Positions 1 to 64,000 of a stretch of DNA of 64,000 nt are shown piece after piece. The notes beneath the pieces were generated by a model, which saw nothing but the letters and a program-made list of their open reading frames with translations, did no database searches and was not told the DNA's origin. The position numbers were made by a program, and so were the translations under genes. The stretch's first letter is position 1, and every line of letters starts with the position of its first letter. The stretch is from Bacteroidales bacterium (GTDB lineage Bacteria > Bacteroidota > Bacteroidia > Bacteroidales > F082), in the NCBI GenBank assembly GCA_016285355.1, contig JAEEQP010000017.1:1-64000 (forward strand). The letters run 5' to 3'.

Positions 1-1200
1 CAAGTTCTGGAGGCCATGGGTTCTGTCATGACCAACAAATACGCCGAGGGTTATCCTGGCAAGCGTTACTACGGCGGCTGCCAAATCGTCGACCAGAGCG
101 AGCAAATCGCCATCGACCGCGCCTGCCAGTTGTTCAACGCCACCTTCGCCAACGTGCAGCCCCATTCGGGCGCACAGGCTAACATGGCTGTGATGCAAGC
201 TTTACTTGAACCCGGTGACACTTTCATGGGTCTTGACCTCTCACATGGTGGTCACCTTTCACACGGCAGCCCGGTCAACGCTTCGGGTATGCTTTACAAG
301 CCCGTTGCTTACCATGTCGCCAAGGAAACCGGTCGTGTCGACTACGACGAGATGGAGAAGATTGCCCTCGAGTGCAAGCCGAAACTCATCATCGCTGGTG
401 CTTCTGCCTACAGCCGCGACTGGGACTACAAGCGTATGCGTGCTATCGCCGACCAAGTGGGCGCCGTCCTCATGGCTGACGTCAGCCACCCCGCTGGCCT
501 CATTGCCAAGGGCCTGTTGAACGACCCGCTGGAGTACTGCCACATCATCACCACCACGACCCATAAGACCCTCCGTGGTCCCCGTGGCGGCATGATCCTC
601 ATCCGTCATGACTTCGAAGACCCGCGTGGCCGTAAGACCCCGAAAGGCGAAATCAAGATGATGTCAGCCCTCATCAACAGCGCCGTGTTCCCGGGCATCC
701 AAGGTGGTCCTCTGGAGCATGTCATCGCCTCCAAGGCCGTTGCTTTCGGCGAAGCTTTGAGCGACGAGTACAAGGAGTACATTATGCAGGTGAAGAAGAA
801 CGCCAGCGTCATGGCCGATGCCTTTGTCAACAAAGGCTATCAAGTCATCAGCGGCGGCACCGACAACCATTCGATGCTGATTGACCTCCGTGGCAAATTC
901 CCGGAAATCACTGGTAAGATGGTGGAGAACACCCTCGTCCTTGCCGACATCACCGTCAACAAGAACATGGTGCCCTTCGACAGCCGTTCGCCCTTCCTGA
1001 CCTCTGGTCTGCGTGTCGGTACACCAGCCATCACCACTCGTGGCCTGAAGGAAGACAAGATGCCGCTCATCGTCGACATGATTGACGACGTCATCGGTGC
1101 CATCGACCCGGCCACCAAGACCGCTCCCGAGGCAAAGATTGCAGCAGTCCGCGCCGAAGTCAACAAGATGATGAAGGACTATCCGCTCTTCGCTTGGTAA
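1..1200 (+). CDS. glyA: Serine hydroxymethyltransferase, 5' end outside window
   Basis: PLP enzyme that interconverts serine and glycine with transfer of a one-carbon unit to tetrahydrofolate in the cytoplasm. The reading frame is open from base 1 (Q-V-L-E-A before the first in-window ATG at 16), so the start lies upstream; about 30 N-terminal residues are missing compared with the usual ~425. Visible family marks are the substrate-site segment KRYYGGC near the start, the HSGAQAN motif, and the PLP-lysine segment [14 protein letters not shown]. The C-terminus ends normally with a TAA at 1198-1200 and is followed by a terminator hairpin. Identity is very secure. Confidence 0.97.
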
Positions 1201-1227
1201 ATCCATTTGACACCTTAATTATTAATG

Positions 1228-1258
1228 AAGTCGCTCCGTTTGGGGCGACTTTGTTGTT
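1228..1258 (+). terminator. Rho-independent terminator after glyA
   Basis: Inverted repeat AAGTCGC (1228-1234) / GCGACTT (1245-1251), with further CC/GG pairing around a GTTT loop, followed by a T-rich run. It lies 27 bp after the glyA stop. Confidence 0.8.
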
Positions 1259-1315
1259 TCTTGTCGCAAAATCGCAAAAATCCAACATCCTTCGCTACAC
1301 TTACCTGTTTTTTCG

Positions 1316-1323
1316 TATATTTG
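1316..1323 (+). promoter_or_regulatory. Bacteroidota -7 element (TATATTTG)
   Basis: Matches TAnnTTTG exactly and sits 23 bp upstream of the ATG at 1347. I found no clear -33 TTTG at the usual spacing, so this rests on the -7 box alone. Confidence 0.5.
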
Positions 1324-1346
1324 CAGCGGTCAATTGTGTAAGGATA

Positions 1347-1769
1347 ATGTTGGTTCCATGTAAAATAAAAGATTATAACAATCAGTATCATCCTGAATGG
1401 ACATGCTTGATGCCTCAAGGGTGTCCACCAGAGGATGTCATGATACCTTGTGAACACCCCTTTTATAGATTGGCACAAAAGCCAGATACTTATAGCCAAG
1501 AGGATTTCGCTTCCTATGCAGAAAAAGATCCTGAACGGAATTGGGGGAAACAACTACCATTTGCTGTAGGGCTTTCTGTCATCGACAATGAGACAAAAGC
1601 CAGAAAGAATCTGAAACTGCCTATGTTCAGGCAATTCAAGGGTATCATAGCCTTGATGTTGAATCCGACTGATGGTGTGGTGAAACAGACAGGCATTCAC
1701 CTTTCCCATTACACTTGGTGGCGCACGAAATCTTTCGATATGTCAAACCTCAAAATGCTTGAATTATGA
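1347..1769 (+). CDS. Unknown 140-aa protein, first gene of a coupled pair
   Basis: I do not recognise the function. The frame is open further upstream (to a TTG at 1194), but the ATG at 1347 fits the promoter at 1316-1323 and avoids overlap with the glyA terminator. The protein is soluble, with no signal peptide or membrane segment, and carries a Cys-rich N-terminal third (CKIKD, TCLMPQGC, PCEHPF) and a conserved-looking C-terminal half around FKGIIALMLNPTDG and HLSHYTWW. Its stop overlaps the next start as ATGA, so the two products are probably made together in a fixed ratio. That arrangement resembles toxin-antitoxin or effector-immunity pairs, but no catalytic motif supports either. Confidence 0.6.
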   Translation: MLVPCKIKDYNNQYHPEWTCLMPQGCPPEDVMIPCEHPFYRLAQKPDTYSQEDFASYAEKDPERNWGKQLPFAVGLSVIDNETKARKNLKLPMFRQFKGIIALMLNPTDGVVKQTGIHLSHYTWWRTKSFDMSNLKMLEL

Positions 1770-2242
1770 GACCGCTTACATTGATACAAACTCTTGAATA
1801 TTATGATGTGCCTCAGATTATCGTGGCGGTGGATGCGATGGGTACGAGGTATCTTTGCACCTTGTACAATCAATCTGAGGGGAACGGTTTTGAGTATATT
1901 GGCGTTCAGATTTCTGAGCCTCGCTTGATGGCGTTCGTTGGCGGACAACTCGATTTGCGAGAGGCTTATCTCCATCCTGAAGTTGAAAATGCAGTTTATC
2001 TTGTTACGGCAAAAAAAGAGGCATTAACGGCTACGAAATTGTTACAACAACAAGACATTACTGAGAACATGCTACCCGAGGCTGGGTATTTCTTTGATGC
2101 CTCGGATTTGGTGACTGAAGAGAATCCTCCTTTAGACACTTACCAATTGGAAGTTCCTGTCCACGACCGTGGCACATTCTCAACCCTTGTGAGCAGGATG
2201 GGCTGGAGAGCCTTTTCCCTTCGCAAGACAGCGGTATTTTGA
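1766..2242 (+). CDS. Unknown 158-aa protein, second gene of the pair
   Basis: Translationally coupled to the preceding gene by an ATGA overlap at 1766-1769. The N-terminal half (YYDVPQIIVAVDAMGTRYLC, then ISEPRLMAFVGGQLDLREAY) resembles the layout of DUF6575-like proteins, in which a β-rich segment 'Y D x P ... F x x G x x Y L' is followed by 'S x x R L x x L x x G x I D L R x A'. That assignment is from memory of the family pattern and is tentative. The C-terminal half (residues ~95-158) is less typical. No signal peptide or membrane helix is visible. Its role is unknown; the coupling says it works with, or counteracts, the upstream protein. Confidence 0.6.
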   Translation: MRPLTLIQTLEYYDVPQIIVAVDAMGTRYLCTLYNQSEGNGFEYIGVQISEPRLMAFVGGQLDLREAYLHPEVENAVYLVTAKKEALTATKLLQQQDITENMLPEAGYFFDASDLVTEENPPLDTYQLEVPVHDRGTFSTLVSRMGWRAFSLRKTAVF

Positions 2243-2588
2243 TTACATTGATTGTTAACAATATAACATTCGAAATTGAATTTATACGATAATCCCAAAG
2301 TCTAACCAAATAAAATTGAAATGAATACAGCGCATTGAGCGCATTGACGGAAAGCGGAATATTAGAAAGATAGCAATTGCTTATAGCTTGTGTAACTAAA
2401 ATCTTCCACAAAACAATTGAACACTAAAGTTAGTAAAGCAATGCTCATGTGTTTTCACATGGGCTTTACTAATTTGTTGAGGTGTTCGGCTGTGGAAGGC
2501 CTTAGTTACCAATAAATAGTAAGTCCATGTTTTTTTCGTCTGCTCGAGAAAAGAATAAAAGTTGAAAACACATAAAATACAAAAGAAT
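2243..2588. other. Intergenic region with a long imperfect hairpin
   Basis: No gene seen. At 2430-2472 there is a two-tier inverted repeat: an outer stem TTAGTAAAGC/GCTTTACTAA and an inner stem CATGTG-TTTT-CACATG. It is not followed by a clear T-run, so it could be a weak terminator of the upstream pair or a leader element of the BspA-like gene. I found no convincing TAnnTTTG promoter box in front of the BspA-like gene. Confidence 0.5.
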
Positions 2589-5330
2589 ATGCAAAACAAA
2601 GATTTACGACTGAAAAGGGTGAAGCGTGCCGCCCTGTTTATCCTACTGCTAAATGTGGTAGGCATGACGAATGGGTATGCCGAAATAATAGGTGATTTGG
2701 TTTATTCCTTGGACAAAAATACGCTGACGGCAGCAGTGATTAAGCATAAAGATCAATGGAATGCTACAGGAACTCTTACTATTCCTACCACTGTGACTTA
2801 TACTCATCAAGAATATATAAATGGTCACACTGTATACGTCACTCGAACTTATACTGTGACGGCGATAACAGGATATACTGCATTTGATTCGTATGGTAAT
2901 CCGTTTTGGGTAGGTGCTTTCCAAGGTTGCAGCGGACTTGTAGGCAGTCTTATTATTCCTAACACTGTGACCACAATAGGTGATGCTGCTTTCCTTAATT
3001 GCAGTGGCTTTACAGGTAGCCTGACCATTCCAAATACTGTTACCACGATAGGCCAATCTGCTTTTTCTAGATGCAGTGGCTTTACTGGCAATTTGACTAT
3101 CTCTAATGTCATAACCGCGATAGGCAGTTCTACTTTCGAAAATTGTAGTGGCTTTACTGGCAGTTTAGTCATTCCCAATTCCGTGACTACGATAGGTGGT
3201 CGAGCTTTTAAAAATTGTAGTGGTTTCACAGGTAGTCTGATTATCGGAAATTCCGTGACCACGATAGGCTATGAGGCTTTCCAAAATTGTAGCGGGCTAA
3301 CGGGTGATTTAGTTATCCCCAATTCTGTGACAACGATAGACAGAGATGCTTTTCATGATTGCAATGGTTTCGCGGGCATCCTGACCATCGGCAATTCCGT
3401 GACTTCAATAGGTAATTATTCTTTCTCTGGTTGTAATGGCCTAATAGGTAGCCTGACTATTCCTAATTCCGTAATTACAATAGGTGTTTGTGCTTTCAAA
3501 GATTGCAGCGGCTTCATGGGTGACCTGAATATTGGCAATTCTGTGACTACAATTAGTGGTTATGCTTTCCAAGATTGCATTGGTTTTACAGGTAGCTTGA
3601 CCATCCCCAATTCTGTGACCACGATAGTTAATAATGCTTTCATTGGCTGTAGTTTTGACGGCTTGAATGTTGATATGGTAAATATCAAAAACAGTTTTGT
3701 GTATCTCATAGGAGGAAGTTACTCTGGTTTGTTGACCATTGGCAATTCTGTAACTTCGATAGGTAACAGAGCTTTCAATGGCTGCAGTGGTTTCACGGGC
3801 AGTTTGACCATTCCCAATTCCGTAACCGCGATAGGAGATGAGGCTTTTCAAAATTGCAGTGGTCTAACTGGGGATTTGATTATTCCTAATTCAGTTACCA
3901 CGATAGGCAATTATGCTTTCGATGGTTGTAGTGGCTTCACTGGTAGCCTAACCATCGGCGATTCTGTGACATTGATAGGTAAAAGGGCATTCAATAATTG
4001 CAGTTGTTTCTCTGGCAGTCTGACCTTAGGTGCTTCCGTAACTATAATAGAGGAATGGGCTTTCTTTGGTTGCAATGGCTTTACAGGTAGCTTGATCATT
4101 CCTAATTCCGTAATTACAATAAAAGGTAGGGCTTTCTCTGGTTGCAACGGCTTCATAGGTAGTCTGACTATCAGTGATTCCGTAACTACAATAGGAGGTT
4201 ATGCTTTCTATGGTTGTAGTGGCTTTACAGGCAGCCTGACCATACCTAATTCCGTAACTTCGATAGGCAATTATGCTTTCAAAGATTGCAGCGGTTTCAC
4301 GGAAGTTTATTATGATGCCACCAATTGTGAAAATGCCAACAATAGTTATCCACCTTTTTCAGGTTGTTGTGGTACGCTAACTATTGGCAACAATGTAGAA
4401 AGAATTCCCAGCTATATTTTCCAATTTGCGGCATTTACAGGAGACCTGATTATTGGTAACTCTGTGATTACAATAGGTGGTAATGCATTTTATGGTTGCA
4501 GTGGTTTCACAGGCAACCTGACGATTCCGAATTCCGTAACTTCAATTGGCGGTTCTGCTTTCAGTGGTTGTAGTGGTTTTACGGGCAACTTGACCATAGG
4601 TGATTCTGTGACCTCAATAGGTAATTATGCTTTTTATAATTGCAGCGGTTTTACCTCAATGAATGTCCTTCCTGAGATACCACCAACATTATCATTATAT
4701 TCTTTTGGTAATTGCCCTAAATTTATTCCTGTATATGTGCCTTGCGGTAGTGCAACAGTTTATCAATCTGCGGCTTATTGGAATCAGTTTGCTAATATTC
4801 AAGAGAATTGTTCACAACAAACCGTTACCCTTTCAGCGGGCTGGAACTGGTTCTCAACCAACGTAGAAATCACCCTTGAAGACCTACAGAATGCGCTCGT
4901 GGACGCTGTGTCAAACACCAATATCACCATCAAATCAAACACACAAAACATCGCTTACAACCCTGGCACAAATCAGTGGCGGGGAACGTTGGACTCCTTG
5001 GATGTATCCCAGATGTACATGATTCAAGTTGGTGCCGACTGCCAGATTACGCTGACAGGCACTTCCATCAACCCTAATGCGTGTCCCATCACCATCCATA
5101 ATGGCAACAACTGGATTGCATTCCCGCTCAACGAAAACATGTCCGTCAGCGACGCCTTCGATGGATTTGCCACCAACGGCGATATAATCAAAGGCAGAAC
5201 CACCACCGCCAGATATAATAACGGTAATTGGCGGGGAGGTCTTGATAGTCTTGAGCCTGGCCAGGGCTACATCTATAAGTCAAATGTAACGGAAACAAGG
5301 ACTTTCACATTCCCTACAAGCGCAAAATAG
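2589..5330 (+). CDS. BspA-like leucine-rich repeat surface protein
   Basis: The ATG at 2589 is preferred over an upstream in-frame TTG at 2562 because it is followed directly by a signal peptide (basic MQNKDLRLKRVKRAA, then a hydrophobic core ending near YAE). From about residue 90 to 710 there are some 25 tandem LRR_5 (BspA-type) units of about 23-24 residues with the core 'G(S/D)L(T/I)IxNSVTTIGxxAFxxCSGF'. One unit (around 3650-3720) is atypical, and another (around 4310-4380) is interrupted by a short non-repeat insert. The last ~175 residues are a β-rich module with two 'GWNWFS'/'NNWIAFPL' style segments common in Bacteroidales exported proteins. No T9SS sorting signal is clear at the extreme C-terminus. 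Family members mediate surface adhesion; the substrate here is unknown. Confidence 0.88.
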   Translation: MQNKDLRLKRVKRAALFILLLNVVGMTNGYAEIIGDLVYSLDKNTLTAAVIKHKDQWNATGTLTIPTTVTYTHQEYINGHTVYVTRTYTVTAITGYTAFDSYGNPFWVGAFQGCSGLVGSLIIPNTVTTIGDAAFLNCSGFTGSLTIPNTVTTIGQSAFSRCSGFTGNLTISNVITAIGSSTFENCSGFTGSLVIPNSVTTIGGRAFKNCSGFTGSLIIGNSVTTIGYEAFQNCSGLTGDLVIPNSVTTIDRDAFHDCNGFAGILTIGNSVTSIGNYSFSGCNGLIGSLTIPNSVITIGVCAFKDCSGFMGDLNIGNSVTTISGYAFQDCIGFTGSLTIPNSVTTIVNNAFIGCSFDGLNVDMVNIKNSFVYLIGGSYSGLLTIGNSVTSIGNRAFNGCSGFTGSLTIPNSVTAIGDEAFQNCSGLTGDLIIPNSVTTIGNYAFDGCSGFTGSLTIGDSVTLIGKRAFNNCSCFSGSLTLGASVTIIEEWAFFGCNGFTGSLIIPNSVITIKGRAFSGCNGFIGSLTISDSVTTIGGYAFYGCSGFTGSLTIPNSVTSIGNYAFKDCSGFTEVYYDATNCENANNSYPPFSGCCGTLTIGNNVERIPSYIFQFAAFTGDLIIGNSVITIGGNAFYGCSGFTGNLTIPNSVTSIGGSAFSGCSGFTGNLTIGDSVTSIGNYAFYNCSGFTSMNVLPEIPPTLSLYSFGNCPKFIPVYVPCGSATVYQSAAYWNQFANIQENCSQQTVTLSAGWNWFSTNVEITLEDLQNALVDAVSNTNITIKSNTQNIAYNPGTNQWRGTLDSLDVSQMYMIQVGADCQITLTGTSINPNACPITIHNGNNWIAFPLNENMSVSDAFDGFATNGDIIKGRTTTARYNNGNWRGGLDSLEPGQGYIYKSNVTETRTFTFPTSAK

Positions 5331-5368
5331 TCTGTATGATTTCGATGCAGTAACGCACGAAAGGAAAC

Positions 5369-5402
5369 GGCCACCTTGACATTGGAAAGGGTGGCCATTT
5401 TT
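5369..5402 (+). terminator. Terminator after the BspA-like gene
   Basis: Stem GGCCACC (5369-5375) / GGTGGCC (5390-5396) with additional CTT/AAG pairing, followed by ATTTTT. It lies 39 bp past the stop codon. Confidence 0.8.
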
Positions 5403-5424
5403 GATGAAAAAACAAAAAACCGTC

Positions 5425-5453
5425 TTTGCTTTTCCAAAAAAGCTGTACCTTTG
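5425..5453 (+). promoter_or_regulatory. Promoter of the DUF1846 gene
   Basis: TTTG at 5425-5428 and TACCTTTG (TAnnTTTG) at 5446-5453, 17 nt apart, slightly shorter than the usual ~20. The predicted start of transcription is about 20 bp before the ATG at 5481. Confidence 0.6.
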
Positions 5454-5480
5454 CATCCCGTATTTTAAGATTTTAGCACC

Positions 5481-6980
5481 ATGAGAAACGCTTCGACAGG
5501 CTCAGCGTCCGCTGCGGCAAAATACGGTTTCGACAACGAGAAATACCTCAAAATCCAGTCTGAACACATCAAGGACCGCATTGCGAAATTCGGCGACAAG
5601 CTGTATCTCGAATTCGGCGGCAAGCTCTTCGACGACTTCCACGCCAGCCGTGTGCTGCCTGGTTTCCAGCCCGACAGTAAGCTGAGAATGCTGTCACAAC
5701 TTATCGATGTCTCCGAAATCATCATCGTCATCAGTGCCGTCGACATTGAGAAAAACAAGGTGCGCGGCGACTTGGGCATCACCTACGATGTGGATGTGTT
5801 ACGCCTCAGAGAGGCATTCATAAACCGTGGTTTCATGGTGAGTTCAGTGGTGGTCACCCACTATAACGGTCAGGCCAGCACGGATGCCTATCGCAAACGC
5901 CTCGAACGCATGGGCATCAAAGTGTACTATCACCGCATCATCGAAGGCTATCCCAACAACGTGGCCCTTATCGACTCGGAGGAAGGCTTTGGCCGTAATG
6001 ACTATGTAGAAACTACGCGCCCCTTGGTAGTGGTCACGGCTCCTGGTCCTGGAAGCGGGAAGATGGCCGTCTGCCTGAGCCAACTCTATCATGAGAACAA
6101 GCGTGACGTCAAGGCGGGTTATGCCAAGTTTGAGACCTTTCCAGTGTGGAACCTGCCATTGAAGCATCCTGTCAACGTGGCCTACGAAGCCGCCACCGCC
6201 GACCTTAGCGATGTCAACATGATCGACCCCTTCCATTTGGAGGCCTATGGCAAGACGGCGGTCAACTACAACCGCGACATCGAGATTTTCCCTGTGCTGA
6301 ATGCCATTTTCGAGAGCATTTACGGTGAGAATCCCTACAAGTCACCGACGGACATGGGCGTCAATATGGTGGGCTACTGCCTCAGTGATGACGAAGCCTG
6401 TTGCGAGGCCTCGAAACAGGAAATCATCCGCCGCTATTATGCCGCACTTTGCAATCTGGCGATTGGCAAAGGCACTGAAAACGAGGTGAATAAAATCGCA
6501 TTGTTGATGAAGCAAGCCAAAATCACTACGGCTGACCGCAAGACCACCATTGCCGCGAAGGAACGGAAGGAAAAGGAAGGTGTGTCCTCTTCTGCCATCG
6601 AGTTGGAGGACGGCACGCTAATCACGGCGCACACCAGTACTCTGCTCGGTCCCAGCGCGGCCTTGCTACTCAATGCGACCAAACATTTGGCTGGCATCGA
6701 CCATGATGTGAAACTCATCCCGCAGGCCATGATTGAGCCGATTCAGAAGACTAAGGTCAACTTCCTGCATGGCAACAACCCGCGTCTGCATACGGATGAG
6801 GTTTTGGTGGCCCTTTCCATGCTCAGCCTTTGGGACGAGAATTGCAAGAAAGCCCTTGAGAGTCTGCCGCAACTGAAAGGCTGTCAGGTACATAGCACGG
6901 TGATGCTCAGCGAAGTGGACCAGAAGATTTTCAAGAAATTGGGCATCGGCTTGACTTGCGACCCTGTGGCTAAGAAATAA
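5481..6980 (+). CDS. DUF1846 family protein with repeat-derived N-terminal extension
   Basis: Full-length member of the DUF1846 (UPF0371) family of ~500-residue cytoplasmic proteins of uncertain biochemical role. Recognisable segments are YGFDNEKYLKIQSEHI near the N-terminus, the nucleotide-fold segment VVVTAPGPGSGKMA, and MGVNMVGYCLSDDEAC. Family proteins normally begin about at the GFDNEKY segment; here about 14 extra residues (MRNASTGSASAAAK) precede it. These codons contain CTTCGACAGGCTCAG (5491-5505), a 15-mer that recurs in reverse in a non-coding repeat at 58846-58860. The promoter spacing supports this ATG, so the repeat appears to have been captured as coding sequence. The neighbouring genes give no functional hint. 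Confidence 0.93.
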   Translation: MRNASTGSASAAAKYGFDNEKYLKIQSEHIKDRIAKFGDKLYLEFGGKLFDDFHASRVLPGFQPDSKLRMLSQLIDVSEIIIVISAVDIEKNKVRGDLGITYDVDVLRLREAFINRGFMVSSVVVTHYNGQASTDAYRKRLERMGIKVYYHRIIEGYPNNVALIDSEEGFGRNDYVETTRPLVVVTAPGPGSGKMAVCLSQLYHENKRDVKAGYAKFETFPVWNLPLKHPVNVAYEAATADLSDVNMIDPFHLEAYGKTAVNYNRDIEIFPVLNAIFESIYGENPYKSPTDMGVNMVGYCLSDDEACCEASKQEIIRRYYAALCNLAIGKGTENEVNKIALLMKQAKITTADRKTTIAAKERKEKEGVSSSAIELEDGTLITAHTSTLLGPSAALLLNATKHLAGIDHDVKLIPQAMIEPIQKTKVNFLHGNNPRLHTDEVLVALSMLSLWDENCKKALESLPQLKGCQVHSTVMLSEVDQKIFKKLGIGLTCDPVAKK

Positions 6981-6981
6981 G

Positions 6982-7614
6982 TCAAAAAGTTCGTATTGCC
7001 CTCACATAATATTCCAGCGTTTTCATCGAGTCGCTGATGACGATTTGTCCGTTTTGAACACGCACGGCAGCTGCGCCTCGTGTGCCAGTCTCTGTACTTG
7101 ACCAATAGGTTTTGTCTTCCAAAGTTGAGTAACCCATTGATTTCAAAGTGGCGTTCACGGCCTCTTGGTTCAGCAAAAGATAACGCAGCTCGTTGCTTGA
7201 AGGAACGTACCATTGCTTATTGTTGATTTTTCTGTGCTCATAATGCACAAGATTCCACGTGTTTTTCTGGTAGCTCCACAGAATGGCAGGGTAGTGGCGC
7301 ATGTCATAAACATCCATAAGGATATTGGTGTTATTCCAGCCATCGTAGGGATTGGTGGCACCTGTCTGACTGTTGATGTAATTGGTTTCGCACCAGGGCA
7401 AAAGAGTCTCGTCCAAACCGACCATCAGTCCGCCAGTTCCTCCCGCAATAGTGTGAAACACAATGCCTTCCAATGTATCGTTATGGAAATATTCCCCGAT
7501 TTGATAAGAATGAAAGACAGGTGCAGGTGTGTCGCCATTTTGCGGGGACTCGTACTTTTTGCATGAGGCGAAAACGATTCCTAATAGGGCGAGAAAGAAA
7601 AGTATCTTTTTCAT
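6982..7614 (-). CDS. Lipoprotein with C-terminal DUF1566/FISUMP-like domain
   Basis: The ATG at 7614 is chosen because it begins a lipoprotein signal peptide (MKKILFFLALLGIVFASC, lipobox F-A-S-C); the frame is open upstream but overlaps the divergent gene. The mature protein is ~190 residues. The C-terminal half (WYVPSSNELRYLL ... YWSSTE ... VRAIRTF) matches the DUF1566/Fibrobacter-succinogenes-major-paralogous type seen in many secreted Bacteroidota proteins. Likely attached to the outer membrane; ligand unknown. It ends one base after the DUF1846 stop, so the two genes converge. It is divergent from the GH89 gene and may be co-regulated with it. Confidence 0.8.
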   Translation of the reverse strand: MKKILFFLALLGIVFASCKKYESPQNGDTPAPVFHSYQIGEYFHNDTLEGIVFHTIAGGTGGLMVGLDETLLPWCETNYINSQTGATNPYDGWNNTNILMDVYDMRHYPAILWSYQKNTWNLVHYEHRKINNKQWYVPSSNELRYLLLNQEAVNATLKSMGYSTLEDKTYWSSTETGTRGAAAVRVQNGQIVISDSMKTLEYYVRAIRTF

Positions 7615-7630
7615 CAGAGTGATTTTTCTG

Positions 7631-7666
7631 CAAAAATAGGAAATCAGAGAAAAAGCTGTAATTTTG
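7631..7666. promoter_or_regulatory. Divergent promoter pair (lipoprotein / GH89)
   Basis: CAAAAATA at 7631-7638 reads TATTTTTG on the minus strand, facing the lipoprotein; TAATTTTG at 7659-7666 faces the GH89 gene. Both fit TAnnTTTG, and each lies 17-22 bp from its start codon. Confidence 0.65.
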
Positions 7667-7687
7667 CCTCGGAAAAATCCTATCATT

Positions 7688-9913
7688 ATGAAAAAACTAT
7701 ACCTCATCACTTTACTTAGCCTTGCGCTTTGTGTTTCCTGCGCGAAAAAGGAAACTGATCCTGAAGTCATCGCCATGCGCGGATTGGTGAACCGCGTCGT
7801 GCCTGAGTATTCCGAAAAGATTGTCCTTGAACGACTTGCAAATGACACTATTGACCGTTTCGAAATCGAAATGAAAAGGAATAAACTCGTTATTCGAGGC
7901 AACAACGCCAATAGTATGGCTGTCGGCTTGAACCATTACCTGAAATACTACTGCATGGCACAGTATTCATGGTTTAAAGAGGAACCTTTGCAAATTCCTG
8001 CTGCCATGCCGAAAGTGCCTGCCAAAGTCAGCCTGAGTGCACGCGTTCCTGAACGTTTCTTCTTGAATTACTGTACTTTCGGTTACACCTTACCTTGGTG
8101 GGGCTGGTCGGAGTGGGAGCATTTTATAGACTGGATGGCCCTCAACGGCATCAACCTGCCACTGGCTATCACAGGTCAGGAGTCCGTGTGGTATGAAGTG
8201 TGGAGCGAACTCGGTCTCACCGACGAGGAAATCCGCAGTTACTTTACCGGTCCGGCGCATTTGCCTTGGCACCGTATGCAGAACATCGACCGTTGGGGTG
8301 GACCGTTGCCCATGTCGTGGTTGGAGAATCAAAAAGAATTGCAAAAGCAAATTGTTGCCCGCGAGCGCGAACTCAACATGAAGCCTGTGTTGCCTGGCTT
8401 TGCGGGACATGTGCCGCCTTGCATCACAAGACTTTACCCCGAAGCACCTTTGGCCTCGTTAGGCGATTGGGCAGGCTTCGACAGCATCTGCTGGTGCAAG
8501 TTCCTCGACCCGCTTGACCCGCTTTATACCGAAATTCAGAAGAAATTTATCGACAAGCAAACTGAGTTCTATGGCACCGACCATATTTATGGCATCGATA
8601 TTTTCAATGAGCTCATTCCGCCGAGCTGGGAGCCTGAATATCTCAGTCGCGTGAGCCGTCAGGTGTATGAATCCCTCGAAGCCGCCGACCCCGATGCCAA
8701 ATGGCTTGAGATGGCTTGGCTTTTCTGGAACGAACGTCAATACTGGGAAGTCGACAATCGCATAGAAGCCTACATCACCTCTATGCCCAAAGACAGACAC
8801 ATCATGCTCGATTACTACTGCGAAAGACAACCCGTGTGGGAGCGTACCAACGCCTACTATGGCGTGCCTTACATTTGGTGCTATCTCGGCAATTTCGGCG
8901 GCAATTCCATGTTGGCTGGCAACCTTGACACGGTGAATGTAAGAATCGAACGTGCTTTTGATAGGGGAGGTGACAATTTCATCGGCATCGGCTCCACACT
9001 TGAGGGCTTCGATTGTAACCCCTTCATGTATGAATATGTCTTCGAAAAAGCATGGGACAACCCACTTACGCAGGATGTGGATGCATGGGTGCTGCGCCTC
9101 GCTGACCAACGCGCTGGCAAGGAAGACTCGAACATGAGGGCTGCTTGGACTTTGTTGGCCGATAGCGTATATAATAAGGTGTCGTCGCCGGGCCAGACCG
9201 TCCGCATCAATCAGAGACCGACCATGGGCGACATCAAAGAATACCGCCAGTATTATGTTGCTCCGACTTATTTGTACAGCAATATCACTTTATTAGATGT
9301 ACTTGATGAACTGCTTGCCTCCGACTGCAACACTCGTACCCGTCATTTCGATGCCGTCAACATCACGAGACAGTTGTTAGGCAACTATTTCAGCGACCTG
9401 TATGCCGATTATGTGAAGGCATATAGCGAAGGCGATTACGAGACTTTACATCAGATTGAAAAAACTATGACCTCCATCCTTGATGACACAGATGCTATTT
9501 TGGCTACAGAGAGTGCTTTCCTCGTCGGTCGTTGGATTCGCGATGCGAGAGCCATCGGCATCACTGAAGAGGACAAAGACTACTTCGAAAGCAACGCCCG
9601 CAACATCATAACCACTTGGGGCGAGGAGGATGCTTTGCTGAATGAATACGCCAGCCGTGCCTGGGCAGGTCTCACGGCAACCTACTACGCCTACCGTTGG
9701 AAAGAGTTTTTCAAGGATGTGGATGCCGCCATCGAGGCAGGCCAGCCCTTTGATGAGAAGGCCTATCACGAGCGCATTTGTAAATATGAAGGCCAATGGT
9801 GGCGCGAACGCCTTGGTACTTTCAGTGCCGAGCCGCAAGGCGACGGCATTGCGTTAGCTAAAGCTATTGCCGACAAGTATCGTGCTGAAATGGAAGCCCG
9901 TTACAGGAAATAA
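7688..9913 (+). CDS. Alpha-N-acetylglucosaminidase, GH89 (NAGLU-like) lipoprotein
   Basis: Hydrolyses terminal alpha-N-acetylglucosamine, as in mucin O-glycans or heparan-type glycans. The ATG at 7688 opens a lipoprotein signal (MKKLYLITLLSLALCVSC), so the enzyme is probably anchored in the envelope. Length 741 aa is normal for GH89 with its N-terminal β domain, central (β/α)8 barrel and C-terminal helical domain. Motifs: GYTLPWWGWSEWEHFIDWMA and LAITGQE at the barrel start; Glu308 in DIFNELIPP, matching the acid/base Glu of the family; Glu439 in STLEGFD, matching the nucleophile. No other carbohydrate genes are adjacent, so substrate range cannot be inferred from context. Confidence 0.94.
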   Translation: MKKLYLITLLSLALCVSCAKKETDPEVIAMRGLVNRVVPEYSEKIVLERLANDTIDRFEIEMKRNKLVIRGNNANSMAVGLNHYLKYYCMAQYSWFKEEPLQIPAAMPKVPAKVSLSARVPERFFLNYCTFGYTLPWWGWSEWEHFIDWMALNGINLPLAITGQESVWYEVWSELGLTDEEIRSYFTGPAHLPWHRMQNIDRWGGPLPMSWLENQKELQKQIVARERELNMKPVLPGFAGHVPPCITRLYPEAPLASLGDWAGFDSICWCKFLDPLDPLYTEIQKKFIDKQTEFYGTDHIYGIDIFNELIPPSWEPEYLSRVSRQVYESLEAADPDAKWLEMAWLFWNERQYWEVDNRIEAYITSMPKDRHIMLDYYCERQPVWERTNAYYGVPYIWCYLGNFGGNSMLAGNLDTVNVRIERAFDRGGDNFIGIGSTLEGFDCNPFMYEYVFEKAWDNPLTQDVDAWVLRLADQRAGKEDSNMRAAWTLLADSVYNKVSSPGQTVRINQRPTMGDIKEYRQYYVAPTYLYSNITLLDVLDELLASDCNTRTRHFDAVNITRQLLGNYFSDLYADYVKAYSEGDYETLHQIEKTMTSILDDTDAILATESAFLVGRWIRDARAIGITEEDKDYFESNARNIITTWGEEDALLNEYASRAWAGLTATYYAYRWKEFFKDVDAAIEAGQPFDEKAYHERICKYEGQWWRERLGTFSAEPQGDGIALAKAIADKYRAEMEARYRK

Positions 9914-9982
9914 GGAAGTCCCGAAGGGACGACAGCAATGTAGGTAGGTGGTGTCAACCCCTGCCGATAAACACAAACGACC
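9914..9982. repeat. Short intergenic repeat-like sequence
   Basis: Contains GTCCC-GAA-GGGAC followed by a 'GTAGGTAGGTGGTGTCAACC' style segment that looks like the interspersed repeats common between Bacteroidales genes. Only one copy is seen in this window, so repeat status rests on general familiarity. Confidence 0.3.
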
Positions 9983-10462
9983 ATGAACATCACAGAAAAA
10001 GACAAAGAATATATGCGCGAGGCCATACGCCTCGCCGACGAGAGCGTGAAAAACGGTGGCGGTCCCTTCGGTGCCGTCATCGTGAAGGACGGAGAAATCA
10101 TTGCGGGCAGCGCCAACAGCGTGACCCTCGACAACGACCCGACTGCCCATGCCGAGGTGAACACCATCCGTCAGGCTTGCAAAAAATTAGGCACCTTCGA
10201 TCTCTCGGATTGTGTTATTTACACTTCGTGCGAGCCCTGCCCCATGTGCCTCGGTGCCATCTATTGGGCGCATATCAAGTGCATTTATTACGGCAACACG
10301 AAAAAGGATGCCGCCGATATTAACTTCGCTGATGACTTCATTTACAAGGAGTTGGAGCAACGTAAGGAAAAACGTTTCGTTCCGCTTATATCGCTTTTAC
10401 GCAACGAAGCCCTCAAGACCTTCCGTGCGTGGGAAGCAAAACAGGACAAGGTAGAGTATTAA
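9983..10462 (+). CDS. Nucleoside deaminase, probably guanine deaminase
   Basis: Zinc hydrolase of the cytidine deaminase fold, 159 aa. The zinc-site motifs are complete: HAE in PTAHAEVN (ligand His and catalytic Glu) and PCPMC (two ligand cysteines). The C-terminal segment with DDFIYKEL and the aromatic tail (FRAWEAK) fits small bacterial guanine deaminases (GuaD-type), which convert guanine to xanthine, better than tRNA adenosine deaminases. Cytoplasmic; purine salvage role by family. It could share a transcript with the GH89 gene (69-bp gap), although the gap holds repeat-like sequence. Confidence 0.85.
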   Translation: MNITEKDKEYMREAIRLADESVKNGGGPFGAVIVKDGEIIAGSANSVTLDNDPTAHAEVNTIRQACKKLGTFDLSDCVIYTSCEPCPMCLGAIYWAHIKCIYYGNTKKDAADINFADDFIYKELEQRKEKRFVPLISLLRNEALKTFRAWEAKQDKVEY

Positions 10463-10496
10463 TTTCAAAAAGTGTCCTTGTAAGGGAAAATAGTAT

Positions 10497-10600
10497 TATC
10501 TTTGCAGCCGCAAAACCGCCGCACTCATCACTGAGATGAAGACAATGCGTTGACGTCGAGGTCGGTGCGGGAATCATAATCATCTGATCCGGAGGTCGTT
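10497..10600 (+). promoter_or_regulatory. Promoter and structured leader before the TM1266-like gene
   Basis: TATCTTTG at 10497-10504 fits TAnnTTTG. The ~95-nt leader holds a closing stem CCGCAC (10519-10524)/GTGCGG (10565-10570) enclosing a small TCATC/GATGA hairpin (10525-10539). A strong GGAGG Shine-Dalgarno at 10591-10595 is unusual for Bacteroidota. The leader may be regulatory, but no known riboswitch fits. Confidence 0.5.
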
Positions 10601-10603
10601 CAA

Positions 10604-10867
10604 ATGGAAAGGAGAATAGGCACAGTCCTTATTTATGTGGAAAACAGGGAATCCGCGCCCCAAGTCAACGCGGTGCTCTCCCGCCATGCGAGCATCATTA
10701 TCTGCCGCCAAGGTTTTCCGCGCGAGCATTACAGCCTCATTTCCGTCATCTTTGAAGGCACCACAGACGAGATAGGTTCCCTCACAGGCCAGTTGGGTCG
10801 CATCGAAGGTATCGAAGTGAAGTCGGCGTTACTGAAAGGACATGAGACTTCAAGACATGAGACGTGA
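10604..10867 (+). CDS. TM1266-like iron-only hydrogenase system regulator
   Basis: An 87-residue ACT-like domain protein. The layout RIGTVLIYVENRE ... VNAVLSRHASIIICRQGFP ... SLISVIFEGTTDEIGSLTGQLGRIEGIEVKSALLK matches the TM1266 family, small proteins encoded beside [FeFe]-hydrogenase maturation genes and proposed to act as regulators. The neighbour hydG, 82 bp downstream, supports the call. The last residues (HETSRHET) come from a locally repeated ATGAGAC sequence and look like a slipped or extended C-terminus. Biochemical function is not established for the family. Confidence 0.85.
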   Translation: MERRIGTVLIYVENRESAPQVNAVLSRHASIIICRQGFPREHYSLISVIFEGTTDEIGSLTGQLGRIEGIEVKSALLKGHETSRHET

Positions 10868-10949
10868 GACAATGATTAATGTCCTGCGTCCCCAGTCCTA
10901 TGTCCTACGTCAAAGGAACTCTGAACAATAACTTAAAAATCAAACTGAT

Positions 10950-12404
10950 ATGCAATTTCATCCAGAAAAATGTCGTATTCCCGACGAGCCCAACAAGCCG
11001 TTTATCTCATCAGAAGAGATTTGGGATTACATCAACAACACCAAGAGTACCCCTGAACGCGTGCACGAAATCATCCAAAAGTCGTTGGATAAGAACCGTC
11101 TGACCTTAGAAGAGACCGCCGTCCTCGTCAATACCACCGACCCTGCGCTGGTGGAAGAGATCAAGGAAGGTGCCCGCGAACTGAAGCGCCGCATCTATGG
11201 CAACCGTATTGTGCTGTTTGCCCCCCTCTATGTGGGTAACTATTGCGTCAACAACTGCTCATACTGCGGTTTCCGCTCCTCCAACAAGGAACAGATTCGT
11301 ACCACTTTGACTGACGAGGAACTCGTCCGCAACGTGGAAGCCCTCGAGGAAGACGGCCAGAAGCGCCTCATCCTCGTCTATGGTGAGTCACCGAAATACT
11401 CGCCCGAGTACATCGCCCACACAGTGAAGGTGACCTACGCCACCAAGAAAGGCAAGGGCAGCATCCGCCGTGTGAACATTAACGCTGCTCCGCTGGATGT
11501 GGAAGGCTTCCGCACCGTGAAAGAGGCCGGCATCGGCACCTATCAGATTTTCCAAGAGACCTACTGCCCCGAAATTTACAACGACTACCACCCGAAAAAC
11601 ACCCTGAAGGGCAACTACGAGTGGCGCCTGACCGCTATGGACCGCGCCCAGCAGGCTGGTATCGATGACAACGGTCTGGGTATCCTCTTCGGTCTGTACG
11701 ACTGGCGTTACGAGGTGCTGGCCATGATTCGCCATACCAATCACCTTGAGGCTTGCTTCAACGTGGGTCCGCACACCATTTCGTTCCCGCGTATCAAAGA
11801 TGCTTCAGGCTTGAGCATCGACAAGAAGTATTTCGTGGATGACGACACTTTCGAGAAAATTATCGCCATCTTCCGTCTGGCCGTGCCTTACACAGGCATG
11901 ATCCTGACCGCTCGTGAGGATGCCGCCTTCCGCGTAAAAGCCATCGAATACGGCATCTCGCAAATCGACGGTGGCACCAACTTACAGATTGGCGACTACA
12001 AATACCACCACGAGGAGGAAGAGAAGAACAGCGACAAGCAAGAAAACCAAAACCTGCACCGCGAGCAGTTCAAGATCGGCGACGACCGCAGCTTGGGCGA
12101 GACCATCGACGAACTCCTTGACCACGACTTCATCCCGAGCTTCTGCACTGCTTGCTACCGTTTGGGCCGCACAGGTGAGCACTTCATGGAATTCAGCGTT
12201 CCGGGCTTCATCAAGCGCTATTGCACGCCCAATGCCATCCTCACCCTGACCGAGTATTTGGTCGACTACGCCACCCCTGAAGTGGCCGCCAAGGGTTGGA
12301 AGTGCATTGAGAACAACTTCAAAAACGTCGACCCGAAGTTCTTAGATGAGTTGAAGGCACGCATCGAGCGGATTAAGAACGGTGAGCGAGATTTGTATTT
12401 CTAA
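10950..12404 (+). CDS. hydG: [FeFe]-hydrogenase H-cluster maturation radical SAM enzyme HydG
   Basis: Radical SAM tyrosine lyase that cleaves tyrosine to p-cresol and supplies CO and cyanide ligands for the hydrogenase H-cluster. Length 484 aa is typical. The radical SAM cluster motif CX3CX2C is at Cys99/Cys103/Cys106 (CVNNCSYC). The HydG-specific C-terminal cluster motif CX2CX22C is at Cys399/Cys402/Cys425. These two motifs separate it from the related ThiH. The ATG at 10950 starts the family-typical N-terminus. hydE, hydF and the hydrogenase itself are not in the window. An electron sink for fermentation is implied for the organism. Confidence 0.97.
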   Translation: MQFHPEKCRIPDEPNKPFISSEEIWDYINNTKSTPERVHEIIQKSLDKNRLTLEETAVLVNTTDPALVEEIKEGARELKRRIYGNRIVLFAPLYVGNYCVNNCSYCGFRSSNKEQIRTTLTDEELVRNVEALEEDGQKRLILVYGESPKYSPEYIAHTVKVTYATKKGKGSIRRVNINAAPLDVEGFRTVKEAGIGTYQIFQETYCPEIYNDYHPKNTLKGNYEWRLTAMDRAQQAGIDDNGLGILFGLYDWRYEVLAMIRHTNHLEACFNVGPHTISFPRIKDASGLSIDKKYFVDDDTFEKIIAIFRLAVPYTGMILTAREDAAFRVKAIEYGISQIDGGTNLQIGDYKYHHEEEEKNSDKQENQNLHREQFKIGDDRSLGETIDELLDHDFIPSFCTACYRLGRTGEHFMEFSVPGFIKRYCTPNAILTLTEYLVDYATPEVAAKGWKCIENNFKNVDPKFLDELKARIERIKNGERDLYF

Positions 12405-12446
12405 AAGCTAAGTTCCTCAGAACCAGTCGAAGGGTCGACCGATAAA

Positions 12447-12485
12447 AAAGGTGCCATGAGATAAATCTCTTGGCACCTTTCGTAT
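12447..12485. terminator. Bidirectional terminator between hydG and the PP2C gene
   Basis: Ten-bp stem AAAGGTGCCA (12447-12456) / TGGCACCTTT (12471-12480) with GAGA/TCTC inside and a short loop. The minus-strand read is followed by a clean T-run. It separates two convergent transcripts and ends the long minus-strand T6SS region. Confidence 0.88.
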
Positions 12486-12507
12486 GTTTGTTGATAGTTT
12501 GTTATGC

Positions 12508-13377
12508 TTATTGACCAGAGAACATCGTTTTGAAGAAATGCTTTAGTCTCGAAGTTTGAGGTCGAGATTCGGATTCATCATAGACCGAAGCCAAGGCGAT
12601 GCAAATATTGTCGTATCCTCCGGCATCTAAAGCAAGTTCCATAAGTTTATCGCAACACTCATTAATGTTATGATAATATGTCTTGATTACTTTCTCAATT
12701 GTGTTGTTTGTACAGTAACCGCACAACCCGTCTGAACATAACAAAAACACATCATTGGGTTGAATGTTATAAGTGACGATATCAGCTTCAGCAGGGGCAT
12801 CAAAGTCGCCCAATCCTCGCGTAATGAGGTTGCTGTCAGGATGAGACAGAGCCTTTTCTTCGGTCAATTCTCCTTTGTTGATGAGTTCCTGGACATAAGA
12901 ATGGTCTTTTGTTAAAGCTTTCAAGCCTAAACGAGGAGTAAATACATAACATCGGCTGTCTCCGCACCAAGCGATAAAAGCTTTATCTTTCAATATCCAA
13001 CATATAACAATAGTGGTTCCCATTCCAATGGTTTCGGGATGGGAAATCATGTGCTCGTTAAGGTATCTGTCAGCAGTTGTTATTACATTTTTAAGAAAGG
13101 CTGTGATTTTTTCTTCCGAAGCAATAATTTGGGAAAAATTGGATGAATTGAAGGTTTTTTGTATACTTTCAATAGTCAAATTTGAAGCTACCTCACCTGC
13201 ATTGGCTCCTCCCATCCCGTCAGCAACAACCAACACTGAACCTTTTTGGCCAATATGAGATTCTATTGCATTGTTGTTCCAATTGGGAGAACATAAATCG
13301 GGACAGAAGGTGAAGGCATCTTCATTATTGTCGCGTTCTTTGCCTGTGTCAGTTTTGGCAACAATTCTGATTTTCAT
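12508..13377 (-). CDS. PP2C-type protein phosphatase (Stp1/PppA-like)
   Basis: Mn/Mg-dependent Ser/Thr phosphatase, 289 aa, cytoplasmic. All core PP2C motifs are present in order: NEDA (metal Asp), VVADGMGGANAGE, GMGTT, WCGDSR, LLCSDGL and GYDNI. It is the last gene of the kinase - periplasmic protein - phosphatase group and lies in the same direction as the T6SS genes. In T6SS loci such as Pseudomonas H1, a PpkA-type kinase and a PppA-type phosphatase control an FHA protein. A kinase (15173-16687) and an FHA domain (24320-26734) are both present here, so it probably reverses that phosphorylation (inference). Confidence 0.93.
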   Translation of the reverse strand: MKIRIVAKTDTGKERDNNEDAFTFCPDLCSPNWNNNAIESHIGQKGSVLVVADGMGGANAGEVASNLTIESIQKTFNSSNFSQIIASEEKITAFLKNVITTADRYLNEHMISHPETIGMGTTIVICWILKDKAFIAWCGDSRCYVFTPRLGLKALTKDHSYVQELINKGELTEEKALSHPDSNLITRGLGDFDAPAEADIVTYNIQPNDVFLLCSDGLCGYCTNNTIEKVIKTYYHNINECCDKLMELALDAGGYDNICIALASVYDESESRPQTSRLKHFFKTMFSGQ

Positions 13378-13405
13378 ACTATTAAATTGATGAGGATGCG
13401 AACTG

Positions 13406-15163
13406 TTATAAATCGAAAGCAGGTTTTATGTCCTCTTTGGTTTTTTTCCTTACTTCAACCTTTTCCTTGTTTTTGGTTTTGGCAGATGGCTTTTCGTAAT
13501 CAATTCTTACATCAAAAGTTGAAGGAGGACAGCCTTCTTCTATCACTTCGATGGTCAGGTCGTTGATGCCATAGTTCAAATTTTCGACTTGAAACTCATA
13601 CCGAGTGTCTGATATTTTTTTGGGATCATAGTCTATTGTATCAGGAACGATTTTGACACTTTTATGATAATCGTATTTGTCATCAATGGTTTTTTGATCG
13701 TTAATGTCTATAGTGAAAGAAATAGTACCTTTTTTTATGATTTTAGTTTCAGATTTCACTATGTCGATAATGAAATGTTTTACATACCATGCAGGAATCT
13801 TCACCCTATAAATCGGAAAACTTATTCCATCAGAAATGACTTGAAAAGAATATACATACGGTGAACTAAAATCGGTTATTTCATCAGGTAAGTTTTGTGG
13901 AATGCTTAGTTTGCATTGGTATTCGATGAAATTGCCACTTGGAGTGTCCTTTGTTTTTTTTGTATAAGGCTCTATTTCGCATCCCAAATCTGAATTTACT
14001 GTTTCTATTATTGTGTTTTCCGTAGGGATGAAATGTGGCATTTGTAGTCGAATACTGGTTTTATAAATTTTGTGACGAAAGCCAATTTCTTGGTCTTCAT
14101 TGATGGATATTTTGAATTTCTCTTTTGATGCATGAAGTAGTCCTTGTTTCCCGGAAAGTTTCACGAAAGCGTTATTATCAAAGTAATCATAGATGGCTTC
14201 AAATTGTGCTGGTAATATTTGCTCACCGTCAATAGATAGACCCCATAAACCGTTTTTTTGAGAAACATCTATAGGAGAAACAACAGTCTTTTGCGGGACT
14301 TTGTTGTTCTTAAATGAACAACGTTCAGCATTATACCAGATCTCAATGGGAACTAATCTCGCATTAAACCGAATTGAGATTTGATCTGTTTTTCCGCAAT
14401 TTGCAATCATGGTAGAGTTTTCCAAATCCGTCACAGAAATTTTACCTTTCAACTTGGCTTGTTGTTTCAAGTCCTCTTCTTCCCGCCTTGCAAAGATGGG
14501 CCTGAGTTCCTTTCCTTCTCCCTCATAAAAATAAACCATGTGCTTGATTACAACGATACAAAGCCCTTCATCGTTCATCGAAGAGATGAATTCTATATCG
14601 TCTGGAGAAAAAGTTTTGCCATTAAAAGAAAATGTTATCGGAGATCCATCTTTGTTGAATAGTACATTGTAAACATCTTTATCTTTGGGCTTTTCAGGGT
14701 TCTTGTATTTGCGGATTGAGGCATAGCCGTTCAGGAAAGGGTATGCATAAACATATCCTTCTTTATCCAAACTTCCTTTGGTATCAACAAAATGATATCG
14801 GTCATTACTTATTACAACCATGTATCCGTTTGAATAGAAAGGATAGTCGTTTGCTACCTTACAGTTCTCAAGCGATGTGAACTTGCCATCAGTAGAGTAA
14901 AATCCAGTGATTTCGTCGGAATTTTGTTTAGTAGTTACAGCTAATCCTTCAGAGAAGGGGTATAGCTTATCGCTTGTCTTAAAAAGACGTTTCCCCTCAG
15001 GTGTCCAAATGATTTTTTCGTTTAACGAGTCAGTAATGATAAAATCGGCTCCTGTGGCGAAATAGATACTGTCGTAATACGGAGGGATAATCCAGTGTGC
15101 CACTTGAGCTTGGATGTGGCCTGCCATTAGCAGAGCCGACAATAAGATGATTGCTTTTTTCAT
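13406..15163 (-). CDS. Large periplasmic protein with WG-type repeat region, T6SS-linked
   Basis: 585 aa with a clear signal peptide (MKKAIILLSALLMAGHIQA). The N-terminal two-thirds alternate short β segments with patterns such as 'EGLAVTTKQ', 'NGYASIRKY', 'KNGLWGLSIDGEQILPAQFEAIYDY', typical of WG/KWG β-propeller-like repeats. The C-terminal part is β-rich with a charged tail (KNKEKVEVRKKTKED). It lies between the kinase and PP2C genes (gaps 9 and 28 bp), so the three are probably co-expressed. A role as an envelope part of the secretion system or a ligand for the kinase's periplasmic domain is possible. I could not equate it with TssR or any named Tss protein. Confidence 0.75.
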   Translation of the reverse strand: MKKAIILLSALLMAGHIQAQVAHWIIPPYYDSIYFATGADFIITDSLNEKIIWTPEGKRLFKTSDKLYPFSEGLAVTTKQNSDEITGFYSTDGKFTSLENCKVANDYPFYSNGYMVVISNDRYHFVDTKGSLDKEGYVYAYPFLNGYASIRKYKNPEKPKDKDVYNVLFNKDGSPITFSFNGKTFSPDDIEFISSMNDEGLCIVVIKHMVYFYEGEGKELRPIFARREEEDLKQQAKLKGKISVTDLENSTMIANCGKTDQISIRFNARLVPIEIWYNAERCSFKNNKVPQKTVVSPIDVSQKNGLWGLSIDGEQILPAQFEAIYDYFDNNAFVKLSGKQGLLHASKEKFKISINEDQEIGFRHKIYKTSIRLQMPHFIPTENTIIETVNSDLGCEIEPYTKKTKDTPSGNFIEYQCKLSIPQNLPDEITDFSSPYVYSFQVISDGISFPIYRVKIPAWYVKHFIIDIVKSETKIIKKGTISFTIDINDQKTIDDKYDYHKSVKIVPDTIDYDPKKISDTRYEFQVENLNYGINDLTIEVIEEGCPPSTFDVRIDYEKPSAKTKNKEKVEVRKKTKEDIKPAFDL

Positions 15164-15172
15164 ATTATTTTA

Positions 15173-16687
15173 TTATTGGTTGATGAGTTGTTCTGTTAAG
15201 TCAGCTTCTAATTTTTCCTCTATCTTGTTCCTTGTTTTTTGTATTTTATTGACCATGGATGTATCTTGGATGGATTTTGCCCAATTCTCTGATATGTCCA
15301 AATATTTTTTGGCTTGTGAATAATCCAATTGTTTGTTGAGGCGTTCGTCGCCATAATAGGAAGCCAATCTGTATGCAACATCGGCGTTGATGTATGCATT
15401 TGACGAGTCGTTCAGCTCCAGAATGTCCATCATTAAAGCTCGGGTTTTTACAATTTTTCCTTCATCTTTTGGGAAATTGTTAATGTCGACTTCAATGTTT
15501 AATAGTTTTTTACGTTGAACAGAAATGGGGTCGGAATACCATCCGTTAGTGAAAACAATCTGATACATAGCAGGTACATATTTCATGAATTTACTCAAAC
15601 TGTCCATGTCCTTGAGACCAGAAAGAAGTGAATCAACGTTGTCAATGTTCATTTGTCTTAAAGCGATTTCATATAATTCTTCCGTTGATTTTGCAACTGG
15701 AAGCTCTGGCTCTTGAGGTGGAATAAAGAAATAATAAACTGCTCCAGCGATGAGAATGCATGTTAAAAGGCTAATAGTGATAATCAGAGGTTTCTTACGT
15801 TTTAAAGGATATTGTTTGGATTGAGCCGCTTGCTTGATCTGTTTTGCTGTGGGTCTTTTTTTGGGATTTTTTTGCAAACAAGCATGGATGAGATTCTTAA
15901 TACTTGAAGGAAAACCAGAAAGGCTTGGCATAGGCGTGTGTGCATCTTGGACTTTGCCACCTTCTTCACCGAATGGCACTTTTCCTGTCAATATCTCACA
16001 CAATGTGGCACCAAAGGCCCAAATGTCGCTTTCAGTTGTGGGTGTGGGGTTGTCTTCAAAACGCTCAGGTGACATGTAGGCGAAAGTACCGCTGTGCTCA
16101 GTGTCATAATAGCTTCCGTGTGAACCGTTTGTCTTGGAACTGATGCCAAAATCAGTAATGGCATAATTATGGTTGTTGTCGATGAGGATATTAGCAGGTT
16201 TGATGTCCTGATGGATGATTTGCGGTTGGTTGGAATGTAGTTTGGCCAATCCCGATGCCACATCTGAAATGAATTTCCAAATCTCCTCGGTGGTTAGTTT
16301 CTTTCCGATAAGTTGTTCTGACGAACCATTCTTACAGTATGGTAATACCAGATACGGAACGTCTTGATAGATGGCAAAACTAGTGGGTTGGAGTAGATTC
16401 TCATGGCGGCATTCGTAAACAATTTTGTATTCATCGCGAAAACGTTGTTCACCTTCGATGTCTAAAGCATTCTTAGGACGGTATATCTTGATGGCCACCA
16501 ACATGCCTGTTTCATCGGCATTTCCGTTTATGGCTGTGCCTTCTTCGTCGTATTCAGTATCGATGGTAATAGTGTCCATGGCAAGCCAAACATCAGCTGT
16601 AGCACCATCTGTACTTAGCGGACGCAATAGTTTATAATGTCCGTCGAAAAGTTCTCCTTTTTCGGCAATTTCTTGTATATTAGTCAT
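15173..16687 (-). CDS. Transmembrane Ser/Thr protein kinase (PpkA-like role)
   Basis: 504 aa. Residues ~15-290 form a Hanks-type kinase domain with VAIKIY (ATP lysine), HQDIKPAN with catalytic Asp161, the metal-binding ITDFGIS, activation-loop end FAYMSPE, and DIWAFGATLCEILTGKVPF. The glycine-rich loop is degenerate (STDGATADVW). One membrane helix follows (LIITISLLTCILIAGAVYYF), then a ~190-residue external domain. This topology matches bacterial receptor-type kinases. With the PP2C gene downstream and an FHA domain in the T6SS operon, it fits a threonine-phosphorylation switch for secretion (inference). The gene has its own candidate promoter. Confidence 0.93.
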   Translation of the reverse strand: MTNIQEIAEKGELFDGHYKLLRPLSTDGATADVWLAMDTITIDTEYDEEGTAINGNADETGMLVAIKIYRPKNALDIEGEQRFRDEYKIVYECRHENLLQPTSFAIYQDVPYLVLPYCKNGSSEQLIGKKLTTEEIWKFISDVASGLAKLHSNQPQIIHQDIKPANILIDNNHNYAITDFGISSKTNGSHGSYYDTEHSGTFAYMSPERFEDNPTPTTESDIWAFGATLCEILTGKVPFGEEGGKVQDAHTPMPSLSGFPSSIKNLIHACLQKNPKKRPTAKQIKQAAQSKQYPLKRKKPLIITISLLTCILIAGAVYYFFIPPQEPELPVAKSTEELYEIALRQMNIDNVDSLLSGLKDMDSLSKFMKYVPAMYQIVFTNGWYSDPISVQRKKLLNIEVDINNFPKDEGKIVKTRALMMDILELNDSSNAYINADVAYRLASYYGDERLNKQLDYSQAKKYLDISENWAKSIQDTSMVNKIQKTRNKIEEKLEADLTEQLINQ

Positions 16688-16758
16688 TTGTGTGTCTGTT
16701 GCAGTGTCTCATCTTTTTTACTTTGTGAATTCAACAAGGTATAAAAATGATTTGGTTG

Positions 16759-16766
16759 CAAAATTA
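16759..16766 (-). promoter_or_regulatory. Candidate internal promoter before the kinase gene
   Basis: Plus-strand CAAAATTA reads TAATTTTG on the minus strand, fitting TAnnTTTG, about 72 bp before the kinase start. The 119-bp gap between the glucosaminidase and kinase genes is among the widest in the minus-strand block. It suggests kinase, periplasmic protein and PP2C can be transcribed apart from the main T6SS operon. No -33 box is evident. Confidence 0.5.
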
Positions 16767-16806
16767 CAGATTTTATTTGAATTATTGTAATGTCTTTATT
16801 TGTCTT

Positions 16807-17784
16807 CTATTTTAAAAACAGTTTTTCTCCTTCTTTCAGTTCGGAGAAAAGGTCTTTTTGGTTCATCTTGGCCAAACTTGCCGTTCTGATGCCAAATTGT
16901 TGAGCTATGCTATAAAAAGAGTCTCCCTTTTTTACTCGATAGAAGTCCTGTGAACCGTAAAATTTCCGTTTCTTTTTCTGTAAATATACAATGTCGCCTT
17001 CATGGATGTCGCTCTCACTTGTGGTTTCATTGTATTCCAATATTTTGTGCTTGGGAATATCATATTTCATAGCAATAGACGACAGCGTTTCTCCTGGATA
17101 TAATATAGTGCATCGTACTTCATTTATTTCAACGACAAAATTCATGATAGCATGACCGACCTCTTCCTCTTCTTCTGTAGTTACAGAGGCGTCAATAACA
17201 AAATCATCGATTTTGGCAAGGTCTTCCACTTTTGTGTCTTTGGCAAAAACGCCTTTTTTGCTTGGTTTGAGTTTTACGCCGCCATTGATGCTGTAAAGTT
17301 GGTAAGCGTCAATATAGCCGATTAGTGCTTTTGCATAGTTTTTTGCAGTAGCATATCCCGCTCTTTGGAGTCCGTTAGCCCAGCCACGATAATCATAAAC
17401 GCTGATGTTGAATAAGAATTGGTAACGATAATTGTTTTTAATGAGCAAGGAATGGTCTTTAAATGATTCCTCAGCCGAGGAATAGACCCTGAACTTGCTT
17501 TTTACAACTTCGTCATCCCATGCCCGATATACACCGCCCGACCATCCTCCTATGGCTTTGATGCCAAAGTGATTGTTGGCGTTTTGAGCTAATTCGCTTA
17601 ATCCTGCACCTGATTCAAGGATGCCTTGTGCCAAAGTGATGGGTGCTGGAATGCCATACTGCTTTTCTTGATCCAATGCCAACGACTTGTATTGGTCGAT
17701 GTAAGTCCGAATCTCTGAGGGAGACTGGGCAAAAAGTCTATAGAATATAACAAGGAATCCTATGATGAAAAAGGGTTTCTTCAT
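16807..17784 (-). CDS. Secreted glucosaminidase with two LysM domains
   Basis: Peptidoglycan hydrolase of the mannosyl-glycoprotein endo-β-N-acetylglucosaminidase (FlgJ-like muramidase) family. A signal peptide (MKKPFFIIGFLVIFYRLFA) is followed by the catalytic domain at ~25-170 with the catalytic-Glu segment APITLAQGILESGAGLSELA, then NHFGIKA and the YRGWANGLQRAGYAT segment. Two LysM-like repeats lie at ~225-275 (YPGETLSSIAMKYDIP) and ~280-325 (VKKGDSFYSIAQQFGI). In the T6SS operon it could open peptidoglycan for assembly of the apparatus. With a Sec signal it is less likely to be a T6SS effector. Confidence 0.88.
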   Translation of the reverse strand: MKKPFFIIGFLVIFYRLFAQSPSEIRTYIDQYKSLALDQEKQYGIPAPITLAQGILESGAGLSELAQNANNHFGIKAIGGWSGGVYRAWDDEVVKSKFRVYSSAEESFKDHSLLIKNNYRYQFLFNISVYDYRGWANGLQRAGYATAKNYAKALIGYIDAYQLYSINGGVKLKPSKKGVFAKDTKVEDLAKIDDFVIDASVTTEEEEEVGHAIMNFVVEINEVRCTILYPGETLSSIAMKYDIPKHKILEYNETTSESDIHEGDIVYLQKKKRKFYGSQDFYRVKKGDSFYSIAQQFGIRTASLAKMNQKDLFSELKEGEKLFLK

Positions 17785-17794
17785 TGATTACAAA

Positions 17795-18649
17795 CTAATC
17801 GTGTTTCATTCCCAACTCATCCAAAATAGTCGTCAACGCATGCCTTTTGAATGTGTTTTTGTCATTCTGATTAAACACTATTTGTTTTCTGTCACCATAG
17901 GCTGACTGTCCGAACCAATGGAGAATAGAATTGAGAATCTCACCTTCTAACACAAAGGCATGAATTCTTTCGGTTCTTCTTTGATAATGAAAAAGGTCAG
18001 CCTTATTATTCAGCAGCAACGTTGCCTTTTCTCGATAGGGATTCAGTCCGGCAGCGTTAAAGGTAATGGCATGTCGACGAGTAACTAGTGAATTATTAGA
18101 TGCAAGTCCTCCACCAAGCGAGTGGCCAATAAACCAGAGTACGGCCTTGTCTCCTATCGCACTATCAATCTGTTTGGCCATCTGTACTGAATAGGTATAT
18201 TGAGGGGAAAGTCCTATGAGTCCTTGACTGATATTGGAGAACCAATCTTTAACAGACGACATTTCTGTTCCCTCCGTACAATATGCATAATACTGAATAC
18301 CATCGGCTTGTTTCTGAAACAACATAGAGTTGAAACCAGAGGCATCTCTTTTAAGTTTTAAATGGAAACCAGAGCCCATCAGTTTGTCAACTTCAGAAAA
18401 TGTCATGGGACTCCAACCATCTATTAGCTCCGCTTTCGGTTTTTTCCCTTGATTCAGTGCATGATAAGCATATTGACACATGGCAGCAGCAGCCATTACG
18501 TCAATATCGTGTTCATTATCAGCTCGAGGACCAAATTCCCTAAGGGACATTATTGTATCCGGTTTCAGTGTCGCGGAGCTAATACTGACTTCGGATAGAT
18601 GGATGGATGGTTGAAGATGTTTGTTCCCAAGTGGCTTCATTGCCATCAT
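17795..18649 (-). CDS. Class-3 lipase-like α/β-hydrolase
   Basis: 284 aa, no signal peptide. The nucleophile elbow GHSLGGG carries Ser177, and residues ~60-230 follow the class-3 lipase/DUF2974 layout (YAYCTEGTEMSSVKDWFSN ... IGHSLGGGLA ... FNAAGLNP). Its start overlaps the tssF stop as ATGA, so translation is coupled to the baseplate gene. Lack of a Sec signal plus coupling to tssF suggests it is either a T6SS-delivered lipase effector or an assembly factor. No neighbouring immunity gene is obvious, since the next gene is the glucosaminidase. Confidence 0.75.
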   Translation of the reverse strand: MMAMKPLGNKHLQPSIHLSEVSISSATLKPDTIMSLREFGPRADNEHDIDVMAAAAMCQYAYHALNQGKKPKAELIDGWSPMTFSEVDKLMGSGFHLKLKRDASGFNSMLFQKQADGIQYYAYCTEGTEMSSVKDWFSNISQGLIGLSPQYTYSVQMAKQIDSAIGDKAVLWFIGHSLGGGLASNNSLVTRRHAITFNAAGLNPYREKATLLLNNKADLFHYQRRTERIHAFVLEGEILNSILHWFGQSAYGDRKQIVFNQNDKNTFKRHALTTILDELGMKHD

Positions 18650-20433
18650 TCCTCCAAATTTCTAAGTTTCACAATAATCGGCATGGTAATGCACGACTTG
18701 TTCTCTATCCTTTGCTGCATGAGTTGGTCAAAAGACCGTTTTTTGGCTTCCTCATAGTTCTTCTTATCCTTGAACTCAATGTCAATGTAAAGACCTCTTT
18801 GCAACGATTTCTTACCGCCTGTGCCTTCAATGCTCATCTTGATGAAGATTCGTTTGAATTCCTCCTTGCCGAACTCTGCCATGATTTCCTTGCGCAGGAA
18901 AGCATCAATGTCCATTTTGGTGTATAAACGGTCATTGGTGAGAGAATAGTAGCGTAGCAGTTCATAACGCTCGTCAGCCGAGGCTTTGTCGGTTCCGCCC
19001 ATGGCAGAAACAACAACAGGCACTTTTTGTATGATGGAGGGCAGTTTTTTGTTCTCCAGGGTTTCGCCAATACTTGGGGTATTGCCTATTTCGCCTTGCG
19101 TGGAAATATAGTTGACTCTGATGGATGAGCTAGAGGAACTTTGCTTCATGTTTTTCATAACATAAGTGCCGCTGTCGAACTTGAATTTTTTGTTGGGCTC
19201 TTTGACGTTGTTGTTATTTCCAATTTTGTTAACTATCTCGCGCAACTGTTTGAGAGTCTTTTCGTCTTTTATGTCATTGTATTCGATGAAAGCGTAATAA
19301 TCATCTACAAAATGGTTGTATAGGTTGCGTACATCTCTATAAAGATCACCGCTATGATAACACGTAGCATCAAAATCGCGAACAATGATTTCGTCGTCCA
19401 ACCTGCTGAAACCTTGTTTGTTTGATGCCATGCTAGTTTCAAGGATGCGTAGGAAAAAAGAATCCTCTTGTTTCTGTAACTTGGCTATGGGTGAAGCTTG
19501 AGTGAGGGTGAGTGAACATAAATCGACATTGACAACGGGTATAACATTAATAAGTATTTCGCATTCTTCGGGAACGACATAATCTTCAGGAAAATCAAGT
19601 TGTAGCCATAAGGGATTTGCTTCTTTTAAGGTTGTCAATGTGTTTTCTTCAAGCCATTGTTCAAACATTTTTGGGTATGCTCTAGGCTTGAAAAGATCGC
19701 GGCTGTTGATATTGTCAGTGAAAAAAAGAAATGCCGCATCTTTCATGTTCAAAAGACACTCTTTCCACACGTCCAGAAATGAGAAGAACTGTCCCGACGC
19801 TTGTTGTGCATCAAATGGCTCCACCATCTCCATTTGTTCCATTTCTCTTATGGAAGCAAAATCAAGCTCCTTGCTCTCTGTTCCAACGTAAATATGTTTT
19901 GGAATGATTCCTTTTGTCCCTTTGATGAAAACAGAAAGCCCTTTTATGGATTCAATTTCAGCATTCGTCTTTATACCAATCCATAATCGGTTGGGTTTGT
20001 ACATGTATGCATTCTTGCTGTATTCGTTGTTTTGGTGCAAAACAATAATGTCAGAATAGGGAATGGCTAATGTGTTGAAAAGTGGAATATAGTTGAGAGG
20101 CTGCTTTCGCCCTTCGATTTTGTAGGAGAAAAAAGTTCCTGCACCAATTTGAAGGCTCTCGTCATCTTTATTAGTTTTGAATGTAGGGTTGATTAGAGTA
20201 ATGGCTGGCACGGCCTCCACTTCCTGTCTTGGAATAAAATCGGTACAATATCGTTCCACAATGCGTTGGTCTATGTCATCAATGTGATCCTGTATTTTTT
20301 GGGCTTCGTTCAATAAGGCAACGAGCATCATTTTGGCGACCGGATCCATCTGCTGGAAGTTGATATCGTCAGGCGAAAACAACTTTAATTGTTCGATGGC
20401 GTCATTGACTTTATTTTCTAATTCCAACTCCAT
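18646..20433 (-). CDS. tssF: T6SS baseplate protein TssF
   Basis: 595 aa, cytoplasmic baseplate wedge component. The N-terminal segment, RYCTDFIPRQEVEAVPAITL followed by TFKTNKDDESLQIGAGTFF, fits the conserved TssF start in which a hydrophobic P-x-x-x-V-x-A-x-P-A element precedes a β-rich region. Its position directly after tssE on the same strand and before the accessory lipase is typical. It is divergent from proteobacterial TssF, as expected for the Bacteroidota subtype. The mid part includes DVWKECLLNMKDAAFLFF. The assignment uses motif plus gene order. Confidence 0.8.
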   Translation of the reverse strand: MELELENKVNDAIEQLKLFSPDDINFQQMDPVAKMMLVALLNEAQKIQDHIDDIDQRIVERYCTDFIPRQEVEAVPAITLINPTFKTNKDDESLQIGAGTFFSYKIEGRKQPLNYIPLFNTLAIPYSDIIVLHQNNEYSKNAYMYKPNRLWIGIKTNAEIESIKGLSVFIKGTKGIIPKHIYVGTESKELDFASIREMEQMEMVEPFDAQQASGQFFSFLDVWKECLLNMKDAAFLFFTDNINSRDLFKPRAYPKMFEQWLEENTLTTLKEANPLWLQLDFPEDYVVPEECEILINVIPVVNVDLCSLTLTQASPIAKLQKQEDSFFLRILETSMASNKQGFSRLDDEIIVRDFDATCYHSGDLYRDVRNLYNHFVDDYYAFIEYNDIKDEKTLKQLREIVNKIGNNNNVKEPNKKFKFDSGTYVMKNMKQSSSSSSIRVNYISTQGEIGNTPSIGETLENKKLPSIIQKVPVVVSAMGGTDKASADERYELLRYYSLTNDRLYTKMDIDAFLRKEIMAEFGKEEFKRIFIKMSIEGTGGKKSLQRGLYIDIEFKDKKNYEEAKKRSFDQLMQQRIENKSCITMPIIVKLRNLEE

Positions 20434-20461
20434 ATTAACTGTCTCTATTTAAGTTCGTTGA

Positions 20462-20968
20462 TTAGTATTGCACCCTTCGCTTGGCTGTCGGCTCCATCAG
20501 AAACTCAACTCTCTTCTTGTATTGGTTTGTACTGATGCCACTATCTATCTCTCCTTCAATATTGATGCTGACAAGATGTTTCGACTGTACCTTCTGTTTC
20601 CGCTGTTGCTCTTTGTTGAATGCGGTATCTAGTTGGACTTCCACATTCACATTCTTCAGTTGTGGAGCATAGGTGAAAAGGCTTTTTTTAATACTCTCTT
20701 GACATTCCGATTTGGTGACTTCTGGTCCCATTGGACCAACTAGCATACCGCTTTGTCCGCTGTTGAAAGTACGGTATTGTATGTTGGAATACTCGTGGTT
20801 CCAATATTCAAATCCGAAGTCTGGGTCAGCAAGGAAACTTCCACGTGGAGTGAAAATGATAAGTTCAATAAGATTGTCAAGCAATTCAATCTGTGAGTTG
20901 AGATTGCGTTCCAATTCCAATACAAAATCAGAATCGTGATATGCCAAAGGCGTGCTAATAAAAGCCAT
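20462..20968 (-). CDS. tssE: T6SS baseplate protein TssE (gp25-like)
   Basis: 168 aa; the gp25/lysozyme-like wedge protein at the sheath-baseplate junction. The family signature is clear: IIFTPRGSFLADPDFGFEYW in the first half, followed by a β-strand segment with APQLKNVNVEVQLDTAF and a C-terminal HLVSINIEGEID strand. It lies between tssK and tssF with short gaps, as expected for a co-translated wedge module. Confidence 0.88.
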   Translation of the reverse strand: MAFISTPLAYHDSDFVLELERNLNSQIELLDNLIELIIFTPRGSFLADPDFGFEYWNHEYSNIQYRTFNSGQSGMLVGPMGPEVTKSECQESIKKSLFTYAPQLKNVNVEVQLDTAFNKEQQRKQKVQSKHLVSINIEGEIDSGISTNQYKKRVEFLMEPTAKRRVQY

Positions 20969-20973
20969 TTTGC

Positions 20974-22215
20974 TTAGATTTTAATCCAGGATTTGTAATC
21001 CTTGTGGAAGGTTAGCGAGAAGACATTTATCTCGCTTGCAACTCCATTGAGAACGGCTCTCAATTTGACGACCAAGGTTTGGTCGTCTTCGGGTTCTCTT
21101 TGGGAATTGAAACTGTTTTTTAGCTTCATGCCGAGTTGACTTCCCTTGGATTTGGCTTCTTGGAACGAATTTCCTCCATCTGTTGAGAATTGCACTGTGG
21201 CTCCTGGTGTTGGGTTGAGTATGGGGACAAAGATGATGCTCTTACTACAGTTCTGATACAACTGGTCGTTTTCAATAGAAGGAGCGGCTGGTGCATTCAA
21301 TTGTGGTTTTTCAGGTTCTTTTACTTCAGCATGGTTCAACTTTTCGTTGATGGAGAACACAAATTCCAAACCCTCTTTGATCATTGGATATACATTTTGG
21401 TAATTGTATGGTTTCAGAGCGTAATTCCTGAAATTGTTAGCTTCGGACAATATGAGGTTTTTGTCAAGTTGGCAGGCGACGGTGAAAGCTCCAACAAATT
21501 TCTGAATATTGGCCAACAACATCATGGGAGACATTAGGTCGCGATTTTTGTCGGTGTCAATGAGGGTTTGTTGTACAATAGGCCAAAAGAGGCGGAAAGC
21601 TTCATCGGTATCACCTTGCACCAGATCGAATAGCTTTGACTCAGTTTCAGCCAGGTTTTGAATAAATCTGTTCAACAAATCTTTATATTTTTGATGTGAA
21701 GACACAAACAGACAAGGGGGAACAAAATCGATTTCGTCAACATGCCATCCGCCGTAGTCCGTATCGACAAGATGTGCAATGGGCAGTGCATTGTCAGCAA
21801 TGGAACTATTGACACCCACCAACGAAAACATGTACACGGGCTCTTCGTATTCATCGCTTGTTTCTTCCCATTGCTCAGGATGCACATTGATGGTCAAATA
21901 TAGTTCCTTGTCGTTTTGTATGACGGGCATTTGGATGCGTTTTTCCAAATGGTTAGAATAACGCGTGTCATATTGCACATCGATAAGAGCTCCGCTTTTG
22001 GTAACAGCGATGCAGTCCAAAGCCTGTACTTCAACATATTCGGGATGGATGTTTAATGAAAGTTGGAATGGACGAGCGCTAGGAAACAATCCGAATCGTC
22101 CAGCCGATGCTATTGTAAGGGCATTACCGATTCTGGATGCAGTGGCGTTTTCAGCCTTCCTCATGATTTCATCAGTCAGTCGCATTCCTTTTTTCCAACA
22201 AATTCTTTTTTCCAT
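20974..22215 (-). CDS. tssK: T6SS baseplate adaptor TssK
   Basis: 413 aa. The ATG at 22215 is preferred to an in-frame TTG at 22224 because it leaves a 5-bp gap after tssG. The N-terminal segment (WKKGMRLTDEIM, then SAGRFGLFPSARPFQLSLNIHPEYVEVQAL) matches the shell-domain layout of TssK, followed by a β-rich domain, a helical middle (~190-300) and a small C-terminal domain. TssK links baseplate wedges to the envelope complex. The C-terminal domain (residues ~325-413, ATVQFSTDGGNSFQE) is unlike that of classical TssK, consistent with a different envelope partner. Confidence 0.78.
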   Translation of the reverse strand: MEKRICWKKGMRLTDEIMRKAENATASRIGNALTIASAGRFGLFPSARPFQLSLNIHPEYVEVQALDCIAVTKSGALIDVQYDTRYSNHLEKRIQMPVIQNDKELYLTINVHPEQWEETSDEYEEPVYMFSLVGVNSSIADNALPIAHLVDTDYGGWHVDEIDFVPPCLFVSSHQKYKDLLNRFIQNLAETESKLFDLVQGDTDEAFRLFWPIVQQTLIDTDKNRDLMSPMMLLANIQKFVGAFTVACQLDKNLILSEANNFRNYALKPYNYQNVYPMIKEGLEFVFSINEKLNHAEVKEPEKPQLNAPAAPSIENDQLYQNCSKSIIFVPILNPTPGATVQFSTDGGNSFQEAKSKGSQLGMKLKNSFNSQREPEDDQTLVVKLRAVLNGVASEINVFSLTFHKDYKSWIKI

Positions 22216-22220
22216 AGTAT

Positions 22221-23099
22221 TCAAATATTCATGTTGTAATTCATAAAATTATAAACAGACTCATTCGACAGGCATAGGGGATCAGTGTCATAGCTGATGT
22301 TGAACTTCAACACTACTTCCAATCCCATGAAATAGTCTTGGATGAACAGGCGAAAGGTCTCAATCTCTTCAATCACTTTCAAAAAGTCTGCATCACAAAA
22401 ACTCTCAGGCCAAAAATGAATGTCGTATGTTGTAGCTTGTTCGTAAAACGTGTTATCGACATAAAAACCGTTTATGTCTGAACCAAGTTGGGTATCGTAT
22501 CTTGGACAAGGGTCAGTGAATTCATGCTTTTTATCCTTAACGCTAATGTTCAAACCTTCTTCCATAAAAACTTTGCGTAACATCATGGTTAAATGGGTTC
22601 TGTTTCCACGAATCCATTTACAGAAAGGCAAAAAAGGAAGGGTCTGCTGGATGAATCGGTTTTGCCGTTGTGCTTCGCTGATCTCATCACCGAGGATGTC
22701 AATCATGATTTTGTCGGTTTCAACATATTCCTTCAACCTCTCCCTGATGCTCATGCGCAGACGGAGCAACATCAGATCAATGGGCGCGAAAAACTTATAA
22801 GCATATTCTATCTCACGTTCCTGAGCTTCGCACTCTTCTTCAAATAATTCCTTTTCATTGGCGGCTGGCAAGTTGTCAAAGCGGTCAATGGGATGAAACA
22901 TTAGTTCGGGTAGGACATTGTATAAGCTGGTACGTCCTACGGTTAGTTTCAATGTTCCATTTTCATGCTCCAAATCCATAAGGTCGTTGTATGCGTTACG
23001 TTTGTGTAGTCCGCTGAAAGCAACTTTGCACGAACCTTCTGGAAAATAGGATAGAAGGAGCTCGATATTGAGGTCGTCGGGAATATTTCTGGGAAGCAT
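22221..23099 (-). CDS. tssG: T6SS baseplate protein TssG-like
   Basis: 292 aa from the ATG at 23099; an upstream TTG at 23111 is less likely. The sequence is divergent, but the C-terminal third has the TssG layout: QLGSDINGFYVDNTFYEQATTYDIHFWP followed by FRLFIQDYFMGLEVVLKFNI. Gene order (E1 - TssG - TssK - TssE - TssF) and spacing (12 bp after E1, 5 bp before tssK) support the call. TssG is the remaining wedge partner of TssE/TssF/TssK, and no other gene in the locus could fill that role. Confidence 0.7.
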   Translation of the reverse strand: MLPRNIPDDLNIELLLSYFPEGSCKVAFSGLHKRNAYNDLMDLEHENGTLKLTVGRTSLYNVLPELMFHPIDRFDNLPAANEKELFEEECEAQEREIEYAYKFFAPIDLMLLRLRMSIRERLKEYVETDKIMIDILGDEISEAQRQNRFIQQTLPFLPFCKWIRGNRTHLTMMLRKVFMEEGLNISVKDKKHEFTDPCPRYDTQLGSDINGFYVDNTFYEQATTYDIHFWPESFCDADFLKVIEEIETFRLFIQDYFMGLEVVLKFNISYDTDPLCLSNESVYNFMNYNMNI

Positions 23100-23111
23100 G
23101 ATGAGAAGCAA

Positions 23112-24311
23112 TTATTGGAACGCAGCGGCATCAGCACAGAGTTCGACATGGAATATACCTTTTTCAGTGCTGACTTGGATTACATCGTATGGGGGTATTC
23201 CGATTTGTTGCAACGTGAGATCCTGATAGGGAAAATCGGCATCAATGTTCTCGTAAAATGATTTGTGGAATAAAGTACGGTGACTCAGTTTTCTTATTTC
23301 AGCATTTTTGTTGATGAAATGGTCGAGCTGTGACTCAGGAATCATGATTTTGAATTCCTTTTCTGGCTTGTCAGAAACAATTTTGTCGATAAATTTGTTG
23401 TTGCACATATTGATTTCTACATTGTCCACATTGAGAAGTGACTTTAGGGAAGCAAGGACATCTTTCACAGATTGTGTTGCTGAAAGTTTTGTTCCTTCCA
23501 TAATATTATCCCAAAGTTCATGGGCAGTACAATTGTTTTTCCATGAGGCAAACTTGAAGACCTTGGTGCTATTGGTCATTCCGTCATAATGGAACATTTT
23601 TCCCTGCAAGGTGCGGAATTGCGGAGCGGCCTCGGTATCGAGGTGGATGATTTTCATGGCCTCTTGGACTTGCATGGCTCCTATGATGGATGCACTAATG
23701 GGCGTAGTGGCCACTCGTCCTGCAGAACTTTGAAGACGAACCACGTCAGCACACCCTGTCCTTAGCATGATGTTGTTGAATTCATCTCGTGAGAGGCCAC
23801 ATTCATAACATGCCAAGCCAGGTGTATACACTTTTACGACTCCTGTCATGTTCTCGATACTGCCGTCAACCCAAGTTTTTCCAGCCCTCATGCACAAACG
23901 GTTGAGTTGATAGCGCGCAATGCGGCTGTCGAGGCAGCCAATGACTACATCCACCATGTGATAGATGCCAAAACCGACATCTGAAAACAGATTGCCCACA
24001 ATTGGAATAACGTTGATTTGTGGATTGATTTCCATCGCACGTTTGGCTACAATCTCAGCTTTATAGGAATGATTGTATGCGTCTTCCTCCCTGAAAAGGA
24101 CTGAACGGGTGAGATTTGACAATTCTATTTGATCAAAATCGACCACATAAATGTGACCGACGCCGAAGAGGGCCAAATCTTTTACGACCTCATTGCCTAA
24201 GGCTCCAGCACCTGCAACCAGCACCCGAGCATTTTTGACTTTTTCTTTCTTGAACCAGGAAAGCAGGGTAAAAACGCCCTCGCCCCATTCATATTTGTTA
24301 TTGTTTTCCAT
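23112..24311 (-). CDS. E1-like ubiquitin-activating enzyme (ThiF/UBA fold)
   Basis: 399 aa adenylating enzyme. The Rossmann loop GAGALG is at 34-39 in VLVAGAGALGNEVVKDL; the adenylation-site residues Asp58/Asp60, Asn66 and Arg69 lie in VVDFDQIELSNLTRSVLF, with Asp128 in GCLDSRIARYQLNR. CYEC (Cys168, Cys171) and Cys187 are candidate zinc or thioester cysteines. After the catalytic region there is a ~110-residue C-terminal domain ending LQQIGIPPYDVIQV, similar to the E2-presenting fold domain of eukaryote-like E1s and not to MoeB/ThiF. It lies 8 bp after the RING protein and 12 bp before tssG, in one transcript with a Ubl, an E2 and a JAB protease. It is therefore expected to charge the Ubl at 31465-31794. 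Confidence 0.92.
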   Translation of the reverse strand: MENNNKYEWGEGVFTLLSWFKKEKVKNARVLVAGAGALGNEVVKDLALFGVGHIYVVDFDQIELSNLTRSVLFREEDAYNHSYKAEIVAKRAMEINPQINVIPIVGNLFSDVGFGIYHMVDVVIGCLDSRIARYQLNRLCMRAGKTWVDGSIENMTGVVKVYTPGLACYECGLSRDEFNNIMLRTGCADVVRLQSSAGRVATTPISASIIGAMQVQEAMKIIHLDTEAAPQFRTLQGKMFHYDGMTNSTKVFKFASWKNNCTAHELWDNIMEGTKLSATQSVKDVLASLKSLLNVDNVEINMCNNKFIDKIVSDKPEKEFKIMIPESQLDHFINKNAEIRKLSHRTLFHKSFYENIDADFPYQDLTLQQIGIPPYDVIQVSTEKGIFHVELCADAAAFQ

Positions 24312-24319
24312 GATGATTG

Positions 24320-26734
24320 TTAGTTTTCAACATATTGGAAAGTAGTATCTCCAATTTTAAAGATGTCATTATTATAAAGTGGCACAGGCTTGTTGTCGGA
24401 ATTAAGCTCTGTTCTCGTATTGAAAATAATGAACGCTAATGGTTTCATCATAGCCTGAGAACGAGCATGGTCAATGTAAAGTTGCACATGCTCCTTTGCC
24501 ACTTTATTGCTCTTTTCCCAATTCATCATAATTTCACATTGTTGAGTCATGCCAATCGTTACCTTATGGCCTCCTCCATTGGCGTTCATCCATTTATGGA
24601 TTGGTATTTTTGTCCCAGCTTTGATTCCATCCTTAATGACAAGGAAGTATTTCTCCGCCAACATTCTAACTGTAACAAGCGAGGCACCCAGTCCGCCGCC
24701 ATAAATGACGAAATCAAGTAATAAATTCTTCCAACTTCCACGCATGTTGGTAATACTAGAGAAATATAGCACCATAAAACCAATGATAGCCGATGCCAAA
24801 CCTCCTAAAAGGGCACTTTTGATTGGAATGGTGGATTTGATGGTAAGGCTTAGCGAAGTGCATATTGAGAATAGCAAGTAAGCGGGGAATGAATAATACC
24901 ATCGGATGTAAGTGCTGTCAGGAGAAAGGCATAAGCATAGGATAATAGATCCCAAGGCAAATGCAGCCATGCCGATAACACTTGACAACAAGGATAACCC
25001 CATGATTTTCAGCAAAGACTTCCAGTCTTTTCTCTTGATGCCGTCATTATATCTGAAAATGAGCGAGAGGAAAAAGGCTAAGAGTAGTCCTATGGTGAGG
25101 AAAGAAGAAATTTCTGTTGTACACAAATCTGTGATGTTCAAACTTTGTGCTTTCTCGCCGAAGAAGATCTTGACAATACCTTTTGCCAAACCTTTGAAAA
25201 GTCCTCTTCCAGTGAGGTCATAGATAATCCAACTGACCAAACCAGCAATAACACCCATAATTGTCAAAGAACAGTCGCGCAATGTTTTCATGCTGAAAAG
25301 TTCTTTCCAATGAACATGATCTTGTATGCCTTCCTTACAGTTTTGCCCATATTCGACGCACTTGAAATCATTGGCTTTCCAACAATGCACATGCATAATA
25401 TGTTTGCATTTGGTCACAACCTTTTCGTCTGGCATGATTTCCATTCTACATAATGGACATCTTAGTTTGATATTCTTGACATTCTCTGTTAATACTATTG
25501 GTCTGTATCGTTTGTAGTATTTTGCAGCAAAGGCCTTCGACTTCACTCCAGGGATGAGTATTTTCATGATAATGATAAATAACACAATAGTAGCGAGTGC
25601 TACAATCAATGATATCAAGTACTTTTTTAATGATTCGCTTGTGTTTTCAGCTCGATTGGGCCATGGATTTAACGAGGTACCAATAGAAAATGATGCAATA
25701 CCTATTCTTTGGTCATCCCACAGAGCTTCATAATTCACCATTTCTCCTGTATAAGTGTTCTTCTCGGGAACTTGATAAGTGAGGGCAAAGTCGTACATTT
25801 CATTTCTGACGGCTTGCATAAAGCTTACCAACAAACTGTCGATATTATTGGAGGGCATATAGTCACCTAGGCGGCTACTGATGATGTTGCCGTTGGTGTC
25901 TCGTGGTTTAGTGACACTTTTCAGATGCCTTTCCAAACTTTCGTTGATACCTTCTTCTGTCTTATAATAGAAGGCATATACTTTGGGTACATACTGAGCT
26001 GTTTTAAGATATTCATTGATTTCAAGAATTGTAAGATATTCTATACTAGGTATTTTACTGCTTTCAGTGAAAATAAATAATAAATTCTTTCCATCATTAT
26101 TTTGAGCCCTTAGTGAGATGGTATCATTTATCTGATGACCAGCTTCCCATTTGACGGAATCAATGAGGGTTCCATATCCCCACTCGAACTCTGAAAGCTT
26201 GCTATATAAAGCACTGTAAAAACATTTCTCATTGGCTCCCTTCTTAAATTGTTCTTTGAAATTTTTGTAGTTTTGTTTTGTAACCAATTTGCTTTGTGTG
26301 ACGCTATCGCCGAAAAATGAAATGTACACACTACTATCATGAGCACTTTCAACCAGTGATTTGAGAGCTTCAAAGATTTGGCCTTTGCCCTCTATTGGTA
26401 TATTCCTATCAATTAAGACGGAGAAAGTATAGCCGGCGGGTATACGTTGTCCTTCTGTTAAGGTCTTCACTTTCCAACGACTTCTTGGAACGGTGTCACC
26501 GTCCTCAATCAGGACGAAATGCGTTTCAAGATCAGGAGCATCTACCTCGGTCATACGTTTTCCGTTCTCATCGAGAGCTTTTAGAAAAAACGTAATGCTA
26601 TCATTTCCAACATCATATACGTGATTTTCATTGCCAAACTGGATTTCATTCGGTTTTTGGGCATTGGCAGGAGATACCCAAATAAAAAACATACTGATAA
26701 GTAATCCGATGATTATCTTTTTCTTCTTGTCCAT
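24320..26734 (-). CDS. Membrane protein with vWA-like, RING-like and FHA domains; candidate E3
   Basis: 804 aa from the ATG at 26734, overlapping the JAB gene by 22 bp. Order of domains: signal/anchor (MDKKKKIIIGLLISMFFIWVS); vWA-like region ~100-270 (FSVLIDRNIPIEGKGQ, a degenerate metal site); membrane helix ~373-394; RING-H2-like zinc site with Cys426, Cys429, Cys443, His445, His448, Cys451, Cys459 and Cys466; four to five more membrane helices ~480-690; C-terminal FHA-like domain ~705-804 (KVTIGM, KEHVQLYI, IFKIGDTTFQY). The first FHA arginine position is Met here. The last RING pair is spaced CX6C instead of CX2C. With E1 and E2 beside it, it is the best candidate for a membrane E3 ligase that also reads phosphothreonine. 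Confidence 0.8.
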   Translation of the reverse strand: MDKKKKIIIGLLISMFFIWVSPANAQKPNEIQFGNENHVYDVGNDSITFFLKALDENGKRMTEVDAPDLETHFVLIEDGDTVPRSRWKVKTLTEGQRIPAGYTFSVLIDRNIPIEGKGQIFEALKSLVESAHDSSVYISFFGDSVTQSKLVTKQNYKNFKEQFKKGANEKCFYSALYSKLSEFEWGYGTLIDSVKWEAGHQINDTISLRAQNNDGKNLLFIFTESSKIPSIEYLTILEINEYLKTAQYVPKVYAFYYKTEEGINESLERHLKSVTKPRDTNGNIISSRLGDYMPSNNIDSLLVSFMQAVRNEMYDFALTYQVPEKNTYTGEMVNYEALWDDQRIGIASFSIGTSLNPWPNRAENTSESLKKYLISLIVALATIVLFIIIMKILIPGVKSKAFAAKYYKRYRPIVLTENVKNIKLRCPLCRMEIMPDEKVVTKCKHIMHVHCWKANDFKCVEYGQNCKEGIQDHVHWKELFSMKTLRDCSLTIMGVIAGLVSWIIYDLTGRGLFKGLAKGIVKIFFGEKAQSLNITDLCTTEISSFLTIGLLLAFFLSLIFRYNDGIKRKDWKSLLKIMGLSLLSSVIGMAAFALGSIILCLCLSPDSTYIRWYYSFPAYLLFSICTSLSLTIKSTIPIKSALLGGLASAIIGFMVLYFSSITNMRGSWKNLLLDFVIYGGGLGASLVTVRMLAEKYFLVIKDGIKAGTKIPIHKWMNANGGGHKVTIGMTQQCEIMMNWEKSNKVAKEHVQLYIDHARSQAMMKPLAFIIFNTRTELNSDNKPVPLYNNDIFKIGDTTFQYVEN

Positions 26735-28386
26735 ATTTTTAATTCTTCTAATAATTGTTCTCCATAATAAGTTTCGTCGGTACACAGGTCATTAGAAATA
26801 ATGGGTATGGTTGTAACCAGACCGTCAGTTTTCGAATAGACCAGTACGAATTTGATTTTATCAAGATAGTTGGCGATAGCTTTCTTGATAGATGGGATGC
26901 TGCAATGGTTGGCCAAAACAAAACACCCAATGAGTTCGTTGTCAGATATTGATTCGGTATCCTCAACTTTGGCAGCTATATAATAGGTGGTTTGTTTCGG
27001 TTGCTGCTGGGTGAAACCGTGTACATAATAAACAGGATTGTGTTCTTGTTTGACTGTAAGCTTGTCTATGTCGATGATGACACTATTGGTGAGTCCGACA
27101 GAATAACATTGACTGATGCGTGATTTGGCAGTGGCCAGAGTATTAAATAGGTCTTCAGGTTTAATAGAGGTACGGCTGCTTTCCACCGCCCACTTGTACC
27201 ACTCTTCTAATGAATAGAGTTTTGTCAGGTCCGCTTTCGAGTTGATATTTAGGTCGTGTTTAAAAGTAAAGATTCCCAGCTCTTGCGTGGGTGTAAGGAT
27301 GTCGATAACAATAGCGGTCAGGAATTTTGGGTATGTGGGATGTTTGTGGAGGAGGTGCAAACTGCAATCGGTATTGCTGAAAAACACGCCTAAGCCTGGG
27401 TGAGAGTGTACCCAGCAGGTCAAGTCATATTGCAAGTCGGTTTCACGCCTCAATTTTCTAAGTTTTTCGCTGACCTTTAGCTTGATTTTAGCCCCAAAAT
27501 TCAGTTCGTATTCAGCAAAAATGGCATCATCGCCTGGTTTGACAATTTCTTCTAAGGAAACACAATACTCGTCTTTTTCTGCATCGCGTATCCACCGTCC
27601 TAACACCATGCAGCCGTCTTCCTTGGGATTGTTGGGATTCCTAAGGTCTTCAGCATACATGTTGTAAATGTCTATGATGCAAGTGTTTTTGATGTACATG
27701 GTCTTGACTGCGGAATCGTTGCAGAAATCGGAACAGTTGACAGCAAGATAGTTGCTGTCTTTAAATACATCGTCAAGACTTTGTTTGTGAAGAATAGAGG
27801 TAGTCTTACGCCTTACGACAATATCGGTATTTCCTTCGCTACTGGATGTGGTTGCCATTAGGATGTTCTTTCTGGCTTTCTCGTTCCTTCGTCTGGCTTT
27901 GATTACAAAAACGACAACGACAGTTAGGATGAGCAAAAGGATTAAAGTCAGCACTATCCATTCCCATTGATGATTATCAGATTCATCGCTTTGAGGTTTG
28001 TTTTCCGACTCTTGGTTTTCAATCTCTTGACGTTTCTTTTTCAGGATGCTGAGCATATCCTTTTCTATGCATTGCTTGCTGATTTCCATTGGAGTCATGT
28101 CGGCAGTTTCAGGACTATTGTCTTTTATTCTGTATGTGCCGTAGTTGTCATCATAAAAATCCAACTCTTCAAGGAAATTTCTGCTGAATCGGATTCCTTC
28201 TTCATCCGTTAAGGGAAGTTGTGATTGTGAGTTGACATGGGACTCAAATGTCTTCAGGATGACTTCCTTGTCAATTGATCCGTCAGCGTTTCGTCGTACG
28301 TCGTTGGTTTGCGCCTGTGTCATTGTCTCTATGGATAGTAATAGGGACAGGATAATTAAAGAAATGATACGGTAAATGTATTTCAT
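26713..28386 (-). CDS. Membrane-anchored JAB/JAMM deubiquitinase-like protease
   Basis: 557 aa from the ATG at 28386 (an upstream TTG is ignored). A signal peptide is followed by a ~110-residue periplasmic part, a membrane helix at ~142-163 (WIVLTLILLLILTVVVVFV) and a large cytoplasmic region. The JAMM zinc motif is intact: His327-Ser-His329-Pro ... Ser337-x-x-Asp340 (VHSHPGLGVFFSNTD), with candidate upstream Glu residues in YCVSLEEIV. JAB proteases paired with E1/E2 remove Ubls from targets or mature Ubl precursors. The Ubl here already ends in Gly, so deconjugation is the likelier job. A second domain (~400-557) follows and is not recognised. The membrane anchor is unusual for bacterial JAB proteins. 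Confidence 0.88.
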   Translation of the reverse strand: MKYIYRIISLIILSLLLSIETMTQAQTNDVRRNADGSIDKEVILKTFESHVNSQSQLPLTDEEGIRFSRNFLEELDFYDDNYGTYRIKDNSPETADMTPMEISKQCIEKDMLSILKKKRQEIENQESENKPQSDESDNHQWEWIVLTLILLLILTVVVVFVIKARRRNEKARKNILMATTSSSEGNTDIVVRRKTTSILHKQSLDDVFKDSNYLAVNCSDFCNDSAVKTMYIKNTCIIDIYNMYAEDLRNPNNPKEDGCMVLGRWIRDAEKDEYCVSLEEIVKPGDDAIFAEYELNFGAKIKLKVSEKLRKLRRETDLQYDLTCWVHSHPGLGVFFSNTDCSLHLLHKHPTYPKFLTAIVIDILTPTQELGIFTFKHDLNINSKADLTKLYSLEEWYKWAVESSRTSIKPEDLFNTLATAKSRISQCYSVGLTNSVIIDIDKLTVKQEHNPVYYVHGFTQQQPKQTTYYIAAKVEDTESISDNELIGCFVLANHCSIPSIKKAIANYLDKIKFVLVYSKTDGLVTTIPIISNDLCTDETYYGEQLLEELKIWTRRKR

Positions 28387-28397
28387 AATCAATGAAT

Positions 28398-29672
28398 TCA
28401 GATGGATATTCGTTTATTGTTTCCTGTTTTGTTTTTGCCTTTGTCAATAGCATTGTGTACTGCGGTTTTGCTTTTTTGTCGTGCTTGGTTCATAGCCTTC
28501 CCTGTTTGTCTACGGATAGCACCTTGAGCTTTGCTTCTCGCCATGTTTTTGGCTCTGTTTTCCGCATCTTTCTGCATCTGCATCATGCTGCGTTGTGTCC
28601 TAATGTTGCGGAAGCTTTGCAACACTTGATTGCCCACAAAAAGCAAAATGGCCAATAACACGCCGCCAATAATTTTCCAAATATTGCGATTCTTTAGTTC
28701 TTTTATTTTCTCTGTAGCTTCTTTCTTATACTGACCGTTGGGATGAGTCTTTAGATAGATTTCATAATCGTCTTTTTTAAGACAATGTGCATAATCATCG
28801 TAGTCAGCCTTCCTTTCTGCCTCTTCTTGTGCGGCAAGGGCTTGAGCCTGGGCTTGTTCTTGTGCGGCAAGTTCTTGTTCTTTGGCTTGTTTCTCTAAAT
28901 CCTTTTTTTTTGTATCATATTGTTCTATGAATCGTTCAATCTCTTGGGTAATTTTTGTTTTGTCAACATTATATTTTTGCTTTTGGAGATTATTGTATAC
29001 ATCAACCAAGATGTCTTCAAAAGGAACTGACTCTTGTTTGGCAAGGAGCTCTTTGGCCAATTTGAGATTGTTCAGAGCGTTGGTTTCTTCTTCCGATACG
29101 GTCTCTTCTATTTCCTCTACTTGGTATTGTGGATCGGATTTAATTCTATTGTATTGGGAAGGCTTGGAATTGCTTCCCATCTTGACATTGAGATAGCCAC
29201 ACAAATATAAAATCTTGTATTCTCTTTTTCCTTCATAATGTGCTAGGTAGATAGGAATGGATACGACTTTTTCACCTGGTGATTTTATCTCAAAGGATAG
29301 CGAAGGATAGGGTTGGTTGTCAAGGAAAAAATAGCTGTCTAAAGATTTGGAATAACCTATGTCCGATGGGATGGAGAAAGCCCGAGGGGTGATAATGCTG
29401 GTGAATTTTATGTCTTCTATCACTTCAATCCTATCGAAAAAAAGCAATTTGATTTCGCTACTCTTGCCATATCTTCCACGAAGGGCATCTCCAAGGTTTT
29501 TTCTTACGCTTTTGAACTTCAATTCAACCTTGTTGTCTCGTTGTGTCGTTTCATAAGTGACGATAATCCTATCACCCTGGTCAGAGCACAAAGTGTCTGT
29601 GATGATCCGTGCCGGGGAGAAAAGGCTTGCAGAGAGTGCGAGAATTAAAAGAAAAGTTCTGATACACTTCAT
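28398..29672 (-). CDS. Envelope protein with periplasmic domain, coiled coil and C-terminal membrane helix
   Basis: 424 aa from the ATG at 29672, coupled to the preceding gene by ATGA. A signal peptide (MKCIRTFLLILALSASLFSPA) leads into a β-rich domain (~25-175), then a highly charged Ala/Glu/Gln coiled coil (~235-300, EQAQAQALAAQEEAER), a short conserved segment (DYEIYLKTHPNGQYKKEA) and a membrane helix (IIGGVLLAILLFVGNQVL), with a basic cytoplasmic tail of ~60 residues (RSKAQGAIRRQTGKAM). I do not recognise a family. Periplasm-spanning topology and location between the E2 and JAB genes make it a candidate part of the envelope complex that the locus otherwise lacks. Confidence 0.72.
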   Translation of the reverse strand: MKCIRTFLLILALSASLFSPARIITDTLCSDQGDRIIVTYETTQRDNKVELKFKSVRKNLGDALRGRYGKSSEIKLLFFDRIEVIEDIKFTSIITPRAFSIPSDIGYSKSLDSYFFLDNQPYPSLSFEIKSPGEKVVSIPIYLAHYEGKREYKILYLCGYLNVKMGSNSKPSQYNRIKSDPQYQVEEIEETVSEEETNALNNLKLAKELLAKQESVPFEDILVDVYNNLQKQKYNVDKTKITQEIERFIEQYDTKKKDLEKQAKEQELAAQEQAQAQALAAQEEAERKADYDDYAHCLKKDDYEIYLKTHPNGQYKKEATEKIKELKNRNIWKIIGGVLLAILLFVGNQVLQSFRNIRTQRSMMQMQKDAENRAKNMARSKAQGAIRRQTGKAMNQARQKSKTAVHNAIDKGKNKTGNNKRISI

Positions 29673-30775
29673 TGTTTGTAGTCCTTGATGGCTTTGTAAA
29701 CCTTTTTGATGTTCATTACAGTAATTCCTCCTTTCTTCCAATTAGAAGCATGTTTTGCACATGTCGGATCGGAGCAGCATTTATAGAGCGTTTCCACTTC
29801 TTGCATCATTTCCTTCGATTTTTCTTTGTCTTTGTTGAGCAAATCCATGTAATGGTTGTTCAATAAATTGTAAATTTCTTCAAGTGAAAGCGACTGTTTG
29901 CAGAATTTGCAATAGTGAACGGTTTTATGCTTTGTCTTGTCGCAGCAATCGTATTTTGATTCTATATAGTCTTTTATGGCAATATCCATAGTGTCTAATT
30001 TTGATTTTAAATCCTCATACATTTTGTATTTGCTGCTTCCTGGTTCCCATTTGGTTTTGGCTTCATTGATTTTTGTTTTTAAGTAATCTTTTTTATCTGT
30101 GTATACAAAGATTTGGTCTTCAAATTTAGGCTTGTGCAGTTTGTTGGTACAAAATGCGTGAGCCTTTATGGAATCGTTGAAAACCGTAACCAATGAGTCG
30201 CACTGTTGTTCGAGTAGGAAATAGGTGGAATCCGTATTTTCAACAGAGATTTCGATGGAAATCTCTTGAATGCTTTCTATGGTTCTCTTTTTTTTACCGC
30301 ACAAGAACATCTCCTTCTCTTTGGCTACATGGATGGGCACTACACACTTATAAATCTCCCCTTCTTTGACGGTGATTTTGGGAAACTGATATTCGTGTGT
30401 TCCGTATTCAGATGGAATACAAACAAAATCTTCTACATTTATAGTTTCAACTTTTTGGACGAATTCGCCACCAGGTAAGTTTTCCGCAAAATAAACACCG
30501 ATTTCACGAAGTGCTTTTTTGTCCAATGCCCGGTTAAACAATAAGAGCTGGTAATCATCGTCAGCTTTTTCCAATTTGATGAACACAGAAGTATTTCCTA
30601 TAGCATCCGTCTCTCCTTTTTCTAAGATAAAGCGACACAACTCTGAAAAATTATATATTATTAGTTGTTCGTGGGATGGATGGTCATCGCTCAGTTGGAC
30701 ATCAATTCGTTGCTGTCCAAACGCCATTGTAATGGCAAAGCAAAGTACCGTTAGCGTTAGGAAGGTTTTTCTCAT
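29669..30775 (-). CDS. Exported Cys-rich protein of the ubiquitin-like cassette
   Basis: 368 aa with a signal peptide (MRKTFLTLTVLCFAITMAFG). The N-terminal ~190 residues are β-rich; the C-terminal part is helical and holds paired cysteines (YDCCDK, HYCKFCKQS, YKCCSDPTCAKH), suggestive of a zinc ribbon or disulfide-bonded module. Both ends overlap neighbours by ATGA (E2 upstream, 424-aa protein downstream), tying it tightly to the conjugation genes. Family unknown. An exported protein translated in step with an E2 is odd and points to a joint function with the membrane-bound JAB and RING proteins. Confidence 0.72.
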   Translation of the reverse strand: MRKTFLTLTVLCFAITMAFGQQRIDVQLSDDHPSHEQLIIYNFSELCRFILEKGETDAIGNTSVFIKLEKADDDYQLLLFNRALDKKALREIGVYFAENLPGGEFVQKVETINVEDFVCIPSEYGTHEYQFPKITVKEGEIYKCVVPIHVAKEKEMFLCGKKKRTIESIQEISIEISVENTDSTYFLLEQQCDSLVTVFNDSIKAHAFCTNKLHKPKFEDQIFVYTDKKDYLKTKINEAKTKWEPGSSKYKMYEDLKSKLDTMDIAIKDYIESKYDCCDKTKHKTVHYCKFCKQSLSLEEIYNLLNNHYMDLLNKDKEKSKEMMQEVETLYKCCSDPTCAKHASNWKKGGITVMNIKKVYKAIKDYKQ

Positions 30776-31443
30776 ATCATACGGGGTTTTTTGATAAGTG
30801 GTTTAATTGGAGTCTGAGTGTCAGAGGCAGGTGTGGATGAAGGCTCAGGTTTTTTTATAGGCTCGGGAGTGGTTTGTGCAAACCTTGTCCAGCCATTAGG
30901 TTCGGCTTCCTCGCGCACCCATTCGGCCACATTCTGGTCTTCAGGGTAAGGATAGGTGTTTTGTGCGTGATAGAGTTGGTATTTCAGGTAGCGTTCCACG
31001 CGGAGCACTAAGGTCTTGAGCGAGGCCATCACCCCCATGTCTTTAATGGTGAGGCACACATGCCCTTTGAAACTTCCCGAGTAGCGGATGTTGGGATGCC
31101 ATACATCGGTGCGGAAGGTGAAGATAGGATTGCCATCGGCAGCAGGATAGTTGTTGGGCAATATGATACTCATCTTGTGAAGGTTGCCGAAGATGGGTTC
31201 GCGGGGAATAGGAGAGTCTTTTACGCCCACAATGGATCTGACGCGATACCAAATCTCATATTCGACGGGGAGACCCATAGCGTTCTTCTTGCGGATAATA
31301 TAGGAAATGGAAGGCTCACGCGGGTTGGCACTTTCGGCTTGACGTTTATCGCAGAGTGTATCAAGTTCTTTCCATTCCTGCCAAAGTGCCGCATCACGGG
31401 GCTTTAGCTTCTTTAGGTTGAAGTTATTAATGTTATCGTTCAT
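30772..31443 (-). CDS. E2-like ubiquitin-conjugating enzyme
   Basis: 223 aa. Residues ~16-180 are a UBC domain with the expected order: YPAADGNPIFTFRTDV, then His116-Pro117-Asn118 (HPNI), then the active-site Cys130 in GHVCL, then a helix and WVREEAE. The HPN triad ahead of the cysteine is the eukaryote-like arrangement, not the reduced form of some bacterial E2s. The C-terminal 45 residues are Pro/Thr-rich (KKPEPSSTPASDTQTP) and look disordered. The gene begins 21 bp after the Ubl gene and overlaps the next by ATGA. It should accept the Ubl from the E1 at 23112-24311 and pass it on with the RING protein. Confidence 0.93.
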   Translation of the reverse strand: MNDNINNFNLKKLKPRDAALWQEWKELDTLCDKRQAESANPREPSISYIIRKKNAMGLPVEYEIWYRVRSIVGVKDSPIPREPIFGNLHKMSIILPNNYPAADGNPIFTFRTDVWHPNIRYSGSFKGHVCLTIKDMGVMASLKTLVLRVERYLKYQLYHAQNTYPYPEDQNVAEWVREEAEPNGWTRFAQTTPEPIKKPEPSSTPASDTQTPIKPLIKKPRMI

Positions 31444-31464
31444 GGCTTGTGAGGTTGTGAAAGA

Positions 31465-31794
31465 TTAACCTGCAATAGGTTCACTGGTGAGTTCAAGATG
31501 GTCGCCAGGCTGCACATTGTAATCAGCCAGAGTGAGTTCGCGGCCCTCATCATCCATAAATTCAAAAATGGTAGGCTCTTCACCTTCTTCGACGATTTGT
31601 CCCAAAAGGTATCTGATGGGGACGCCACCGTTGTCCATTTTCGGGAGTTCGAAAACCTCAACGATTCTATTGATTTGATCGCTGATGGTACTCATAGGGT
31701 TGGTTACCTCCACTTCCACTTCTTCATATTGAGTTCCAGGAAGGGTTAGCGTGATGACGAATGCATCATCGTAATAATTTTTTTCGTTTTCCAT
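31465..31794 (-). CDS. Ubiquitin-like modifier (YukD-like β-grasp) ending in Gly
   Basis: 109 aa. A β-grasp pattern is visible: FVITLTLPG (strand 1), VEVEVTNPMSTISDQINRIVEVF (strand 2 and helix), PIRYLLG, IFEFMDDEGRELTLADYNVQPGDHLELTSE (final strands). The 'L-x-D-Y-x-V-x-x-G-D-x-L-x-L' end is the YukD/ubiquitin signature. The chain stops at PIAG, so the terminal glycine is exposed without processing. Gene order Ubl-E2 with an E1, RING and JAB downstream supports a conjugated modifier. Length and fold also fit a free YukD-like protein, but its position beside an E2 favours conjugation. Confidence 0.85.
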   Translation of the reverse strand: MENEKNYYDDAFVITLTLPGTQYEEVEVEVTNPMSTISDQINRIVEVFELPKMDNGGVPIRYLLGQIVEEGEEPTIFEFMDDEGRELTLADYNVQPGDHLELTSEPIAG

Positions 31795-31837
31795 GATTAT
31801 TGTAGTTTAATTGTTGATTGTTTATTTGTTTAATTGT

Positions 31838-32899
31838 TTACCATATCCATGCGCCTCGGGGCTGGTCGTAGTTCTCGCTGCGGAAGTACTCAAACTTGTT
31901 CTTGAACACGATAAGCTGGTAGGCTTCCTCGTTGATGATTTGTGGTTCTCTAAGCCCGTAGCGGTAGAGAGCTAATTGATATTTGTTCTTTATCGGGTCG
32001 ATGTAGATAATGAAGTCCGTCTTGGTGTCAGCATGTGCACCATAGAAGCGGTCGAAGATGGCACGGATGGCTTCGTCTTCCAACCAGAAGTAAGCTGTGT
32101 ACTCCGATTTCTTAATGTGCCATTTCACAGCTAATTTCTTTGGCTTGCCCGCTTCGTGATAGTTGAGCAGACCCCCGTCGTGCAGTTTGTCGTGGGTGCC
32201 GTCGTATAGAGTTTCCTCGATGAAATCAAACACAGGCTTCATTTCTTGTTCTTCCTCTGTATATTGCAGCCATTTTCCTTCTTCCTCATCCCAATGTCCG
32301 AACATCGGTAAATAGCGGTAGGTGAACTGTTTCATGTAGTTGTCGAAAAGGTCGCGGGGAGGGAGACCCTTGGTGGCGAGGTTTGCATAGGCTTCATCTG
32401 ATGATTTCAGCATCATTTCCACATATTCGTTTCTCGACAAGTTTGTACTAGGACAGAAATCTTCAAAATCAACATCTGTTTCCTCGGCTTTCATCCAAGC
32501 CAATAGTTTTGCTCGTTTATCACCATGTAGCCATAGGGCAACTCGTCCATAGGGAGCCATCCCTACAATAATGTAATTATACAATGGTTGTCCGTCTGTC
32601 TCATCAGTTTCTTGCAGCAATTGTTCTATAACGTCTTTGGGCAAATCTTCTTCAATTGAATAGAACTTGTTTTCAACCAACGATAGCCATATCATGTCAA
32701 TTTCCGAAGGAACAGGGAAATCCTTTTCATCATCTATATGCATGGAAACAGGCTTGCCCCATTCGTCGGCAAAGGGACAGCAATAAGGTATGCTGATGCC
32801 ATCGTCTTCAGACCACATCAGGTTTCCAAAGAATGTCTCTGAAGGAAACAATTTAGGAGCATTGCCGCTCAAGGAATACGCATGTTTTGCCATAGCCAT
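31838..32899 (-). CDS. DUF2931-like protein, probable immunity partner of the Tle1-like lipase
   Basis: 353 aa, no signal peptide. The central segment YNYIIVGMAPYGRVALWLHG matches the DUF2931 hallmark 'GLAPGGxVxVWLxG', and the N-terminal FGNLMWSEDDGISIPYCCPF and C-terminal β-rich part fit that family, whose members commonly lie beside T6SS lipase effectors in Bacteroidota. It begins 16 bp after the Tle1-like gene. Immunity to a lipase that acts in the periplasm or membrane would usually need export, so the missing signal peptide is a caveat; an adaptor or chaperone role is the alternative. Confidence 0.75.
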   Translation of the reverse strand: MAMAKHAYSLSGNAPKLFPSETFFGNLMWSEDDGISIPYCCPFADEWGKPVSMHIDDEKDFPVPSEIDMIWLSLVENKFYSIEEDLPKDVIEQLLQETDETDGQPLYNYIIVGMAPYGRVALWLHGDKRAKLLAWMKAEETDVDFEDFCPSTNLSRNEYVEMMLKSSDEAYANLATKGLPPRDLFDNYMKQFTYRYLPMFGHWDEEEGKWLQYTEEEQEMKPVFDFIEETLYDGTHDKLHDGGLLNYHEAGKPKKLAVKWHIKKSEYTAYFWLEDEAIRAIFDRFYGAHADTKTDFIIYIDPIKNKYQLALYRYGLREPQIINEEAYQLIVFKNKFEYFRSENYDQPRGAWIW

Positions 32900-32915
32900 A
32901 GTTATATTATACTCT

Positions 32916-34559
32916 TTAGCTGCCTTTCAGAGTATCTGTTCCATTTTCTGTGTATATTATTCTTTCGTAGCAGTAATTGTCATTATAATGAGGACCGTTG
33001 ACAGAACCGGCACTTGAAGAAAAATGAAGATGCCGAAGGCGCAGGTTTTTATAGTCCTCTTCTGATTTTGGAAAATAACACTGTCCGTAATTGCTACTAC
33101 AACCTTTCCAAATGGATTTCATGTCCTCAAAGCTCTTGGGAAGTTTGTCTGGGATTGAGTGTTTTCCTTTTATACTGTCGCTCTCAAAAACATCACCATG
33201 CTTTTCGGCCATGATTACTAAAGGAAGATTTGAATAAATGCCAACGGAGAAGCGTTTGACATCAACATTTTCAACATTGTCGTTATCATCGAAGATGTCT
33301 TGTTCCATATCGTTAGGGGTATTCGTGTCGTCTTTTAGCCAACCTAATCGTTTTAAGTTTTCTAAAGTCATTTCAATTCCATCTTGCTTGGGGGAAACTT
33401 TCGATATTTTAAGCCGGTGTTTTCCCTTCCTTATAGGAAGAGACACTTCACCTCTATATCCAGGCAATTCAGATCCCCCAATATCAGTATGTATTCCAGG
33501 TATCAGAAATTGTGTTACCTGCCCACCGTCAGGAAGAGCACATAGCGCAAAATTCTCTCTGTATTCGTCAAGAGCACAGATGTGTATTACCTTTTTAACA
33601 GATATGTCATGCGCAACGGTATTTAAGCCAAGGTCTCTCACGTTCTCATCATGAAATGTGCTTGCTGTCACGGAAACACGCTCTATACCTGTCACGGGTA
33701 CCGATAGTGCCGATGGAGCCCATTGAGGATTACGAATCACTCCTACAGAAGCAACAGTATCGTATACTCCCACATTGAATTTAATGTCCTTTTGTTTTGG
33801 GAATATTATTTTATCCTCACTACTACTATTGTTATTAGAGAATTTTTTGTTGTATTTCTTTATTCCTTTCCGAAGAATTGACGGTCTATTCCCTCGATTA
33901 CAGCATAAATCCACAAAAAGCCGTGCTTCTGTAGCACCTCTGCTAAAACCAAAAACGTCAAATATATAATTAACCCCTGAAATGGAACTATCAAAATTAA
34001 AAAAGTTTATTCTTGTCACAAGAGCGTCCAAAGCATCCCAAATTTTCTGAACCACACCGGAAACACCTTGGCCGGCCGCAAGTCCCGCAACACTGATTCC
34101 TTTTGAGACATTGGCAAAAGTTCCGCTGCCTGTAACATATATTTTATATGAATAATCATATTGTTCTTTAGGTTGGTAAAAACGCTCTAAGATTGCTATG
34201 TTGGTATATCCTACACCTTGCATAAAACTTCGAGGCATACCAAGTCGCCAATTATTTCTTTTGTTTAAAATCTCTCTCTTGGTCTGCGTTTTGTCTGATG
34301 ATAACTCAATAGATACTCGTTCTTTCTTTGTTAATTTGTCTAATTTCATACCTGACAGGATTTCGTCGTTTTCTTTGATTTCCTGTTCTGTAGCTTCACT
34401 TTTTTTCTCTCTTGCCAATCTTCCCATCGTTACTTGGGCACGGTTGTTATTTGTGCCATCAAAGAAAACACCAATGCGAACTTTTATGTCTACAGGCTCG
34501 TTCTCATTGCGTTCTGACTTATTTGCGGCTTGTGCATTTATTTCGGATATTGAGGCCAT
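32916..34559 (-). CDS. Tle1-like (DUF2235) phospholipase, T6SS effector
   Basis: 547 aa, no Sec signal. The Tle1/DUF2235 start motif VRIGVFFDGTNNN is followed by a small-residue helix that looks membrane-active (SVAGLAAGQGVSGVVQ). The nucleophile elbow DVFGFSRGATEARL holds Ser206 (G-x-S-x-G as GFSRG), and an acidic residue and His candidates lie in FLIPGIHTDIGGSELPGY. Family members cut phospholipids in target membranes after T6SS delivery. It sits between the PAAR-like effector and DUF2931 genes, the usual effector slot downstream of vgrG. Confidence 0.9.
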   Translation of the reverse strand: MASISEINAQAANKSERNENEPVDIKVRIGVFFDGTNNNRAQVTMGRLAREKKSEATEQEIKENDEILSGMKLDKLTKKERVSIELSSDKTQTKREILNKRNNWRLGMPRSFMQGVGYTNIAILERFYQPKEQYDYSYKIYVTGSGTFANVSKGISVAGLAAGQGVSGVVQKIWDALDALVTRINFFNFDSSISGVNYIFDVFGFSRGATEARLFVDLCCNRGNRPSILRKGIKKYNKKFSNNNSSSEDKIIFPKQKDIKFNVGVYDTVASVGVIRNPQWAPSALSVPVTGIERVSVTASTFHDENVRDLGLNTVAHDISVKKVIHICALDEYRENFALCALPDGGQVTQFLIPGIHTDIGGSELPGYRGEVSLPIRKGKHRLKISKVSPKQDGIEMTLENLKRLGWLKDDTNTPNDMEQDIFDDNDNVENVDVKRFSVGIYSNLPLVIMAEKHGDVFESDSIKGKHSIPDKLPKSFEDMKSIWKGCSSNYGQCYFPKSEEDYKNLRLRHLHFSSSAGSVNGPHYNDNYCYERIIYTENGTDTLKGS

Positions 34560-34617
34560 AAGAAGGACAATACAATGGTTTTTGTTTAATTTTCAAGCAA
34601 CTTTGAGAAATTATTTA

Positions 34618-34625
34618 TAGTTTTG
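34618..34625 (+). promoter_or_regulatory. Plus-strand promoter inside the minus-strand operon (TAGTTTTG)
   Basis: Exact TAnnTTTG only 4 bp before the ATG at 34630, so the transcript would begin at or just inside the start codon (possible leaderless mRNA). It serves the only plus-strand gene between 12.5 and 49.9 kb. Confidence 0.5.
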
Positions 34626-34629
34626 CGGC

Positions 34630-34887
34630 ATGAAAGTAATACCAGAATCTATCAAAGAAGCAGCAAAAGGTTTAATTAACCGTTTTGGATGCCACATTAA
34701 TTACATTGGCGAATACGAAGGTCAACAAGCTTATATGGCATGTTTTCCAGAGGGTTATTCATTAGGTTTTCCATTTCTTTATCTTTTATCAAGTGAAGGC
34801 TTGGTAAGAGAGATTACTGGTTTTGAATCACTTCGCATTCTGAACTCAATCAACATTGAAGATGTCGGAGAAAGCGGGGTCAAATAA
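34630..34887 (+). CDS. Small unknown protein opposite the PAAR toxin gene; candidate immunity
   Basis: 85 aa on the plus strand, convergent with the PAAR-papain toxin gene and overlapping its 3' end by 42 bp. The compact sequence (ESIKEAAKGLINRFGCHINY, IGEYEGQQAYMACFPEG, GFPFLYLLSSEGLVREITGF) resembles small Bacteroidota proteins of unknown function with a 'F-P-x-x-x-x-x-G-F-P-x-x-x-L' core. No signal peptide. Its position beside a toxin with no other immunity gene, and its separate promoter, suggest constitutive protection. This is inference; the opposite orientation is unusual for immunity genes. Confidence 0.6.
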   Translation: MKVIPESIKEAAKGLINRFGCHINYIGEYEGQQAYMACFPEGYSLGFPFLYLLSSEGLVREITGFESLRILNSINIEDVGESGVK

Positions 34888-36339
34888 TTTGTTGTCGATT
34901 CTCATAATGCCTCTATGTTCTGCTGGGTACCAAGCACCCGAGGATGCCAAATGATTGAGATTCATGTCCTCATTTCCAGAGCCAACTGAATTATCAATTT
35001 GAGGTTCTATATAACGTAATTCTCCCACTAATTCTCCATCACGAGGAGGAAAACGTTGTAATATGGTAGCATGTCCACCTTTATCTATTCCTCTTTTTAT
35101 TATATTCCCGTTTTCATCTGTTAAATCACCCCTCCAACCAATATTTAGTTCATATATTCCTGGCTCTTTCGTGTTTTCATTAAAAAACTCCAAATAACGT
35201 TCTTTCGTCATCTTCATATCAGTATAACCTTTAGATTTAAGCCAATCATTCATCGTGATAGGAGTAGCAGGAGTGTCGTCAATGTTTTTCCATACATCGA
35301 ATGCGTGTCCTGTAAAGAAATTTCCTTGACTTAAATACTCGACATTTGTATTTGATTTTGTATTCCCTTTAGCTGTAACATTGAATCCTCTGATTCTTAA
35401 TGCATATGCGGGTGAAGTTGTTGCACAATTGATTTTGAATGGATGAACAAAATTCTCTAATACTCCAAAAAAGTTGAATTTTTGTAAAAGATACCCCGGA
35501 TTAGCGTATTGCGAATCAGCCTCTTTAACGGTCATCATTTTTTGTTTCTGGGTGTCTAGAGCCTTTTCTAATTCTAAATTGTTGATGGCTAAAGCCAACT
35601 TTTCCAATTTGGTTAGATTGTCTGGCATTTCCTTAACCATTTCTTGAGCACGTTTTTTATCGTCATCTGTCAAAGTGGAAAACCTCTTCAATACTATTTC
35701 CTTTACCCTTTCTACTTCAGCGATTTTTCCTAGAATGCTATTTAGCGTTGTGGATTGTGTAGTATTAGGAGATGTTTGCGTGTTCCTATTATTTGAAGAT
35801 GGTTGTTGTTCTCCCTGATTTGTATTACTTCCATTTGTAACATTCCCTAACCCTGCAACAAAAGCATTCCTGTTTTCTCTTTTAAAATCATTACTGACAA
35901 ATTGGCTGAGTGTTTGTTTGAAATTGCTTTTTAGCTTTTTTGTTACATACTGCACTCCTTCCCCAACCTGCCCATCCGTAACCAAACTAATCGTCCCACC
36001 CCACATGCACTGGCATTTGCACGATTTCAGCAAAGCAGGCTGTCCCTTGATGAGATAGTCCATCTTGCCTCCCATCCATGGAGCAGGGGTGTTGTGCATG
36101 CATGGCATAGGCGTGAGATGCCCATGTGCTGCAGCCGTGGCCGATGCCGTTGGTGGGAAACCCAACGAACGGCACAGCCCAAAAGGCGCAAGGTTCACCA
36201 TCGATTTGTGGTCGCTGATATTCGCCATAGGTGGTCCCGTAAGGTTGACAGTGCGAATAGGAAGCACCGTCAAGTTGGCGGGGCTGGTGCCCATGGTGCA
36301 ACGCATCACTGCTCCTGAACAAACGTAGGAATCTGACAT
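34846..36339 (-). CDS. PAAR-like (DUF4280) protein with C-terminal papain-fold toxin domain
   Basis: 497 aa. Residues 1-~125 are a DUF4280 PAAR-like spike tip (VCSGAVMRCTMGTSPANL, APWMGGKMDYLIKGQPALL, CKCQCMWGG). A low-complexity Asn/Thr/Gln linker (~165-200) and a helical part follow. Residues ~295-497 look like a Tox-PL/papain-fold deamidase-protease: Cys305 in INCATTSPAYALRIRG, His423 in KGGHATI, and a Glu/Gln site in RYIEPQ. It carries no Sec signal, as expected for a spike-borne effector. The companion 85-aa gene on the opposite strand may be immunity. The toxin fold is inferred from motif order. Confidence 0.82.
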   Translation of the reverse strand: MSDSYVCSGAVMRCTMGTSPANLTVLPIRTVNLTGPPMANISDHKSMVNLAPFGLCRSLGFPPTASATAAAHGHLTPMPCMHNTPAPWMGGKMDYLIKGQPALLKSCKCQCMWGGTISLVTDGQVGEGVQYVTKKLKSNFKQTLSQFVSNDFKRENRNAFVAGLGNVTNGSNTNQGEQQPSSNNRNTQTSPNTTQSTTLNSILGKIAEVERVKEIVLKRFSTLTDDDKKRAQEMVKEMPDNLTKLEKLALAINNLELEKALDTQKQKMMTVKEADSQYANPGYLLQKFNFFGVLENFVHPFKINCATTSPAYALRIRGFNVTAKGNTKSNTNVEYLSQGNFFTGHAFDVWKNIDDTPATPITMNDWLKSKGYTDMKMTKERYLEFFNENTKEPGIYELNIGWRGDLTDENGNIIKRGIDKGGHATILQRFPPRDGELVGELRYIEPQIDNSVGSGNEDMNLNHLASSGAWYPAEHRGIMRIDNKLFDPAFSDIFNVD

Positions 36340-36340
36340 T

Positions 36341-37600
36341 TTACTTTAATGTGTAAACAACACCCACCTCAAAGGTAGGAATCCATACCTTGCCGCCGTT
36401 TTGCAGCAAGCCGGTATGCCATCCAGACAGATGCTTGCTATCATCCTTGAAACTGGTTTCGCCAACTTTTAGAATAGGATAATCCAGCTTGAAACCTGCA
36501 TTCAATACAATTGGCGTATTTTTGAAAGGCATATAGGCTCCAACAACCACATTTGCCCAAAGATTGAACTTGTTGATTTCTGTTTCGACTTCATTTTCTT
36601 CGTAAAAATCCCTGTTGCTCACGAATCCCAGCTCCGGGATGTTTTCCAAAGTGACATCCCACTTTTCATAATAGCCTTTCACGCCATAAGTTCCTGTTCC
36701 GTCGATTTCAGGAGAACCAATATTAAGTGAAGGCGTGATACCCAATTTGGCATATACCGAAACCCTGTCCTTGAGAGGTTGGCCAATGCAAATACGGATA
36801 GGAATGTCTAAGTAGCTCATTGACAAGTGCTCTGCAAGATTTTCAAAAGAATAAATGGCCTCGTAAGCATCTCCGTCTTTGTCTCTGAAACTACCGTCGC
36901 AATGCTCATATTGACTTAAATGGGCTGCCATGGTAAACCTACGGAACCCCAAACCTGCCTCAAATGAAATGGGAAGCGATTCTGAAAGGCGTGCTGTGCC
37001 GAAGTATAAAGCAAACTGTGTACCCAAAGGGATATCTTTGGCCCAAAGACCATTGGCACTATTACCCAATAGCACGGTACCCAAACCAGCCTCCATCCCG
37101 ATGACTGGTGTCTTTTCAGGAATGCTCTTTTTCTGGTTTTGCGTGATGCGCACGGCTTGCAATGAGTCCAACTGGGCTTGCAGTCTGTTGTTTTCTTCTT
37201 GCGCTTGGTTCAATTCATTAACCAAGCTATCAAGTTGGCCGCTCAGTTGGGTGATTTCTTCCGTTTTTTCTGCAATCTGTTGGTTGAGGGCAGAGATGTC
37301 GTCCTGATTCCCAGAGGATTTCTCCAATTGTTTGTTGAGTTGCTTCACTTCCTTATTGGTGGCATCCAATCGGTTTTGTAGGTCTTTTATATTGTTCTTA
37401 AGATTTTTGATTTCGTCCTGCAACTCATCGACGAGTTGATACTTTACCGATTCGATGCGGTCCTCAACGGTGCCTTGATAGTATTGCACTGTGAGCGTTT
37501 TGCCGTCTTTGGTCTTGCCTCTGAGGGTGGAGCGTTGTGATTGTGCCCATGCCGATGCAAAGAGAACGATAGCGAAAAGGGTTAAAAATAACTTTTTCAT
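36341..37600 (-). CDS. Coiled-coil outer-membrane β-barrel protein
   Basis: 419 aa. A signal peptide (MKKLFLTLFAIVLFASAWA) is followed by a long heptad coiled coil at ~50-150 (LKNNIKDLQNRLDATNKEV, LNQQIAEKTEEITQLSGQL) and then alternating β strands (~170-419) that resemble PorT/OmpW-like 8-stranded barrels and end in VGVVYTLK. The gene lies 1 bp from the PAAR gene within the operon. It could anchor the apparatus to the outer membrane or be a cargo-gene passenger. No known Tss family matched. Confidence 0.72.
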   Translation of the reverse strand: MKKLFLTLFAIVLFASAWAQSQRSTLRGKTKDGKTLTVQYYQGTVEDRIESVKYQLVDELQDEIKNLKNNIKDLQNRLDATNKEVKQLNKQLEKSSGNQDDISALNQQIAEKTEEITQLSGQLDSLVNELNQAQEENNRLQAQLDSLQAVRITQNQKKSIPEKTPVIGMEAGLGTVLLGNSANGLWAKDIPLGTQFALYFGTARLSESLPISFEAGLGFRRFTMAAHLSQYEHCDGSFRDKDGDAYEAIYSFENLAEHLSMSYLDIPIRICIGQPLKDRVSVYAKLGITPSLNIGSPEIDGTGTYGVKGYYEKWDVTLENIPELGFVSNRDFYEENEVETEINKFNLWANVVVGAYMPFKNTPIVLNAGFKLDYPILKVGETSFKDDSKHLSGWHTGLLQNGGKVWIPTFEVGVVYTLK

Positions 37601-37642
37601 ATTGATTTAGTGTTTTATAATGTTTTCAATGATTGATAATAC

Positions 37643-39613
37643 TTATTGGATAATGATTTTCTCAACTTTGACAAAGCCAGATTGGTCAGAGATGTGGGCT
37701 ACATAGACACCTTGAGGTAGACAAACGTTAATGCTGGTTTGCGAACCCGACACGGTCTGGCTGTGAAGCAGTCTGCCGTCAATGGAGTAGATGGTGAGTT
37801 GGGCTTCGTTTTCGCTGCCGTTCACGATAAACAATTCGTCGTTGGAATGTGCAGGATTGGGGTAAATCGACAGGCGACCTGACGGGTGGGGGTTCTGATT
37901 ATTCTCCACAAGGAATACAGGGCTGAAAGCACTACAACGCTCATCTTTGAATATGCTGATACGAACCTTATAGTTGCCATCGGGCAGACCTCCCGGTTTA
38001 TAATAATACTGTTTGTTGGCATATTGGATAAGGGTGTCGTTGCGATACCATTGGAATGTGTAAGTGTTATTGGGGTTTGGATTTGGATAAATCAAGATGT
38101 ATTTGATGCTGTTAGCGTATGATTTTGCCACGATATTGTGAATGTCGTTTCCATCGATACATGACGACACTTCAACTGGTAAAGTATAGGTGTTGGTGCA
38201 ACTGGTGATGGTGTCCGTAACAATTACCGACACTTCTTGTATTCCAGCGGTTTTCCAGATTACCTTACAACCATTATCAATAATAATAATTTCGGCTTGC
38301 TCGTCCGATAAACTCCAATCGTATGAGTAATTGGCATAGTTGTTTATGCTATCTATAACTTGATATTCGACTTCCTGATACGTGTTAACACTTTCATTTC
38401 CTTTTAAAGTCAAGCCTTCCAAACTGTTCACGGTGATTTGGACGGTGTTGCTATAAATGGATACCATCAAATACTTGGCACAATAGCGCAAATACCAACC
38501 ATTGTAATTGGTATGAAGAGATTCGTTGTTGTAAACCTCATACGACTCAAAGTCATTGGTCTGTGATAATTGCCATTCGGTATGGGTTGGAGGAAGAAGA
38601 AGCTGAGGTTCTGTCAATGTGAGCGATTCTCCTGCACAGATAGCATCTGGTGCTTCAATAATGATGTAGATTTGTTTGAAGAAAGCAGTGAAGCTCATGT
38701 CGCTGGTGACCATAACATAGCGCGGGTTTTCTGTACTGTTGTCATCCCAGTGGTCGAAGCTATAACCCTCGGCAGGTATGGCGGTCAGCATGGCCGTGTC
38801 GCCATAATAATAGGTGCCGTAGCCAGTGACCGTACCCCAATCCTCGTCGTTTTGGGAGGTGGTGATAGTGTAGATTTGCGACTCGAAGTGTGCGACCAAA
38901 TCGCGGTTGTGGTCTGCGGGGAAGGTATAGTCGGCACCAGCGTCGGGAACCACTTCATCGTTTTCTGTCCAGTTGGAGAAGTTATAGCCTTCAGTGGGCG
39001 AGGCTGTCAGGGTGCAAGTTTCGCCAAGAGTATAGGTTTGTGTAAAGGTGCTGCTCCCGTTGATTGTGCCGCCATCGGTCGGGTCTGCATTGGCAGTGAT
39101 GGTGTAAGTCTGTTGTTGTGGTTCGAAGTGAGCCACAAAGGTTCGACTACTCATCACTTCAAAGGTCAAAATGGGATCTGTGCCGACTACTGTGTCACTC
39201 TCCTTCCATTCGGAGAAGGTGAAACCCTCGTTGGGCGAGGCTGTTAATGTGCATGTCTCGCCATAGTCGTATGTGCCATCGCCTGATACCGATCCGCCAT
39301 CAGTCGGGTCGACAATGGCGGTGATTTGATAGCTTTGCACTTGAAAATGTGCCACATAGGTTGCCGATTCTGTTACTCTAAATTTATATAGCGAATCGGT
39401 CGATACCACAGAGCCGTTCTTAGTCCAGTTAATGAAACTGTAGCCCTCATTAGCCTCCGCTATAATGGTAACCAATGTGTTGTATTCGTATGTACCTCCA
39501 CCTGTCACTGTGCCGCCATTTGTTGGGTCAGCTATTACTGTGATGGTACATTGTCCAAACATTGCTCCAGAAATCAGCAAGAGCAATGAGAATAATAGTA
39601 AACGTTTTTTCAT
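37643..39613 (-). CDS. T9SS cargo protein with InlB B-type repeats
   Basis: 656 aa. A signal peptide (MKKRLLLFSLLLLISGAMFG) leads into four or so ~75-residue repeats of the Listeria/Bacteroides (InlB B) type with 'ADPTDGGTxxGxGTYxYGETCTLTASPxEGYxFxxW'-like cores broken over residues 25-310, then Ig-like domains. The end is a T9SS type A sorting domain (RLSIYPNPAHSNDELFI ... GVYVAHISD ... KVEKIIIQ). It should be exported by the type IX system and attached to the cell surface. A T9SS product inside a T6SS operon is unusual; surface contact with neighbouring cells is one possible role. Confidence 0.88.
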   Translation of the reverse strand: MKKRLLLFSLLLLISGAMFGQCTITVIADPTNGGTVTGGGTYEYNTLVTIIAEANEGYSFINWTKNGSVVSTDSLYKFRVTESATYVAHFQVQSYQITAIVDPTDGGSVSGDGTYDYGETCTLTASPNEGFTFSEWKESDTVVGTDPILTFEVMSSRTFVAHFEPQQQTYTITANADPTDGGTINGSSTFTQTYTLGETCTLTASPTEGYNFSNWTENDEVVPDAGADYTFPADHNRDLVAHFESQIYTITTSQNDEDWGTVTGYGTYYYGDTAMLTAIPAEGYSFDHWDDNSTENPRYVMVTSDMSFTAFFKQIYIIIEAPDAICAGESLTLTEPQLLLPPTHTEWQLSQTNDFESYEVYNNESLHTNYNGWYLRYCAKYLMVSIYSNTVQITVNSLEGLTLKGNESVNTYQEVEYQVIDSINNYANYSYDWSLSDEQAEIIIIDNGCKVIWKTAGIQEVSVIVTDTITSCTNTYTLPVEVSSCIDGNDIHNIVAKSYANSIKYILIYPNPNPNNTYTFQWYRNDTLIQYANKQYYYKPGGLPDGNYKVRISIFKDERCSAFSPVFLVENNQNPHPSGRLSIYPNPAHSNDELFIVNGSENEAQLTIYSIDGRLLHSQTVSGSQTSINVCLPQGVYVAHISDQSGFVKVEKIIIQ

Positions 39614-39631
39614 ATTTAAAATATTTTGTAA

Positions 39632-41689
39632 TTAATTCACTTTTACGATACTGGCCTTAATGTCTATCTTGCTGCCAGCATTGAGGGCCATTTCATTTTC
39701 GGCCTTGGCATGGTGTGTCTTGGAGTATTCGAGCAGTTGGTCTTTGGCTTCCTCGCGAATGTTCTCCGCAGTGAGCTGCAGCTTGTGCTCAATCTGCTCG
39801 TCTTTGTTGTCACCTATCTTGACAAACTGGTTCTCGCTTACTGAAAGCGAGTCGTTACGGTCAATGTTGGTAGTGCGGTCGTTGCCGGCATGTTCCCGGA
39901 TGTCGTTGTCGGCAGTGCGCTGCATATCGTTGTCGGCGGCAAGGAACATGTCGTTGTGGGCTGTTTCCGAAATATCATGGTCGGCTGTGGCCGTAATGTC
40001 ATGTCCGGCATGCATGATGATGTCGTTTTTGGCATAAAGCTCAATGTTGCCCGTCGATTCCAGCATGATGAGTTTGCGGTCGGTGGAGAAGGTGAGGATG
40101 TAATTCTCCTTTTCGTTGTCGTATATGCGGATGTAGCCGTCGTTGCCCTCATCGTGTATCTCAATGGTATGGCCGTTTCGGGTACGGATGGCTTTGATTT
40201 GGTTCTTACTGTTGTTATTGGGCAGCCATTTGACATCAGGTGTTCCGTATTGTGAATCACCATTATATAATGTGCCTTTCACGTAGGGTCGCTCTGCGTT
40301 GCCACCCTCGAAATCAATCATCACTTCCTCGCCAATTTCAGGAATGAAGCTGAAGCCTTTGCCCGCCCCAGCGTAGGGTTGTGATAATCTGAGCCAAGGG
40401 GTTTTCATTTTAGGGTCGAGTTGCGCTTGCCAATCGAATTGCACACGGATGCGCCCCAAATCCATTGGGTCTTCATTGTCGGTCACTTTGGCGCGGCATG
40501 ATGGAGCAATGGGATAGACGTCGCTGTTGGCGTATGGTGGATAGTCGCAGGCCGAAGGGATTCCAACGAAATAGTTGCTGTATGTTTCGTCTGCCGAGAA
40601 GGAATGGATGAGCTCTGTGATGAGGATTTCGTCTTGGTCTACATCACTTTTGGCATTGCTGATGCTGTCGGAAATGAAGTTGTCGACGATGATTAGTGTC
40701 GACCCAAGTTTAAGTTTTGAACAGTAGGTGTTGCCCGAATAAGTGAGCATACTTGCTTTTTCACCTCTACCTTGGGTCTTGGTAGAGACATTCAGGATGG
40801 TTTCACGACCGTCGTAATCGGCAAAACCGCCTGAATGCAAGTTTTGAAGGGTCGATTTACTGAAATTGTTAATGGAAGCTTCAAAAACACTGTCATTCAA
40901 CTCATTGTATGAGCGATTCATCTCGCCAAGTCCGTCTTTTTCAGTAGCTTCGTATGCATTGTAGGAAGAGGTCACGTGGTTGAATGCCACGTGTTGCATT
41001 CTCATGTCAATGTTATAGGAAGGAATGTCTTTGCTCGGGTAATTGAGGCTGACAGATTCTTCTTGCTTTAGGTTACCGAATACAAATTGTTCGCCATTAT
41101 TGTAAAACCATTCGCCATATCTGCGGGCCAGTCTTTGTAGGAATTGATAATTCGTTTCGTTGTACTGTACACAATAGGCAATGTTGTCAGTGAATCGAGT
41201 GTCAACATTGGAGTCGAGGTGTTCGGTATAATCGTTGAGCACATCGTTGACGATGTCATTAAGTGTCTTTCCTTCAAACGACATACAGTTGGGATTGTCG
41301 TCGAGCAAGGCATCCCAACTTCTTGCTTCCACATTGACATAATATCTACTGCCTATCCTGTTACCCGATGCGGAAAAGATGACTCCGCTGAATTTGATTT
41401 CAGCAGTTTTTTCGTTGCTGGTTTTGAGGGAAAGGTTTTCGATGTTGTCAGTATCAAGTGCAAGGTCGATTTCTTTGCCTATGAGTTGAGAACAAAGCGA
41501 GAATTTGGCCTCTTCAATGTCTTCCTCTGGACCTTTGTGAAGATTAAAAGTCAGCGTGTTGTGGGTCAGCAGTCCTTGGTGGAGTGAGAAATTGTCGAGA
41601 CGCCATTGCGTGCCGCCAATAATGATGTCAAAACCTGAAGAAGAAGCATCGTCAATTTTGACAGATATGTTTTTTACTGAGATTGACAT
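39632..41689 (-). CDS. vgrG: T6SS spike protein VgrG (TssI)
   Basis: 685 aa. N-terminal gp27-like region (~1-370), with RYGEWFYNNGEQFVFG. The gp5-type OB fold begins near CRAKVTDNEDPMDLGRIRVQ and includes PWLRLSQPYAGAGKGFSFIP, EIGEEVMIDFEGGN and YVKGTLYN. After that comes a β-helix made of short repeats (NDIIMHAGHDITATADHDIS, and more D-N/H-D units) up to the end. No enzymatic C-terminal extension is present, so toxicity is carried by the separate PAAR and Tle1 proteins. It lies directly after the two hcp genes. Confidence 0.95.
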   Translation of the reverse strand: MSISVKNISVKIDDASSSGFDIIIGGTQWRLDNFSLHQGLLTHNTLTFNLHKGPEEDIEEAKFSLCSQLIGKEIDLALDTDNIENLSLKTSNEKTAEIKFSGVIFSASGNRIGSRYYVNVEARSWDALLDDNPNCMSFEGKTLNDIVNDVLNDYTEHLDSNVDTRFTDNIAYCVQYNETNYQFLQRLARRYGEWFYNNGEQFVFGNLKQEESVSLNYPSKDIPSYNIDMRMQHVAFNHVTSSYNAYEATEKDGLGEMNRSYNELNDSVFEASINNFSKSTLQNLHSGGFADYDGRETILNVSTKTQGRGEKASMLTYSGNTYCSKLKLGSTLIIVDNFISDSISNAKSDVDQDEILITELIHSFSADETYSNYFVGIPSACDYPPYANSDVYPIAPSCRAKVTDNEDPMDLGRIRVQFDWQAQLDPKMKTPWLRLSQPYAGAGKGFSFIPEIGEEVMIDFEGGNAERPYVKGTLYNGDSQYGTPDVKWLPNNNSKNQIKAIRTRNGHTIEIHDEGNDGYIRIYDNEKENYILTFSTDRKLIMLESTGNIELYAKNDIIMHAGHDITATADHDISETAHNDMFLAADNDMQRTADNDIREHAGNDRTTNIDRNDSLSVSENQFVKIGDNKDEQIEHKLQLTAENIREEAKDQLLEYSKTHHAKAENEMALNAGSKIDIKASIVKVN

Positions 41690-41692
41690 GTA

Positions 41693-42106
41693 CTAAGTCC
41701 ATTCGTTGGTGAATACTGCATTGTCAACGAAGCCACCGATGCGAATGATTTGGGCACTAATGGTGACAGTGGTGTACATCAGTTTGCTGTCGTTGTCGTT
41801 AAAGTAATCTTTGAGTTCGATGCAATAGGCGTTGATAAACTCTACGGTTTTATAACTTTTTTTGTTGTCGTTGGAATAGACGATGAATCTAAAATACCCG
41901 GATTGCACCTCTGTTTTATTGAACATCCATCTATAGAAAAACAGGTCGTCGTCGCTGTTGGCTGGCATGACGAAAGTGATGGTGCCACCTTGTGGGCGTG
42001 AAACAGGTTTACCTGTTTCATCAATGGCCTGATGAAAATTGTAGGCGCATTCCACCACCCCGTATGTTTTGCCTCCTGCTATGGTAAGATTGCCTTGAAG
42101 TGCCAT
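41693..42106 (-). CDS. Second Hcp-like tube protein (TssD)
   Basis: 137 aa from the ATG at 42106; the frame is open further upstream but the Hcp alignment starts here (MALQGNLTIAGGKTYGVVEC). The Bacteroidota TssD layout is clear: AYNFHQAIDETGKPVSRPQGGTI, then FYRWMFNKTEVQSGYFRFIV, then a final YTTVTISAQIIRIGGF strand. It differs strongly from the neighbouring copy, so the two are not recent duplicates. It may form a tube section that binds particular effectors, or a cap ring next to VgrG. It ends 3 bp before the vgrG ATG. Confidence 0.85.
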   Translation of the reverse strand: MALQGNLTIAGGKTYGVVECAYNFHQAIDETGKPVSRPQGGTITFVMPANSDDDLFFYRWMFNKTEVQSGYFRFIVYSNDNKKSYKTVEFINAYCIELKDYFNDNDSKLMYTTVTISAQIIRIGGFVDNAVFTNEWT

Positions 42107-42180
42107 GATGTTGTCATTGGTTTGGAGCTCCTTGGGGGAGGAAAATTTCCTCCCCCAAATGAAATGCTCCAAGTGATTGA

Positions 42181-42591
42181 TTAGTTGTTGTCAATTGTCC
42201 AACGGTTGTTGTGACGAGCGTTGCCCACTTGGATTTCCTTGGCGGAAATGGTGAACTCCTCGTATTGTTGGATTTCGTTCTTGTTGTCGTAGGTCTCGGC
42301 GTATTCCACCATATAACCTTCCTTGAAGGAAAGGTGTTTCATTTCGCCGCCCTGACGGTTGGGATAGGAAATGGTGCCGCTCTTGCTCATGTAAGTGTCG
42401 CACATCCATTCCATAAGGTCGGTGTTACCGTCATCGTTTGATTTCACTTTGACGTAGATTTTGCCACCACGGGTGGTGCCAGTGGGCTGTCCTTCAACGT
42501 CGGTTTGTTGGTTGAGTTCGTACCTTACGTACATCACTTCGCGTTCCTGAATGCCGTCGGCATTGATTGTTACTGTTCTTGTAGCAGCCAT
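42181..42591 (-). CDS. Hcp tube protein (TssD)
   Basis: 136 aa. Bacteroidota Hcp/TssD family: YVRYELNQQTDVEGQPTGTTRGG, DLMEWMCDTYMSKSGTISYPN and the last β strand YEEFTISAKEIQVGNARHNN. Hexamers of this protein form the inner tube expelled by the sheath. It follows tssC directly with a 73-bp gap, the usual spot for the main, highly expressed tube subunit. Confidence 0.9.
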   Translation of the reverse strand: MAATRTVTINADGIQEREVMYVRYELNQQTDVEGQPTGTTRGGKIYVKVKSNDDGNTDLMEWMCDTYMSKSGTISYPNRQGGEMKHLSFKEGYMVEYAETYDNKNEIQQYEEFTISAKEIQVGNARHNNRWTIDNN

Positions 42592-42664
42592 AATTTTAAT
42601 AATTTAATTGTTGATTAAGGTTTTGAATTATTGATTGATAATTCGTGATGGTTCACGAGTTATT

Positions 42665-44047
42665 TTATTTTACATCTTGTTCCCATTCGGCTCCGGCGGT
42701 GCCGTTGTGGCCTGTCAGTTCGATGAAGAAGTTCTTGGCCGCGAAGAAAGGCTTAAGTTCCACCTCGATCTTGATGTCCTTGGTCTTAGGATCTTGATCC
42801 AGCTTCTTGAGATTGTAGTTCTCGATGAGTTTTCCAGGGCCTTTGTAATCACTGAGGAAGTCGTGGATAGCTTGCTGCAATTCGGCTTTGACGTTCGAGT
42901 TCCAGTTGATGAAGGCTTCGTCGTTGAAGAAGTTCTGGAACACCTTGCCAATCCAGTCGAACACACGAACGATGGGGTATTCCTGCAAGCCGATGGTTGC
43001 ACCGTTATAGAGCGAACGGTTGGAGAAAGCCATCGTACGACCGTCTTCTTCTACCATCGGGATGACGCCTTGGTCGATAAGGGCGGCGATTTGGGCTTTG
43101 CGCAAGTCGAGACGTGCACCTTTCACGTTGCTCATGGTGCCATATTTCTTACCCGCTGCGCCTTGGGCGATAACGATTTCCTCCGTATTGGTCATGCGGC
43201 CAGCGAGGGCTCCTGAACCCGGGAGGTAGACATCATCGTCCTCACCAGCCAACTCGGACTTCTTACGGCCCAGGATGTAGTTGCAAGTCATGATGACATT
43301 GGCCAAGTGGACGTCTTGTCCTTGTAAATCAGCATAATCTAACTGGTTTTTCAGATCTTCAAAATCAGGACAATCCTTGAAGTCAGTCACCATGATGACC
43401 TTGTTGCGGTAAGCCGTGTCAGCCCACATCCTGATAGTGGTTGAATCACCAAGATAGCCGGGTATCACAAGAAGGCTATAGTTGTTCTTCAGGTTCAATC
43501 TGTCGTAATATTGCTCCAATTCCTCGCAAATGGCCTTGGTGTCATACGAGTCGTGTGAGCTTAATTCGTCTTTGTTTACATTCATCAGCGTGAGGCAATC
43601 GATCTTGCCTTGTCCAGCATTGGCGAAGAAGGCGTCAAGGGCACGGTAGGCGACTTCCAGGTTCCTGACTTCGTCATGAATGGTAAACAGGTTGTTCTTC
43701 ACGTTTTCTTCGGCCTTGTCGCGTTTTGCCTTGCACGAATCAATGACGGCCATGGGGTCAGTTCCACCGCTTTCAAGGATGGAAACCCAAAGTTCAAGTT
43801 CGTTTTGCAGTTTCTTGCGGGCATCCTTGTAGGCCGCGTCATTTAGGAATATGTTCTTCACGGCTTTACGGCGTGGATCCATATTCTCTACACCTTTGAG
43901 AAGGCCTTTGAGCATTTGGAAACCACCGAACTTATCCAAGCCACCGATACTTTCTTTCAGTAGCCCTTCGGGGTTTTCTATCTTTTTCCTTTCTTGAAGT
44001 TCAGGCGCTGCAGCCTGGGCTTCTTGTTTCATTTCTTCTGTAGCCAT
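42665..44047 (-). CDS. tssC: T6SS sheath large subunit TssC
   Basis: 460 aa. Long helical N-terminus, then the conserved sheath core (DSYDTKAICEELEQYYDRLNL, LVIPGYLGDSTTIRMWADTA) and C-terminal strands. With TssB it forms the contractile sheath around the Hcp tube. The Bacteroidota form is somewhat shorter than proteobacterial TssC (~490). Gap of 16 bp after tssB. Confidence 0.9.
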   Translation of the reverse strand: MATEEMKQEAQAAAPELQERKKIENPEGLLKESIGGLDKFGGFQMLKGLLKGVENMDPRRKAVKNIFLNDAAYKDARKKLQNELELWVSILESGGTDPMAVIDSCKAKRDKAEENVKNNLFTIHDEVRNLEVAYRALDAFFANAGQGKIDCLTLMNVNKDELSSHDSYDTKAICEELEQYYDRLNLKNNYSLLVIPGYLGDSTTIRMWADTAYRNKVIMVTDFKDCPDFEDLKNQLDYADLQGQDVHLANVIMTCNYILGRKKSELAGEDDDVYLPGSGALAGRMTNTEEIVIAQGAAGKKYGTMSNVKGARLDLRKAQIAALIDQGVIPMVEEDGRTMAFSNRSLYNGATIGLQEYPIVRVFDWIGKVFQNFFNDEAFINWNSNVKAELQQAIHDFLSDYKGPGKLIENYNLKKLDQDPKTKDIKIEVELKPFFAAKNFFIELTGHNGTAGAEWEQDVK

Positions 44048-44063
44048 AGTTGTAGTGTCTTAA

Positions 44064-44519
44064 TTATTGATTCTCTTCAAGTTCAGCCAATAAAGCTTTC
44101 AACGCGCTGGTGAGATTGCCTCGCGCGGCTTCGTCCTTCAGGGCGTTACGTAAAGTCTTGTTCTTTTCTAATTGTGCGATGACGGAATTCAAGGCATCTA
44201 TCTTGCCTTTTTCCGTGCTGAGGAGTTCGCTCTGCTCGATGAGTTGCTCGTCTTCAAAATCTTTGATGGATTTGAAGTCAAAATCTTCAAAAGCGGCACC
44301 ACCTTCTTCTGTTTCAAGGGCGATACCTTTCTTGCTGGGTTGATAGTGTTCAAACACTTCTTTCATGTTTTTAGCTTTGAAGCCTTCGCGTTCCTCGTCG
44401 GTGTTGGGAGCTTCATCGGTGAATTGGTCGGCATAGAGCGTCCTGTTCTGTGGGAATTCGATGATACCATCTTGGGCATCAACATCCAGTACTTTTGAAA
44501 TAACTGTTTTTCTTGCCAT
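44064..44519 (-). CDS. tssB: T6SS sheath small subunit TssB
   Basis: 151 aa from the ATG at 44519 (MARKTVISKVLD); the longer frame would overlap clpV by 74 bp and adds only a Lys/Asn/Gln-rich tail, so it is rejected. The sequence has the small-subunit layout with a β-strand start (IIEFPQNRTLYADQF), a middle segment (NMKEVFEHYQPSKKG) and a helical end (LNSVIAQLEKNKTLRNALK). Pairs with TssC. Confidence 0.85.
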   Translation of the reverse strand: MARKTVISKVLDVDAQDGIIEFPQNRTLYADQFTDEAPNTDEEREGFKAKNMKEVFEHYQPSKKGIALETEEGGAAFEDFDFKSIKDFEDEQLIEQSELLSTEKGKIDALNSVIAQLEKNKTLRNALKDEAARGNLTSALKALLAELEENQ

Positions 44520-44544
44520 AGTTCTATGATTTTGTTGTTGATGA

Positions 44545-46830
44545 TTATTGTTTGTTTTCTTGTCCTTGTTCTTGTTCGGGTGTATCAATTTCCCAAGCCA
44601 TCTCATTATTTTCTTCATTGTATTTCATGATTACTGTATCACCTGGATTTATTTGGCCTGAAATAATGAGTTTTGACAAAGGTCGACGTATCTCTTTGCG
44701 GATGATGCCAAGGATAGGTCGTGCGCCATAATGGGCGTTGAAGCCGACTTTGGTGACGTACTTGCGTGCCGTTTCGTCAATCTCTAACTTGATGTTCTGC
44801 TCGTTGAGCGTCTTTAACAGGTTCTTGATGTGAATGTCGAAGATACGGTCTATCATCTCTTCGGTAATCGGCGAGAAGGGAACGATTTCAGTCAGACGGG
44901 CCAGGAATTCCGGACGGAACTGGCCTTGCATAACTTCCAAAAGTTGGTCATGAGTCGGCACCTTACCTTCGCCAAAAGATTTGAAAATGTACTCGCTGCC
45001 GATGTTGGAAGTGAAGATGATGAGTGCATTGGAGAAGTCACCCACACGACCCAAGCGATCATGAAGCTTGCCTTCATCGAGGATTTGGAGAAAGAGGTCA
45101 AATACAGAACGATGCGCTTTCTCGATTTCGTCGAACAGCACGACAGAATATGGATGTTGCCTGATTTGGTTCACCAACAGGCCACCCTCTTCATAACCCA
45201 CATAACCGGGAGGAGCACCATACAGCAGCGCCACAGAATGTTCTTCCTTATATTCTGACATGTCGAAACGTAACATGGCAGTCTCATCGTTAAAGAGGAA
45301 CTCGGCCAACGACTTGGCCAACTCCGTCTTACCAGTACCAGTAGGTCCAAGGAAGAAGAAAGAGCCAATGGGTTGCCCTTTCTTGTTGAGTCCTGAACGC
45401 GACTCGAAAATGGCGTCAAGGATACTTTTGATAGCGTGGTTTTGCCCAACGACACGATTATGGAGGATTTTTTCTGCATTGGAAAGTTTCTGTCTTTCCT
45501 CTGATTGTATGTTGCCCATCGGGATGCCAGTCATTTTCGAGACCACATTGCGGACAGCATCTTTCTGAAGCTTTTCTTGTTTGGGCTCTTGTTCTTTTGA
45601 CAAGGCAGCTATCTCATTGGCAATTTTTACCGAAGCCATGGCGCGATCAAGTAAATCCAAAGCGGAGGCAGGCAAACGACGGTCAGGCATGTAGCGTTTT
45701 GCTAAACGTACTATTTCGGCAGGCACTTCGTCTTCGATGCACAAATGATGGTATTGTTCATAGCCCTCTCGTTTTGAAAGGATGATATCAATGGCTTGGG
45801 CCTCATTGGGCTCTTCCACAGTGATTTTCTCGACGAAAGCCGTAAACTCTTTGTCTTTTTCGATGTCTTTGGTGTAGCCGTCTGTCGTTGTCGTGCAAAG
45901 GAACTGCATTTGGTTCTTTGACAACAATTTCTTGATGGCAGGCAGCAATCCGTTGAGTACCGATTGTTTGTCTTCGACGCGGTGGAAGTTCTCGATGACC
46001 AACAGCGGCTGTTCCACGTTCATAAGGTTGTTGGTCACGGTCTTGAACCGGTCTTCAATTTCTCCCTTGTAACTAACGCCTTGGCTGATGGCAATCAGGT
46101 CAAGTTCAAAAGGCTGCAGTTTTTCAAGCGAGGCAGGCACTTTTTTGTCGCGAATGCGTTGCAGGATGCCATGGATAAGGCTGGTTTTGCCAACGCCAGT
46201 CTCACCGACGATTAAGATATTGGCCCTGTCCTTACGGGCAAGTACCTCGATGATGGACATAATCTCATGGTCAAAGCCAATGACCGTTGGCTCGTTCTCG
46301 TCACTTTGCATAGCCATGCAGTAGTCGCCCATTTCTGATGGAGTTTGCACCTTATTATTATTAATAGAAGCCTTCACTGGATTTGATGTGCCATTGGCTT
46401 GCAGGGTGCTCAAAACTTTCTCTGGCTTGAGAGGTAAGGTCTTCAATTGCTCGTATGTGAAGCCAATGCCTGATGTAACAAGTGAGGCTAAAAGGCAAAT
46501 AGCATTCATTTCCTCAAGACCGTATTTCTCACAAAGGTTCATGGCCTCCTTCACCACCGTTTCGGAATTGTGTGAGAGTTCGATCCCTTTCATTGTGTAA
46601 GGTGACTTGTCGCATTGTTGTATCCGCATATCAACCCAATCCACAAGGTAATAGTAGTCTTCGTCAAGTGTGTCTTCAATGAAATTCACCAGCCCTGCAC
46701 TTTTGTGCAAAAGTGCCCTAAAAAGATGAGCCGGCTCTATCTTGGGTGACTTGTTGTCGTTTGCGTACGACTGTGCGATGTGCAGCAAGTCGAAAGGAAG
46801 GTCCTCAAGGAGTTTTGTATACTTATCCAT
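44545..46830 (-). CDS. clpV: T6SS sheath-disassembly ATPase ClpV (TssH)
   Basis: 761 aa AAA+ unfoldase with an N-terminal Clp-N repeat domain (~1-145) and two ATPase domains. Walker A of D1 is GETGVGKT, of D2 GPTGTGKT; Walker B of D2 is VVLFDEIEKAH; pore loop GAPPGYVGYEEGG. Shorter than proteobacterial ClpV (~870), because the coiled-coil middle domain between D1 and D2 is small. That, together with the tssB neighbour, separates it from housekeeping ClpB. It recycles contracted sheath. First structural gene of the operon after the NusG-like gene (14-bp gap). Confidence 0.9.
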   Translation of the reverse strand: MDKYTKLLEDLPFDLLHIAQSYANDNKSPKIEPAHLFRALLHKSAGLVNFIEDTLDEDYYYLVDWVDMRIQQCDKSPYTMKGIELSHNSETVVKEAMNLCEKYGLEEMNAICLLASLVTSGIGFTYEQLKTLPLKPEKVLSTLQANGTSNPVKASINNNKVQTPSEMGDYCMAMQSDENEPTVIGFDHEIMSIIEVLARKDRANILIVGETGVGKTSLIHGILQRIRDKKVPASLEKLQPFELDLIAISQGVSYKGEIEDRFKTVTNNLMNVEQPLLVIENFHRVEDKQSVLNGLLPAIKKLLSKNQMQFLCTTTTDGYTKDIEKDKEFTAFVEKITVEEPNEAQAIDIILSKREGYEQYHHLCIEDEVPAEIVRLAKRYMPDRRLPASALDLLDRAMASVKIANEIAALSKEQEPKQEKLQKDAVRNVVSKMTGIPMGNIQSEERQKLSNAEKILHNRVVGQNHAIKSILDAIFESRSGLNKKGQPIGSFFFLGPTGTGKTELAKSLAEFLFNDETAMLRFDMSEYKEEHSVALLYGAPPGYVGYEEGGLLVNQIRQHPYSVVLFDEIEKAHRSVFDLFLQILDEGKLHDRLGRVGDFSNALIIFTSNIGSEYIFKSFGEGKVPTHDQLLEVMQGQFRPEFLARLTEIVPFSPITEEMIDRIFDIHIKNLLKTLNEQNIKLEIDETARKYVTKVGFNAHYGARPILGIIRKEIRRPLSKLIISGQINPGDTVIMKYNEENNEMAWEIDTPEQEQGQENKQ

Positions 46831-46845
46831 AATAGTTAAAGGTTG

Positions 46846-47397
46846 TTATAGTAATTGTAAACAGCTTGTCGGAACAAAAGCAATAGCCACGGCAGCTACA
46901 CCTTCAATTTGTACTACGACTCGCTTGTTCCTATTGATTCTCTTGATAATGCCTTCTACTCCAGCAAAATATCCATCAATGATTCTTACTCGCTTATTAG
47001 TTTTGTCATTAAGTTCTTCATAATTGAGAAAAAACACTTTGTCGTCTTGAGCCGAAGCTACCCTTATAAAGTTGTTCATTTGGTTGTCGGGTACGATCAT
47101 GATTTCAGATTGCTTGGGATCTAATAACGATTTCTTCATCATATATCGCAAGGGTGAAAACTCTGCATGAGTCATTTTCAATTGGGTCAAAATCTCCTGT
47201 GAAGAATGGACAAAAATCAAATTGTGGATAGCTGGCAGCAACACTCGTTTTTTCCCTTCATCTTTGGTTTCCACCAACTCATAACGCATGGGAATGAAAT
47301 TCTCAATATTTATTTTGTCAAGTAATTGTTTGATTTTCATTTCCCTATGGTAGGTTACACGCATAGGAAACCAATGGATTCCATCATTTGTAGCCAT
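46846..47397 (-). CDS. NusG-family (UpxY/RfaH/LoaP-type) operon-specific antiterminator
   Basis: 183 aa. N-terminal NGN domain (WFPMRVTYHREMKIKQLLDKI, FIPMRYELVE, NLIFVHSSQEIL) and a C-terminal KOW-like domain starting KRVRIIDGYFAGVEGIIKRINRNKRVVVQIEG. It is the first gene of a ~30-kb minus-strand operon, the same position UpxY proteins hold in Bacteroides capsule operons, where they stop premature termination. It probably binds RNA polymerase on the leader and allows read-through to the far Tss and conjugation genes. Housekeeping NusG is excluded by the divergent sequence and by context. Confidence 0.9.
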   Translation of the reverse strand: MATNDGIHWFPMRVTYHREMKIKQLLDKINIENFIPMRYELVETKDEGKKRVLLPAIHNLIFVHSSQEILTQLKMTHAEFSPLRYMMKKSLLDPKQSEIMIVPDNQMNNFIRVASAQDDKVFFLNYEELNDKTNKRVRIIDGYFAGVEGIIKRINRNKRVVVQIEGVAAVAIAFVPTSCLQLL

Positions 47398-47646
47398 TTC
47401 AATGCGCTATGAATTAAGAAAAAAGGAGAGGGACACTGCATTACAATATGCAGCAGTATTTCAAATTTTCTTGAATATGAAATCTATTCATATTGCGCTG
47501 ATTTCCAGCTACATCGATGAATATTTTTATTTTCTTTATCTCATGCTTTGATTTAAAAGCCAAAGTACATGAGTTTGCAAAATTAATAAAAAAAGAACAT
47601 TTTCGCATTTTTCAAGAAAAAAACAAAAATCTCATGTTTTTTTTAG
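47398..47646 (-). promoter_or_regulatory. Promoter and hairpin-containing leader of the T6SS operon
   Basis: Non-coding stretch ahead of the NusG-like gene. Plus-strand CAAAATTA at 47578-47585 reads TAATTTTG on the minus strand (-7 box), giving a leader of ~170 nt; the -33 box is unclear. The leader contains two perfect hairpins: AATATGA/TCATATT (47474-47494) and CTGCAT/ATGCAG (47436-47453). These are candidate recognition or pause structures for the NusG-family protein encoded immediately after. Confidence 0.55.
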
Positions 47647-47681
47647 TGAAAAAGCCCCTGCCGTATCATGGCAAGGGCTTT
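47645..47681 (-). terminator. Terminator of the DPP-IV-like gene
   Basis: Near-perfect 12-bp stem, AAAGCCCCTGCC (47651-47662) / GGCAAGGGCTTT (47670-47681), with a 7-nt loop. On the minus strand it is followed by a T/A-rich run. It separates the peptidase transcript from the T6SS promoter. Confidence 0.85.
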
Positions 47682-47702
47682 GCTTTGCAAAAAGGATGTT
47701 TG

Positions 47703-49856
47703 TTACAGATTATCCTTAAAATACTGCACAATCTTAGCAACCAAATGCGCTCTATCCATGCCGTAAACATTATGGTCGTGGCCAGGATAGACGAAGTAGT
47801 CGAGTTGTTTGCCGTTGTGGATGCAGTTCTCGACGAAGACGAGGCTGTGCTGCCACATCACGACGGGGTCGGTAGTGCAGTGGATCATCAGGAGCTTGCC
47901 TTCGAGCCTGTCGGTCTTGTTTTCGAGGCTGGTCAACTCGTAGCCTTCGGGGTTCTCTTGGGGCGTGTCCATGTAACGCTCGCCGTACATGATTTCGTAA
48001 TACTTCCAATCTAATACGGGACCACCTGCCACGCTGACCTTGAACACCTCGGGATGATTGATTTTCAGCGAAGTGGACATGAATCCGCCGTAACTCCAGC
48101 CATCGCTGCCGATACGGTTGGCGTCAACGTAGGGCAAGGTCTTCAGCCATTCGATGCCCTTCATTTGGTCGCGCATTTCTAACTGTCCGCATTGGCGGTG
48201 GATGCACTGCTCAAAGGCCTCGCCACGGTCGGCGGAGCCACGGTTGTCAAGGGTGAAGACGAGGAAACCTTCTTGGGCCAAGTAATTCAGATAAATACCT
48301 GCGCCCGCCGTCCAAGTGTCGGTAATCAGTTGGGCATGAGGGCCGCCATACACATAAACAATGACAGGATATTTCTTCGAGGCATCGAAATTGTAAGGCT
48401 TGATAAGGCGCGTGTAAAGCGTTTGGCCGTCTTCGGCTTTCAGGGTGCCAAGTTCAGTTGCGCCGATATTGTAATCCTTCAGCGGGTTTTCAGCCTCGTG
48501 CAAACGTCTGACAAACTTGCCGTTTTTGTCTTGCAAATCAACATTGTATGGTACATCGGTGCTGTTGTAGAAGTCGATGAAATACTTGCCGTCGGCGGAA
48601 GGAATCCCATCATGCGTGCCGTGTTCCTTGGTGAGTTGGGTCACCTTGCCGCTCTTCAGTTCCATCATGTAGCAGTGGCGTTCGAGCGGACTGACCTCGG
48701 TGCTGCGGTAGTAGAAGTATTTGCCGCTTGGCGAGAAACCGTCGAAGTCGGTGATGACGAACTTGCCCTTGGTCAGTTGGCGCGAAGTGCCGTTGCTGAT
48801 GGTATATAAATAAAGGTGATAGTAGCCGTCACGCTGAGCCTTCCAGATGAACTGGTCGGGGTTGTTGGGGAGGAAGTAGGCGGGACCTTGCGGCTCCACA
48901 TATTGCTTGTCTTGGTCTTCAAAAATAGTCTGGATGAAGTCTCCAGTGATGGCACTGTACTCGTTGAATTTCAGATGGTTTTGCCCACGGTTGAGTACAC
49001 CGATATAGATACGTTCATTGTCAGGGTTCCAAGTAATGGCAGTGAGGTATTGCTCAGCGGGTTCGCCAGTTTTTACAACGATTTCTTTGCCTGTGGCGAT
49101 ATTGTAAATGTGCAGTGTCACCTGATGGCTCGTCATGCCCGCCATGGGGTATTTGATAGGATTGACTGTGGCGATACGTGTTTGGATGTCGACCAAAGGA
49201 TAGTCGGTCACCATGCGCTCGTCCATGCTGTAGTAGGCTAAGAGCTTGCCGTCGGGCGACCAGAAAATGCCGCCATCGATGGCGAATTCATTGCGGTGCA
49301 CGCTCTGACCTGCCACCACGCCTTCGGGGTTGTCTGTGATTTGGATTTGCTTGTCGCCTTTGGCCACATAGAGGTTGTTGTCGATGGTGTAGGCCACATT
49401 CAAGGTAGGCTTGCAGACATTCTGGTTCTCAGCCCCTTGCGGAAGCGAAGTGATGGCGTTAATGGTCTTCTTCTTGATATCCATCTTGTTGAGCGTGATG
49501 CCATTATCGCCTAAGCCAAAGAAATAGGCTTGGAAGTCATTGAGCCAGGTCAGTTGAGGAATGCGCTTCAACTCGTTGACGCCTTTGCCCAAAGTGTAGG
49601 CATTCAGCTCGTCAAGGGTGAGGAAAGAGGTTTCCTTTTTTGATTCAGGTGTCATCGTGACGATTTCGTTGTCCTTCACTTTCATGAGGATGTCGGTGTT
49701 GCCCACCCATTTCAGTTGGTTGGGGCGTTGGGCATAGATGGCGCGGTTGTTATACGAAGCGTCTTCGGGGGTGAACAACTGCTTTTGTTGTGATTGTGCC
49801 GGCACTGCGAAAGCGAGCATCACAGCTACCGATAAGAGGGTCAGAATTTTCTTCAT
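47703..49856 (-). CDS. Dipeptidyl-peptidase IV-like S9 family serine peptidase
   Basis: 717 aa with a signal peptide (MKKILTLLSVAVMLAFAVPAQS). N-terminal β-propeller (DPPIV_N, ~80-470), then an α/β-hydrolase domain with the nucleophile Ser588 in GSDGWSYGGFM, an Asp in IHCTTDPVV and a His in PGHDHNV. The propeller has the paired WSPDGKLLAYYSMDE segment that carries the family's Glu-rich entry site. It removes dipeptides after proline in the periplasm; Bacteroidales use such enzymes to take up peptides. Not related functionally to the T6SS operon downstream. Confidence 0.93.
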   Translation of the reverse strand: MKKILTLLSVAVMLAFAVPAQSQQKQLFTPEDASYNNRAIYAQRPNQLKWVGNTDILMKVKDNEIVTMTPESKKETSFLTLDELNAYTLGKGVNELKRIPQLTWLNDFQAYFFGLGDNGITLNKMDIKKKTINAITSLPQGAENQNVCKPTLNVAYTIDNNLYVAKGDKQIQITDNPEGVVAGQSVHRNEFAIDGGIFWSPDGKLLAYYSMDERMVTDYPLVDIQTRIATVNPIKYPMAGMTSHQVTLHIYNIATGKEIVVKTGEPAEQYLTAITWNPDNERIYIGVLNRGQNHLKFNEYSAITGDFIQTIFEDQDKQYVEPQGPAYFLPNNPDQFIWKAQRDGYYHLYLYTISNGTSRQLTKGKFVITDFDGFSPSGKYFYYRSTEVSPLERHCYMMELKSGKVTQLTKEHGTHDGIPSADGKYFIDFYNSTDVPYNVDLQDKNGKFVRRLHEAENPLKDYNIGATELGTLKAEDGQTLYTRLIKPYNFDASKKYPVIVYVYGGPHAQLITDTWTAGAGIYLNYLAQEGFLVFTLDNRGSADRGEAFEQCIHRQCGQLEMRDQMKGIEWLKTLPYVDANRIGSDGWSYGGFMSTSLKINHPEVFKVSVAGGPVLDWKYYEIMYGERYMDTPQENPEGYELTSLENKTDRLEGKLLMIHCTTDPVVMWQHSLVFVENCIHNGKQLDYFVYPGHDHNVYGMDRAHLVAKIVQYFKDNL

Positions 49857-49881
49857 TTTCGTTCGAATTTGATATTTGGCG

Positions 49882-49910
49882 CAAAATTAGAAAAAATATG
49901 ACTATCTTTG
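49882..49910. promoter_or_regulatory. Divergent promoters (DPP-IV-like / toxin-antitoxin)
   Basis: CAAAATTA at 49882-49889 is TAATTTTG on the minus strand, 26 bp from the peptidase start; TATCTTTG at 49903-49910 faces the antitoxin gene. Both match TAnnTTTG. Confidence 0.6.
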
Positions 49911-49935
49911 CAGAGTGAACAAAAAAGATAAAGTT

Positions 49936-50202
49936 ATGACCGCAGCACAATATGATGCAATGAATGTCCAGTTGTGGCAGAACATTGGTGCTATCGCTGA
50001 TGACCAATCTCTTATGAAAAGGTTGGCGAAATATGTTGCCAAATTGGTGAAAGAGAAGAACGACTCAACATTGATGACTAAGGAAGAATATTTTGCAATG
50101 CTTGATAAGCGGGAAGAAGCCTATGCAAGAGGCGAGTATTCTGAAATGTTGCCGGGAGAAAACCTGACAGAACATTTGAGGAGGTTAGGTTATGACATAT
50201 AA
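49936..50202 (+). CDS. Antitoxin of a YoeB/Txe-type module
   Basis: 88 aa from the ATG at 49936. A helical, charged protein (YDAMNVQLWQNIGAIADDQS, LMKRLAKYVAKLVKEK) ending in an acidic tail (TKEEYFAMLDKREEAYARGEYSEMLPGE) that probably covers the toxin active site. It precedes and overlaps the toxin gene by 11 bp, the usual order. The family differs from YefM; no DNA-binding motif is evident. Confidence 0.75.
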   Translation: MTAAQYDAMNVQLWQNIGAIADDQSLMKRLAKYVAKLVKEKNDSTLMTKEEYFAMLDKREEAYARGEYSEMLPGENLTEHLRRLGYDI

Positions 50203-50467
50203 AGTCAGAAACCAAACTCAAGCCGACGAAGACTTGGCTCGACTTGCCAAAAGTGAACCGAAAGCTTTCAAGAAAGCGCAACGCTTTATAGAAGAATTGC
50301 GTGAGCATCCCAAAACGGGTCTCGGACACCCCGAGCCGTTGAAAGGCAAGCCCGAAGGTCGTTGGAGTCGTGAAATCACAAAAAAACACCGCATGGTTTA
50401 TCGCATCTTTGAAACCGAAGTGGTGGTACTTGTGATTTCTGCTTACGGCCATTACGATGACAAATAA
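50192..50467 (+). CDS. YoeB/Txe-type mRNA interferase toxin
   Basis: 91 aa of the RelE superfamily, YoeB branch. Features: DLARLAKSEPKAFKKAQRFIEELREHPKTG, then PEPLKG.PEGRWSREITKKHRMVYRI, with the basic patch and the catalytic-type end SAYGHYDDK (His and Tyr near the C-terminus). YoeB proteins cut mRNA in the ribosome A site. It starts within the antitoxin gene (11-bp overlap) with GAGG upstream of the ATG. Confidence 0.88.
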   Translation: MTYKVRNQTQADEDLARLAKSEPKAFKKAQRFIEELREHPKTGLGHPEPLKGKPEGRWSREITKKHRMVYRIFETEVVVLVISAYGHYDDK

Positions 50468-50473
50468 TCCCTC

Positions 50474-52087
<1,614 letters not shown>

Positions 52088-52431
52088 GTCAAGTCCTAGT
52101 CAGTCATGTCATCCATGAGCGTTTGCAGCAGCCATGTCATTCCAACGTAGGCCCAGCAGCCATGTCATTCCAGCAGAGGTATGTGCGTTGGCGGGAATCT
52201 ATGGCTGCGTCATATAGTGCATAAGCTTTATCGGTCGGGAATCTATGGCTGCGTCATTTTTTATAGGCAGGGTTGCGCTGTGCTTCACCGCTGCCTTGAC
52301 GTCGGGTCGCCCTTTCAGGGCTCAAGGAACTTTTTGAGCAAGGCCAATAGTATGGAGCCGAAAAGTTATTATATTTGCAGATTCTAAATGCAACTCAATG
52401 CAATGAGTTATGAACAAAAAATGATGGAGTA
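52088..52431. repeat. Interspersed repeat cluster upstream of the Fic gene
   Basis: No gene. It contains several partial and complete copies of an element that begins CAGCAGCCATGTCATTCC and ends GGGAATCTATGGCTGCGTCAT broken around a variable middle, so its ends form an inverted GCAGCCAT/ATGGCTGC. The best copy is 52153-52213 (61 bp). It is followed at 52256-52323 by a 68-bp sequence repeated exactly at 53542-53609. The rest gives a short AT-rich leader before the Fic gene. Confidence 0.8.
52256..52323 (+). repeat. 68-bp direct repeat, left copy
   Basis: Identical over 68 bp to 53542-53609. The two copies flank the Fic gene about 1.29 kb apart. The segment is GC-rich and ends TTTCAGGGCTC. Confidence 0.9.
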
Positions 52432-53472
52432 ATGAAAAAAGAGCAAGTTAATAGGTTCCTTGAAGTGCTCAACGAATACCACTCATTGGGCATAGCGGAG
52501 CAGATAGACTACCAAAAGTTCTATCTTTACTCGCTCATTACCCATTCCACGGCTATCGAAGGCTCGACGGTGACAGAGATTGAGAACCAGTTGCTGTTCG
52601 ATGAGGGCATTACGGCCAAAGGACGTTCGCTTCAGGAGCAGATGATGAACCTCGACCTGAAAGCGGCCTACGAGCACTCCATGCAATTGGCTCATAAGCA
52701 CGTCGACTTCTCGGTAGATATGCTCAAAGCCTTGTCGGCATTGGTGATGAAGAATACAGGTTCGCAATATAACACGCCACACGGTTCGTTTGACGCTTCG
52801 AAAGGCGACCTCCGTTTGTTAGGTGTAACGGCTGGAACAGGTGGCCAGTCTTATATGAATTTCCAGAAAGTGCCAGTGAAGTTGGCTGAGTTCTGTCAGT
52901 TGACGAACGAGCGTCGTCATCAGTTGATGGATACCGATAGCATGATTGATGAGTATCTGTTGAGTTTCGATGTCCACTGCCAGTTGGTGACCATCCATCC
53001 ATGGGCAGATGGCAACGGACGCATGTCGCGCCTTGTGATGAACCATCTGCAATACGAGTTCGGATTGGTGCCAGTGAAGATTGTCAAGGAAGACAAGGCG
53101 GAATACATTCAGGCACTGGTTGAAGCTCGGAAACAGGAGTCGCTTGAACCGTTCCGTGAATTCATGATGGATGAGCACATTCGGAACCTCTGCAAAGAGA
53201 TTGGGGAATATAAGCAATCGCTACACAATGACCCGATAAGCATTGCTCCTGACCCGATAAATACATTCTCTGACCCGATAAAACAACAATTGTATCGGGC
53301 TGTTCTACAGGATGGCTCGTTGAATTACGCTGGATATGCCGCATTGATAGGTGTTTCTGAAGCCACTATCAAACGTCGGCTCAATGAACTGAAAAAAGAA
53401 GGAGTCCTTGTCCGTATAGGCAGCAACAAGACTGGACACTGGGAAATAAACAGCCATGTCATCTCCGCGTGA
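52432..53472 (+). CDS. Fic-domain protein (AMP-transferase-like) with N-terminal inhibitory motif
   Basis: 346 aa. The Fic active-site motif HPWADGNGRMSR occupies residues 189-200 (His189 catalytic; the usual Phe after HP is Trp). An inhibitory (S/T)xxxE(G/N) motif is present at Ser39-Glu43-Gly44, so this is a class II, self-inhibited Fic. The C-terminus is a winged-helix-like domain (YAALIGVSEATIKRRLNELK). A linker holds three 7-residue repeats each starting DPI (nt ~53230-53285). The last codons (SHVISA) lie in a copy of the intergenic repeat, so the repeat appears to have set the stop. Fic enzymes add AMP or other groups to proteins; target unknown. Confidence 0.93.
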   Translation: MKKEQVNRFLEVLNEYHSLGIAEQIDYQKFYLYSLITHSTAIEGSTVTEIENQLLFDEGITAKGRSLQEQMMNLDLKAAYEHSMQLAHKHVDFSVDMLKALSALVMKNTGSQYNTPHGSFDASKGDLRLLGVTAGTGGQSYMNFQKVPVKLAEFCQLTNERRHQLMDTDSMIDEYLLSFDVHCQLVTIHPWADGNGRMSRLVMNHLQYEFGLVPVKIVKEDKAEYIQALVEARKQESLEPFREFMMDEHIRNLCKEIGEYKQSLHNDPISIAPDPINTFSDPIKQQLYRAVLQDGSLNYAGYAALIGVSEATIKRRLNELKKEGVLVRIGSNKTGHWEINSHVISA

Positions 53473-53796
53473 GTCCAGCAGCCATGTCATTCCAGCTGAG
53501 GTATGTGTGTTGGCGGGAATCTATGGCTGCGTCATTTTTTTATTTTTTATAGGCAGGGTTGCGCTGTGCTTCACCGCTGCCTTGACGTCGGGTCGCCCTT
53601 TCAGGGCTCGGCCTCGGCAGTCATGTTATCCTTGATTGTGTGCAGCAGCCATGTCATCCCTGCGTAGGGCAGATGGGATGGCATGGGATCTCTGGCTGCG
53701 TCATCTAGCGCATAAACTTTGCTGAACGGAGGGATTTTTCTTCCAATAAAAGCAAAAAAAGTAACCATAAAATGAAAATAATTCAAATTTAATACT
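53473..53796. repeat. Interspersed repeat cluster downstream of the Fic gene
   Basis: No gene. Holds a 61-bp copy of the GCAGCCAT/ATGGCTGC element (53475-53535, two or so differences from 52153-52213), the second 68-bp direct repeat (53542-53609) and a further diverged element copy (about 53643-53703), then an AT-rich promoter region. Confidence 0.8.
53542..53609 (+). repeat. 68-bp direct repeat, right copy
   Basis: Exact match to 52256-52323; see the left copy. Confidence 0.9.
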
Positions 53797-53804
53797 TATT
53801 TTTG
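53797..53804 (+). promoter_or_regulatory. -7 element of the RloA-like gene (TATTTTTG)
   Basis: Fits TAnnTTTG, 27 bp before the ATG at 53832. The -33 box is not clear. Confidence 0.5.
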
Positions 53805-53831
53805 CAGGAAAATTACAAATACAGCATCAAA

Positions 53832-55082
53832 ATGGTACTTGAGATTCGTTTGGAAAACTTTTTTTCGATTAATGAAGAAGTGGTGCTGGATATGCGAGCC
53901 GCCCGCATCCAGACCAAAAAAGCCGTAGAGTTAGAGGGCAACACTTTTGCCTGCAACGATGAGCGAATGCTGAAAAGTGTGGCCATCTATGGAGCCAATG
54001 CCTCAGGAAAAAGCAATGTCATCAAAGCCATCCGAGCCTGTGTGCAAATGATTTTTGAGTCGCACAACTACAACGAGAACACTGTTTTCGGTTTTACGCC
54101 TTTCAAGTTTGGTGGCATTGGTAGGCCGAGCCGTTTCCTTATCCGCTTCTTGATAGATGGCATCGAATATGAGTATTCGTTTTCGATGACGCAATTGGAA
54201 ATCATTACCGAGGAGCTGTATTACTATCCGCACGGTCGTCGTTCGTTGGTCTTTGTCCGTGATGAGAGGAGAGGCCCCGACAAGAAAAACATCTACGAAT
54301 TCCGTTCCGCCATTTCAAGGCCGATGGATGTGGCCACAAGCACTTCCAAAAAGACTTTGTTTGTCTCTCGCGCCAGCCAGATGGACCGAAAAGTCGCTAA
54401 AGATGTCTTCCAGTATTTCAATGAGCGGTTCATTTTGAATTATTTCGGCTACAATTCGTATTCCATAGAGACCTTGCTCAACCAGAACAAGGATTCCTTG
54501 TTGAGAGTGTTGCATGTAGCAGATAGCGATATTATTGATATTCAGTCCCAGCGCGAATTGAAACCCTTGACCATGGCCACCTACGATTTACAGAACAACC
54601 AGATTGTGTCGAGGGATGAAATTCAGAAGATGCAGTTGAAAATCACCACATTCCATAGAAACAATCCTGAAATTCCGTTCGACTTTCATCAGGAAGAATC
54701 GCAGGGAACGCAGGCCTTGTTTTACATGATGCTGACCATCATGAACATTATCAAGGAGAACAAGGTGCTGCTGATTGATGAGATTGACACCAGTTTGCAC
54801 AACAAATTGGTGGAGTACATCATCGGCCTGTTCCATCAGAGCGAGGCCGCGCAGTTGATATACACGACTCACAACACCTATCTCCTTGACACTAACGAGC
54901 TGCGCAAGGACCAGGTCTATTTCGTGAACAAACGCAAGGATGGCTCCTCGGAGTTGTATTCTTTATTCGATTTCAAGGACTTCCGCGAGAACATGGATTT
55001 GGAAAAGGCTTACATGCAGGGGCGTTTCGATGCTATTCCTTATATTGACGAATCGGCGGAAAACCTCAAACAGTTGGGCTGA
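53832..55082 (+). CDS. AAA ATPase, RloA-like (AAA15 group)
   Basis: 416 aa from the ATG at 53832 (an upstream TTG in frame at 53802 is ignored). N-terminal MVLEIRLENFFSINEEVVLDM and Walker A GANASGKSN are typical of ABC-ATPase-like defence proteins. The C-terminal part has the signature region and Walker B (VLLIDEIDTSLHNKL) with a following THNTYLLD switch. It ends next to a remnant of rloB, so it was half of an RloA-RloB pair, which is associated with phage resistance. Its stop overlaps the rloB start by one base. Confidence 0.88.
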   Translation: MVLEIRLENFFSINEEVVLDMRAARIQTKKAVELEGNTFACNDERMLKSVAIYGANASGKSNVIKAIRACVQMIFESHNYNENTVFGFTPFKFGGIGRPSRFLIRFLIDGIEYEYSFSMTQLEIITEELYYYPHGRRSLVFVRDERRGPDKKNIYEFRSAISRPMDVATSTSKKTLFVSRASQMDRKVAKDVFQYFNERFILNYFGYNSYSIETLLNQNKDSLLRVLHVADSDIIDIQSQRELKPLTMATYDLQNNQIVSRDEIQKMQLKITTFHRNNPEIPFDFHQEESQGTQALFYMMLTIMNIIKENKVLLIDEIDTSLHNKLVEYIIGLFHQSEAAQLIYTTHNTYLLDTNELRKDQVYFVNKRKDGSSELYSLFDFKDFRENMDLEKAYMQGRFDAIPYIDESAENLKQLG

Positions 55083-55195
55083 TGGGCAGGACGGTGCGCA
55101 ATTCTAAAGGGAAGACGATGAGGCCCAATTTCTTCGTCTTCTGCGAAGGGAAAATCCCCACTTTTCCGGAGCGTTTTTTCATTATCTTTGCCTGA
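55082..55195 (+). pseudogene. Truncated RloB (5' remnant)
   Basis: The frame starting with ATG at 55082 reads MGRTVRNSKGKTMRPNFF, then VFCEGK, the start of RloB (PF13707) proteins, which are ~200 residues. After VFCEGK (about 55153) the resemblance stops; the frame ends at 55195 inside the promoter of the next gene. So ~80% of RloB is missing and the RloA partner is probably non-functional or acts alone. Confidence 0.75.
55183..55190 (+). promoter_or_regulatory. -7 element of the phosphodiester glycosidase gene (TATCTTTG)
   Basis: Fits TAnnTTTG, 29 bp before the ATG at 55220. It lies within the aberrant end of the rloB remnant, consistent with a junction there. Confidence 0.6.
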
Positions 55196-55219
55196 TGTTT
55201 AAATCACGAAAACCATCCA

Positions 55220-56083
55220 ATGAAAAAACAAATCCTCCTAACATTCCTCCTCGCCCTCGCCCTGAATGTCTTCTCCCAGAGCGATTCGGCGGCTTTTGTC
55301 CACGGTCCATGGCTGTCCGAAAAGGTCGACGGTCTGGTGTTGCGTCGCTGTCAGTTCAAGCACGAGAGCCTGTTTGCCTCCAACCAGCAGATCCTGGTCT
55401 GGGAGTTGGCGCCTACCGCCGATTTCACTTTGCGGCTTGCCTATCGGCCTGAACGGACCAAGACCTCCGATATGGCGCAGAAGCAACATGCCGTGGCTGC
55501 CGTTAATGGCTCGTTTTTCGACATGGACCGCCATCACCCTGTGTTGTTTTTGCGCGTCGACGGTGTGGATCTGGGTAGCACCTCGCCTGACGAAGCCCGA
55601 TTGGCACGAGAGGACTACCAGTATGGCACGCTCGCCGTGGATAATGACCATGTCTTCATCCTGAAAACCGACACGGTACCGCAATGGGAGGAAGGCTTGC
55701 CTTATCCCAACCTGATGACCGCCCGGCCTTTGCTGCTCTTCGACGGCGAGGCTGTGCCCTTGCGCGAAGACCTAGGCTTCGTCAGCGACAGGCACAACCG
55801 CACCGCCGTGGGCATCCGCGCCGATGGCACGGTGCTCCTCGTCGTGGTCGACGGACGCGCTCCCGAGGCTGTGGGCATGTCGCTGCAAGAGCTTCAACAG
55901 GTGATGCGGTGGTTAGGCTGCCACACGGTGCTCAACCTGGATGGGGGAGGGTCGGCTACATTCTATGCGGATTGGGGCGGCAACCACGGCGTACTCAACT
56001 GTCCCTCCGACAATGGCCGCTTCGACCACGAAGGCGAGCGAGCGGTATCGAATGCTGTTTTGGTGGTAAAGAAACCTAAATGA
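55220..56083 (+). CDS. Exported phosphodiester glycosidase (NAGPA/DUF2233 domain)
   Basis: 287 aa with a signal peptide (MKKQILLTFLLALALNVFS). The NAGPA domain covers most of the protein: AAVNGSFFDMD, NRTAVGI, VVDGRAPEAVGMSLQE and VLNLDGGGSATFY. Family enzymes remove N-acetylglucosamine from phosphodiester-linked sugars; bacterial members act on wall or exopolysaccharide. Its last 88 nt recur at 57747-57834. Confidence 0.9.
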   Translation: MKKQILLTFLLALALNVFSQSDSAAFVHGPWLSEKVDGLVLRRCQFKHESLFASNQQILVWELAPTADFTLRLAYRPERTKTSDMAQKQHAVAAVNGSFFDMDRHHPVLFLRVDGVDLGSTSPDEARLAREDYQYGTLAVDNDHVFILKTDTVPQWEEGLPYPNLMTARPLLLFDGEAVPLREDLGFVSDRHNRTAVGIRADGTVLLVVVDGRAPEAVGMSLQELQQVMRWLGCHTVLNLDGGGSATFYADWGGNHGVLNCPSDNGRFDHEGERAVSNAVLVVKKPK

Positions 56084-56209
56084 GGTTACCGCATGTAACA
56101 CTGCGTTTTTGAAATCGCCATCGACAGCAACCTCGGTCTTGTCTATCTTGGCCATTATCAAACGGAGAAGATGATGGTAAAATTATTAGTTTAGAATATG
56201 ACTAAAGAT
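56084..56209. other. Intergenic, possible gene remnant
   Basis: From 56084 to about 56160 both strands have an open frame that could be a degraded coding fragment (minus strand MAKIDKTEVAVDGDFKNAV; plus strand FEIAIDSNLGLVYLGHY). I do not recognise either. The rest is AT-rich and holds no feature before the repeats. Confidence 0.3.
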
Positions 56210-56294
56210 TTTCGTATTTTTGGATAAACAATACAAAAACATTTCGGTATTTTTGGATAAACAATACAAAAACATTTCGGTATTTTTGGATAAA
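56210..56294 (+). repeat. 33-bp tandem repeats (2.6 copies) upstream of the AAA/DUF4143 gene
   Basis: Units start at 56210 (32 bp, one base short), 56242 (33 bp) and 56275 (20 bp, partial). Each has TATTTTTGGATAAACAATAC, then CAAAAACA, so TTTTTG and CAAAAA form an imperfect palindrome. Located just upstream of a good promoter, they look like operator copies. Confidence 0.8.
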
Positions 56295-56307
56295 ATAGCT
56301 AAAAAGA

Positions 56308-56339
56308 TTTGCGTAAATCAAACTAAAAGCCTAATTTTG
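56308..56339 (+). promoter_or_regulatory. Promoter of the AAA/DUF4143 gene
   Basis: TTTG at 56308-56311, 20 bp spacing, TAATTTTG at 56332-56339: an exact Bacteroidota sigma-ABfr consensus. The ATG is at 56390, so the leader is ~45 nt. Confidence 0.85.
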
Positions 56340-56389
56340 CGCTCGAAACCGAAGATTTAACGAAGATAAACCAAATATACGGTTAAAAA

Positions 56390-57721
56390 ATGGAACGGAT
56401 TTTCAAGCGTAAACTATATGATCGGCTTCTCGAATGGAAGCACGTACAGAATGGTAAGACTGCCATCTTGATAGAAGGGGCACGGCGTGTCGGCAAATCA
56501 ACGCTGGTAGAGCAGTTTGCCAAAAACGAATACGAATCGTACATACTCATCGATTTCAACGAGGCATCCGAAGAGGTGAAGTCTCTGTTCGACAATCTGA
56601 TGAACAAAGATTTCATATTTCTGCAACTCCAGTCTATATATAATGTGATTCTGTATAAGCGCAAGTCTGTCATCATCTTCGACGAGGTCCAGAAATGCCC
56701 TAATGCCCGACAAGCCATCAAATATTTAGTTAAGGACGGTCGTTACGATTATATCGAGACCGGCTCGCTCATCAGCATCAAGAAAAACACAAAAAATATC
56801 ACACTCCCCAGCGAAGAGGAGCGTGTCACACTCTATCCGATGGATTTTGAGGAGTTCCGCTGGGCATTGGGCGACGAAGCCACAGTTCCTTTGCTCCGTT
56901 CATTCTACGAGCAGTGGCTTCCATTAAACAAGGCTCACCGCGAAAAAATGCGCGATTTCAGGCTTTATATGCTGGTGGGAGGTATGCCACAAGCAGTCGA
57001 AGCCTATCTTGAGACGAACAATTTTAGTATGGTGGACCTTGCCAAACGTGGTATCATCAGCATTTATCAAGATGATTTTCAAAAACTTGATTCGACAGGG
57101 CGTTTGGAAACGCTCTTTATGAATATTCCGTCGCAATTGAGCCAGACGAGTAACCGCTACAAGCCGTATGCTGTGCTTGGAGATGTGGACGAAACCAAAA
57201 TGATGGAATTCCTGAAAGACCTTGAAGACAGCAAGACAACTCTTTTCTCATATCATTCCAACGATCCCAACGTGGGCATGTCGTTGACAAAAGACATCTC
57301 TAAATTCAAGATTTTCTGTGCCGATACGGGCTTGTTTGTCACTCTTGCTTTTTGGGACAAAGACTATACCGAAAATGTCATCTATCAGAAACTGCTGAAC
57401 GACAAGCTTGGCACCAATCTCGGTTATGTTTATGAAAATGTGATAGCCCAGATGCTGGCGGCATCGGGAAACAAACTATTCTATTACACTTGGCCGAAGG
57501 ATGCCACTCACAACTACGAGATAGACTTTCTGCTCTCGCGTGGTGCGAAACTTTATCCGATAGAGGTAAAGTCTTCTGGCTACAACTCTCACAAGTCGCT
57601 TGATGCGTTTTGTGAGAAATTTTCTCATATCGTGGGTCGTCGTTATTTGATTTATACAAAGGATTTGAGGAAAGATAAGGAAACGTTGCTGGTCCCTGTA
57701 TATATGACACCTTTGTTGTAG
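56390..57721 (+). CDS. AAA_14 ATPase with DUF4143 C-terminal nuclease-like domain
   Basis: 443 aa. Walker A GARRVGKST, Walker B SVIIFDEVQKCP, sensor segment YIETGSL. The C-terminal DUF4143 half ends with YEIDFLLSRGAKLYPIEVKSS, a PD-(D/E)xK-type 'E-x-K' motif. Such proteins are common in Bacteroidota and are often in variable regions, with roles suspected in defence or toxin-antitoxin-like regulation. It lies between the phosphodiester glycosidase and a duplicated tail of that gene, so it looks inserted. A degraded tail of a related gene is at 58993-59064. Confidence 0.88.
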   Translation: MERIFKRKLYDRLLEWKHVQNGKTAILIEGARRVGKSTLVEQFAKNEYESYILIDFNEASEEVKSLFDNLMNKDFIFLQLQSIYNVILYKRKSVIIFDEVQKCPNARQAIKYLVKDGRYDYIETGSLISIKKNTKNITLPSEEERVTLYPMDFEEFRWALGDEATVPLLRSFYEQWLPLNKAHREKMRDFRLYMLVGGMPQAVEAYLETNNFSMVDLAKRGIISIYQDDFQKLDSTGRLETLFMNIPSQLSQTSNRYKPYAVLGDVDETKMMEFLKDLEDSKTTLFSYHSNDPNVGMSLTKDISKFKIFCADTGLFVTLAFWDKDYTENVIYQKLLNDKLGTNLGYVYENVIAQMLAASGNKLFYYTWPKDATHNYEIDFLLSRGAKLYPIEVKSSGYNSHKSLDAFCEKFSHIVGRRYLIYTKDLRKDKETLLVPVYMTPLL

Positions 57722-57726
57722 ATGTC

Positions 57727-57834
57727 AACGGCGACTTTGGCCAAATCAACTGTCCCTCCGACAATGGCCGCTTCGACCATGAAGGCGAGCGAGCGGTTTC
57801 AAACGCTGTATTGATAATGAAAAAGCCTAGATGA
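57727..57834 (+). pseudogene. Duplicated 3' end of the phosphodiester glycosidase gene
   Basis: 57747-57834 aligns without gaps to 55996-56083, the last 88 nt of the NAGPA gene, including the stop. In frame it reads FGQINCPSDNGRFDHEG and ends in KKPR plus TGA. No 5' part is present. It directly follows the AAA/DUF4143 stop, so it marks the right edge of an insertion or an older gene copy. Confidence 0.85.
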
Positions 57835-57846
57835 GATACCGTTGTC

Positions 57847-58064
57847 GCAGCAACCATGTCATCCCAGTGTAGCCCAGCAGCCATGTCATCCCTACGTTGT
57901 TGCAGCAGCCATGTCATTCCTGCGTTGTTGCAGCAGCCATGTCATCCCTACGTTGTCGCAGCAGCCATGTCATCCCTACGTTGTTGCAGCAGCCATGTCA
58001 TTCCTGCGTTGTTGCAGCAGCCATGTCATCCCTACGTTGTCGCAGCAGCCATGTCATCCCTACG
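57847..58064 (+). repeat. 28-bp tandem repeat, eight units
   Basis: Units begin at 57847, 57874, 57902, 57930, 57958, 57986, 58014 and 58042 with the core GCAGCAGCCATGTCAT, then CCCTACGTTGTT. Variants alternate so that three units form an 84-bp period repeated twice (57875-57957 equals 57959-58041). The core is the same as the element around the Fic gene. At the right end (58086-58103) comes ATCTATGGCTGCGTCAT, the inverted element end. The periods are not multiples of 3, and all three frames stay open by chance, so no gene is called here. Confidence 0.92.
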
Positions 58065-58305
58065 TGGGCAGGTGCGGTGGCTTGGGATCTATGGCTGCGT
58101 CATTCCAGACCACCAAGAAAAAACAAAGGCATCCAACATCCATAGTCAACCGGTCGGTAGTGCGCCGTGCGGCCTAAGCCGTGCATTCGAATGACAACGT
58201 GCTGAGCCTGCGCCGTGCAGTTCATCGTGAACGGGTGTTGTCGGCTCCGAGCAACGGTCAGTGTGGGGGTTCCGGTTCGCCCTATGAATGCGGATGCCCT
58301 AAAGT
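58065..58305. other. Intergenic tail of the repeat region
   Basis: Contains the inverted end of the repeat element (to 58104) and then GC-rich sequence with no recognisable gene or signal up to the DIP1984 stop. Confidence 0.4.
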
Positions 58306-58761
58306 TCAGACCAGCTCGGTCTGGAAGTTCAGCGACTGGATCTCCATGTCGAGTTGGCGCAGTTGGGCGGAGCATTCGTCCGCCTGTTTGCCGATGGCTT
58401 TCACGTCGACCACGGTCACCGTCTTGATCTCCGAGCGTGAGTAGCGGTCCTGTCCCGCCGAGGCGGTCTCAAAGATGTTGCGCAGGTTGCCGACGCGCAT
58501 GGTCAGCACATCCTTGCGGGCCATGAGTTGGGTGAGGGTGACGCCCTCGGCGTTCTTGGTCTGCATGTTGGTGGCGTTGATGCGCCAGATGAGGTCTTCC
58601 AGCTGTGTCAGGCACGCGTCGAGTTCCTTCATCAGCTCCGTGGGTTCTTCCGAAGGCGCGTCGCCCTCCTGCACTTTCACGTTGTTCTGTATGCGCTGTC
58701 CTAACTGTTGGATGCGCTTTTGCAGGTCTTTCCTGATGCTTAATGCTTCTGCCAGTTTCAT
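58306..58761 (-). CDS. DIP1984 family protein
   Basis: 151 aa from the ATG at 58761 (MKLAEALSIRKDLQKRIQQL). Fits the DIP1984/septicolysin-like family in length and layout: helical throughout, with RINATNMQTK, LTQLMARKDVL, RYSRSEIKTVTVVD and a final QSLNFQTELV. Cytoplasmic by sequence; function not established. It has its own promoter. Confidence 0.85.
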   Translation of the reverse strand: MKLAEALSIRKDLQKRIQQLGQRIQNNVKVQEGDAPSEEPTELMKELDACLTQLEDLIWRINATNMQTKNAEGVTLTQLMARKDVLTMRVGNLRNIFETASAGQDRYSRSEIKTVTVVDVKAIGKQADECSAQLRQLDMEIQSLNFQTELV

Positions 58762-58779
58762 AGTGGATGGAATTTGGGG

Positions 58780-58787
58780 CAAAGATA
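58780..58787 (-). promoter_or_regulatory. -7 element of the DIP1984 gene
   Basis: Plus-strand CAAAGATA reads TATCTTTG on the minus strand, 18 bp from the ATG. Confidence 0.6.
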
Positions 58788-58845
58788 GGGAAATAATCGG
58801 TTGTTTTGTCGATCTACTTTCTTTACTCGTCATCGCAGGCGGTCC

Positions 58846-58860
58846 CTGAGCCTGTCGAAG
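58846..58860 (-). repeat. CTTCGACAGGCTCAG repeat
   Basis: The same 15-mer lies in the 5' coding end of the DUF1846 gene (5491-5505, plus strand). It is in a GC-rich, non-coding surround here. Confidence 0.7.
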
Positions 58861-58992
58861 GGCCGCTGCCCCGCGTTTTGGCCGTGGCCCGCGCGCCCAA
58901 CCCAGTGAAGGGTAGGCGAGCCCGGGAGGGGGTTCCTGTTCCCAAAAACCGCGGAAAGGTGTATAAACTGCCATTTCAAAAAGTTAGGAAAG

Positions 58993-59064
58993 GTGTATGC
59001 CAAAGACTTGGAAACCAAGGATGGAAGGGTCTTTTTGCTGCTTTATATGACACTGTTGTTGTAG
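58993..59064 (+). pseudogene. 3' remnant of a second AAA/DUF4143 gene
   Basis: The frame reads VYAKDLETKDGRVFLLLYM, then TLLL and a TAG, parallel to the end of the intact gene at 57721 (IYTKDLRKDKETLLVPVYM, then TPLL). Nothing else of the gene remains upstream. Confidence 0.75.
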
Positions 59065-59137
59065 GTTGTTGGTTTATCGGTTGATTGAGGCGATGGAGAG
59101 GGGATAGGCTCAATTGTATTGTATTAAAATCTTGCAG

Positions 59138-59174
59138 TCTCCCCATAGGCCGAAAGGCTTGTGGGGAGATTTTT
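59138..59174 (+). terminator. Terminator after the DUF4143 remnant
   Basis: Stem TCTCCCCA (59138-59145) / TGGGGAGA (59162-59169), inner GGCC-GAAA-GGC, then TTTTT. It ends transcription arriving from the left before the dnd promoter. Confidence 0.85.
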
Positions 59175-59176
59175 AC

Positions 59177-59247
59177 AGGACTTTCGTGGGAACATGGACA
59201 TGGAGAATGCATACATATAGGGACGTTTCTATGCTGTTCCTTATATT
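59177..59247 (+). pseudogene. 3' remnant of a second RloA-like gene
   Basis: Aligns without gaps to 54976-55046 of the intact RloA-like gene, about 58 of 71 positions the same by eye. An in-frame TAG has replaced the CAG codon of the MQGRF segment. The flanking parts of the gene are missing. Confidence 0.75.
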
Positions 59248-59353
59248 ATGAGATTTGTAGTAGAGATTTTTTGGTTCTCTGTCTGTTAGTTTAATATTTT
59301 AATTGAATAAGAAAATCATTTTATTATTGGCTGAATCATATTTGTAAAAGTAT

Positions 59354-59361
59354 TATTTTTG
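59354..59361 (+). promoter_or_regulatory. -7 element of the dnd operon (TATTTTTG)
   Basis: Fits TAnnTTTG; the dndC ATG is 50 bp further on. No good -33 box at the usual spacing. Confidence 0.55.
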
Positions 59362-59410
59362 CATCATAAATTTGGTTCTTGTATAAAGCAATATAAATCA
59401 ACTATGATTT

Positions 59411-60748
59411 ATGAATTTTGTTCAAAACATAATAGATGAAATAATAGACCAATACATGTTTGCGGATAATACAAAACGACCGTGGATTATTGGTTTTAGT
59501 GGTGGCAAAGATTCTACTGTTATGTTGCAATTGGTGTGGAAAGCTTTAGAAAAAGCAAAGCATTTTCACGGATTTGTTGCACGAGATATTTATGTTGTAT
59601 GCAACGACACGATGATTGAGAATCCTATCATATTGGAATATGTAAACCGTGTATTAGACAAAATAGAATTGGCTGCTGTTGAACAAGATATGCCAATCAG
59701 AGTTATTAGAACTCGTCCCCGATTGGAAGATTCTTTATGGGTTAATATGATTGGTAAAGGTTATCCAGCCCCCAATAATGCATTCCGTTGGTGTACTGAA
59801 AGATTGAAAATAAAGCCAACGGCTCGTTTTATTACAGAACAAGTTGATGAATTTGGCGAGGCCATTATTTTGATAGGAACACGCTATTCTGAAAGTGCAA
59901 ACCGCGCTCGAACAATGAACAAACATGCTGTTAAGGGAAAACGTTTGACCAAACATCCTACCCAGCCAAACACTTTCATGTATGCTCCGATTAGATATTT
60001 GATGTTGGAACAAGTTTGGTACATTATTAATACCATGCCTTCTCCTTGGGGCGCTAGCAATGAAGAATTATTTCATATTTATGCTAATGCGAGTGCGGAT
60101 GACTATGAATGCCCTGTTGTTGTAACAAGTACTGAACACAAATCTTGCGGACAGAGCCGCTTTGGATGTTGGATGTGTTCTGTTGTCAAGGAGGACAAAT
60201 CAATGGCAGCACTAATCAATAACGGATTTCCGTGGCTATCTCCTTTATTGACATATAGAAATGAAATAGTTTCTCAGCGTAATAGAACAGAAAATCGAAT
60301 GGCTAAAAGAAGAAATGGAACCACGGCAGTAAATGATAGGGGTTCATATAAGCCAGAATACCGCGCGTTGTTATTGAAACGATTGTTGGAAACGCAAAAA
60401 GAGATACAACAGAATGGGCATAATGTTGAATTGATTACAAATCAAGAACTCATTGCGATTCAAACTATTTGGTATCGAGATTTTGTTTTCAATTACAAAG
60501 TTTCAAGAATATATCAAGATGTTTATAAAACAAAATTAGATATGAAAGAACAGAATGAGAAAACAGAGAAAGAATTGGATCTGTTGAGAAAGTCATGCGA
60601 TGAAAACCCTCATGATTTTGACTTAATCCAAGAGTTATTGACACTTCAGAAAAACAAGTCGCTTTTGAACCGAAAACGTGGTTTAGAAGATGATATAGAG
60701 TCACGTATTGAAGAATATATCAAAAGAGAAAAAGGAAATGCAGATTAA
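59411..60748 (+). CDS. dndC: DNA phosphorothioation protein DndC
   Basis: 445 aa PAPS-reductase-like enzyme that works with a cysteine desulfurase to place sulfur in the DNA backbone. PP-loop SGGKDS at residues 30-35. Iron-sulfur cysteines: RWCTERLKIKP and SCGQSRFGCWMC. The C-terminal 100 residues are helical and charged. Overlaps dndD by 11 bp. dndA is not in the window; a general cysteine desulfurase often stands in. dndB is not seen upstream. Confidence 0.95.
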   Translation: MNFVQNIIDEIIDQYMFADNTKRPWIIGFSGGKDSTVMLQLVWKALEKAKHFHGFVARDIYVVCNDTMIENPIILEYVNRVLDKIELAAVEQDMPIRVIRTRPRLEDSLWVNMIGKGYPAPNNAFRWCTERLKIKPTARFITEQVDEFGEAIILIGTRYSESANRARTMNKHAVKGKRLTKHPTQPNTFMYAPIRYLMLEQVWYIINTMPSPWGASNEELFHIYANASADDYECPVVVTSTEHKSCGQSRFGCWMCSVVKEDKSMAALINNGFPWLSPLLTYRNEIVSQRNRTENRMAKRRNGTTAVNDRGSYKPEYRALLLKRLLETQKEIQQNGHNVELITNQELIAIQTIWYRDFVFNYKVSRIYQDVYKTKLDMKEQNEKTEKELDLLRKSCDENPHDFDLIQELLTLQKNKSLLNRKRGLEDDIESRIEEYIKREKGNAD

Positions 60749-62855
60749 GGAGATAACTTTAAATAACTTCCGAATATACAAAGGAGAAAACACTATCAAC
60801 TTATTACCTGAAGGTGATAAAAACATCATTGTTATTAGTGGCAAAAACGGATTTGGTAAAACTACGTTTTTAATGTCATTGGTATGGTGTCTTTATGGCA
60901 AACAAATGGATGCTGTTGATGAATTGTATAAAAAGGAAATTGCTGATAAAGGTGGATACGGAAAATATATTGGTAATACTCTTAATCGGTTGGCAAAGTT
61001 GGAAAGAGATTCAAAATTTTCAGTCTCAATAACATTCAAGGATGTAAAAATCCCTGAAATAACTTGCAACGAGGTCAAGATTACTAGAACACTTGATACT
61101 ATCACCAGCACTACTGATAAGGTTGAAGTATTGATTGATGGTTATCCGAATCAACTAATCCAAGATTTGACTACTGATAAGCAAGATGGCGCAGAAATAT
61201 TCATTAGAGACTTCATACTTCCTATTGAAATCGCAAAATTCTTTTTCTTTGATGCTGAAAAAATAGTTTCATTGGCTGAAATCAATTCGCCAGAACAAAG
61301 AAAACTTTTAAGCAAAGCATATACTGAGGTATTAGGAATTAAGAAGTATGAGGACCTAAAAGATCGTTTGGAAAATATACAAGATAAGTACAGGAAAAAA
61401 TCAGCTACTCCAAAAGAAAAAGCGGAACTTAATCAGATAGAAACGGACATTAAAAACAACACGATTGAAATTGAATCGATAGAAGAATCCATAAGAATTC
61501 TTGAGGAAGAAAAGATAGAGAAACAAGGAGAATCTAATGAAATCCAGATGAGGTTGGTTCAAGAGGGTAATGTAATGACATTGGAACAACTAAATAATTT
61601 GAAAAACGAGGAAAGGGCTCTAGACGAAAAAATAGTCTCTTTGCAGAACGAATTAAAATCCTTATTTGATTTAATTCCTTTTGGGTTGGCGGGAGAAACA
61701 TTGATGGATGTTTCTACACAATTAGAGAATGAGAGGAATTATAAGGAAAGTAAATACAAGCAAGAGGATGTTAGAGAAAAATCGAAAAACATTATAAATG
61801 ATATAGAAAAAGAAAGGGTAACTGAAAAACTTGTTTTTGATACAGAAATTCGCGATTTTTACGAGAAACAAATAGAGAAACAAATCAAGAAATATTTTTA
61901 TTCCGATTTGCCAGAATTACCCAAAATGTTTCGTGCCCTTCATGATTTTTCTTCTGAGCAAACCAACGAAATATTATCATTGATAGGAAACCTAAAACAC
62001 TCATTTAAAGAATCTTTTACCAAAATTAGTGATACTTATTCTCGAACGAAGAGTGATCTTGATTCCATTCGTAGGAAAATAAGAAATGCTGAAAAAGATA
62101 CCGAGGACGAGTATTTCGCAGAATTAAGGAATAAAAAAGAGGGGTTTGACAAAAGGGTTTTGAATATTAACAACGAGATACAAGATTATTATGAAAGAAT
62201 TGGAGCTATAAAAGCTACGATTAAGAGTTTACGACAAAACCAAGAAACTTTGAGGAAGAAACTTGATGATTCTCGTCGTTATTCGGAAAAGGATCATAAA
62301 ACAAATGAAGTCCTTCAAGAATTGAAACATTTTATCAAAGAGTTTAAAGATACTACGAAAAAGAAATTGGGCGAAAACATTCTTGATGAATTACAGATTT
62401 TGATGCATAAGAAAGGTTTTATTCATAGAGTTGAAGTGTCAATAAATCAAGCAGGGGATGATATTGATATAATACTTTATAATGATAGGAATGAAAAAAT
62501 AGATAAGAGTTCTTTGTCAATGGGAGAAAGGCAAATGTACGCTTCAGCACTACTTAAATCCCTTGTTGCTGAATCTGATATCGAGTTTCCTGTATTTATT
62601 GACAGCCCGATGCAGAAGTTTGACCCAGAGCATTCAGAGAATGTAATTAGAGAGTTTTATCCCACAGTATCAAATCAAGTCGTTTTATTCCCATTGCTCA
62701 TTAAAGAATTGTCAGAAAAAGAATACGAGCAGATGCTAAAACCAAATGTGAGCAAAGCATATCTAATTGACAATGTGAATGCAGATGCTTCGCGTTTTAT
62801 TGAAGTTAACCCTGATTGTTTAATTGAAAAGTACTACGATTTATATGCAAATTAA
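60738..62855 (+). CDS. dndD: DNA phosphorothioation ATPase DndD
   Basis: 705 aa from the ATG at 60738 (MQIKEITLNNFRIY). SMC/Rad50-like: Walker A GKNGFGKTT, two coiled-coil stretches (~220-290 and ~440-560), signature SLSMGERQMYASALL and Walker B with FPVFIDSPMQKFD. Needed for phosphorothioation; thought to open or nick DNA. Start overlaps dndC and its end overlaps the next gene (11 bp each), so one operon. Confidence 0.93.
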   Translation: MQIKEITLNNFRIYKGENTINLLPEGDKNIIVISGKNGFGKTTFLMSLVWCLYGKQMDAVDELYKKEIADKGGYGKYIGNTLNRLAKLERDSKFSVSITFKDVKIPEITCNEVKITRTLDTITSTTDKVEVLIDGYPNQLIQDLTTDKQDGAEIFIRDFILPIEIAKFFFFDAEKIVSLAEINSPEQRKLLSKAYTEVLGIKKYEDLKDRLENIQDKYRKKSATPKEKAELNQIETDIKNNTIEIESIEESIRILEEEKIEKQGESNEIQMRLVQEGNVMTLEQLNNLKNEERALDEKIVSLQNELKSLFDLIPFGLAGETLMDVSTQLENERNYKESKYKQEDVREKSKNIINDIEKERVTEKLVFDTEIRDFYEKQIEKQIKKYFYSDLPELPKMFRALHDFSSEQTNEILSLIGNLKHSFKESFTKISDTYSRTKSDLDSIRRKIRNAEKDTEDEYFAELRNKKEGFDKRVLNINNEIQDYYERIGAIKATIKSLRQNQETLRKKLDDSRRYSEKDHKTNEVLQELKHFIKEFKDTTKKKLGENILDELQILMHKKGFIHRVEVSINQAGDDIDIILYNDRNEKIDKSSLSMGERQMYASALLKSLVAESDIEFPVFIDSPMQKFDPEHSENVIREFYPTVSNQVVLFPLLIKELSEKEYEQMLKPNVSKAYLIDNVNADASRFIEVNPDCLIEKYYDLYAN

Positions 62856-64000
62856 CATAAGAACATCTGAGGCGAATCAAGATATTGTCAGACAGCTCAC
62901 GGCAAAATTGCCAGTCGGGACTAAGGAAAATGTTATTGCTCGAATAGCTTTGGCCTATTCTTTGCAAAGTGGAAAAAAGTTCTCTTCATCTGAATTTTCC
63001 GTATACGATTCAAAAGGCAAAGAGTATAAAGACCATATTCTATTTGATGAACAATACCGTGATTTTTATATTGCATTAATTTGCCAGCATTATGGTATTT
63101 ATAAAACTGACGAAAACATTAGAACCTATGTAAAACTACATATAGATCATGGTTTGGAGCTTATGGACAATTTATTCCATAACAATAACAATTATACATT
63201 CATAGATTTCTTAGTTGAGCATTTGGATAAAGGAATTTCTTCTTTGAATACGATAGAAAACGTATATGGAGCTGTTACGAACAACAATCAGAACATTGAG
63301 AAATCATCATTTGGCGAAGCTATTAAGATACCTATTGGAAATGATTTGAATACAGGAGAAGAAGTCGTTTTGAATTTCAATAATACTAATTTGTATAACA
63401 ACAACCATATCGCAATTGCCGGAAGTTCTGGGACGGGCAAAACGCAATTTGCGTTGTATTTATTGAAAGAAATTGCGGAAAAGTCAAATCATCTTGTAAA
63501 TTTCATCTACTTGGATTTCAAAGGTTTGAAAGATGATGATTTGATAAACATGCAGCCTTTCTTCGAAAAAACAAAGGCTAAATTTATTAATGCACCAATT
63601 ACTCCTTTTCCTGTAAATCCTTTGTCTTTTATCGATAGCATTAACGATGTGAATAAACAAATGGGTATTGACAAGTTTGTTGACATTGTTTGCAAGTATT
63701 CTAATATTGGTATTAAGCAAAAAGGGAAATTAAGAGAAGCCACCCAAGAAGCTTTCTTGTCAAAAAAGCCAGGAGAGCACCCTGTTTTGCCAGAAATCAA
63801 TGACAGATTGTTGGAAATTGTTGGAGATAAAAGAGATACACTAACAGAAATAATTGGTGAATTAAGTCGGTATAATATTTTCCAAGAAGATAAGAAATCA
63901 AACAATTTTTTAAACCAAAATGTCTATCTTTCATTGTCTGGTGATTTGTCAAGTTCTGTTCGATTCACCTCTTTATTCTTGATTATTAACTACATCTATA
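62845..64000 (+). CDS. dndE: DndE domain fused to a HerA/FtsK-like P-loop ATPase, 3' end outside window
   Basis: The frame opens at the ATG at 62845 and is open for the remaining 385 codons with no stop. Residues 1-~112 match DndE (ENVIARIALAYSLQSGK, YKDHILFDEQYRDFYIALIC, VKLHIDHGLELMDNL). After ~75 linker residues a P-loop GSSGTGKT lies at 193-200, followed by FIYLDFKGLKDDD and VYLSLSGDLSSSVRF, resembling the HerA/FtsK-type DNA-pumping ATPases. DndE alone is ~110-130 aa. The ATPase part could act in restriction (as DptH-type proteins do) or in DNA handling for modification. Confidence 0.85.
   Translation, partial: MQINIRTSEANQDIVRQLTAKLPVGTKENVIARIALAYSLQSGKKFSSSEFSVYDSKGKEYKDHILFDEQYRDFYIALICQHYGIYKTDENIRTYVKLHIDHGLELMDNLFHNNNNYTFIDFLVEHLDKGISSLNTIENVYGAVTNNNQNIEKSSFGEAIKIPIGNDLNTGEEVVLNFNNTNLYNNNHIAIAGSSGTGKTQFALYLLKEIAEKSNHLVNFIYLDFKGLKDDDLINMQPFFEKTKAKFINAPITPFPVNPLSFIDSINDVNKQMGIDKFVDIVCKYSNIGIKQKGKLREATQEAFLSKKPGEHPVLPEINDRLLEIVGDKRDTLTEIIGELSRYNIFQEDKKSNNFLNQNVYLSLSGDLSSSVRFTSLFLIINYIY

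What the first reader, a model, noticed from the sequence alone, without database searches (positions are those of the whole stretch)
23112..31794. Complete ubiquitin-like conjugation cassette embedded in a T6SS operon
Seen: Ubl ending in Gly, E2 with HPN and Cys130, E1 with ThiF core and extra C-terminal domain, JAB with an intact HxHx10D motif, and a RING-H2-like membrane protein, all on one strand with 8-21 bp gaps or ATGA overlaps, and 12 bp from tssG. Known: bacterial E1/E2/JAB/Ubl sets occur in defence operons (Bil type) and RING-containing sets with YukD-like Ubls have been described from comparative genomics. I know of no described T6SS with a full set. Inference: the system tags sheath, baseplate, effector or envelope proteins to control firing, or marks cargo.
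Basis: partly seen in the sequence, partly recalled or inferred. Interest (0 to 1): 0.95.

Follow-up and report, generated by a model that had tools for sequence, protein, structure and literature searches.

The report
Ubiquitin-like tagging system inside T6SS
Some gut and rumen Bacteroidales carry, inside the gene cluster for their contractile toxin-injection machine, a complete membrane-anchored ubiquitin-like protein-tagging pathway that seems to travel with the machine's core parts, which hints that bacteria may use ubiquitin-style tags to build or control such weapons.

Summary
Minus-strand genes 31794-23112 encode a ubiquitin-fold protein ending in Gly, an E2, two exported proteins of unknown fold, a membrane-anchored Rpn11-like JAB peptidase, a membrane protein (signal peptide-VWA-TM-RING-5TM-FHA fold) and an E1, 12 bp before tssG in a ~35-kb type VI secretion (T6SS) gene run. 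Active-site and RING zinc residues are invariant in the 37-40 sequences aligned. In a scan for close relatives, tssG follows E1 in 32 of 33 loci whose DNA extends past E1. E1 and RING distances follow baseplate and sheath genes (r 0.72-0.86), not VgrG or PAAR (r about 0). TssN, core of the known Bacteroidota T6SS membrane complex, is over cut-off in 0 of 36 cassette genomes; TssC is in 33. Against a strict T6SS role: close relative L022 and four distant sets lie away from T6SS genes, two of them beside an extracellular contractile injection system with a degenerate RING; and one T6SS with a similar TssC score (L042) has neither cassette nor TssN. Best reading: a working Ubl-conjugation module wired to machine assembly or firing. 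Conjugation is untested. I found no report of this combination in the held library.

The parts
31465..31794 (-). Ubl modifier, 109 aa, ubiquitin fold, C-terminal ...PIAG
   Evidence: AF2 pLDDT 87, Foldseek to ubiquitin-fold proteins about 1e-4; Gly109 39 of 39
30772..31443 (-). E2 conjugating enzyme, HPN motif and candidate catalytic Cys130
   Evidence: UQ_con 9.7e-6, just below cut-off; UBE2K 5.9e-7 by profile; C130 40 of 40
29669..30775 (-). X368: exported protein (signal peptide by eye), largely conserved C209, H214, C277, C289, C333 (31-32 of 33); fold unknown
   Evidence: no confident Pfam match
28398..29672 (-). X447 (424 aa from ATG 29672): signal peptide, exported region, one TM at 334-352, basic tail; fold unknown
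26713..28386 (-). JAB/JAMM peptidase: signal peptide, exported N-terminus, TM 144-162, JAB domain, C-terminal domain
   Evidence: Rpn11-like, 2.9e-8
24320..26734 (-). Candidate E3: signal peptide-VWA (about 46-350)-TM (365-406)-RING-H2 (426-466)-5 TM (482-693)-FHA fold (694-804)
23112..24311 (-). E1: ThiF domain with candidate catalytic Cys187, candidate Zn site C168/C171/C261/H264, extra C-terminal domain 262-399 of unknown fold
22221..23099 (-). tssG (baseplate)
   Evidence: hhalign 99.2%, 9.8e-20 to TssG of TssN-type loci
20974..22224 (-). tssK (baseplate)
   Evidence: NCBIfam TIGR03353 1.3e-8, below its cut-off; hhalign 98.0%
18646..20968 (-). tssE (20462-20968, gp25-like) and tssF (18646-20433)
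   Evidence: PF04965 0.0017, below cut-off; tssF: a profile of the window protein finds tssF in 6 of 7 TssN-type loci
39632..46830 (-). VgrG, two TssD/Hcp, TssC, TssB, ClpV (TssH)
   Evidence: TssB only below cut-off (0.0041)
46846..47397 (-). UpxY-family antiterminator gene, first gene of the run
   Evidence: NF033644 3.1e-45, over its cut-off
12508..16687 (-). PP2C phosphatase, WG-repeat protein, Ser/Thr kinase with one TM at the distal end of the run

Best explanation
A membrane-anchored, catalytically competent ubiquitin-like conjugation module that is part of a T6SS lineage without detectable TssN and acts on the machine core. E1 activates the C-terminal Gly of the Ubl, E2 carries it, and the VWA-TM-RING-FHA membrane protein acts as E3 at the inner membrane; the membrane-anchored JAB removes the Ubl or, where it carries a tail, matures it. 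Conjugation to baseplate, sheath or envelope-complex proteins would control where the machine docks or when it is rebuilt, with the exported VWA, X447, X368 and JAB N-terminal regions acting as envelope-side scaffold or sensor. Shown here: gene order, invariant active sites, predicted folds and topology, linkage and co-variation with TssG/K/C/B. Inferred: that conjugates form, the substrates and the effect on firing.
For: Active-site and RING ligand residues invariant in 37-40 aligned sequences, including three sets 45-49% identical to the window in E2. tssG follows E1 in 32 of 33 loci reaching past E1. E1 and RING distances track TssG, TssK, TssC, TssB (r 0.72-0.86, P 0.001, the floor of 999 permutations) but not VgrG or PAAR (r -0.09 to 0.06). 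TssC in 33 of 36 cassette genomes. Cassette and TssC associated in a draw of Bacteroidales, P=2e-4 with the centre genome left out. Ubl tails beyond the Gly in distant relatives: IAG-YLVV in L061, PGG-K in L070, AG-KI in G818 (the last identified by position only); L068 and the T6SS-type Ubls have no tail. TM helices in the JAB and RING proteins of T6SS and non-T6SS sets.
Against: No biochemical evidence. L022 and distant G052, G492, G586, G818 have the set without T6SS genes beside it; G022 has neither TssC nor a phage-type sheath. In L068/L070 and G818 the RING is degenerate. L042 is a T6SS with a TssC score like that of the cassette genomes but neither cassette nor TssN. E2 distances also correlate weakly with VgrG and PAAR (r 0.35 and 0.33), and E1/RING do not track the TssD at 42181 (r 0.05-0.20). 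The FHA fold lacks the canonical Arg in 30 of 31 sequences and the DxSxS VWA metal motif is complete in only 3 of 31, so phospho- or metal-gating through them is doubtful (motifs recalled).
Confidence: 0.55

Rival explanations
1. The cassette's membrane proteins replace the TssN-O-P-Q-R membrane complex: the multi-TM VWA protein, X447, X368 and the exported part of the JAB protein form the trans-envelope anchor, and Ubl transfer is an assembly step of that anchor.
For: TssN over cut-off in 0 of 36 cassette genomes against 7 of 13 cassette-free TssC genomes (P 2e-5). PMC10781749 (passages) reports tssN between tssK and tssG; here tssG and tssK overlap and the cassette lies directly upstream. 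The inventory resembles the known complex (multi-TM TssN, TssR with a VWA-like domain, single-TM TssO/P/Q; passages).
Against: No sequence relation to TssN (hhalign probability 2.2% or less). In the seven TssN-type loci that I held, tssN lies between tssK and tssG in only 2 (L073, L074), between tssK and tssF in 3 and apart in 2, so the argument from position is weak. L042 has neither cassette nor TssN, and the G283 and G367 T6SS loci also lack detectable TssN. JAB and RING-type membrane proteins also occur without T6SS. Within the 17 TssC genomes of the draw alone the avoidance is not significant (P 0.09; 0.15 without the centre genome).
Confidence: 0.18
2. A defence or self-protection module: it tags incoming effectors or phage proteins, as Bil/Bub-type systems do, and sits in a T6SS conflict island.
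For: Bacterial Ubl systems are known in antiphage defence (recalled; e.g. PMC10097602, abstract in listing). PADLOC E1-E2 profiles match the E1 (3.4e-14).
Against: PADLOC matches none of the other six proteins scanned; the JAB and E3 candidates are membrane proteins; co-variation with core machine genes and strict operon position rather than island-like exchange.
Confidence: 0.12
3. An independent envelope-stress or surveillance Ubl system of Bacteroidota that was captured by a T6SS locus and kept for expression reasons.
For: Distant sets beside SrfB/Virul_Fac (L061), beside an eCIS (L068, L070), or with neither nearby (G818); L022 beside FHA and WG-repeat genes in a genome without TssC or phage-type sheath.
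Against: All four distant non-T6SS genomes hold a phage-type contractile sheath gene (base rate 87 of 395 Bacteroidota), two on the same contig as the cassette; G022, the close relative, does not. Co-variation with TssG/K/C/B.
Confidence: 0.14

Closest known systems
RING-containing prokaryotic Ubl systems (Burroughs, Iyer, Aravind 2011; in FtsH-ternary conflict systems, PMC7159879)
   Same: E1, RING-type E3 and JAB as separate genes plus E2 and Ubl, predicted by comparative genomics (PMC7159879 passages; the 2011 paper was not held, recalled only)
   Different: There Ubl and E2 are combined in one protein, with EAD1, FtsH and MoxR partners; here all are separate genes, the JAB and RING proteins are membrane proteins, and the partner is a T6SS
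Bil / Bub / CBASS type II E1-E2-JAB operons
   Same: Ubl conjugation logic; E1 distantly alike (Citrobacter BubCD 3e-6)
   Different: BilD has an inactive plus an active adenylation domain (PMC11354881 passage), while this E1 has one ThiF stretch; no PADLOC match outside E1; RING-type E3; secretion-machine context
Caldiarchaeum E1/E2/small-RING/Rpn11 ubiquitin system (PMC5654768, start of abstract in listings)
   Same: Its Rpn11-like protein is the best PDB match of the JAB (2.9e-8); its ubiquitin is among the structure matches of the Ubl
   Different: A small RING there; a large membrane protein with VWA and FHA folds, in a T6SS run, here
Bacteroidota T6SSiii, GA1-GA3 (PMC10781749, PMC4714493, passages)
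   Same: TssB/C/D/E/F/G/H/I/K and a PAAR-like gene
   Different: No detectable TssN; Ubl cassette before tssG
T7SS YukD/EccD and TssN ubiquitin-like folds
   Same: Ubiquitin-like fold in a secretion system
   Different: YukD was reported not covalently conjugated (PMC1779556 passage); here a full cascade is encoded

Membership tests
Bacterial Ubl-conjugation system with E1, E2, RING and JAB | Ubiquitin-fold modifier with exposed or releasable C-terminal Gly | tested here: met
   (fold is a prediction)
Bacterial Ubl-conjugation system with E1, E2, RING and JAB | E1 with ThiF core and conserved Cys; E2 with HPN and Cys | tested here: met
Bacterial Ubl-conjugation system with E1, E2, RING and JAB | JAB with intact JAMM motif | tested here: met
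   (E, HxH, S, D kept also in L061, L068, L070, where S330 is Thr)
Bacterial Ubl-conjugation system with E1, E2, RING and JAB | RING finger with eight Zn ligands | tested here: met
   37 of 37; kept in L061, lost in L068/L070; PDB match weak, 0.003
Bacterial Ubl-conjugation system with E1, E2, RING and JAB | Covalent conjugates form | not testable with these tools
   needs biochemistry
T6SS | Sheath, tube, spike, baseplate and ClpV genes | tested here: met
   TssC, TssD over cut-off, TssB, TssE, TssK below cut-off in single-protein scans
Canonical T6SSiii / GA1-GA3 | TssN in the membrane complex | tested here: not met
   0 of 36 cassette genomes over cut-off, one sub-threshold match; TssN profile negative in the window and all cassette loci held then. 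The window's own genome is not held
Canonical T6SSiii / GA1-GA3 | TssO, TssP, TssQ, TssR | tested here: inconclusive
   no Pfam match in the run's proteins, UpxY not scanned, but genomes were not searched for them; PMC10781749 finds tssO, tssQ and tssR absent or unidentifiable in 23-31% of systems
Bil | E1 with an inactive and an active adenylation domain | tested here: not met
   one ThiF stretch, residues 22-262 of 399; BilD description from PMC11354881
Bil / Bub defence systems | Matches of the other components to PADLOC profiles | tested here: inconclusive
   PADLOC 2023: only the E1 matches, through E1-E2 profiles; I did not check which Bil/Bub profiles it holds
FtsH-ternary Ubl systems | Ubl and E2 in one protein, FtsH and MoxR partners | tested here: not met
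   separate Ubl and E2 genes; no FtsH or MoxR gene over cut-off in the run

The most novel reading that the evidence does not exclude
Bacteroidota evolved a membrane-tethered ubiquitin-like conjugation system dedicated to contractile injection machines in general (T6SS and eCIS), which in this T6SS lineage took over the role of the TssN-type membrane complex, so that machine docking or firing is gated by covalent Ubl tagging.
Probability: 0.22. Interest if true: 0.95.

Novelty: new variant of a known kind. Interest (0 to 1): 0.87.

Why it matters
If conjugation is confirmed, ubiquitin-like tagging would be a control layer of a bacterial secretion nanomachine, outside phage defence and cofactor synthesis. 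It would give a bacterial E1-E2-RING-JAB pathway in cultured commensals with a defined likely substrate space (about a dozen Tss proteins), and bear on how membrane-anchored RING E3s and Rpn11-type deconjugases arose. It also poses the open question of how a T6SS without detectable TssN anchors to the envelope.

Tried and rejected
Chance neighbours: rejected by synteny in 32 of 33 testable loci. Sulfur-carrier (ThiS/MoaD) pathway: rejected because E2, JAMM and RING residues are conserved together. Homology of the VWA-RING protein, X447, X368 or JAB to TssN: not found. E1 C-terminal domain as an E1 ubiquitin-fold domain: no PDB profile match (best E 0.35, unrelated), left open; both AF2 jobs went to the Ubl and the RING protein. 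The TssN match in G030 is sub-threshold (21.1 vs 30.3 bits) and was not counted. Phospho-gating by FHA: weakened, canonical Arg in 1 of 31. Plasmid and phage records: no E2 match. No Rfam match at gathering score and no tRNA in the window. The second-look structure list mostly tests residues 93-464; absence of other folds there means nothing. One search listed 11 of 267 genomes; seven of them are weak partial matches (E 2e-5 to 1e-3) that I did not follow up.

Papers: ten searches. Five were aimed at this combination and listed every paper found: 6, 21, 2, 6, and for eCIS 9. The other five showed only the top rows. I opened passages of seven papers (PMC3482391, PMC10781749, PMC4714493, PMC11354881, PMC1779556, PMC7159879, PMC8213781); the rest I saw as listings. 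None of this showed the cassette in a T6SS or eCIS. Most subscription papers, including Burroughs 2011, are not held.

Rows and limits: loci L013 and L017 end before E1 and L006 at E1, so they are not among the 33. L043 ends before JAB; L027, L032 and L033 start inside or at the Ubl. The scan finds close relatives only (69-82% identity; 80 stretches matched, 36 loci). The 393-genome draw includes its centre G011 by design, so I also give the test without it. Related genomes are not independent, so P values are optimistic. The distance test used only the window and loci 1-36. No genome search was aimed outside Bacteroidota. Counts of aligned sequences include the window.

Changed on checking against the calls: the position of tssN in my own loci weakens the argument from position, and G022 lacks a phage-type sheath; I therefore lowered the anchor rival from 0.20 to 0.18 and the novel case from 0.25 to 0.22, raised the independent-system rival from 0.13 to 0.14, and set the PADLOC row for Bil/Bub to inconclusive.

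Full report
Observation. The minus-strand genes at 31794-23112 encode, in order, a 109-aa ubiquitin-fold protein, an E2, two exported proteins (X368, X447), a JAB protein, a RING membrane protein and an E1; tssG, tssK, tssE and tssF follow. With the likeliest ATG starts the gaps are 21, -4, -4, 11, -22, 8 and, to tssG, 12 bp. The run belongs to a ~35-kb block with its main genes on one strand: ClpV, TssB, TssC, two TssD, VgrG, a PAAR-like toxin gene, a phospholipase-like gene, and a kinase and phosphatase at the distal end, headed by an UpxY-type antiterminator.

Conservation. One scan of GTDB genome contigs with the E2 gave 36 close loci (69-82% identity), with titles naming Bacteroidia, Bacteroidales or families and genera within them. 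The order Ubl-E2-JAB-RING-E1-tssG-tssK holds for whatever part is present in all 36 (two loci hold only Ubl and E2). Of 33 loci with DNA past E1, 32 have tssG next; L022 does not, and its genome has no TssC. L022's neighbours include FHA and WG-repeat proteins with relatives (26-33% identity) near the T6SS of L042/L052, so it may be a remnant or an orphan. TssC was found in 33 of 36 genomes (G021, G022, G032 lack it, though the L021 and L032 loci hold tssG and tssK).

Random draws. Among 393 Bacteroidales genomes TssC is in 17 (one, G309, a short fragment) and the E2 in 5; 4 of the 5 have TssC. Without the centre genome it is 3 of 4 against 16 of 392, P=2e-4. The RING-type protein is in 3 of 395 Bacteroidota genomes, the centre G011 included. 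Distant sets L044 and L045 (E2 46 and 45% identical) keep Ubl, E2, JAB, RING and E1 before tssG.

TssN. PMC10781749 describes TssN as the proposed core of the Bacteroidota membrane complex, between tssK and tssG (passages), and PMC4714493 finds the TssN-R proteins in all of GA1-3 (passages). TssN is over cut-off in 0 of 36 cassette genomes (one sub-threshold hit) and in 7 of the 17 TssC genomes of the draw, none of them E2-positive. 0 of 36 against 7 of 13 gives P=2e-5, but within the 17 alone P=0.09. Six genomes have neither: G275 and G306, whose TssC lies on short contigs, and G309 may be assembly gaps; G283, G367 and G294 look real. G294 (L042) has a T6SS with a TssC score like that of cassette genomes, without cassette or TssN. 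So the cassette is not the only way to lack TssN. In the seven TssN-type loci that I held, tssN is between tssK and tssG in 2, between tssK and tssF in 3 and apart in 2. Profile comparison shows no relation of cassette proteins to TssN, while TssG and TssK controls ring. The window's own genome is not held, so for the window itself only the 64 kb were checked.

Co-inheritance. Distances of E1 and RING track TssG, TssK, TssC and TssB (r 0.72-0.86, 16-33 loci) but not VgrG or PAAR (r -0.09 to 0.06), nor the TssD at 42181 (r 0.05-0.20). E2, which is much more conserved, gives lower values with core genes (0.34-0.61) and weak ones with VgrG and PAAR (0.35, 0.33). This argues for a bond to the machine core rather than to particular effectors.

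Beyond T6SS. G052, G492, G586 and G818 hold E1, Ubl, E2, JAB and the RING-type membrane protein without T6SS genes next to them; TssC is absent from the first three and was not searched in G818. In G492 and G586 the cassette lies 21 and about 44 kb from a contractile sheath on the same contig, with PAAR, eCIS_core and nSTAND1 genes directly beside it (Pfam run on the G492 genes, which have relatives in the same place in G586). The Phage_sheath_1 match of G492 is just under its cut-off, but the same protein is over the cut-off of Phage_sheath_1C. G052 and G818 have a sheath gene on another contig. The sheath family is in 87 of 395 Bacteroidota genomes, so four of four is suggestive (0.2%) and no more, since it was noticed afterwards and the close relative G022 has none. 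In G492, G586 and G818 (my reading of the sequence, which also lacks the VWA) the RING is degenerate, while the E1 and E2 active sites and the JAMM motif of L061, L068 and L070 are intact. Three of these Ubls end a few residues after the Gly (IAG-YLVV, PGG-K, AG-KI), which fits a processing role for the JAB; that of L068 does not.

Mechanism. I read this as a working Ubl cascade whose E3 and deconjugase are tied to the inner membrane, with the exported regions acting as envelope-side scaffold, and with T6SS core proteins as the most likely substrates. Every step after domain identity is inference. The main rival is that the membrane parts are this lineage's substitute for the TssN-type anchor; the two are compatible.

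Known or new. Complete RING-bearing Ubl sets in bacteria have been predicted before (PMC7159879, passages; Burroughs 2011 recalled, not held). I found no report of such a set in a T6SS or eCIS in the held library (searches listed under Tried and rejected). I therefore file it as a new variant of a known kind.

Noticed in passing
window 46846-47397: An UpxY-family antiterminator, normally linked to capsule loci (recalled), is the first gene of the T6SS run; L029 also has one before clpV.
   Followed up: partly
window 34846-36339: PAAR-like DUF4280 domain fused to a glutamine-deamidase (papain-fold toxin 1) domain: a likely T6SS effector.
   Followed up: no
window 31838-34559: Tle1-like phospholipase next to a DUF2931 protein, a possible effector-immunity pair placed directly upstream of the Ubl.
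   Followed up: no
window 37643-39613: A protein with InlB-like repeats and a T9SS sorting tail lies inside the T6SS run.
   Followed up: no
L042, L051, L052 (G294): T6SS with a TssC score like that of cassette genomes but without cassette or TssN, with several kinase-like genes, FHA-like genes, a PP2C and an M23-like peptidase gene beside tssG (FHA and M23 by eye).
   Followed up: partly
L022: Close cassette copy without tss genes, next to FHA and WG-repeat proteins related to those near the L042 T6SS.
   Followed up: partly
L061 and L067 (G052): Cassette beside SrfB and Virul_Fac genes; a second JAB-like protein lies about 20 kb further on.
   Followed up: no
L068 14731-15633: An ion-channel gene (Ion_trans) directly follows the eCIS-linked cassette in G492; G586 has a relative at the same place.
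   Followed up: no
genomes G004 and G035: Two TssC matches each, of a lower-scoring type (about 333-346 bits), hinting at a further T6SS lineage.
   Followed up: no
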